Below, one piece after another: positions 1-25,240 of a DNA stretch of 25,240 nt. The notes under the pieces are model-generated. The model had not been told where the DNA came from and did not search any database. It saw only the letters and a program-made list of their open reading frames with translations. The translations under genes were made by a program, and so were the position numbers. Source of the stretch: a virus; IMG/VR virus record IMGVR_UViG_3300044952_000726, positions 1-25,240 of that record. One strand, 5' to 3'. The number at the start of each line of letters is the position of its first letter. The stretch's first letter is position 1.

Positions 1-120
1 CCAACACGTCGGTCAACGCGGACAGGCCGCCATCAAGCTTTTCATCGTCCATCATGTTCTCCAAGTTCGTCACTTTCTCCACCCTCGGCGGGCGGCCTGC
101 CTGTTACCTGGGCGTTAGCC
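1..120 (+). mobile_element. attC-like site A (integron cassette recombination site), left end cut by the window
   Basis: An imperfect palindrome whose left arm contains CAACACGTCGGTCAACGCGG and whose right arm ends in GGCGTTAGCC. The inner arms pair over CAGGCCGCC (positions 22-30) and GGCGGCCTG. The left arm has one extra A (GGACAGG against GGCAGG on the folded right arm), the extrahelical base that gives canonical attC sites their orientation. The R' box is GTTAGCC at 114-120, so recombination would fall between G114 and T115. At about 120 bp it is within the usual attC range. The stop codon of the leftward gene at 42-440 lies in its central loop. The first two bases of the R'' box would lie outside the window. 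Confidence 0.75.
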
Positions 121-440
121 GTCAATTCCGCCAGTGCTACGCGGTGGATTCGTGTCGCCCACCAGTCAGGGTCGCCAATCACAGTACCTTCCGGCATCTC
201 TCGGCGCAGCCATGCGTGCAGTCCCTCGCCGCTTGCCGTCCTACCAGCGTCGACGTTTAACAGGTGCTGGTTTGCCACGACAAAAGCCTCCTGCACTGCC
301 TTGTCAGCCAGCACAACCCGCGCATACCCTTCAATGGCATCCAGCATTTCAAAGGTGTGGTACCCGCCAATCAGCCCGCATTTCTTGGCAATCTCAAGCA
401 GGTGGTTTCTGCTTATTCCTTCTGGTGCATTCGTGTGCAT
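42..440 (-). CDS. hypothetical protein of an attC-flanked cassette
   Basis: A 132-residue soluble protein with no family that I recognise. It looks like true coding sequence: mixed polar and hydrophobic composition with predicted helices around residues 12-75 and a Trp-rich patch near residue 92 (DPDWWATRIHR). A GGAG ribosome-binding site lies 6 nt before the ATG. The start is only 23 nt from attC-like site B, and the stop lies inside site A, so the last 25-30 residues (from NAQVTGRPP onward) are encoded by recombination-site DNA. It is leftward, opposite to the orientation of the attC sites but in the same direction as the phage early operon to its right. The function is unknown. Confidence 0.7.
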   Translation of the reverse strand: MHTNAPEGISRNHLLEIAKKCGLIGGYHTFEMLDAIEGYARVVLADKAVQEAFVVANQHLLNVDAGRTASGEGLHAWLRREMPEGTVIGDPDWWATRIHRVALAELTANAQVTGRPPAEGGESDELGEHDGR

Positions 441-463
441 TTCTGTCTCCGTTGTTCTCGCCG

Positions 464-525
464 GCTAACCCGGCGCTCAAGCGGGATCGTCCGCAAGCGG
501 CCGGCCCCTTAGCTCTGCGTTATGC
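464..525 (+). mobile_element. attC-like site B
   Basis: A 62-bp imperfect palindrome from GCTAACC (464-470) to GTTATGC (519-525). The left arm CTCAAGCGGGATC pairs with the right arm GGCCCCTTAGC, and the left arm again carries one extra A (GGGA against GGG). The outer boxes fit the attC consensus RYYYAAC and GTTRRRY, with one mismatch in the R' box. The layout is close to the Vibrio VCR halves as I remember them. The expected recombination point is G519/T520. The stop codon of the leftward gene 477-791 lies within the left arm. Confidence 0.78.
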
Positions 526-791
526 GTCAGGCCGCCGGTCAGTTCCAGAAACCGCCTGTCGTCCTCTGCCGTCATCCCATCTGCGAAAGTCGGCGCTGGC
601 GAGACGGCGGGTTCTTCGTCGTAAATCGGTTTCCCGCAGCTATCGCACTGGTTCCAGTCCGTTTCCTCAATGCTGTGGCCCGTGGTGCAGTTGCAAAACG
701 GTTCGTCGCCTTCTTCGTCTTCCTGCATCATCAGCCACTCTTCGTCATAGTCCTCCGGTGGCGGCTGTGCGCCTATTGCGCTTGGCCCCAT
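477..791 (-). CDS. acidic zinc-ribbon-like hypothetical protein, C-terminus encoded by attC
   Basis: A 104-residue acidic protein. Residues about 33-57 hold a C-x-C and a C-x2-C pair (CNCTTGH and CDSCGKPIY), which suggests a small zinc-binding ribbon of a kind often seen in phage accessory proteins. It starts after a strong GGAGG site 8 nt from the ATG and lies 1 nt after the upstream gene 793-999, so the two are probably cotranslated. The final residues NAELRGRPLADDPA are read from attC-like site B in reverse. A 25-bp stretch inside the gene (585-609, coding for VSPAPTF) is repeated in inverted orientation in the small cassette at 1477-1501. The function is unknown. A DNA-, RNA- or protein-binding role is only a guess from the cysteines. 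Confidence 0.72.
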   Translation of the reverse strand: MGPSAIGAQPPPEDYDEEWLMMQEDEEGDEPFCNCTTGHSIEETDWNQCDSCGKPIYDEEPAVSPAPTFADGMTAEDDRRFLELTGGLTHNAELRGRPLADDPA

Positions 792-792
792 C

Positions 793-999
793 TCAACGGC
801 CTCCTTCTGTAATTAAATCTATTGTCTTTGCAACGTCATCACACCAGTCACCGACATTTAATTCCTTGCCGGTGTCAAGCACGATGCACGTCCCGTGATT
901 TCCGTTGTAGTCGATTGGGTAGAAGTGAGTGATTCGCTCGGCTATTAGCGTCACTCCGCGACTGCCAACACCATAACCTTTGAATGTGATCGGCGTCAT
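793..999 (-). CDS. hypothetical protein (68 aa)
   Basis: A short, mostly beta-type protein (MTPITFKGYGVG start), with no family that I recognise. I chose the ATG at 999 over the longer frame that begins at 1041. It overlaps the stop of the upstream gene as ATGA and has GGGAG 6 nt before it, which is the coupling style of this whole leftward gene set. It is followed after 1 nt by the zinc-ribbon gene. The sequence VLDTGKELNVGDWCDDVAKTI is compatible with a small DNA- or RNA-associated fold, but nothing decisive is visible. Confidence 0.62.
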   Translation of the reverse strand: MTPITFKGYGVGSRGVTLIAERITHFYPIDYNGNHGTCIVLDTGKELNVGDWCDDVAKTIDLITEGGR

Positions 1000-1364
1000 A
1001 TTGGCTCCCATTGTTTTGGTGCTTTCGGTAGCGGCATCCAATGCGTCGGTACGCTAGAGTAATTCCGCTTCACCCTCTCAATATGCCGATGGTTGAGCAT
1101 CAAACTAATCCAAGGGTTGTCTGGCTGAAACCCGCTTTGGAACGTCGGGGTGTAACACGCAACCCAAACACCGTCTTCGTTGCCAACCATCAAATACCTG
1201 CCGTCTTTAGGGGCCGTGTCGATTTGCTGCCACTTGTCGAACTTCACTGCTTGCAGCGCCCACCTCTTCGCGTCAGCCTTGTGGTATTCCACTTCGTCGC
1301 GCAGTCGGTGAATCTCTGCCGCGCACTCGCCGTGCGGGTCGCCATCAGGTTGTTCATCAAACAT
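996..1364 (-). CDS. DUF551-like phage protein
   Basis: A 122-residue protein. After an N-terminal helix (about residues 13-40) comes the pattern WQQIDTAPKDGRYLMVG, and near the end PTHWMPLPKAP. These two blocks are the signature of the DUF551 family of small phage and prophage proteins of unknown function. An AGGA site lies 6 nt before the ATG and the start is 22 nt from attC-like site C, so it is the first gene (in leftward sense) of the three-gene segment between sites C and B. It overlaps the next gene by 4 nt. The family assignment rests on motif recall, not on a search. Confidence 0.75.
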   Translation of the reverse strand: MFDEQPDGDPHGECAAEIHRLRDEVEYHKADAKRWALQAVKFDKWQQIDTAPKDGRYLMVGNEDGVWVACYTPTFQSGFQPDNPWISLMLNHRHIERVKRNYSSVPTHWMPLPKAPKQWEPI

Positions 1365-1386
1365 CTCTCATCCTTTCATCAAATAC

Positions 1387-1454
1387 GCATAACACGTCGC
1401 TCAACGCGGACGCAGGCGATAAACCCGCCTGCGCCGGTGACTTTTGCGTTAGCA
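1387..1454 (+). mobile_element. attC-like site C
   Basis: A 68-bp imperfect palindrome from GCATAAC (1387-1393) to GTTAGCA (1448-1454). The inner stem is a perfect 7-bp pair, GCAGGCG and CGCCTGC, around an ATAAACC loop. The left arm TCAACGCGGACGCAGG has the extra A relative to the folded right arm, as in sites A, B and D. The left half shares AACACGTCG and TCAACGCGGAC with site A and differs from site D by one base. This strong left-half conservation is typical of sites from one integron lineage. The expected recombination point is G1448/T1449. Confidence 0.8.
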
Positions 1455-1463
1455 GGCAAAAGC

Positions 1464-1517
1464 ATGTCGCCCTGCACCGCCGTCTCGCCAGCGCCGACTT
1501 TTCAAAAAAACTGCTAA
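1464..1517 (+). other. possible 17-aa rightward mini-ORF of a 121-bp cassette
   Basis: Between the recombination points of sites C and D (1449-1569) there is no normal gene. The only rightward frame with an AGG-type upstream site encodes MSPCTAVSPAPTFQKNC. Its TAA stop coincides with the TAAC of site D, as is common for genes carried in the forward orientation by integron cassettes. Positions 1477-1501 are a 25-bp exact inverted copy of 585-609 within the gene at 477-791, and both copies are read as AVSPAPTF in their own sense direction. It could be a remnant of a larger cassette gene or non-coding DNA. Confidence 0.2.
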
Positions 1518-1575
1518 CACGTCGCTCAACACGGACTGGCGATAATGCCGCCAGCCGGTTAGCTAGGCGTTAGAA
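1513..1575 (+). mobile_element. attC-like site D, junction with the phage operon
   Basis: A 63-bp imperfect palindrome from GCTAACA (1513-1519) to GTTAGAA (1569-1575). The stem CTGGCG pairs with CGCCAG around a short loop, and the left arm shows the same extrahelical A (GGACTGG against GGCTGG). The predicted recombination point G1569/T1570 coincides with the stop codon (TAA on the minus strand, 1570-1572) of the first gene of the phage leftward operon. I found no further attC-like site to the right in this window. Confidence 0.8.
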
Positions 1576-1809
1576 CCCCGCAAAACCGTCTTGAGCCTTT
1601 GTCCATTTCTCACGCTCAGCCTTCGCCCATTTGTCTGCCTCTTCTTTGCTACTTGCGATGCGCGCTTTCCAGACATCCATGCGCGTCAGCGTGTCGCTTT
1701 CAGCGTCATAGTGGTAATCCGCGCCGTTGAATTTGCAGCCACCGTAGTGGCGCGCAATGCTCAACTGGGTCTGGCTTACGTGGTAAATGCGTTCGGGACG
1801 TTCATTCAT
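1570..1809 (-). CDS. hypothetical protein (79 aa), last gene of the phage leftward operon
   Basis: A charged 79-residue protein with a long C-terminal helix (residues about 48-75, rich in Lys, Glu and Ala). I placed the start at the ATG at 1809 because it overlaps the stop of the upstream gene as ATGA and has GGAG 8 nt upstream. The longer frame to 1896 has shadow-like composition in its extra part. Its stop codon is formed by the R' box of attC-like site D, so its 3' end lies exactly at a predicted cassette junction. No family recognised. Confidence 0.68.
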   Translation of the reverse strand: MNERPERIYHVSQTQLSIARHYGGCKFNGADYHYDAESDTLTRMDVWKARIASSKEEADKWAKAEREKWTKAQDGFAGF

Positions 1810-2063
1810 ACGCTCAACTCCATCTGATATGGCGGCACTTCGCCTTTGAATGGCTGATACCAGTCTGCCGGGACAAGCCGCGTGCTGTTCAGCCATGAGT
1901 CATGCGGTTCTGGTTTTCCGCTCAGCAGTCGGATCGCGCGGGCGCTTATCAATATCGTTCCACCTGGTTGCATCGGTCCGATGTCGACGACCTTCCACAC
2001 GTAGCCTCGGCCTTCGCAATGGCCGAGTGCATTCATGAGCAGATCACCCGGGCGGTACTTCAT
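1806..2063 (-). CDS. hypothetical protein (85 aa)
   Basis: An 85-residue protein starting MKYRPGDLLMNALGH. The pattern is short beta-strands with many Gly and Pro residues (YVWKVVDIGPM, GGTILISARAIRLL), which suggests a small beta-barrel-like fold. No family recognised. It overlaps both neighbours by 4 nt (ATGA), so translation is likely coupled along the operon. Its function in the phage early region is unknown. Confidence 0.68.
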   Translation of the reverse strand: MKYRPGDLLMNALGHCEGRGYVWKVVDIGPMQPGGTILISARAIRLLSGKPEPHDSWLNSTRLVPADWYQPFKGEVPPYQMELSV

Positions 2064-2314
2064 AGCGTGGCGCGCAGCTCGTCGACGCTGCCGCCCATCT
2101 CCAACCAGTGGCGCACCCAGCCCGGTTTCATGCCTTTGCCTGTCCAGGTCATGACGTGACCGGATTTGTTCATCAGGCAGTAAAACGGCATGCCTGGCTT
2201 CACCAATCCACGTTCGCGCAACCGCCGCTGATTGTCAGCAGGCAGGAACGGAAGTGCGCGTTGGCCGGGGATGTACTCCCGGTGATCCAGTTGCAGTTCA
2301 AGCTGTGACGACAT
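2060..2314 (-). CDS. small H-NS-like C-terminal-domain protein
   Basis: About 84 residues. The C-terminal part reads TWTGKGMKPGWVRHWLE, which resembles the DNA-binding core of H-NS family nucleoid proteins (a Trp-Ser/Thr-Gly-x-Gly-x-x-Pro-x-Trp pattern). The N-terminal oligomerisation coiled coil of true H-NS is missing, so it may be a stand-alone DNA-binding domain or an H-NS antagonist. I preferred the ATG at 2314, which has a weak GAG upstream. An alternative ATG at 2332 adds six residues and has no visible site. It overlaps the Lar-like gene by 17 nt and the next gene by 4 nt. The H-NS link is inference from the motif. Confidence 0.68.
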   Translation of the reverse strand: MSSQLELQLDHREYIPGQRALPFLPADNQRRLRERGLVKPGMPFYCLMNKSGHVMTWTGKGMKPGWVRHWLEMGGSVDELRATL

Positions 2315-2480
2315 CGCTTGCTCTACGATCATTCCAAAAGCTGATCGCCTCCATCACTGTGCCAACGATTGGGCCAATTGCACGGCACTCCGGGCAATCG
2401 ATAGCAAACTCACCGATACCGACCTCATCGATCTCGACTTCTTCGTTGCCACAGAACGGGCAGGGTTTGATGGTAATCAT
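2298..2480 (-). CDS. Lar-like restriction alleviation protein
   Basis: A 60-residue protein with CPFCG near residue 7, CPEC near residue 30, a GPIVG turn and a final AISFWNDR block. This is the compact zinc-ribbon layout of the Lar family. In the Rac prophage, Lar modulates type I restriction-modification so that unmodified DNA is less restricted. I chose the ATG at 2480 because it overlaps the upstream stop as ATGA, and the longer frame to 2603 is antisense shadow of the 356-residue gene. An early leftward location fits a role just after DNA entry. Many Lar-like proteins have not been tested, so the function is by family only. Confidence 0.78.
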   Translation of the reverse strand: MITIKPCPFCGNEEVEIDEVGIGEFAIDCPECRAIGPIVGTVMEAISFWNDRRASDVVTA

Positions 2481-3547
2481 GCCGCTTGCTTCCATTCCAC
2501 CGAGCGCGCCGCTTCGCCGAAAATACGCACCACCACCGCGCGGGCGGCGTGGCCCTGGTCTATGCGCGCCATCGCCACAGCCTGGGCGATGCGGACATCG
2601 CAACCGGCGGCGAGTTCTTCGATTTCGGTCAGGTCGGCGCTGTCGATCAGCAGCAGCGCCAGGCGGCCGGGCTGAACTGTTTCCGGGTTGGAAACTGTTG
2701 ATTGAGCAGGCACATCGGCCAAATACGCTTTGATGCAGGGGATGAGTTCATCCCGATGCTCAACATCAAGCAGTTCTTCCAGATCGGCCAGCAGATCGCC
2801 GGCAATGCGGTTGTATGCCAGCGCCTCGCTCAACGAGGCTTCCAAATCCTCTACCCGGCCGGAAAGCGTTGCGTTTGCCATGGCCAGCAGCTTGGCATCG
2901 GGTTCAGGCATCGCTTCTTCGCGCGCCTCCCGTTCGCTATTTGCCGGTTTTTCATCTTGGGGTGCAGCTGGGGATTGTTTCGTGACCGCCGCACTCATCA
3001 CATGCGCGCCGACCTGCTTATCCCGATCCCCTCCGGCAGCAGAAACATCCTCATCCCAATCCGCCGCTTGATTCGGCGTCATGTAATGCGATGCGCCATC
3101 GTGTTTTTTGACGATCACATCCCCCTTGCGCACCAGCGTTTCCAGCAGCCCCGGCACGTTCTTCGCCGGAATATTGGCGCCGGTGGCGCGTGCTTTTTCC
3201 GCCAATGCTGCCCCGGCAATGGGGCCATGCAGCAAGATGAGGCGGTTCAATAAACTGTTTTTCGGTTCTGATGACATGCTGATTTCCTCTATGGATGGTG
3301 CGGTGATGGGTTTCAGGCCGGTTGGCCAGTAGACGTTCTGCGTCACGCCTTCGCGGGTGTGGCGCATGTGGCTGATCAGACGCGCATCGATCAACTGTTC
3401 CAGCGCGTCGTGCACGGCATCCGGCGGCGTGGTGCGGTTAAACGCCCCCAGAATGGCGGACTGGGCAATCGGGCGCAGGCTGCTGTGCGGCTGGATGCGC
3501 GCATAAACTTCAGCCGCCAACGGGTTGATGTCGCTGTAGCGGCTCAT
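2477..3547 (-). CDS. large early-operon protein, possible winged-helix DNA-associated protein
   Basis: At 356 residues this is the largest gene of the leftward operon. Residues about 1-75 look like a winged-helix segment (AILGAFNRTTPPDAVHDALEQLIDARLI), and a similar arrangement recurs at about 95-155 (LVRKGDVIVKKHDGASHYM). Then comes a low-complexity linker (about 160-215), a predicted coiled coil (about 222-262) and a helical C-terminus rich in Ala and Ile. It could belong to the DUF1627-type prophage proteins, but I cannot confirm that. It overlaps both neighbours by 4 nt. The two wing-like segments suggest DNA binding or regulation, which is inference. Confidence 0.72.
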   Translation of the reverse strand: MSRYSDINPLAAEVYARIQPHSSLRPIAQSAILGAFNRTTPPDAVHDALEQLIDARLISHMRHTREGVTQNVYWPTGLKPITAPSIEEISMSSEPKNSLLNRLILLHGPIAGAALAEKARATGANIPAKNVPGLLETLVRKGDVIVKKHDGASHYMTPNQAADWDEDVSAAGGDRDKQVGAHVMSAAVTKQSPAAPQDEKPANSEREAREEAMPEPDAKLLAMANATLSGRVEDLEASLSEALAYNRIAGDLLADLEELLDVEHRDELIPCIKAYLADVPAQSTVSNPETVQPGRLALLLIDSADLTEIEELAAGCDVRIAQAVAMARIDQGHAARAVVVRIFGEAARSVEWKQAA

Positions 3548-4005
3548 GCGGCCGCCCTTTCTGCCAGCGGCGCGTTGGCCATGCCCAGCTTCTCCGGCGT
3601 TTGGTCATTGATGCGGCCGACAAAATCCACCGCATAACTCAGCATGCCGGAGTTCACGCGCATCAGCAGCGCATCGGACAGCGTCACCGCGCGGCGGATG
3701 CAGAGCATTTCCGGGCCGCTGAAGCCCCATTTGTCGGTAGACAGGTAACGCCGATCTGCGCTCACCAGGGCGTATTTGGCCGCGTCGATTGCGTCGCGTG
3801 TTTCCTGCGCCGCGCCGACCATGCGGTTAGCGCAGACACCGACGATGTTCAGATATGCCGCCAGCGTGTGACGGTGGTAAATGCTACCCGCGCCCAATTC
3901 AATGGCGTCGAGGGCGATGTGCGCCGGCAGGACGATGGCGTCGCGTTGCTGGCGTAGCAGCAGCGTGCCGGGGATGTAGCGGCGGCGGGTGGTGTGCTTT
4001 TTCAT
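3544..4005 (-). CDS. hypothetical helical protein (153 aa)
   Basis: The protein has a basic N-terminus (MKKHTTRRRYIPGTLLLRQQRDAI), followed by long Ala-rich helices (HIALDAIELG, RMVGAAQETRDAIDAAKYAL). No catalytic motif or membrane segment is visible. The basic start is compatible with nucleic-acid contact but not diagnostic. It is coupled by ATGA overlaps to the genes on each side, so it is a core member of the early operon. No family recognised. Confidence 0.68.
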   Translation of the reverse strand: MKKHTTRRRYIPGTLLLRQQRDAIVLPAHIALDAIELGAGSIYHRHTLAAYLNIVGVCANRMVGAAQETRDAIDAAKYALVSADRRYLSTDKWGFSGPEMLCIRRAVTLSDALLMRVNSGMLSYAVDFVGRINDQTPEKLGMANAPLAERAAA

Positions 4006-4472
4006 GGCCGCGCGCCGGTGAGTTTGCCGACGATCTTGCCGGCGATCTGCGATTGATGGCTACCGGGTCGCACCCGCTCGCCGTCGATGTAGATACAGGT
4101 CGAGCGGCCGCGATTCAGCACCGCGCTGGTGATCTCCACGCCGTAAATCTCGCGCATCGATTTGCGCCGGCGTGCTGCCCGTTGCGCCGGCGTTTCGGCC
4201 GCCGGACGGGGCCGGTTCTTGCCTGGGCCAATGGCGTAGATGGGACTTGGCTCGCCGCGCCCATTGATCCGCCAGGCCGTGATATGCACCACGCCAGACG
4301 CAAGTAAAACCCGCTTGGTCAGCGCATGCGCATAACCGCGCTGGATGTACAGCGCATCCGCCATTTCCACCGCCGTGGCCGGGCCTTTGCAGGCCAGATG
4401 CTCAAGCATGCGCAGACAGGCCGGCGAGGTATGCCAGCGGATGGTTTCGGTGCCGGTGCGGTAGAGGCTCAT
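4002..4472 (-). CDS. putative HTH-containing phage protein (156 aa)
   Basis: A 156-residue protein starting MSLYRTGTETIRWHTS. Residues about 18-55 (ACLRMLEHLACKGPATAVEMADAL) have the helix spacing of a winged or MarR-like helix-turn-helix. Residues about 98-115 are very Arg-rich, and the end has a short beta segment (STCIYIDGERVRPGS). I chose the ATG at 4472. It overlaps the stop of the 41-residue gene upstream as ATGA and follows a GGGGG site. The longer frame to 4694 is antisense shadow in its extra part. A DNA-binding role is inferred. Confidence 0.66.
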   Translation of the reverse strand: MSLYRTGTETIRWHTSPACLRMLEHLACKGPATAVEMADALYIQRGYAHALTKRVLLASGVVHITAWRINGRGEPSPIYAIGPGKNRPRPAAETPAQRAARRRKSMREIYGVEITSAVLNRGRSTCIYIDGERVRPGSHQSQIAGKIVGKLTGARP

Positions 4473-4594
4473 GCGGCCCCCATCAACCGCCAAACGCGGC
4501 GCGGAATCGGGGCAGTCAAGTCCGGGCGGTACAGGTTCAACTGCCAGGCGCGGTACAAAACCCCCTTGAACACCAGCAGGTTTGCGCGGTTCAT
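4469..4594 (-). CDS. 41-aa hypothetical microprotein
   Basis: A very short gene with one of the best ribosome-binding sites of the operon (GGGAGGA, 6 nt before the ATG). It overlaps both neighbours by 4 nt: its stop forms ATGA with the gene at 4472, and its start forms ATGA with the stop of the 50-residue gene. It encodes a basic, aromatic peptide (MNRANLLVFKG start, RVWRLMGAA end). The exact fit between neighbours is strong evidence that it is translated. It may be a functional microprotein or mainly a translational coupler. Confidence 0.62.
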   Translation of the reverse strand: MNRANLLVFKGVLYRAWQLNLYRPDLTAPIPRRVWRLMGAA

Positions 4595-4743
4595 AAGGTG
4601 TCCTCCCAGCGCTGATAGTGCTGCTTAGGGTGCGGTTTGCGCGGTGGACGGTCGGTCGGCGGGGCAAGAAACAAGGCGATGTAGACCAGGCCAATCAGGC
4701 AAGCCAGCGCCACACTGATGGCGATGAGGCTGGCGTGTTCCAT
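4591..4743 (-). CDS. 50-aa single-pass membrane protein
   Basis: Residues 5-27 (LIAISVALACLIGLVYIALF) form one clear transmembrane helix. A short Pro/Lys/His-rich cytoplasmic-type tail follows. I placed the start at the ATG at 4743, where it shares one base with the TAA stop of the upstream gene (TAATG). The stop overlaps the 41-residue gene by 4 nt. The longer frame to 4971 is shadow sequence. Small early membrane proteins of temperate phages sometimes act in exclusion or membrane perturbation. No specific function can be assigned here. Confidence 0.62.
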   Translation of the reverse strand: MEHASLIAISVALACLIGLVYIALFLAPPTDRPPRKPHPKQHYQRWEDTL

Positions 4744-4955
4744 TACGCCGCCTCCGGGGTATTGGCCAACGAATTTGCCAACACGCGGCGCAGGCGCACC
4801 ACGGTGGCGGATTCGCGGGCATTGCGGGCCGGGCGCACGGTCAAGGCGCGGTTGCCTGCAACCAGAATGCCGCCAGTCTGGCGCGCGATTTGTCCAGCCA
4901 GGGCAATGGCGTCCTGACCGTGGCGGAATAGCTGGGTTGGGATGTGGATGGTCAT
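4743..4955 (-). CDS. hypothetical protein (70 aa)
   Basis: A 70-residue basic protein starting MTIHIPTQLFRHGQDAIAL. It has an amphipathic helix at about 12-25 and an Arg-rich helix at about 40-60. No family recognised. Its first five residues and the DNA around its start resemble the 10-codon ORF at 5393-5425 (MTIHI), which may be a decayed duplicate of this start. It overlaps the upstream gene by 4 nt and the next one by 1 nt. Confidence 0.65.
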   Translation of the reverse strand: MTIHIPTQLFRHGQDAIALAGQIARQTGGILVAGNRALTVRPARNARESATVVRLRRVLANSLANTPEAA

Positions 4956-5158
4956 GCTGCCTCCAACTCATTCAAAAGCTGGATAAGTTCGGGCGGCGCC
5001 GGCAGCACCTCCACATCATTCAGGCGGATGATGTCCCGGTTACTGGTCAGGGCAACGCCCTGTTTTTCCCAGATATACAGAATTCGATGAACAGCGCTTT
5101 TGCTTTGTCCAAACTGGCGGTAAAAGACGCTGTCTCCAACTTTGAGTGTGTTTGCCAT
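4952..5158 (-). CDS. hypothetical protein with SH3/KOW-like pattern (68 aa)
   Basis: Begins MANTLKVGDSVFYRQFGQSK and continues with short strands (VHRILYIWEKQGVAL, NRDIIRLNDVEVLP), a layout often seen in small beta-barrels that read nucleic acid or mediate protein contacts. I chose the ATG at 5158, with GGAG 9 nt upstream, because the frame further upstream (to 5362) is shadow of a rightward gene. Its start codon and the start codon of the opposing rightward gene share the bases CATG. The ATGA overlap at 4952-4955 couples it to the next gene. Confidence 0.67.
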   Translation of the reverse strand: MANTLKVGDSVFYRQFGQSKSAVHRILYIWEKQGVALTSNRDIIRLNDVEVLPAPPELIQLLNELEAA

Positions 5159-5384
5159 GACTGATGACTCCAATAAAATTGATGAACTGATTGCGGCCGT
5201 CAACAATCTGGCCGAACTACAAACAACGCATCTGGGCAATATTGCTGATGCGCTCAACCGGATCGGCACCCATCTGCAGTACCTGGGCACGGGCGATAAA
5301 CACACGCCAGGCGCGGTGGAACACTTGGCCATCACCATCGAGCAAGCGGTTGGCCGCATCATTGCCGCGCTGCCGGACGAGTAA
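5157..5384 (+). CDS. hypothetical helical protein, lone rightward gene within the leftward operon
   Basis: Encodes 75 residues with heptad-like hydrophobic spacing (IDELIAAVNNLAELQ, IADALNRIGTHLQYLG), then a TGDKHTPGAVEHLA turn and a final helix. The composition is clearly protein-like. A leftward frame over the same bases (59 codons from 5396, preceded by GGAGG) is the main alternative, because codon-position GC does not separate the two. I prefer the rightward frame for its helix periodicity. The ATG at 5157 lies on the palindrome CATG shared with the divergent leftward start. A TTG at 5142 is possible. No family is assigned. Confidence 0.58.
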   Translation: MTDDSNKIDELIAAVNNLAELQTTHLGNIADALNRIGTHLQYLGTGDKHTPGAVEHLAITIEQAVGRIIAALPDE

Positions 5385-5392
5385 CCCCGGTT

Positions 5393-5425
5393 TCATGCGG
5401 CCTCCTGCAGGATGTGAATGGTCAT
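5393..5425 (-). other. 10-codon ORF with strong ribosome-binding site
   Basis: MTIHILQEAA, preceded by AGGAG at 6 nt. Its start overlaps the stop of the 51-residue gene as ATGA. Its own stop overlaps another ATG (5394-5396) that also has GGAGG upstream and opens the 59-codon leftward frame discussed at 5157-5384. It may be a leader peptide, a translational relay, or the decayed beginning of a copy of the gene at 4743-4955, which also starts MTIHI. Confidence 0.35.
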
Positions 5426-5577
5426 GCCGGACTCCTGATCGATGATTTAAGCCGGTAGTCACCGCCGAAGCGGCTGGAAACCACGGCGGTGTTGTGCCAC
5501 GGGGCGGGGTGCTTTTTGCCGTAGTGGTGCAGCAAGCCTTTGAGCAGTACGGCGCTGATTTTTTGCGTGTTGGTCAT
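5422..5577 (-). CDS. 51-aa hypothetical protein, first gene of the leftward operon
   Basis: Starts MTNTQKISAVLLKGLLHHYG and continues KKHPAPWHNTAVV. It is a small basic protein with no recognised family. A GGGGAG site lies 6-7 nt before the ATG. It is the promoter-proximal gene of the left operon. The leader of about 175 nt between the proposed promoter (5761-5789) and this start contains a perfect 8-bp hairpin just upstream of the ribosome-binding site. Confidence 0.62.
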   Translation of the reverse strand: MTNTQKISAVLLKGLLHHYGKKHPAPWHNTAVVSSRFGGDYRLKSSIRSPA

Positions 5578-5594
5578 GTTCGACTCCCCTCTCC

Positions 5595-5613
5595 GCGCGG
5601 CACCATGCCGCGC
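5595..5613 (-). promoter_or_regulatory. leader hairpin upstream of the leftward operon
   Basis: A perfect inverted repeat: GCGCGGCA (5595-5602), CCA, TGCCGCGC (5606-5613). In the leftward transcript it ends about 18 nt before the ATG of the first gene and directly precedes its ribosome-binding site. It has no U-run after it, so it is not an intrinsic terminator. It could control translation or serve as an antitermination (nut-like) signal. That role is inferred from position only. Confidence 0.45.
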
Positions 5614-5760
5614 CTGCCTGTCGGTTACTCGGCTGTTTGTGAAGTGCGCCCGCTCGGGGTGGCCAGCCTTTGGCCTGCTCCCGGCCGTCCTGCGGGCCTG
5701 TCAGCGGGTGTGGGTGCTGCCGGTCGCTGAGGGTGTCCGCTGGGGGCGGGGAGTGATTGC
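5614..5760. other. transcribed leader region without a gene
   Basis: About 150 bp of GC-rich sequence between the left promoter and the leader hairpin. It has a small inverted repeat around GGCCAGCCTTTGGCC and no convincing reading frame. It is probably 5' leader of the leftward operon. Confidence 0.4.
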
Positions 5761-5789
5761 ATTAAAGCACGCTTCACAATAAACGTCAA
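5761..5789 (-). promoter_or_regulatory. putative left early promoter (PL-like)
   Basis: On the minus strand, TTGACG (5784-5789) and TTTAAT (5761-5766) are separated by exactly 17 bp, a good sigma-70 match. It points into the leftward operon. Just upstream (5790-5800) lies GTAAAGCTTTG, which shares the GTAAAG half-site found repeatedly in the CI/Cro control region at 7418-7487, so repression by the phage repressor is plausible. Confidence 0.6.
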
Positions 5790-5841
5790 CAAAGCTTTAC
5801 TTTTTAGGCGCAATCGCGCCGTGGCCGGTTGGCGTTTCCGG

Positions 5842-5879
5842 TTTATCGCAGTTTGCTATTTATCGCGGTTTGCGATAAA
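5842..5879 (+). promoter_or_regulatory. putative HigA operator upstream of higB
   Basis: A 15-bp direct repeat, TTTATCGCAGTTTGC (5842-5856) and TTTATCGCGGTTTGC (5859-5873), differs at one base and is phased by 17 bp. The second copy runs into a perfect inverted repeat, TTTATCGC (5859-5866) and GCGATAAA (5872-5879), with a 5-nt spacer. It ends 8 nt before the toxin ATG. Type II toxin-antitoxin operons are normally autoregulated at such sites. Confidence 0.6.
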
Positions 5880-5887
5880 TTGAGGGT

Positions 5888-6172
5888 ATGCACATCATCA
5901 CCCACAGCCGCATCCTCCAGGCGCAGGCGGCGCACCCGGATAGCACAACAGCGCTGGAGCAGTGGTACAGGCAGACCAAGCGGGCCGCCTGGCGCAACTT
6001 CGCTGAAGTCAAGGCGATGTTCCCGGCGGTGGACAAGGTGGGCGACAAGTACGTGTTCGATGTGGGGGGCAACAAGCTGCGGCTGATCGCCGCCATTCAC
6101 TTCAACGCGGGCAAGGTGTTCATTCGCGCCGTGCTCACGCACAAGGATTACGACAAAGGAGCCTGGAAATGA
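5888..6172 (+). CDS. higB: HigB-type toxin (mRNA interferase)
   Basis: 94 residues. It contains a WYRQTKRAAWRNFAEVKAMF segment (about 26-45), then KVGDKYVFDVGGNKLRLIAAIHF and KVFIRAVLTHKDYDKGAW. This is the typical order of the HigB toxin family, which has a RelE-like fold and cuts mRNA on the ribosome. The ending YDKGAWK is characteristic of that family. The gene order toxin first, antitoxin second is the hallmark of higBA. It overlaps the antitoxin start by 4 nt (ATGA). A repeated operator lies just upstream. The pair may stabilise the prophage or act against competing phages, which is inference. Confidence 0.87.
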   Translation: MHIITHSRILQAQAAHPDSTTALEQWYRQTKRAAWRNFAEVKAMFPAVDKVGDKYVFDVGGNKLRLIAAIHFNAGKVFIRAVLTHKDYDKGAWK

Positions 6173-6573
6173 CCGCTCGGTTGAATGATGCGCTGCTGCA
6201 TTGGGGGTATGTGGCGCCGTTGCTGACCCCGCCGCGCAATGATGCGGAATACACCGCACTGGTGGAATCGCTGGACGCCATTCTGGACGCAGGCGGCGCA
6301 GATGAAGCGCATCCGCTGGCCGGGTTGGCGGTGATGGTGGGGGATTTGGTCTCCGGCTATGAGACCGCGCATTACCCCATGCCGGATGCCGCCACGCCGG
6401 AAATGGCGCTGGCGTTTCTGATGGATGTGCACGGCCTGAAGCAGTCCGACCTGCCCGAGCTGGGCGGCCAGTCTGTGGTGTCGGAGATTCTGCGCGGCAA
6501 GCGGCAGATCAACCTGCGCCAGGCCAAAGCGCTGGCGGCGCGCTTTGGCGTGGGGCTGGAAGTGTTTGCCTGA
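6169..6573 (+). CDS. higA: HigA-type antitoxin (HTH)
   Basis: 134 residues. The C-terminal third carries a helix-turn-helix: ALAFLMDVHGLKQSDLPEL, then GGQSVVSEILRGKRQINLRQAKALAARFGVGLEVF. This is the HigA layout with a longer N-terminal part (about 1-75) that would contact the toxin. It is translationally coupled to higB and presumably binds the operator at 5842-5879. The assignment follows from the HTH, the coupling and the toxin next to it. Confidence 0.87.
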   Translation: MTARLNDALLHWGYVAPLLTPPRNDAEYTALVESLDAILDAGGADEAHPLAGLAVMVGDLVSGYETAHYPMPDAATPEMALAFLMDVHGLKQSDLPELGGQSVVSEILRGKRQINLRQAKALAARFGVGLEVFA

Positions 6574-6598
6574 GCAGGTCAGGCCGTTGGAATGGCGA

Positions 6599-6934
6599 TC
6601 AGTCCGGCTTTGCAGCCCTGTATAAAAGCACCAGTCGCGTGCTATACCAAGCAACGGAAAGCACTTGAATCATCATCATGACCACCAGGAAGGAAACAAG
6701 GATGACGCCTGATTTATCCAGCCCTGACGGCAAAACCCACAGCAGCCATGCCAACAACAGCAGCACAGTCACTTCACGCATCAGCTTCAGAATCAGACTC
6801 TTTTTTGAGGGTTGCATTGTCGCTGCCATCTGGATTGCTCTGGACATGATGATTTTCGAAAAAAGCTTTATCGCGTCATACAGCATGGCGCTGATGATCC
6901 CGGTGACGATGGCCACCATCGCGCCTTCCATCAT
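6599..6934 (-). CDS. three-helix membrane protein, possible superinfection-exclusion moron
   Basis: 111 residues with hydrophobic helices at about 5-22, 55-70 and 75-100, separated by a basic loop containing QPSKKSLILKLMREVT. A rightward frame also spans this stretch. In a 60-base sample, however, the codon position with the lowest GC is the second position of the leftward frame, as expected for true coding. It sits alone between the toxin-antitoxin pair and the repressor, a typical place for prophage genes expressed in the lysogen. Exclusion function is a guess. An internal ATG at 6919, preceded by GGAAGG, is an alternative start. Confidence 0.6.
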   Translation of the reverse strand: MMEGAMVAIVTGIISAMLYDAIKLFSKIIMSRAIQMAATMQPSKKSLILKLMREVTVLLLLAWLLWVLPSGLDKSGVILVSFLVVMMMIQVLSVAWYSTRLVLLYRAAKPD

Positions 6935-7015
6935 GCGGCGCGTATAACTTTCGCCATATTTACCCCGGCGGGTTGAGGCGATAGCCTGCCCGCGTGCGCC
7001 AGTCCGCGAGTGAAA

Positions 7016-7417
7016 TTACCGGGCATGGTTTGCGTTGGCGCGGGGATATTGCTCAACCAACTGGCTGGCCACGCCCACCAGGCGGGCGAGGCCGGTGCGG
7101 TCCATGCGCTGCACGAGGGCGAGCAGTTCGGCCGTGAGCGGGTCCGGCGGCGGTGTTAGGGTGGCGACGTTGGCGGGCGGGTTGGGCTGGGTAATTTTTG
7201 CAATGAACATTTCCCCATCGCCGTTCATTACCCAGTCTTGATTTACGTCGCGTGATTTTCTGAGTGCATTCAAGGCATCGCGTTCTGGGGTGGATAGTCC
7301 CCGCTCCCATTGAGATACGGCCGACTTAGACAGCCCGCCAGCCCATACACCAATCTGGGATTGTGAAACGCCAAAGTGGGCACGTAGTGCCCGCAGCCGA
7401 TCTGCGATAGTTTCCAT
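7016..7417 (-). CDS. CI-like phage repressor (XRE family, no protease domain)
   Basis: 133 residues. The N-terminal helix-turn-helix covers about residues 5-60 (LRALRAHFGVSQSQIGVWAG, LSKSAVSQWERGLSTPERD). After NQDWVMNGDGEMF comes a Pro-rich linker and a short helical C-terminus (about 100-130) probably used for dimerisation. There is no LexA-type Ser-Lys peptidase domain, so induction is not by RecA-stimulated self-cleavage. I chose the ATG at 7417 because the N-terminal extension to 7507 reads through the control region. No ribosome-binding site precedes it and TAATCT lies 7 nt upstream, which suggests a leaderless transcript. It is divergent from the Cro-like gene. Confidence 0.82.
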   Translation of the reverse strand: METIADRLRALRAHFGVSQSQIGVWAGGLSKSAVSQWERGLSTPERDALNALRKSRDVNQDWVMNGDGEMFIAKITQPNPPANVATLTPPPDPLTAELLALVQRMDRTGLARLVGVASQLVEQYPRANANHAR

Positions 7418-7487
7418 CGCGTAAAGATTACTTGCCGTAAAGAGAAGTCGTGTTGACTCTTTAGGTAAAGCAGGCTTTACTATCGGC
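7418..7487. promoter_or_regulatory. CI/Cro operator-promoter region
   Basis: A 70-bp divergent control region. GTAAAG half-sites occur at 7421, 7437 and 7465. A perfect site GTAAAG-CAGG-CTTTAC spans 7465-7480, and CTTTAG is at 7459. The rightward promoter is TTGACT (7453-7458), 17 bp, TTTACT (7476-7481), only 6 nt before the cro ATG. The leftward promoter has TAATCT (minus strand, 7425-7430) 7 nt before the repressor ATG and no good -35. The perfect operator covers the rightward -10, so binding there would block cro. Confidence 0.65.
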
Positions 7488-7727
7488 ATGAAAGTTAATG
7501 CCCTCATATCAAAATTCGGCAGCGCAGCGAATTTGGCACGGATAGCAGGTGTATCCCGCCAGGCGGTGTCCCAGTGGGATGACGACCTCCCCGCCGACCG
7601 CGTGCTGTCCGTGTCGCGCGCGACTGCCTGGCAGGTGACGCCGCATCAGCTCCGCCCAGACATCTACCCCAACCCCACCGACGGCCTGCCGCCCGACGTG
7701 GCTGCGCAACAAAAGGCGGCCGCATGA
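7488..7727 (+). CDS. Cro-like transcriptional regulator
   Basis: 79 residues. The helix-turn-helix lies at about 8-32 (FGSAANLARIAGVSRQAVSQW), followed by LPADRVLSVSRATAWQVTPHQLRPDIYP. This is the pattern of YdaS/Cro-type proteins that occupy the cro position of lambdoid prophages. There is no ribosome-binding site before the ATG and the promoter -10 ends 6 nt upstream, so the message is probably leaderless. The stop overlaps the next ATG by 4 nt. It would compete with the divergent repressor for the shared operators. Confidence 0.78.
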   Translation: MKVNALISKFGSAANLARIAGVSRQAVSQWDDDLPADRVLSVSRATAWQVTPHQLRPDIYPNPTDGLPPDVAAQQKAAA

Positions 7728-8047
7728 TCAATCTGCCCGAAAAGGTGAAGGTCGGCCTCATTTACGAGGGCCTGACGTTCGAGCTTCGCGTTGCCGCTTT
7801 GCCGCGAGGTTGTGAAATTCTGTTTCCAGACTTAACAGCCGCTGATGAAGTTTTCTCAGCGGCATGTCTTCCAGCGGAGGCGGTTCAGGCAGCAGCTTCC
7901 GCGCTTGATGCAGCAGTTGCGCAATTTCGAACAGCGTTTCAGGCGTCATTGTCGAATGTCCTTATCAAACATCTGGATATGCCAGGTGAGCATGACCAGG
8001 TGCTGCGCGGCACCCAGCGTAACGATCAACAAAAGGAAGCGGCATGA
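7724..8047 (+). CDS. rightward hypothetical protein, interrupted by an antisense gene
   Basis: A 107-codon frame coupled by ATGA to cro and by ATGA to the next rightward gene. The beginning (MINLPEKVKVGLIYEGLTFE, to about 7795) and the end (from about 7950) have high third-position GC like the other phage genes. The middle (7802-7949) has only about 35% GC at the third position, while the antisense frame there shows a normal pattern. This suggests that a small leftward gene was inserted in frame, or that only the ends are under coding selection. It holds the cII-like position, but no cII motif is visible. Confidence 0.45.
   Translation: MINLPEKVKVGLIYEGLTFELRVAALPRGCEILFPDLTAADEVFSAACLPAEAVQAAASALDAAVAQFRTAFQASLSNVLIKHLDMPGEHDQVLRGTQRNDQQKEAA
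7758..7949 (-). CDS. small leftward helical protein nested opposite a rightward frame
   Basis: 63 residues starting MTPETLFEIAQLLHQARKLL, with amphipathic helices and a basic Arg-rich tail. AGGA lies about 9 nt before the ATG. Codon-position GC over 7802-7949 supports this strand: about 57% at its third position and about 35% at its second. The last dozen residues run opposite sequence that looks rightward-coding, as expected if the gene was inserted and reads to the next stop. No family recognised. Confidence 0.55.
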   Translation of the reverse strand: MTPETLFEIAQLLHQARKLLPEPPPLEDMPLRKLHQRLLSLETEFHNLAAKRQREARTSGPRK

Positions 8048-8388
8048 GCGAGCCTGTCCTGTACCCCAAAACCCTGGTTTTCCACCAGGATGGCGTGCTG
8101 GTGGAGGCGAATTCAAACATCACCACCTTCTGGCTGGCGCTGTCACCCCGGGCGGGGTGGGTGCGGTTCGAGCTCATAGCGGGAGCCCAAGGTGTCTTCC
8201 TACCTGTTGAAGTGCGCCCGGGGCATTTGCCAACCCCCAGTCCAGTAGTTTTGTTACCAGGTGTTTTGTGGACTCGGCAGGGAGTGCCTGCAGTGCCTGA
8301 AGCCATAGCCCTTTATCAGCAGGCGGCAAGTCTGATTGCTCAATCTTGTCCGCCAGCAGCGCCTTCAGGGTGTCTTCATGAATCTTGA
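8044..8388 (+). CDS. rightward hypothetical protein, real N-terminal part only
   Basis: Starts MSEPVLYPKTLVFHQDG by ATGA overlap with the preceding frame. Codons are normal for this genome up to about 8174 (about 43 residues, ending WVRFEL). Beyond that point the sequence is the antisense of a convincing leftward gene (8174-8656), and the rightward frame continues only as shadow. The simplest reading is a rightward gene truncated by acquisition of the leftward module. The full frame is 114 codons. The function is unknown. Confidence 0.42.
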   Translation: MSEPVLYPKTLVFHQDGVLVEANSNITTFWLALSPRAGWVRFELIAGAQGVFLPVEVRPGHLPTPSPVVLLPGVLWTRQGVPAVPEAIALYQQAASLIAQSCPPAAPSGCLHES

Positions 8389-8656
8389 TTGTGACTACGC
8401 CCAAGATCGCGGACAGGCCGCCGTCGTCAGCCAGGAAGTCCATGCCCTGGGCAGTGATGCGGCCACCAATGACGACCGGCGGCGCGCCAATGTTTTCGGC
8501 AATCAGTGCTTCAATCAGGCCGTGTTGATGCAGATACCAGGCGTTAAGCGTGAGCGGATCGCCTGCAACACGCTCACCAGTCAGGTTGATCTGTTGCGGG
8601 CAGGCGGCGGCCAACTGTTCAAGAATTTCAAGCTGCATGGTGCGGTCCAGCTTCAT
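8174..8656 (-). CDS. winged-helix-type phage protein (DUF2513-like)
   Basis: 160 residues from MKLDRTMQLEILEQLAAACP. The first 75 residues form a winged-helix-like unit (LNAWYLHQHGLIEALI, GRITAQGMDFLADDGGLSAIL), followed by VTIKIHEDTLKALLADKI and a helical C-terminus. The ITAQGMDFLADDGGL block is a feature I associate with a widespread family of small prophage proteins close to DUF2513. I chose the ATG at 8656, which follows a GGAG site. The same leader sequence precedes the gene at 9013. A regulatory DNA-binding role is inferred. Confidence 0.72.
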   Translation of the reverse strand: MKLDRTMQLEILEQLAAACPQQINLTGERVAGDPLTLNAWYLHQHGLIEALIAENIGAPPVVIGGRITAQGMDFLADDGGLSAILGVVTIKIHEDTLKALLADKIEQSDLPPADKGLWLQALQALPAESTKHLVTKLLDWGLANAPGALQQVGRHLGLPL

Positions 8657-8671
8657 GGGGGTCTCCTGTGA
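8654..8671 (-). repeat. duplicated translation-start leader, copy 1
   Basis: CATGGGGGTCTCCTGTGA on the plus strand, identical in 17 of 18 bases to copy 2 at 9011-9028. Read leftward, each copy is the start codon plus a GGAG ribosome-binding site, one for each of the two leftward genes here. Confidence 0.7.
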
Positions 8672-8749
8672 CAGAACACGAGTCGATGGCACGCGTAATT
8701 GAATCTGCACTTTTGCGCGTTTTTGCGGCCGCCGTGGCGGCTTCTGAGG

Positions 8750-9013
8750 CTACCGACCCGTCAGGTATTGAGACAGTAAGGCGCGCGCAATCGGGTCGAG
8801 TTGGTTCGGGTCTTCGATCAGTGCATAAAGACCGTCCAGCCGCTGGTTCGCCAGGTCCGGAGGCAAGCTCTTGATCATGCCAAGCAACTTTCCCGCAAGT
8901 ACGCCAACCGGTATGGCGGTGCGTTCTATGGCAATGCGTATGGATTCTTTCCGGGTCGGCGCGCGCAGTGCCTCCAATGCAATGGCGTCGATTTCCGATT
9001 TGAAGGTGTTCAT
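8750..9013 (-). CDS. hypothetical helical protein (87 aa)
   Basis: Starts MNTFKSEIDAIALEALRAPT and is almost wholly alpha-helical, with a hydrophobic middle (AIPVGVLAGKLLGMI) that is too short and broken to call a membrane segment. The ATG at 9013 follows GGAG in a leader nearly identical to that of the gene at 8656. The two leftward genes are separated by 93 bp with no clear promoter. No family recognised. Confidence 0.65.
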   Translation of the reverse strand: MNTFKSEIDAIALEALRAPTRKESIRIAIERTAIPVGVLAGKLLGMIKSLPPDLANQRLDGLYALIEDPNQLDPIARALLSQYLTGR

Positions 9014-9028
9014 GGGGGTCTCCGGTGA
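9011..9028 (-). repeat. duplicated translation-start leader, copy 2
   Basis: CATGGGGGTCTCCGGTGA on the plus strand, with one base different from copy 1 at 8654-8671. The identity extends over the start codon and the ribosome-binding site but not into the coding regions. Confidence 0.7.
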
Positions 9029-9117
9029 ATAGTCTGGTTGGGTGGAACCACCATTCTGTCACGGGTAAGCACCCCCGCCCGTCTCCCTTGCCGCGCGCTG
9101 CCACGCACGCGGCTTTG

Positions 9118-9148
9118 ACCTGGCGCAGTCCTGCGCCGGGTCTTTTTT
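9118..9148 (+). terminator. intrinsic terminator 1 before the replication module
   Basis: ACCTGGCGCAG (9118-9128) pairs with CTGCGCCGGGT (9131-9141), one G-T wobble, followed by CTTTTTT. A strong rightward hairpin plus U-run. By position it resembles the early terminators of lambdoid phages between cro and the replication genes. Confidence 0.7.
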
Positions 9149-9217
9149 CTTCATCCCTGCTGGCAGGCCAGGACAAGCCCGCTACTCCTAAGCTCCCTCT
9201 ATCAAGCCGCATCGGCT

Positions 9218-9245
9218 CCCCGGCCTCCGTGCCGGGGCTTCTTTC
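9218..9245 (+). terminator. intrinsic terminator 2 before the replication module
   Basis: CCCCGGC (9218-9224) pairs perfectly with GCCGGGG (9231-9237) around a 6-nt loop, followed by CTTCTTT. Weaker U-run than terminator 1. A small hairpin AGCCG-CAT-CGGCT (9205-9217) lies directly before it. Both terminators imply that expression of the genes from 9259 needs read-through or an undetected local promoter. Confidence 0.55.
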
Positions 9246-9258
9246 CTGAGCGAAAGGC

Positions 9259-9489
9259 ATGTCAAAGTTGTTATCCGAAACCACTATCAAGCTCGATACC
9301 GAGCTACTCCGTGCGGCCACTGCCGTCGCGGAAGCGGAAGGCGTTTCCCGCTCTGAGTACATCCGCGATCTGATCATTGTCGATATCCAGAAAAGGCGCA
9401 GAAAACACGCGCTGATGAGTTCTGTTTTCGGCGATGCGGGGTCGCTTGGCAATGAGTTATCGGGTATCGCCGGGAGTGGTGATGAGTGA
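9259..9489 (+). CDS. ribbon-helix-helix (CopG/Arc-type) protein
   Basis: 76 residues. Residues 8-45 (TTIKLDTELLRAATAVAEAE, GVSRSEYIRDLIIVDI) are a textbook ribbon-helix-helix: a short beta-strand, then two helices with the GVSRSEYIRDLI turn. These proteins bind DNA as dimers. The C-terminal tail is basic (QKRRRKHAL) then flexible. It is the first gene after the two terminators and overlaps the next gene by 8 nt, so it probably regulates the replication module. Confidence 0.8.
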   Translation: MSKLLSETTIKLDTELLRAATAVAEAEGVSRSEYIRDLIIVDIQKRRRKHALMSSVFGDAGSLGNELSGIAGSGDE

Positions 9490-9682
9490 TCGTGGCGATC
9501 TGATCGACCGTGCCAACGACAAGGCACAAGCCGGCGTCGATGCCGCTGAAGCAGAAATCCGCTACCAGGCCGGCCGCATCCCAGCTGGTGAACCCGGTTA
9601 CTGCATTCACTGCGGCAAGTACAGCGTGCGCCTGGTCGGCTGCGCCTGTGCGCCATGCCGTGACTTTTACAAGCTGCCATGA
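9482..9682 (+). CDS. small TraR/DksA-like zinc-ribbon protein
   Basis: 66 residues from MSDRGDLIDRANDKAQAGVD. A helical N-terminus is followed by GYCIHCGKYSVRLVGCACAPCRDFY, four-plus cysteines in a C-x2-C ... C-x2-C arrangement. This matches the size and order of phage and plasmid TraR/DksA-like proteins, which can act on RNA polymerase through its secondary channel. I chose the internal ATG at 9482 over the longer frame because the extra residues are shadow of the previous gene. The spacing between the cysteine pairs is a little short for the family, so the call is moderate. Confidence 0.6.
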   Translation: MSDRGDLIDRANDKAQAGVDAAEAEIRYQAGRIPAGEPGYCIHCGKYSVRLVGCACAPCRDFYKLP

Positions 9683-10533
9683 TGGAAAACGCTGAAATGC
9701 TTGAATTGCATCCGCTTTGCACTTTGTTTCCGCGTATGGTCGGCGATGAATATGCCGCACTGGTGGCGGATATTGCGGCGCATGGTCTGCGCCAGCCGAT
9801 CACGCTGTTTGATGGCATGGTGCTGGATGGCGGTAATCGCTATCGCGCTTGCTTGGATGCCGGTGTTCCGCCGCGCATTGTCGAGTTCGTTGGCTCTTCA
9901 CCAGTGGCGTTTGTACTGTCCAACAATCTGCATCGGCGGCATTTGTCGCCCGGCCAGCAGGCGGCAATTGTAGCGAGTGCTCAGGATTGGGGTTTGGCAC
10001 AAACAGTCGGCAAACCCAAATCCGGTAATCTTACCGGATTAGAAACGGTGGCTAACAGGCAAGCGCAGTCTGGCGCAAGCGACAAGACTCAGCGAGACGC
10101 TGACAAAGTAGCAAAGGCATCGCCTGAACTGGCGCGCAAAGTTGCCCATGGCGAAATCAGCCTGCCCGATGCCGTTGAGCAAATCACCGGCAAGCGCCCA
10201 GGTGCAAAGGCCAAGCCGGCGGAAGTCGAAGCCGCGCTGCCAGCCGACGACAACCACGTCGATTTGCTCCCTGATCTGATGCACGCGGAAGGCGAGATCA
10301 AGCGTCTGTCCGAGATCGTCGCCAGTCTGGAAGCGACCGATTCAGCGAAGACGATTATCGATCTGCATGAACGTATCGCCGGGCTTGAGGGCCGGTTGCG
10401 GCAGGAAAGCAACGCCAAAAACGAGTATTTCAAACAGGCGCAGTATTGGCAAAAGCGGCATGACCGGGCGGAAAAACGCGCTCTGGCGGCGGAAGCGTTG
10501 TTGGCCGAAGTGTCTGGTGCGGAGGCGGCATGA
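9679..10533 (+). CDS. ParB/Spo0J-like nuclease-domain protein
   Basis: 284 residues. The N-terminal ParB-like domain covers about residues 8-95 (LHPLCTLFPRMVGDEYAALV, VLDGGNRYRACLDAGVPP, NNLHRRHLSPGQQAAIVA). Next comes a helical region with KVAHGEISLPDAVEQITG, then a long predicted coiled coil (about 200-280). Such proteins are common in phage replication modules. They may act in regulation, partition or DNA processing. An overlap of ATGATG with the zinc-ribbon stop couples the two. No ParA is present, so a classical partition role is less likely. Confidence 0.8.
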   Translation: MMENAEMLELHPLCTLFPRMVGDEYAALVADIAAHGLRQPITLFDGMVLDGGNRYRACLDAGVPPRIVEFVGSSPVAFVLSNNLHRRHLSPGQQAAIVASAQDWGLAQTVGKPKSGNLTGLETVANRQAQSGASDKTQRDADKVAKASPELARKVAHGEISLPDAVEQITGKRPGAKAKPAEVEAALPADDNHVDLLPDLMHAEGEIKRLSEIVASLEATDSAKTIIDLHERIAGLEGRLRQESNAKNEYFKQAQYWQKRHDRAEKRALAAEALLAEVSGAEAA

Positions 10534-11981
10534 TCCAGTTGCGCGATTACCAGTCCGCCAGCGTCGAGCAGTTGCGCGACAACATCCGGCGCGGTGTGAA
10601 GAATCAGATTCTTTCCGCCTCAACTGGCGCTGGTAAGACGGTGGTGGCGGCGTATCTGTTGAGCGAGACGAAGGCCAAGGGCAAGCGCGCGGTGTTCGTC
10701 GCCAATCGCATCGCGTTGATCAACCAGACCTCTGACATGCTGGACAAGTACGGCATTGAGCATGGCGTGATTCAAAGCAGCCATCCGCGCTTTCAGCCGT
10801 GGCAGAAAATCCAGATCGCCAGCTCGCAGACCTTGGCGCGGCGGCAATGGCCGGAAGCGGATCTGATCATCGTAGACGAAGCGCATGGCCTGGATAAAAC
10901 GACACTCGACCGCATTCAGGCGCGGGATTGTGTGGTGATTGGTCTGACTGCGACGCCCTTCACCAAGGGAATGGGCAAACACTACGACGCGATTGTGTCG
11001 GTGACCACGACCAACAAGCTGATTGATGACGGTCATCTGGTTCCATTTCGCGTGTTTGCGGCTTCTGAGCCGGACATGACCGGCGCCAAGGTGGTGGCGG
11101 GCGAGTGGACCGACAACGAGGCGGCGGAACGCGCGCTGCCGATCGTCGGCGATTGTGTGGCGGAATACCTGAAACATGGTCTGAACAAGAAGTTCGTTGC
11201 CTTTGGCTGCAACGTGGCGCACTGCGAGGAGCTGCAACGCCAGTTCATGGCGGCCGGCGTGCAGACAGAGTTGTACACCTATCGCACCGATGACGATGCG
11301 CGCACGGCGATGGTGGAGGAATTCCGCAAACCGGATTCGTTCATTCGCGGTCTGATCAGTGTGTCGGCATTGAGCAAGGGCTTCGACGTGCCGGATGTGG
11401 AGTGCATCATCATGGCGCGTCCGCTGAAGTCGTCACTGGCGGAACACATTCAGATTCTTGGCCGTGGCCTGCGTCCGCATCCGGGCAAGAAGGATTGTCT
11501 GGTTCTGGACCATGCCGGTAACACGGTGCGATTCTGGGATGCGATGCACGAGTTCTTTGAAGTCGGCGCTGTCGAGCTGGATGATGGCAAGAAGAAAGAA
11601 AAAGCGAAAGCGAAGAAGAAGGAACGCGAGTCGGTGAAGTGTCCGCAGTGCAAATGCGTGCATGCCGCTGCGCCTTCCTGCCCGGAATGCGGTCACGTTT
11701 ACCCGAAGAAGCAAAGCCAGATCATGCACGCCGATGGCGAACTGAGTGAAATCGGCGCGGCGGCGGCAAAGCGGGAAGACAAGCAACGGCTGTATTCGCA
11801 ATTGCTCTGGCTGGCCGCCGAGCGGGGTTACAGCCCAGGCTGGGCGGGCCACAAGTACAAGGAAAAGTTTGGCGTCTGGCCGCGCGGTTTGCGCGATGAG
11901 CCGGAAATGCCGTCGCCTGCGCTGCTGAACTGGGTGCGCTCGCGCAATATCGCGTATGCCAAGAGCCGGAAGGCGGCGTGA
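10530..11981 (+). CDS. DEAD/DEAH-box superfamily 2 helicase
   Basis: 483 residues. Motif I STGAGKT at 31-37, motif II DEAH at 116-119, motif III TATP at about 140, and motif VI QILGRGLRP at about 310. The C-terminal part adds a Lys-rich helix and a four-cysteine ribbon (CPQCKC ... CPECGHVY). It ends with a helical domain containing RGYSPGWAGHKYKEKFGVWP, a block found in phage helicases of this type. It would unwind DNA during phage replication. The start overlaps the ParB-like gene by 4 nt. Confidence 0.92.
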   Translation: MIQLRDYQSASVEQLRDNIRRGVKNQILSASTGAGKTVVAAYLLSETKAKGKRAVFVANRIALINQTSDMLDKYGIEHGVIQSSHPRFQPWQKIQIASSQTLARRQWPEADLIIVDEAHGLDKTTLDRIQARDCVVIGLTATPFTKGMGKHYDAIVSVTTTNKLIDDGHLVPFRVFAASEPDMTGAKVVAGEWTDNEAAERALPIVGDCVAEYLKHGLNKKFVAFGCNVAHCEELQRQFMAAGVQTELYTYRTDDDARTAMVEEFRKPDSFIRGLISVSALSKGFDVPDVECIIMARPLKSSLAEHIQILGRGLRPHPGKKDCLVLDHAGNTVRFWDAMHEFFEVGAVELDDGKKKEKAKAKKKERESVKCPQCKCVHAAAPSCPECGHVYPKKQSQIMHADGELSEIGAAAAKREDKQRLYSQLLWLAAERGYSPGWAGHKYKEKFGVWPRGLRDEPEMPSPALLNWVRSRNIAYAKSRKAA

Positions 11982-12916
11982 TGGACTTTCGTTCCTTCCT
12001 GCACAGCATTGGCCTTGAGCCGCGCTCAATTGAGCCGGGCAAGTGGCAACGCTGCCCTACGGTGAATCACCCAAAGAAGAAGAACGGTTCGTTCAAGCTG
12101 GCTGATGATGGTCTGGTGGGATGGGCGATGGATTACGCGCTGCATTCTGAGTTGATCACCTGGCGGCCGGATGCGCAGATCGATGCGCCGAAGATTGATT
12201 ATGCCGAGATCGCCCGCCGCAAGCGCGAACAAGCCGCCGCTGCGCAGGCTGCCACCTATGCCGCCACGGCGCATTACCGCGCCGCTGAGTTGTTGCATGG
12301 CTCACACCCCTATCTGCGCGCCAAGGGCTTGAAAGTGGCCGGTTGCGGTGGCTTGCGGGTGGATTCTGAAGGCTGGTTGATTATCCCGATGCTGCTGGGC
12401 GGCAAGATCAGCAGCATCCAGCGCATTTCGCCAGAAGGGGATAAGCGTTTCTGGCCGGGTGCGCCGGTGGCGGGTGCAACCTATCTGATCGGCGATTCCG
12501 ATGTGTTCACCGTGGTCTGCGAGGGCTTTGCCACCGGCCTGACGTTGTTTCAGGCGATGCCACATGCGCGCGTGATTGTGGCGTTTAACGCCGGCAATCT
12601 GATGCATGCGGTGGATTACCTGGATCGCAACGGTCTGGCGGTGATCGCTGCCGACAACGACCACGAAACCGCCAAGCGGGTGGGGTTTAACCCCGGCATC
12701 GAAAAGGCGACAGAGGCCGCGCAGAAGGTCGGCATCGGCATTGCATACCCATCATGCCAAGGCAGTGATTGGGACGATTACCGGCAGGAAAGGGCGGCTG
12801 CATTGGCCGATATTGAGGATTCGCGCTTCCGTTCTACCTACCAACGAATTGATTTGAAGATTGCCCACGAAATATCGATGGCAGTCAAGCGGGAGGCGAA
12901 GCGCCCAACTGTTTAG
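11981..12916 (+). CDS. Toprim-domain phage DNA primase
   Basis: 311 residues. The N-terminal part (about 1-60) resembles the primase zinc-binding module but has only one Cys (KWQRCPTVNHPKKKNGSFKL), so zinc binding is doubtful. The Toprim domain follows, with the acidic motifs VVCEGFATGLTLF and VIAADNDHE, and before them GWLIIPMLLGGKISSIQRI. This is the P4/RepB-like primase layout. I chose the ATG at 11981, which overlaps the helicase stop as TGATG. The upstream GTG adds one residue. Confidence 0.88.
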   Translation: MDFRSFLHSIGLEPRSIEPGKWQRCPTVNHPKKKNGSFKLADDGLVGWAMDYALHSELITWRPDAQIDAPKIDYAEIARRKREQAAAAQAATYAATAHYRAAELLHGSHPYLRAKGLKVAGCGGLRVDSEGWLIIPMLLGGKISSIQRISPEGDKRFWPGAPVAGATYLIGDSDVFTVVCEGFATGLTLFQAMPHARVIVAFNAGNLMHAVDYLDRNGLAVIAADNDHETAKRVGFNPGIEKATEAAQKVGIGIAYPSCQGSDWDDYRQERAAALADIEDSRFRSTYQRIDLKIAHEISMAVKREAKRPTV

Positions 12917-12920
12917 CACG

Positions 12921-13148
12921 ATGGCGGCGCGGACCCAGCTTTGCCGCGCCATAGAGTTCCCAGCCAGCAGGGATGCCAGGCAGTACAGCAACACCAGGAG
13001 CAGGGTTAACCGGCGCGGGGGTGAAGTTGGCAGGGCCGTAACGCGGGTTTCAGCGGCAGGCGTGGTGGTGTCCCTGACGGGGCGGGTAGAGCGCGAAACG
13101 GGGGCCGCAGGTGGCCCGATAGTCTGCCCTTGTGTGTGTCCAGCCTGA
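12921..13148 (+). CDS. basic hypothetical protein (75 aa), first segment of a frame-disrupted gene
   Basis: Opens 5 nt after the primase stop with MAARTQLCRAIEFPASRDAR and continues RGGEVGRAVTRVSAAGVVV. Third-position GC is about 80% over the first 30 codons, so this frame is real. It ends CPCVCPA at TGA 13146-13148, just after a GTGTGTGT tract (about 13131-13138). Coding-like signal then continues in another frame (see 13153-13348). No ribosome-binding site is obvious. Either it is a genuine 75-residue protein or the front part of a longer gene broken in the GT tract. No domain recognised. Confidence 0.5.
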   Translation: MAARTQLCRAIEFPASRDARQYSNTRSRVNRRGGEVGRAVTRVSAAGVVVSLTGRVERETGAAGGPIVCPCVCPA

Positions 13149-13152
13149 TGGA

Positions 13153-13348
13153 ATGCACACGGCCAAAGCGATGGGCCGGCTCCGCTCGAGCAGGTTGATC
13201 GCAACGGTCAGACACCTCGAACCCTTTTGGGTTTGGGGATGGTTTGGCCGTTGCTCAGGGCCTCACCACTGAGCAGTGGTTGACCAAGGTAGTGACTACA
13301 CGGCTGCGCGACGGCCACGACCGCTTTTTTGAGGAACGATGGATATGA
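13153..13348 (+). pseudogene. frame-shifted coding remnant or programmed-frameshift gene before the Q module
   Basis: Two adjacent frames carry coding signal. From 13153 the frame MHTAKAMGRLRSSRLIATVR has about 80% third-position GC up to about 13222. From the CCCTTTT run the signal moves to the frame reading GFGDGLAVAQGLTTEQWLTK, ending RFFEERWI at TGA 13346-13348. That stop overlaps the next ATG (13345) by 4 nt, as for the other genes of this phage. Joining the two needs one +1 shift at CCC-T. The whole of 12921-13348 may therefore be one ancestral gene with two shifts, or it may contain sequencing errors. Confidence 0.45.
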
Positions 13349-13587
13349 CTGAACTTGAGACGCTGCGCCGCGATTTCGCGGATACCCGGTCGATGATGAT
13401 CAGCTTCAACGAATGGACGCCGGCACAGGCCGCAGAGGTGGGCGCCGGAATCGCCGATGTGGTGAAGTCAAACGATGCGGGTGAACTGCGCTTCTGGTGC
13501 GCTTGGTTCGCCCTGCGCGGCGAGGCGGCAAGGTCACTGGCTACGGTCGGCTCGCTGGTTTTGAACGGTTTACGGAGGGCAGCATGA
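13345..13587 (+). CDS. hypothetical protein (80 aa) upstream of the antiterminator
   Basis: Starts MTELETLRRDFADTRSMMIS and is helical throughout, with several Trp residues in the middle (LRFWCAWFALRGEAARS). An ATG at 13339 would add two residues. I prefer 13345 because AGGA is then 9 nt upstream and the ATG overlaps the upstream stop by 4 nt. The stop overlaps the antiterminator start by 4 nt. No family recognised, but it always travels with the Q-like gene here. Confidence 0.68.
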   Translation: MTELETLRRDFADTRSMMISFNEWTPAQAAEVGAGIADVVKSNDAGELRFWCAWFALRGEAARSLATVGSLVLNGLRRAA

Positions 13588-13982
13588 TCGACTACATGAA
13601 CCACCGATTGGTGTGCTGGGCGGAGTGGGCGACGCGGCGGGACGATGGCGGGTTGGGCTTCCCGCGTCAAAGCCACTACACCAAGGCGATGTTGAGCCAC
13701 GGCCGGGGCAATATCGAGGAAATCAACGAGGCGGCGATGGAGATCGAAACCGGCGTGCTGGCCCTGCGCAAAGCACGCCCCGAACTGGCTGCCGTGGTGA
13801 TGGAGTTCTACCGCAAGACCGGCAGCGCAGAGTTCAAGGCGCGTGTGCTTGGCGTGTGCCGAGACACGATGTACACCCGGCTGCACCAGGCGCACATCTG
13901 GATCATGGGATGGCTGCAAGACCGTGATGTAGAGCAGTGGGAGCGGGAACGCATGCAAAAGAAATTTCGTGCAGCAGCTTGA
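13584..13982 (+). CDS. Q-like late antiterminator
   Basis: 132 residues from MIDYMNHRLVCWAEWATRRD. An N-terminal aromatic segment is followed by a region of paired helices: PELAAVVMEFYRKTGSAEFK, then ARVLGVCRDTMYTRLHQAHIWIMGWL, which has the spacing of a sigma-region-4-like helix-turn-helix. This is the layout of the phage_antitermQ group. I chose the ATG at 13584 (4-nt overlap). Its position is as expected for Q, with a promoter overlapping its own 3' end and a terminator 30 nt further on. Direct binding has not been shown and family membership rests on pattern. Confidence 0.72.
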   Translation: MIDYMNHRLVCWAEWATRRDDGGLGFPRQSHYTKAMLSHGRGNIEEINEAAMEIETGVLALRKARPELAAVVMEFYRKTGSAEFKARVLGVCRDTMYTRLHQAHIWIMGWLQDRDVEQWERERMQKKFRAAA

Positions 13983-14007
13983 CACGCTCCGACGAAATGT
14001 CTAAAAA
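13979..14007 (+). promoter_or_regulatory. putative late promoter (PR'-like) at the 3' end of the Q-like gene
   Basis: TTGACA (13979-13984), 17-bp spacer, TAAAAA (14002-14007). The -35 is a perfect sigma-70 consensus and overlaps the Q stop codon. A 7-bp inverted repeat, ATTTCGT (13964-13970) and ACGAAAT (13992-13998), brackets the -35, with its right half in the spacer, where lambda-type Q proteins bind. Confidence 0.65.
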
Positions 14008-14033
14008 GCAACCAAACTGCAATCAGTACGTCC

Positions 14034-14065
14034 AAAGCCCGCCTTGCCTAGCCTGCGGGCTTTTT
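14034..14065 (+). terminator. late terminator (tR'-like) downstream of the late promoter
   Basis: AAAGCCCGC (14034-14042) pairs perfectly with GCGGGCTTT (14055-14063) around a 12-nt loop, followed by TT. It lies about 26 nt after the -10 of the late promoter and 12 nt before the HNH start, so a promoter-proximal transcript would stop unless antiterminated. Confidence 0.75.
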
Positions 14066-14076
14066 GCATTCCGCCC

Positions 14077-14448
14077 ATGCCAACCGCACCCGCTAGACCA
14101 TGCAGGCACCAAGGCTGTCCCGCCCTGGTGCGGGATGGGTCGGGCTACTGCGAGGCGCATCAGGCAGACCGGAAGATCAACAAGTTTGCCGATGACCGTA
14201 GAGGCAGCCGCCACGAACGCGGCTACGGCACGGAGTGGGACAAGTTGCGCAATGCCATCCTGAGGCGCGACAAAGGCTTGTGCCAGGTCTGCCTGGCCGC
14301 TGGCAAGTACAGACCAGCAAAGCAGGTCGACCACATCAGGCAGAAGTCGCAGGGCGGCACGGATGCGGAAGACAATTTGCAGTCGATCTGCGTCGAGTGC
14401 CACCAGGCCAAGACCGCCAGCGAGGCGGCAGCAGGCAGGGGGGGGTGA
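14077..14448 (+). CDS. HNH endonuclease
   Basis: 123 residues from MPTAPARPCRHQGCPALVRD. An N-terminal CRHQGC ... GYCEAHQ zinc-type finger is followed by the HNH core: WDKLRNAILRRDKGLCQVC, then VDHIRQKSQGGTDAEDNLQSIC and CVECHQAK. HNH proteins beside terminase genes of HK97-type phages assist DNA cleavage in packaging. The ATG at 14077 is chosen because translation further upstream would cover the terminator. The gene ends in a run of eight G (14438-14445), a risk point for sequencing errors. Confidence 0.88.
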   Translation: MPTAPARPCRHQGCPALVRDGSGYCEAHQADRKINKFADDRRGSRHERGYGTEWDKLRNAILRRDKGLCQVCLAAGKYRPAKQVDHIRQKSQGGTDAEDNLQSICVECHQAKTASEAAAGRGG

Positions 14449-14592
14449 AATCTTCACAGCCCCACCCGCCAGGACCGGACTGGTAGACACATTTTTACGT
14501 GCGGGGGTTATCAGGGTGGGGGGTACTCATCTGCGCCGCCGCTTGATCATCACGGCCACTTTCGGGTGGCCGTTTTCTTTGGGGAATGCTGA
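14449..14592. other. 144-bp gap between HNH and terminase genes, candidate cos region
   Basis: No gene. It contains GC-rich stretches with several G-runs (such as GCGGGGG at about 14502-14509) and the terminator at 14552-14576. In HNH-associated HK97-type phages the packaging start (cos) usually lies in or near this interval. No repeat or overhang could be identified by eye, so this is inference from position. Confidence 0.35.
14552..14576 (+). terminator. intrinsic terminator before the terminase small subunit
   Basis: ACGGCCAC (14552-14559) and GTGGCCGT (14566-14573) form a perfect 8-bp stem around TTTCGG, followed by TTTCTTT. It lies 17 nt before the terminase start and would be another test for antiterminated late transcription. 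Confidence 0.65.
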
Positions 14593-15141
14593 ATGGGCAC
14601 TCGTGGACCGCAACCGCTACCGGCGAACGTGCATATCCTGCGCGGGAACCCGAGCAAGTTGCCGTCTGCGACTTTGTTCGATGAGTTCAAGCCTGAAGTC
14701 GAAATCCCCAGCTCGCCGTCGTGGATCTGGCCCGAGGCAAAGAAAGAGTGGAAGCGCCTGACCGCCGAGCTACTGCGCTACGGCCTGGTGTCGAAACTCG
14801 ACCGCGCTGCCCTGGTGCTGTACGTACAGGCCTGGGCAAAGATGGTCTGGGCCGAGAACATGCTGAGCAAAGCCATGGCCGCTGCCGAGGAAAAGCGCGC
14901 CGCCGCCGAAGCGGCGGGCGAGGAATACACCGGCGGCGACGGCATCATGATCCGCACCGCCAACGGCAACTTCACCTACTCGCACCATTGGGTGGTTGGA
15001 CGCCGCGCTGCCGAGGATGTGAACCGCTACCTGGCGCTGTTCGGCCTCTCTCCGGCCAGCCGCGCTCGGGTCACCACCAGCGACAACCGCCAGGCCAGCC
15101 TGTTTCAGGATGCCGGGCAGGACAAATGGGGCGCGCTGTGA
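14593..15141 (+). CDS. terminase small subunit (P27 family)
   Basis: 182 residues. The N-terminal block MGTRGPQPLPANVHILRGNP is the characteristic start of P27-family small terminases. A helical middle (WPEAKKEWKRLTAELLRYGL, LDRAALVLYVQAWAKMVWAE) follows, and the end has NRYLALFGLSPASRARV. It recognises the packaging site and delivers DNA to the large subunit. It sits between the HNH gene and the large subunit, the standard order. Confidence 0.9.
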   Translation: MGTRGPQPLPANVHILRGNPSKLPSATLFDEFKPEVEIPSSPSWIWPEAKKEWKRLTAELLRYGLVSKLDRAALVLYVQAWAKMVWAENMLSKAMAAAEEKRAAAEAAGEEYTGGDGIMIRTANGNFTYSHHWVVGRRAAEDVNRYLALFGLSPASRARVTTSDNRQASLFQDAGQDKWGAL

Positions 15142-16865
15142 TCGACCCCAGCGCCACCCACTTCACCGACATCGCAACCGCTTATGCGGCCGATGTCGTT
15201 GCCGGGAAAATCCCCGCCTGCAAGTGGCACCGCCTCGCCTGCCAGCGTCACCTGGACGACCTCGCCCGCACCGACTTCCGCTACACCTTCAACCCGGAAT
15301 TGGTCGACAGCAAGGGAAAAGCCTACCGCCCGGCGGAACGGATTTGCAAGTTTGCCGAGCTGATGCCGCACATCAAGGGCGACTGGGCCGCACGCAGCCA
15401 GTCAATCACCCTCGAACCGTGGCAGATATTCATCCTCGCCAGCGCTTTTGGCTGGGTGGACCGCATCACCGGCAAGCGCCGCTTCCGCGTGGTCGACCTG
15501 TTCGTCCCACGTAAAAACGCCAAGTCGACTCTGGCCAGCGTCATCGGCTTGTACATGCTCGCCGTCGACGACGAATTCGGCGCTGAGGTGTACTCCGGCG
15601 CCACCTCGCAAGACCAGGCGCTGGAAGTCTTCCGCCCCGCCTTGCTGATGGCACGCGCCACGCCGGGCTTCCGCGCCACGTTCGGCGTCACGCCCAACGC
15701 CAGCAACCTCAGTGTGGTCGAGACCAACAGCAAATTCGAACCGGTGATCGGCAAGCCGGGCGACGGCGCGTCACCGAGCTGCGCCATCGTCGACGAATAC
15801 CACGAACACAAAACCGCCGAACTGTATGACACCATGCAGACCGGCATGGGCGCGCGCTCGCAGCCGATGATGCTGGTCATCACCACATCCGGCAGCGACA
15901 TTTCCGGCCCGTGCTATCAGCACCAGGTGGAGCTGCAGAAAATCCTAGAAGGTGTCATCGAAAACGACCAGCGCTTCGGCATCATCTTCACCGTCGACGA
16001 AAAGGACGACTGGACCAGCGAAGAAGCGTTGCGCAAAGCCAACCCCAACTTCGGCGTTTCGGTCGATGCCGAATTCCTGCGCACTCAGCAGCGCGACGCC
16101 ATCGCCGACCCGCGCAAGCAGAACGTCTTCAAAACCAAGCACCTCGACATCTGGGTTGCCGCCGCCTCGCCCTGGATCAACCTGCACGCCTTCCAGCAGG
16201 CCGGCGACCCCAGCCTGAAGCTAGAAGACTTCAACGGCGAATCCTGCGTCATCGGCCTCGACCTCGCCAGCAAACAGGATATTGCCAGCGCCGTCTGGCT
16301 GTTCAAGCGCCCTGGCACTGAGGTCGGCAAGCCGCATTACTACGCCATCAGCCGCAACTTCGTGCCAGGCGATGCTGTAGAAAAACCAGAAAACGCCCAC
16401 TACCAAGCCTGGGTCAATGCCGGTTACCTGGTGGCCACGCCCGGCAACATGATCGACCTGACCCAGATAGAAGAAGAAATCCTCGCCAGCTCGGAAACCG
16501 TCGTCGTTTCCGAAGTCGCCAAAGACCCCTGGGGCGGCCAGCAGCTCGGCGCCAACCTCGCCGCCGAAGGCTTTCAAGTGGTCGACATCCCACAGCAAGT
16601 GCGCTACCTCAGCGAGCCGATGAAAGAGATACAGGCGCTGGTCGACGCCGGCCGCTTCCACCACGACGGCAACCCCGCCTTCGTCTGGATGTTCAGCAAC
16701 GTCGAAGTCAAGGAAGACCGCAACGAAAACATCTTCCCGCGCAAGTTACGCCCGGAAAACAAGATCGACGCCGCCGTCGCCACTGTGGTGGCAATGAACC
16801 GCGCCATGGTCAGCATCGCCGAATCCGACATCAACGACTTCTTGGATAACCCCATCTTCGCATGA
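15138..16865 (+). CDS. terminase large subunit (HK97 type)
   Basis: 575 residues. The ATPase domain has the Walker A variant FVPRKNAKSTLAS (about residues 124-136) and Walker B CAIVDEYHEH (about 215). The nuclease domain has GLDLASKQDIAS, DPWGGQQLGANL and KIDAAVATVVAMNRAM with conserved acidic residues. The gene powers DNA packaging and cuts concatemers. I chose the GTG at 15138, which overlaps the small-subunit stop as GTGA. An ATG at 15126 adds four residues and is a real alternative. Confidence 0.93.
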   Translation: MIDPSATHFTDIATAYAADVVAGKIPACKWHRLACQRHLDDLARTDFRYTFNPELVDSKGKAYRPAERICKFAELMPHIKGDWAARSQSITLEPWQIFILASAFGWVDRITGKRRFRVVDLFVPRKNAKSTLASVIGLYMLAVDDEFGAEVYSGATSQDQALEVFRPALLMARATPGFRATFGVTPNASNLSVVETNSKFEPVIGKPGDGASPSCAIVDEYHEHKTAELYDTMQTGMGARSQPMMLVITTSGSDISGPCYQHQVELQKILEGVIENDQRFGIIFTVDEKDDWTSEEALRKANPNFGVSVDAEFLRTQQRDAIADPRKQNVFKTKHLDIWVAAASPWINLHAFQQAGDPSLKLEDFNGESCVIGLDLASKQDIASAVWLFKRPGTEVGKPHYYAISRNFVPGDAVEKPENAHYQAWVNAGYLVATPGNMIDLTQIEEEILASSETVVVSEVAKDPWGGQQLGANLAAEGFQVVDIPQQVRYLSEPMKEIQALVDAGRFHHDGNPAFVWMFSNVEVKEDRNENIFPRKLRPENKIDAAVATVVAMNRAMVSIAESDINDFLDNPIFA

Positions 16866-18106
16866 GCCTCCTAACCCACATTGCCGGCTGGTTCCGTTTC
16901 GGCGGCCTCGCCCTGGGCGACCGCAGCGGCACGCAACTTTCCGCGCCATCGTCAGCGCTGGTGTCAGACACGCGCAGCAGCGGCGCGGATGGCGCGTTGC
17001 AGATCAGCGCCGTGTGGGCCTGCGTCCAGGTCATTGCCGCCACCATCGCCAGCCTGCCGCTGTTCGTCTACCTGGAGAAAGGCAAAGGCCTGCGCGACCT
17101 GGCGCGTGATAGCTCGCTGTGGACCCTGCTGCACGAATCGCCAAACCGGCTGATGACGCCGATCGAGTTCTGGACCGCCATCATCCTCAACCTGCTGCTG
17201 CGCGGCAACGCCTACGCCCGCATCGACCGCGACGCCAAAGGCGAAGCCTACGCACTGACGCCGATGTCTGCCGATCAGGTAGAAATGCGCATCCTGTCGG
17301 ATGGCACGGTCGTTTATCTCTACAGCATCGGATCGGATGTTGCCGTACTGGCGGAATCCAGCGTGGTGCATTTCAAGGGCATGGGCAACGGCACCATCGG
17401 CTTGAGCCGCCTTGACTACATGCGCGCCACCACCGACGAAGCCGCCAACGCGCAGACCACGGCTAATCGGCTATTTGCCGCCGGCGGCAAGCCGACCGGC
17501 GTGCTGATGGTGGACCAGGTGCTGAACAAAGATCAGCGCGACCGTATCCGGCTCAACTTCGAAGAACTCGCTACCGCTACCACCAGCCGTCTGTTTGTGC
17601 TGGAAGCCAACATGAAATATCAGCAGGTCAGCCTGCTGCCGGAGGATATGCAACTGCTGGAAACCCGCCAGTTCACGGTCGAAGAAATCTGCCGCTGGTT
17701 TGGCGTCCCGCCGGTGATGGTCGGTCATGCCAACGTCACCACCTGGGGCAGCGGCGTCGAACAGATCCTGGATGGCTTCTTCAAACTCACCATCCGCCCG
17801 GCCATTGTCAACTTTGAGCAAGCCCTGCGCAAGCGCGTACTCACCGCCAACCAGCGCGCGCTGTACAGCGTCGAATTCAGCATTGATGCCCTGCTGCGAG
17901 CCAACATCAAAGACCGTTTCGATGTCTACGGAAAGGCCGTGCAGAACGGTCTGAAGACCCGCAACGAATGCCGCCAGCTTGAAAACGACCCGCCCATTCC
18001 TGGCGGGGACGCGCTTACCGCACAAACCAACCTTGTACCGCTCGACAAGCTCGGGCAAGTCACACCAGGAGCCAGCAATGGAACTCAAGACCCTATCGCT
18101 CAGTGA
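16862..18106 (+). CDS. portal protein (HK97 family)
   Basis: 414 residues. Typical portal blocks are present: VWACVQVIAATIASLPLFVY (about 40-60), LLLRGNAYARIDRD, VVHFKGMG, and the C-terminal stretch FTVEEICRWFGVPPVMVGHA, followed by the helical stem (IKDRFDVYGKAVQNGLKTRN). It forms the dodecameric ring at the packaging vertex. It overlaps the large terminase by 4 nt. The length is normal for the family. Confidence 0.93.
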   Translation: MSLLTHIAGWFRFGGLALGDRSGTQLSAPSSALVSDTRSSGADGALQISAVWACVQVIAATIASLPLFVYLEKGKGLRDLARDSSLWTLLHESPNRLMTPIEFWTAIILNLLLRGNAYARIDRDAKGEAYALTPMSADQVEMRILSDGTVVYLYSIGSDVAVLAESSVVHFKGMGNGTIGLSRLDYMRATTDEAANAQTTANRLFAAGGKPTGVLMVDQVLNKDQRDRIRLNFEELATATTSRLFVLEANMKYQQVSLLPEDMQLLETRQFTVEEICRWFGVPPVMVGHANVTTWGSGVEQILDGFFKLTIRPAIVNFEQALRKRVLTANQRALYSVEFSIDALLRANIKDRFDVYGKAVQNGLKTRNECRQLENDPPIPGGDALTAQTNLVPLDKLGQVTPGASNGTQDPIAQ

Positions 18107-18770
18107 TTGCGACATCAAATATGCGCAGTCTGAAGGCGCGTTCAGCGGCTACGGCAGCGTGTTCGGCGTGGTCGATGCCAAGAACGACATCATTATGCCA
18201 GGCGCTTATGCGGATGTACTGGCAGGGGACTCGTCGCCGGTTGATGTCTATGTCAACCATAACTGGCTCGATGCGCAGCTTCCGGTCGGTCGCTGGTCTG
18301 GCCTGAAAGAAGACGCGCGCGGCCTGATTGGCGAAGCCAATCTTGTCATGCAGATGCGTGGTGCTTCAGATGCCTATTGGGCGATGAAGTCAGGGCTGGT
18401 CAGTGGCTTGTCTGTCGCCATCATCCCGGACCCGAAAAGCACGGAACGCCGTTCCGATGGTGTGCGCATCATCCACCGCATCAAGGCGCTGAAAGAGATT
18501 TCCATCGTCACAGACCCCGCCAACGATCAGGCCAGAATTACTGACATAAAAGGCATCGATGAAATGCGTGAAAGCATTGAATCGCTTGAATCAATCAAAG
18601 ATTTTGAACGGCTGCTGCGCGAGGTAGGGCCGTTTAACAGGGACTCGGCAAAGCACCTTATTGCCAAAGCCCGAATGTTGTTGGCAAAGCGCGATGAAGC
18701 GGATGCCGGCGATATGAATGCAGCAGCCAACGCGAAGGCGCTTGCCCTCGCAATCAAACTATCTTCCTGA
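18078..18770 (+). CDS. prohead protease (HK97 gp4-like)
   Basis: 230 residues from MELKTLSLSDCDIKYAQ. It has GAFSGYGSVFGVVDAKNDII, a catalytic His in YVNHNW (about residue 57), and the catalytic Ser in SGLVSGLSVAI (about residue 115), with EISIVTDPAND following. This is the S78-type serine protease that matures the capsid. I chose the ATG at 18078, with AGGAG 7 nt upstream, giving a 29-nt overlap with the portal gene. The 99 nt further upstream are portal shadow. Confidence 0.9.
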   Translation: MELKTLSLSDCDIKYAQSEGAFSGYGSVFGVVDAKNDIIMPGAYADVLAGDSSPVDVYVNHNWLDAQLPVGRWSGLKEDARGLIGEANLVMQMRGASDAYWAMKSGLVSGLSVAIIPDPKSTERRSDGVRIIHRIKALKEISIVTDPANDQARITDIKGIDEMRESIESLESIKDFERLLREVGPFNRDSAKHLIAKARMLLAKRDEADAGDMNAAANAKALALAIKLSS

Positions 18771-18781
18771 AAGGAAAAACC

Positions 18782-19948
18782 ATGCCCGAAGCAATCATGC
18801 AATCCCTCGACAAGATCGAGTCCGCGCTCGAAAAGTTTGCCACCAAGCAGGATGTTGAATCGCGTATGGGAACGGTTTCCACCGATACCAAGACCGCCAT
18901 TGACAACCTCGGCATCAAGCAGCGCGAACTGGCCGACGAAATCGTCCAGCTCAAGCAGCGCGGCGCATCCCTGCCGGAAGACAAACCCGGCATGACCTCC
19001 TGGGGCGCCCAGTTCATCAAGTCCGATGAATACAAGGGCAAGCTCAACCTGGTGGCCGGCAATCGCCAATTCGGCAGCATCGGCTTTGAAGTCAAAAACA
19101 CCTTGGTTGGTTCTGATACCAACGTTGCCCCGGATCGCAAGCCCGGAATCGTGCGCGGCGCCATCTCACCGCTGACCCTACAAGACTTTTTGACCAAGCT
19201 GCCGACTGCTTCCAACGCAATCGAGTTTACCAAAGAAAACGCTTTCACCAATTCCGCAGCGGAAGCGGCGGAAGGGGCAGCCAAGGCTGAAAGTGCTTTG
19301 ACCTGGACGCTGGTGAATATGCCAATTTCTACCGTAGCCCACTGGATCAAGATCAGCCGCCAGCTCGCCGCCGATAACGTCGCTTTGGCGGCCTATGTCG
19401 ATACCAGAATGCGTTATGGCGTCAACCGGAAAGTGGAAACCCAGCTTGCATCGGGTGATGGCACCGCACCCAACATCAGTGGCATTTTCGACGCTGGCAA
19501 CTATGTAGCGCACGGCATTGCCAACGCCGCGTTGGGTTCAACGCTAAAGAAACTGGTGCTGATCCGCCAGATCATGGGCACGCTGGAAGCACAGGGCGAC
19601 ATGCCGGATGCGATCCTGTTGAACCCAGCCGACTGGGCAACGATCGAAATCGACCTGTTCACCACTGCCGCCGGCCAAGTCCGCGTTGGCGTCAATGAAA
19701 TGGGCCAGCGCACGCTGTTTGGAGTGCCGATCATCAGCACCGTCGGCGTCACCGCCGACACCTTCGCGGTTGGTAACTTCGCCCAGGCCTGCACCGTGTA
19801 CGAGCGTGAGGGCGTCATCGTGGAAATGTCGGATTCCGACTCCGACAACTTCACCAAGAACCTGATCACCATTCGCGCCGAACGTCGCCTTGCACTGGCC
19901 ACTGAACGCCCGGCCGCGATCATCGGTGGCGATCTGACCCCGGCTTAA
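18782..19948 (+). CDS. major capsid protein (HK97 fold)
   Basis: 388 residues. Residues about 1-65 are a charged coiled coil (MQSLDKIESALEKFATKQDV, ADEIVQLKQRG), the delta-type scaffold that the protease upstream removes. The HK97 fold follows: TSWGAQFIKSDEYKG, FTKENAFTNSAAEAAEGAA, STVAHWIKISRQLAADN, and the C-terminal TVYEREGVIVEMSDSDSDNF with IRAERRLALATERP. AAAGGA precedes the ATG. It is followed by a strong terminator. Confidence 0.94.
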   Translation: MPEAIMQSLDKIESALEKFATKQDVESRMGTVSTDTKTAIDNLGIKQRELADEIVQLKQRGASLPEDKPGMTSWGAQFIKSDEYKGKLNLVAGNRQFGSIGFEVKNTLVGSDTNVAPDRKPGIVRGAISPLTLQDFLTKLPTASNAIEFTKENAFTNSAAEAAEGAAKAESALTWTLVNMPISTVAHWIKISRQLAADNVALAAYVDTRMRYGVNRKVETQLASGDGTAPNISGIFDAGNYVAHGIANAALGSTLKKLVLIRQIMGTLEAQGDMPDAILLNPADWATIEIDLFTTAAGQVRVGVNEMGQRTLFGVPIISTVGVTADTFAVGNFAQACTVYEREGVIVEMSDSDSDNFTKNLITIRAERRLALATERPAAIIGGDLTPA

Positions 19949-19966
19949 CCGCCAGCAACCCAACCA

Positions 19967-20003
19967 CGCCCGCACTGCTTCTTGCTGTGCGGGCGTTTTT
20001 TTT
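19967..20003 (+). terminator. strong intrinsic terminator after the capsid gene
   Basis: CGCCCGCAC (19967-19975) pairs perfectly with GTGCGGGCG (19987-19995) around an 11-nt loop, followed by eight T. It ends 9 nt before the next gene and could lower connector and tail expression relative to capsid. Confidence 0.85.
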
Positions 20004-20012
20004 GGAAAAAAC

Positions 20013-20219
20013 ATGGAACTTGTCACCGTCAAAATCAAAGGTCTGGTCGTCACCAGCCGCTATGGCGCGCTATCAAGCGGCGACCTGCTTCGCACCGACG
20101 CCGCCTTCGCCAAGCATCTGGTTGAGGACTGCGCCGCAGCGGAGTACGTCACCGCAACAGTTTCAGACCAGCCAAAACGCCGCCGGCCGGCAAAGCCCAC
20201 GCACACCGAGCAAACCTGA
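20013..20219 (+). CDS. hypothetical protein between capsid and connector (68 aa)
   Basis: 68 residues, MELVTVKIKGLVVTSRYGAL start with a basic tail (KRRRPAKPT). Small proteins at this position in HK97-type phages are common and some are head or connector accessories. No motif allows a function. GGA lies 7 nt upstream. Its stop shares a base with the next start (TGATG). Confidence 0.68.
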   Translation: MELVTVKIKGLVVTSRYGALSSGDLLRTDAAFAKHLVEDCAAAEYVTATVSDQPKRRRPAKPTHTEQT

Positions 20220-20788
20220 TGCCAGCATCCCTGATCACCGCCCCCGCCGAAGAACCGCTCAGCCTCGCCGACGCGCGCGCGCACCTGCGCGTTGACCACA
20301 ACGACGACGACCTGCTGATCAGCGGACTCATCCGCGCCGCGCGGGAAGCCGCCGAAGCGCGCACCGGCCGCGCGCTGGTAACTCAGCAATGGCGCACCAC
20401 AGCATCAGCTTGGTCGGATGAAATCACCCTGCAACCTGCGCCGCTGGTCAGCGTGGAAGAAATCACCTACCTGGATGCGGCCGGCACTCGTCAAACGCTG
20501 GCTGAATCGTCTTACCAGGTGGTCACCGACACCCTGCAAGGCAGCGTTTGCCCTGCCTATGGAGAAAGCTGGCCCAGCGCACGCGCCGAACCCGGCAGCA
20601 TTCGCATCAGTTACACAGCCGGCTATGGCAACGCCAGCGCCGTCCCGCAATCCATCAAGGTCTGGATGCTGCTGGTCATCGGCACCTGGTACGGCCAGCG
20701 TGAAGGCATCATCACCGGCATGCTCTCCGAAATCCCGCGTGGATTCTGGGAAGGTCTGCTCGACCCCTACCGGATCATCGGCCTATGA
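20219..20788 (+). CDS. head-tail connector (HK97 gp6-like)
   Basis: 189 residues with the diagnostic start of this family: PLSLADARAHLRVDHNDDDL, then IRAAREAAEARTGRALVTQQW and the beta-rich part SIRISYTAGYG, with IKVWMLLVIGTWYGQREG at the end. It forms the adaptor ring under the portal. Length and order of blocks are normal for gp6-like or phiE125 gp8-like proteins. Confidence 0.88.
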   Translation: MPASLITAPAEEPLSLADARAHLRVDHNDDDLLISGLIRAAREAAEARTGRALVTQQWRTTASAWSDEITLQPAPLVSVEEITYLDAAGTRQTLAESSYQVVTDTLQGSVCPAYGESWPSARAEPGSIRISYTAGYGNASAVPQSIKVWMLLVIGTWYGQREGIITGMLSEIPRGFWEGLLDPYRIIGL

Positions 20789-21216
20789 ACCCAAACCCCG
20801 CGCCCCGCATCAACCTGGGCGACTACTTCGCCGGCCACGCAGGCCACCCCGGCATTACCGCAGAACACCGCGCCGCCGCCGTCGTGCTGCTGATTGCCGT
20901 CAACGCACTACTGGACGATCTGCACCAGAACTACCGCTGCACGCTCGAATACAACCCGAAGACCGGCAGCCTCATCAGCGGCGCCAAGAACGGCGGCTGG
21001 CGCCCGCAAGACAGCGACACGGGCGCGCCCAACAGCAGCCACAAACAAGGGCGCGGCGTCGATGTCTACGACGCCGATGGCGACCTCGACGCCATCCTCA
21101 CCGACGCCCTGCTGAAAAAGCACAACCTATACCGCGAGCATCCCGCCCAGACAAAAGGCTGGCTGCACCTCACCGACCGCGCACCGAAGAGCGGCAAGCG
21201 CACGTTTTACGCCTGA
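20785..21216 (+). CDS. peptidase M15-type endolysin
   Basis: 143 residues. The zinc and active-site blocks of the M15 (DD-peptidase) fold are visible: SSHKQGRGVDVYD (His and Asp ligands, about residues 88-100) and GWLHLT near the end (second His). There is no signal peptide, so export would need a holin, which is the next gene. It cuts peptidoglycan cross-links at lysis. It overlaps the connector gene by 4 nt. Confidence 0.82.
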   Translation: MNPNPAPRINLGDYFAGHAGHPGITAEHRAAAVVLLIAVNALLDDLHQNYRCTLEYNPKTGSLISGAKNGGWRPQDSDTGAPNSSHKQGRGVDVYDADGDLDAILTDALLKKHNLYREHPAQTKGWLHLTDRAPKSGKRTFYA

Positions 21217-21227
21217 AAGGAACTGCT

Positions 21228-21440
21228 ATGAAAAACCTCACCCTCCTGCTCACCCAGATCATCGCCATGATTTTCGGCGCGCTCACCGTCGCCGGCATCA
21301 CCGTCGACCCCGCCGTCCAGGCCGACATCCAGGCGCAGACCGGCAGCATCGTCAACACCCTGGCCGGACTCGCCATCATGGTCACCGCGCTGGTCGGCAG
21401 CATCAAAAGCGTGTGGGACAAAATCACCGCCGGCAAATGA
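21228..21440 (+). CDS. holin-like two-helix membrane protein
   Basis: 70 residues from MKNLTLLLTQIIAMIFG. Two hydrophobic helices (about 3-24 and 45-62) are separated by a polar loop (DPAVQADIQAQTGS), and the end is positively charged (SVWDKITAGK). This is a small class II holin layout. AAAGGAA lies 7 nt before the ATG. The frame is buried in a longer spurious frame, and only this start fits. The neighbours (endolysin, lipoprotein) support a lysis role. Confidence 0.72.
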   Translation: MKNLTLLLTQIIAMIFGALTVAGITVDPAVQADIQAQTGSIVNTLAGLAIMVTALVGSIKSVWDKITAGK

Positions 21441-21441
21441 C

Positions 21442-21981
21442 ATGCCCGTCAAAATCGTCAGTCTCATCATCGCCGCACTCGGCCTGCTGACGCTATCCGG
21501 CTGCAGCACCGACAGCGCCCTGCGCGCCCAGATTGCCGGCGCCAACATCGAACTGGCCCGGCACAAAGCCGAGACAGCCGCCAAGCCGATCCTTGACGCG
21601 CAAATCCCCACACCGTCCGGCATGATGTTGATCATCGTGCACGCCCCGCAGGGATCGAACACGGCACAGATCAGCATGCCGGATGACCCGTGGGCACGGG
21701 CAGCGGATAGAGCCGTAGGCGTACTCGGCACCGCCGCCGGCCTGTACCTGGGCGGCGAAGCGGCAGTCGGGCTGGTGCGCGCCAGCACGCAGGGCGTTGC
21801 CGAAGCGTTGCGCGTACAACCTGCGCCGATGGTGGTGACCCAGCCCGCCCCGGTCATCGTGCCACCGGCCGATCCGGTGATCGTCACCCAGCCCGCGCCG
21901 GTCATCGTGCCACCGATCGATCCGGTGATCATCACCCAGCCCGCGCCGGTCATCGTTCACCCCGTCATCGTCGGGCCCTAA
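21442..21981 (+). CDS. lipoprotein with proline-rich repeats, possible spanin
   Basis: 179 residues. The signal peptide has a lipobox LTLSGC with the lipidation Cys at about residue 21. The middle is helical (ARHKAETAAKPILDAQIP) with a Gly-rich, possibly membrane-associated segment (VGVLGTAAGLYLGGEAAVG). The C-terminus is three copies of a 16-residue Pro/Val repeat (VTQPAPVIVPP). It starts 1 nt after the holin stop. A Pro-rich lipoprotein next to holin and endolysin resembles an outer-membrane spanin subunit, though no inner-membrane partner of the usual type overlaps it. Confidence 0.7.
   Translation: MPVKIVSLIIAALGLLTLSGCSTDSALRAQIAGANIELARHKAETAAKPILDAQIPTPSGMMLIIVHAPQGSNTAQISMPDDPWARAADRAVGVLGTAAGLYLGGEAAVGLVRASTQGVAEALRVQPAPMVVTQPAPVIVPPADPVIVTQPAPVIVPPIDPVIITQPAPVIVHPVIVGP
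21835..21969 (+). repeat. 48-bp in-frame tandem repeat, nearly three copies
   Basis: Units begin at 21835, 21883 and 21931. The first two are 48 bp (16 codons, VTQPAPVIVPPxDPVI) and differ at a few positions. The third is shorter and ends IVHPVIV. The unit length is a multiple of three, so copy-number change keeps the frame. Confidence 0.85.
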
Positions 21982-22367
21982 TGTTTCTGACCCGCCTCAA
22001 CGTCATGTTGATCGACGACCGCGCCAACCAGGGACGGGGATCATGGATGCTCAGCACGCCGCTGGTCTACGAATGCGACGACAAAATCCAGTACATCGTC
22101 CCCACCGGGTTTGTGACGGATTTCGCCAGCGTCCCGCGCGTACCAATCGCCTTCTTGCTGGCCGGCGACACCGCGCACCGGCCAGCCGTCCTGCATGACT
22201 GGCTGATCAAGAAAATGCCCATCCCGCGCACGCGGGCCGACGAACTGTTTTACGAAGCCATGCGCAGTGTCGGCATGCCCGCCTGGCGCGCCGGCATGAT
22301 GTACCGCGCCGTCGCCGCGCAAACCCGCCACCTCGCAGACAAACTCAAATCATGGAGCAGTGAATGA
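21981..22367 (+). CDS. DUF1353 family protein
   Basis: 128 residues with the family blocks GFVTDFASVPR (about 42-52), AVLHDWLIKK (about 68-77) and RADELFYEAMRSVGMPAWRAGMMYRAV. DUF1353 proteins are frequent in phage late regions and their function is unproven, though the HDW motif suggests a catalytic or metal site. It shares one base with the lipoprotein stop (TAATG) and overlaps the next gene by 4 nt. Confidence 0.82.
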   Translation: MFLTRLNVMLIDDRANQGRGSWMLSTPLVYECDDKIQYIVPTGFVTDFASVPRVPIAFLLAGDTAHRPAVLHDWLIKKMPIPRTRADELFYEAMRSVGMPAWRAGMMYRAVAAQTRHLADKLKSWSSE

Positions 22368-22753
22368 AAGAAGGCGACGGCATTGTCGACTGGGATGGAG
22401 AAGAGCGCCGCAACTGCATCGGTTGTCGCAACCTGGACTCGCTCGAGCGCAGAGTGAACCAATGCAAAGCCCAGTTCGACGCCGAGATCATCCAGGTGCA
22501 TGAATCTGTGGCCGGTCTCAACAAAGAGATCCACGGCCTGCGCTCGGACATGAGCGCATCGGTGGGCGAAATCAACAAATCACTGGCCGACATCGCCGCC
22601 ACGCTTCGCCAGCTCGCCGACCTACCCGAGGCGTGGCGCAACCTCAAGGGCTTCATGGCGGTGGTGCGCTGGACCAAAGAAAACCTGCTGCTGCTCGCCA
22701 TCATGGGCGCGGTAGTGATTTACGCAATCAAATCATTCGGCCTCGCGCCGTAA
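22364..22753 (+). CDS. coiled-coil protein with C-terminal membrane anchor
   Basis: 129 residues. An N-terminal cysteine pair (RRNCIGCRNLDSLE) is followed by a coiled coil (about 35-90: VHESVAGLNKEIHGLRSDMS) and one C-terminal transmembrane helix (ENLLLLAIMGAVVIYAI). The topology is reversed from an ordinary inner-membrane spanin (which has an N-terminal anchor). It may be a lysis or membrane accessory. It is coupled by ATGA to the DUF1353 gene. Confidence 0.68.
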   Translation: MKEGDGIVDWDGEERRNCIGCRNLDSLERRVNQCKAQFDAEIIQVHESVAGLNKEIHGLRSDMSASVGEINKSLADIAATLRQLADLPEAWRNLKGFMAVVRWTKENLLLLAIMGAVVIYAIKSFGLAP

Positions 22754-22762
22754 GGAACCAGC

Positions 22763-23170
22763 ATGGCCTTGCAATTATCAACAACAGTCCGAAATGCTCG
22801 CCTCGACGCCATTGAAACGACTATCGGCGTGAGCGCCGTTCTCAAAATCCGCACGGGCGCAGCGCCGGCAAACTGCGGCACCGCAGACAGCGGCACCGTA
22901 CTGGCAACGCTGGCACTTCCGGCCGACTGGATGGCCGCAGCGTCCGCTGGCGCCAAAGCCAAGTCGGGCACATGGGAAGACACCAGCGCCGACGCCACCG
23001 GCACCGCCGCGCATTTCAGGCTGTACGCCAGCGACGGCACCACCTGTCACGCACAAGGGACGGTGACGGCAACCGGCGGTGGCGGTGATCTGCAAGTGGA
23101 TAACACCAGCTTCGCCATCAGCCAGGCCTTCAGCGTCACCAGCTTTAGCCTGACCGACGGCAACGCCTGA
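22763..23170 (+). CDS. phage protein of the connector/tail region (135 aa)
   Basis: 135 residues from MALQLSTTVRNARLDAIETT. It is Gly, Ala and Thr rich with an immunoglobulin-like beta pattern (AAHFRLYASDGTTCHAQGTV, NTSFAISQAFSVTSFSLTDG). Close relatives that I recall in phage genomes are unannotated structural proteins. GGAA precedes the ATG. A decoration or adaptor role is plausible and unproven. Confidence 0.68.
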   Translation: MALQLSTTVRNARLDAIETTIGVSAVLKIRTGAAPANCGTADSGTVLATLALPADWMAAASAGAKAKSGTWEDTSADATGTAAHFRLYASDGTTCHAQGTVTATGGGGDLQVDNTSFAISQAFSVTSFSLTDGNA

Positions 23171-23172
23171 TC

Positions 23173-23358
23173 ATGCTGCTGCTCAACTCAACCAGCGCCA
23201 TGCGCAGCGGAACACCTGTTATTGGCGGCAGCATCGTCAGTCAAAAAATCATCGGCGGTGTACCGGGCTGCATCTACCGTATTGGAATCACAATTATCAC
23301 CAGCACCGGCCAGACGTTTATCGAAGGCGCTGATCTGCTTTGTGAGGAGCGGGATTAA
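23173..23358 (+). CDS. fibre-tail adaptor-like small protein (61 aa)
   Basis: 61 residues. The C-terminal half reads GVPGCIYRIGITIITSTGQT followed by FIEGADLLCEE, a compact beta layout that resembles phage fibre-tail adaptor proteins. It starts 2 nt after the preceding stop and shares its last base with the next start (TAATG). The call is by pattern and position. Confidence 0.58.
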   Translation: MLLLNSTSAMRSGTPVIGGSIVSQKIIGGVPGCIYRIGITIITSTGQTFIEGADLLCEERD

Positions 23359-23681
23359 TGATCGCCGCAGGCCGCCTCGATCAGCGCATTACCCTGCAAA
23401 CGTCTGCAATCAACCGCGACAGCCTGGGCGGCGCCACGGAAACCTGGGTCGACACGGCCACCGTCTCGGCGCGCGTCTCGCCGCTGAGTGGCCGCCGCAT
23501 GGCCCAGGCGCAGCAAGTTGGCAGCGCCGTCAGCAAGCAGGTCGAAATCCGCTGGCGCGCCGGCATCACGGCCGCCATGCGAATCCGGTTCGCCGATGGC
23601 CGGGTAGCCAAGGTGAGCTGGTTTGAAGAACACAAACGCGAAGGCTGGCTGATCATGGTCTGCGAGGACATCGATGCTTGA
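23358..23681 (+). CDS. head closure protein (HK97 gp7/SPP1 gp16-like)
   Basis: 107 residues: AGRLDQRITLQTSAINRDSL, GGATETWVDTATVSARVSPL, then KQVEIRWRAGITAAMRIRF and a short C-terminal strand. This is the Phage_H_T_join pattern. The protein closes the connector after packaging. GAGGAG lies upstream and the stop overlaps the gp10-like gene by 8 nt. Confidence 0.85.
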   Translation: MIAAGRLDQRITLQTSAINRDSLGGATETWVDTATVSARVSPLSGRRMAQAQQVGSAVSKQVEIRWRAGITAAMRIRFADGRVAKVSWFEEHKREGWLIMVCEDIDA

Positions 23682-24201
23682 AATCAACATCCAGGGTTTG
23701 GCAGACCTCAACAAGCAACTGCAAGACCTGCCGGCAAAAATCGAAGCCAACGTGCTGCGCGGCAGCTTGCGTGCCGGCGCCAAGATCATCGAAGCCGAAG
23801 CCAAGCGGCTGGCGCCAGTCGGGCCGCCGCGTGTCACACGAACCAAGAATGGCGATGTCACGCTGAGAAAAGGCGGCGCCTTGCGCAATTCCATTCGCGT
23901 CTCCACGCGCTCCAGACTCAAGGCCGGTTGGCTCAACGTCAACATCAAGGCCGGCAACAAGGACGCCTGGTATGCCCACCTGGTCGAGTTCGGCACCGCC
24001 CGCCACTGGATCAAGCCGAAGAACAGAAAGAGCCTGTTTTTCGCCGGCCTCGCCAAAGAGCTCGTCGATCACCCCGGCGCAAAACCCAAGCCCTTCATGC
24101 GTCCCGCCTTCGACGCCAAACACCGCGCCGCGCTCGATGCCATGGCGGACTACATCCGCACCCGGTTACCGAAAGAATTCAAGAAAGCCGCCGGAAAATG
24201 A
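23674..24201 (+). CDS. HK97 gp10-like tail completion protein
   Basis: 175 residues starting MLEINIQGLADLNKQLQDLP. It continues RAGAKIIEAEAKRLAPVGPP, GGALRNSIRV, WYAHLVEFGTARHWIKPK and KPFMRPAFDA. These blocks (a lead helix, LAP, LR-SI, VEFGT, PFMRPA) define the gp10 family, which joins the tail tube to the head. The length is in the normal range. Confidence 0.9.
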   Translation: MLEINIQGLADLNKQLQDLPAKIEANVLRGSLRAGAKIIEAEAKRLAPVGPPRVTRTKNGDVTLRKGGALRNSIRVSTRSRLKAGWLNVNIKAGNKDAWYAHLVEFGTARHWIKPKNRKSLFFAGLAKELVDHPGAKPKPFMRPAFDAKHRAALDAMADYIRTRLPKEFKKAAGK

Positions 24202-24596
24202 GCGCCGAACTCGCGGTCTATACCCTGCTGGCCAACCATACCGGCCTGGGCAATCTGGTTAGCCAACGCATCTATGCCGACGCCCGCCCGGAACTCGATC
24301 CCTTGCCCGCCGTGGTCTACGCCACCATCAGCGATACACCCACGCCGCCGATCGACGCCACCGCCGGGCTCGAACCCTGCACTGCGCGCGTTCAGGTCAA
24401 CTGTCTGTGCACCAGCGCCGCCGCCAGAAAAAGCCTCACCGAACAGGTCATTGCCGCGCTGCATAAACAAAGCGGCAGCATTGCCGGCGTCAGCGTGCAG
24501 GCCATCCTGCAAAGCAGCGCCGGCCCCAGTCAGTACGACGCCCTGGTGGATGTGTACAGCCAGAGCGTTGATTTCATCGTGCATTACCTGAGATAG
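24198..24596 (+). CDS. DUF3168 tail completion protein
   Basis: 132 residues from MSAELAVYTLLANHTGLGNL. It has RIYADARPELDPLPAVVYAT, ARVQVNCLCTSAAARKSLTE and SVDFIVHYLR. This is the standard DUF3168 (tail completion or terminator) layout. I chose the ATG at 24198 (4-nt overlap with the gp10-like gene). The longer frame from 23928 is shadow. Confidence 0.85.
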   Translation: MSAELAVYTLLANHTGLGNLVSQRIYADARPELDPLPAVVYATISDTPTPPIDATAGLEPCTARVQVNCLCTSAAARKSLTEQVIAALHKQSGSIAGVSVQAILQSSAGPSQYDALVDVYSQSVDFIVHYLR

Positions 24597-24629
24597 CCCA
24601 GACCCCGGCCTGCGCCGTCTCCCACATTC

Positions 24630-24651
24630 ACCCGCCCCGGCGGGTTTTTTT
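24630..24651 (+). terminator. intrinsic terminator before the tail tube gene
   Basis: ACCCGC (24630-24635) pairs with GCGGGT (24640-24645) around CCCG, followed by seven T. It lies 21 nt before the tail tube start. Confidence 0.75.
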
Positions 24652-24671
24652 ACGCCTGAAAGGAACCCACC

Positions 24672-25240
24672 ATGCCCTTAGCCACTGGAGTTGCCAAGCA
24701 AGTCCGTTACAAAGTCGAAGCCACCTACGGCACCCCGCCCGGCGCCGCGTCCGCCCAATTGCTGCGGCGTGTGCAATCCACGCTCGACCTCTCCAAAGAC
24801 ACCTACCAGTCGAATGAAATCCGCGATGACTACCAGATTGCCGATTTCCGCCACGGCGTGCGCAAGGTGGCTGGATCGCTCAACGGCGAACTCTCGCCCA
24901 AAACCTATGCCGACTTCATCGCTGCCGCCTTGCGGCGAGACTTCGCCGCAGTCAGCGCCATCACCGCCCTGTCGATCACCATCGCCGCCGGCTCGCTGCT
25001 GGGCGGCATGCAGACCTACACCGTCACCCGCGCCGCTGGCGACTTCCTGACCGGCGGCATCAAGATCGGCGACGTGGTGCGTCTTACTGCCGGCACCTTC
25101 AACGTCAACAACCTCAACAAAAACCTGATGGTAGTGGGGCTCACCGCCACCATCGCCACCGTCGTCGCCCTCAATGCCACCGCACTGACCGCCGAAGGCC
25201 CCATTGCCTCCGCCACCCTCAGCGTGGTGGGCAAAAAGAC
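24672..25240 (+). CDS. phage tail tube protein, partial at the right edge
   Basis: The frame is open to the window end (189 codons plus two bases). It starts MPLATGVAKQVRYKVEATYG, then QLLRRVQSTLDLSKDTYQSN, EIRDDYQIADFRHGVRKVAG, and the beta-rich part with TYTVTRAAGDFLTGGIKIGD. This is the pattern of siphophage tail tube proteins, which stack as hexamers to form the tail. AAAGGAA lies 9 nt before the ATG. The C-terminus, where Ig-like domains often occur, is outside the window. Confidence 0.85.
   Translation, partial: MPLATGVAKQVRYKVEATYGTPPGAASAQLLRRVQSTLDLSKDTYQSNEIRDDYQIADFRHGVRKVAGSLNGELSPKTYADFIAAALRRDFAAVSAITALSITIAAGSLLGGMQTYTVTRAAGDFLTGGIKIGDVVRLTAGTFNVNNLNKNLMVVGLTATIATVVALNATALTAEGPIASATLSVVGKK

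Follow-up and report, generated by a model that had tools for sequence, protein, structure and literature searches.

The first 1575 bases of the window, by which the whole 25,240-base stretch analysed is meant (the entire IMG/VR record), are very probably the distal portion of an array of integron cassettes lying within the leftward early operon of a temperate phage, where an anchor by the excisionase gene (xis) would exchange phage-adapted cassettes with inverted genes, the integron integrase (IntI) being supplied by phage or host and the cargo serving counter-defence. The window, a temperate tailed phage, encodes a terminase, a portal and an HK97-type capsid protein, and its relevant features are the following.

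1..120, plus strand: attC A, a long-loop site, crossover G114|T115; 31.9 bits, E 2.4e-6; its first 1–2 bases may be missing
42..440, minus strand: 132-aa open reading frame of cassette 1, stop within the neighbouring attC
115..519: cassette 1, crossover to crossover (G114|T115 to G519|T520); identical in contigs G001, G002 and L212, partly in L213
463..525, plus strand: attC B, crossover G519|T520; 53.0 bits
477..791, minus strand: 104-aa acidic protein, stop inside attC B; Zn_ribbon_ACC E 0.015, below cut-off
520..1448: cassette 2, from attC B to attC C, with three genes
793..1041, minus strand: phage protein of the phrog_7691 family, E 1.7e-9; start at 999 or 1041
996..1364, minus strand: DUF551 protein, PF04448 E 1.1e-6
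1387..1454, plus strand: attC C, crossover G1448|T1449; 40.5 bits
1449..1569: cassette 3, made up of attC D and about 60 further bases; no gene call
1512..1575, plus strand: attC D, final site of the array, crossover G1569|T1570; 60.6 bits
1570..4955, minus strand: leftward operon running into the array; the leftward genes extend overall from 4955 to position 1
1570..1896, minus strand: gene with its stop inside the attC D core site
2060..2332, minus strand: H-NS-like gene
2298..2480, minus strand: Lar restriction-alleviation gene
7016..7507: CI-like helix-turn-helix protein
14721..19948, plus strand: terminase large subunit (PF20441, 4.8e-41), portal (PF04860, 3.1e-92) and HK97-type capsid (PF05065, 5.5e-39)

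attC sites, cassettes and the phage that carries them

The four imperfect palindromes that the sequence-only reading had taken for integron attC sites are present at 1–120, 463–525, 1387–1454 and 1512–1575, all in the same orientation, and they are genuine attC sites. In a covariance model (R1) derived from 23 attCs of GTDB genome contigs, with the window left out, they score 31.9–60.6 bits (E = 8e-14 to 2e-6, filters off), well over background, the next-best match in the window reaching 8.1 bits; some of the training contigs hold near-identical sites, may be prophages and carry inverted arrays. Site D scores 60.6 bits on the plus strand vs. 7.5 on the minus strand. The same model gave 121 matches in 20 regions around IntI genes from the order of genome G019, and the attCs that it found in bacterial arrays lie in the expected direction relative to IntI; it was used in place of an arm-alignment finder that was too strict for some IntI phages. 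A search against Rfam gave no match, so that Rfam is uninformative for attC.

The left halves of the sites are near-identical, as had been read (one difference between C and D, two between A and C), and extra bases do stand at the same place of the left arm in all four, but they number three (tCaa, one before gg, and ggAc) and not the single A described earlier. The three gaps fall in identical columns of A, B, C and D in the arm alignment, giving left-arm-only extrahelical bases and hence polarity; the first and last (tCaa, ggAc) correspond to the extrahelical G20'' and T12'' of attC bottom strands. In 30 phage attCs, to which the window contributes three, the R''/L''/L'/R' arms show a base-paired fold and covariation, with a score of 0.382 vs. 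0.136 when shuffled (0/500) and 79 vs. 33 cells changed on both sides.

With four attCs within 1.6 kb and no intI, the array has the make-up of a CALIN, and none of its four genes runs along the attC direction (0/4), as those of a canonical bacterial integron would. The stop of the cassette 1 frame lies in the attC of its neighbour, so that the C-terminal tail varies with each cassette swap, and the frame is 127–137 aa long in sister contigs. As to the phage-type genes reported earlier in the array, DUF551 was recovered and the phrog_7691 protein can be added, the zinc ribbon being merely a weak match below the cut-off. The minus-strand array genes lead straight into the phage leftward operon in the gene map, as had been proposed, and this operon (1570..4955) was scanned for terminator-like sites. 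A 25-base inverted repeat, GCCGTCTCGCCAGCGCCGACTTTTC, occurs at 586–610 and 1477–1501, and many genomes of the order of G019 contain copies of 90–100% identity.

The array belongs to a temperate phage and is not a chimera. Two independent contigs from two other metagenomes, G001 (25,423 bases) and G002 (16,056 bases), align with the window at 99.99% identity over 19.9 and 15.7 kb, respectively, beginning at base 112 and passing through the cassette–phage junction; there is accordingly no misassembly at 1570, where the sequence-only reading had allowed for a contig break. Both diverge from the window at the attC A crossover, each with a different attC there, and G001 continues with a cassette gene of 66 aa, an excisionase gene (PF07825), an integrase gene of lambda type (PF00589, PF09003), and genes for a reverse transcriptase and a tail-fibre-like protein. 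Searching related phages for this junction, as proposed earlier, was productive and yielded sister contigs with excisionase, phage integrase and swapped cassettes. BLASTn of window positions 1–8000 against sequenced phages gave a match of 57 bases only, which indicates that there is no cultured close relative. No genome carrying the whole window phage was found; 46 genomes of the order of G019 match short stretches of the 1384–1700 query (attC-like and repeat parts). Elsewhere in the window, a HigB toxin/HTH antitoxin pair (5888–6573) separates the early operon from the repressor region, and an 83-base direct repeat, 90% identical, lies at 21826–21956 in the structural region.

Cassette exchange and integron integrases

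Two further versions of the window phage, L212 and L213, allow the alternative cassettes to be compared at base resolution. G001, L213 and L212 have in common a left flank (99.7–100%) that extends up to ...GTGACGTGTCTCATGCG|TT, its end also being given as ...AAAAGTGACGTGTCTCATGCG|TT, and a right flank that restarts at |TTAGCCGTCAATTCC with cassette 1; between the two lies a one-gene cassette, TTAGAGC...66 aa...attC in G001 and L213 and TTGGACG...109 aa...attC in L212. A scan for the left anchor found further contigs with 3,000 identical bases leftward and four sequences rightward, beginning TTAGAGC, TTGGACG, TTGGGCGTCACT and TTGGGCGTCAGT, and one contig that terminates at the crossover. The four left neighbours of cassette 1 have merely 3–4 bases in common to the left of the crossover, and every break between alternative cassettes in the sister genomes falls at G^TTRRRY. 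Judged by these sequence differences among metagenome contigs, from which the swaps are inferred, the slot is live, and the cassette between the attI-like anchor by xis/int and cassette 1 varies within one phage population. The conserved anchor of the window phage (...CATGCG|TT) is the cassette swap point, has no adjacent intI, and is shared with two otherwise unlike phages. The left, attI-like anchor, GGTTACGCGTCAAAAGTGACGTGTCTCATGCG|TT (L224, L226, L231), is nearly invariant across phages whose flanks are otherwise dissimilar; its sequence is not that of the attI in the IntI phages, and it may thus belong to another integrase. Separately, G021 holds at 2531–3582 (L054) a lone methyltransferase cassette without a second attC, CAGCCAGCG|TTAGC...GGCG|ATATAAACG, as if at a secondary attG-like site.

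The sequence-only reading had proposed a search for an integron integrase gene to the left of the array. As far as the window phage is assembled, no TIGR02249 match was found, G001 reaching past the array and including int, xis, the reverse transcriptase and the tail-fibre-like gene; what does lie there is the excisionase and the phage integrase, and the IntI genes appear in related phages. An intI stands beside the array in G008, G021, G039 and G040, and relatives of IntI are encoded on 25 viral contigs. G008 has its early operon in common with the window (77% DNA identity over 0.88 kb), and its IntI, at 468 bits above the TIGR02249 cut-off, sits between the cassettes and the phage integrase. 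G021, G039, G040, L055 and L056 represent one IntI phage, with flanks 99.8–100% identical and three alternative first cassettes at attI (...GTGTCGTCGAATTTAAG|TT, with the far right break at G|TTAGCAGG), and the same attI recurs in other phages with other flanks; on G039, the portal is of lambda type and the capsid of HK97 type. G008 and G021 share a C5-methyltransferase cassette at 99.8% identity, and the match stops at the cassette ends. On a bacterial genome contig (G161/L188), inverted cassettes, Dam among them, are followed by IntI, a phage integrase and then host squalene/phytoene synthase and threonine synthase genes; this arrangement is an integrated form, a prophage.

The phage IntIs form a clade with support 100/99, nested among bacterial IntIs, whose members are nine rows of phage or prophage origin together with a single row from a genome contig ending beside IntI; further phage IntIs lie outside the supported clade on long branches. 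Several divergent IntI phages (L059–L075) are without a clear R1 attC, and those contributed only the gene direction beside IntI. IntI is also common in the order searched (144/399 genomes), a likely host order. Many IntI phage contigs (L055, L056, L058, L060, L061, L062, L064 and L067) end at most about 0.6 kb from where intI begins, towards attI, which is what a variable slot that interrupts assembly would produce. The earlier suggestion that accessory genes are swapped through a host integron integrase agrees with the swapped cassettes of the sister contigs, but the host need not be the sole source, since related phages carry their own IntI; for the window phage, the enzyme probably comes from the host or a co-resident phage.

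Orientation and cargo of the cassettes

Between attCs, the 21 phage arrays have 91 genes opposite to the attC top strand and 3 along it, and the 19 bacterial arrays have 5 and 82, respectively (p = 5e-41, the genes of one array not being independent); counted per array, 20/20 phage vs. 0/17 bacterial arrays are inverted (p = 6e-11). A count from the maps, which does not depend on attC calls, has the neighbouring gene directed towards intI at 16/16 phage loci and at 2/15 bacterial ones; some of these phage loci come from sister phages. Hallmark genes of P22-like, SU10-like, HK97 or lambda type lie on the contigs of many phage arrays, and MW202573, a complete circular phage genome, has the same inverted polarity. 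The published phage TJE1, with weak attC matches, has genes in the usual direction, and inversion is thus not universal in phages. Six genome-bin contigs (L032, L033, L034, L037, L038 and L039), which are probably prophage or phage contigs, also carry attC arrays with inverted genes (14:0) and are useful for host assignment.

Since attC polarity fixes the direction of insertion, the inversion is a property of the cassette pool. Inverted cassettes would suit an operon running into intI, as in the phage, and would be silent behind the cassette promoter Pc; given the inversion relative to attC, the phage cassette genes are probably transcribed with the phage early operon and not from Pc. Against this, no sigma-70-like promoter was found upstream on the minus strand. 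The mechanism proposed accordingly places the array between the excisionase/integrase end and the early genes, where the attI-like anchor beside xis would gain and lose cassettes through integron recombination at G^TTRRRY. IntI is encoded within the same operon in related phages and would reach the window phage from its host or a co-resident phage; fixed attC polarity and inverted genes would bring each inserted cassette into line with the early operon that transcribes it, the attC bottom strand, on which IntI recombines, presumably being the coding strand of that operon.

Among 104 cassette proteins, DNA methyltransferases are represented by N6_N4_Mtase (5), Dam (2) and C5 (1), and single matches were obtained for Tad3, an Acb2/Tad1 hairpin, Mom, Lar, Ead/Ea22, SSB and RNA ligase; most of the 104 are without a Pfam match. 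To judge from the family names, the cargo may serve counter-defence, and the methyltransferases, Mom, Tad3, Acb2/Tad1-like proteins and Lar would make the exchange a trade in counter-defence genes. On G001 (L046 plus L047), a reverse transcriptase (RVT_1) adjoins a tail-fibre-like protein in which a NWNNSSSAGVWALN-type segment is repeated (L047:9256–10257 and 10932–12287), a pair that looks like a diversity-generating retroelement. Homologues occur in the IntI phages G040 and G041 and in the attC phage G055, and these phages may therefore hold two diversifying devices.

Alternative explanations and known systems

The arrangement could also reflect ordinary capture, the phage having acquired part of a host chromosomal integron, as in Vibrio anguillarum phages, and carrying it passively. 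Phage uptake of host integron pieces is documented (PMC9892861), and this type of attC is also present in GTDB genome contigs, IntI being found in more than a third of the genomes of the order searched; nevertheless, captured host cassettes would show genes along attC, the opposite of what all the scored phage arrays show, the cargo is of phage type, the phage IntIs form their own supported clade, and the slot varies inside one phage population. Host capture was rejected on gene polarity and is regarded as improbable.

Two other readings are held to be more improbable still. Were the palindromes phage repeats for another recombinase, or terminators, that merely resemble attC, the lack of IntI in the contig set of the window phage would be explained; however, their score, strand asymmetry and extra bases all fit attC, the model that detects them locates more than 100 attCs, oriented as expected, in bacterial arrays linked to IntI, the breaks are at the integron crossover, and relatives encode IntI beside such sites; this reading is considered very unlikely. 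An assembly chimera, with host integron contigs fused to phage contigs at shared repeats, draws on the repetition of the attC arms and on the several contigs that terminate near attI or an attC. Against it, position 1570 is crossed identically by two independent assemblies over 16–20 kb, L212 and L213 are unbroken from the integrase via the cassette into cassette 1, and the same arrangement is present in the circular genome MW202573 and in the prophage of a bacterial genome contig; a chimera at 1570 was rejected after the comparison with G001 and G002, and is considered most unlikely.

An exchangeable array of phage-adapted cassettes, the preferred explanation, has a partial precedent. In the text of Qi et al. 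2023 (PMC9892861) on which this comparison draws, phage CALINs and the IntI1-mediated recombination of some phage attCs with attI1 are reported, and complete integrons in prophages are viewed either as pieces taken from the host by capture or as class 1 mosaics. The CALINs described there are likewise phage attC arrays without intI and with methyltransferase cargo, and the list includes MW202573, found here with the inverted arrangement; the same portion of that paper holds no description of inverted genes, a phage IntI clade, a conserved phage attI or within-population swaps. Inverted phage cassettes are not reported in the literature searched, which comprised openly licensed papers and no preprints. 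Phage attC arrays as such are thus already published, while no description of the inverted pool, the phage IntI clade or population-level swapping was found.

The sedentary chromosomal integrons of the order of G019 have the same attC structure, G^TTRRRY crossover, TIGR02249 IntI and attI by intI, but their genes run along attC and away from intI (82:5), whereas those of the phages run against attC and towards intI (91:3). Lambdoid accessory regions (ea/b, Lar, Ead/Ea22, DUF551) have in common with the array the position in the leftward operon and overlapping gene families, and differ in that the units are here bounded by attC and differ at the integron crossover; lambdoid accessory regions vary through homologous or illegitimate recombination. 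Phage accessory regions are highly variable by mechanisms that are mostly obscure, and in the present case the variation would be site-specific, with crossovers legible at base resolution.

These data make it likely that phages keep an integron class of their own, with a dedicated IntI clade, a conserved phage attI and an inverted cassette pool, in which the inversion would tie cassettes to the early operon, isolate the pool from the bacterial one and allow counter-defence to be exchanged one cassette at a time. Gene polarity within a cassette, usually taken as fixed, would then become a testable barrier between phage and bacterial pools. Phage-defence cassettes are present in bacterial integrons, and a mirror-image phage device bearing methyltransferases, Tad3, Acb2/Tad1-like proteins, Mom and Lar would therefore be the matching counter-defence exchange, so that the intervals between inverted attCs in phage early operons may be a place to seek new anti-defence genes.
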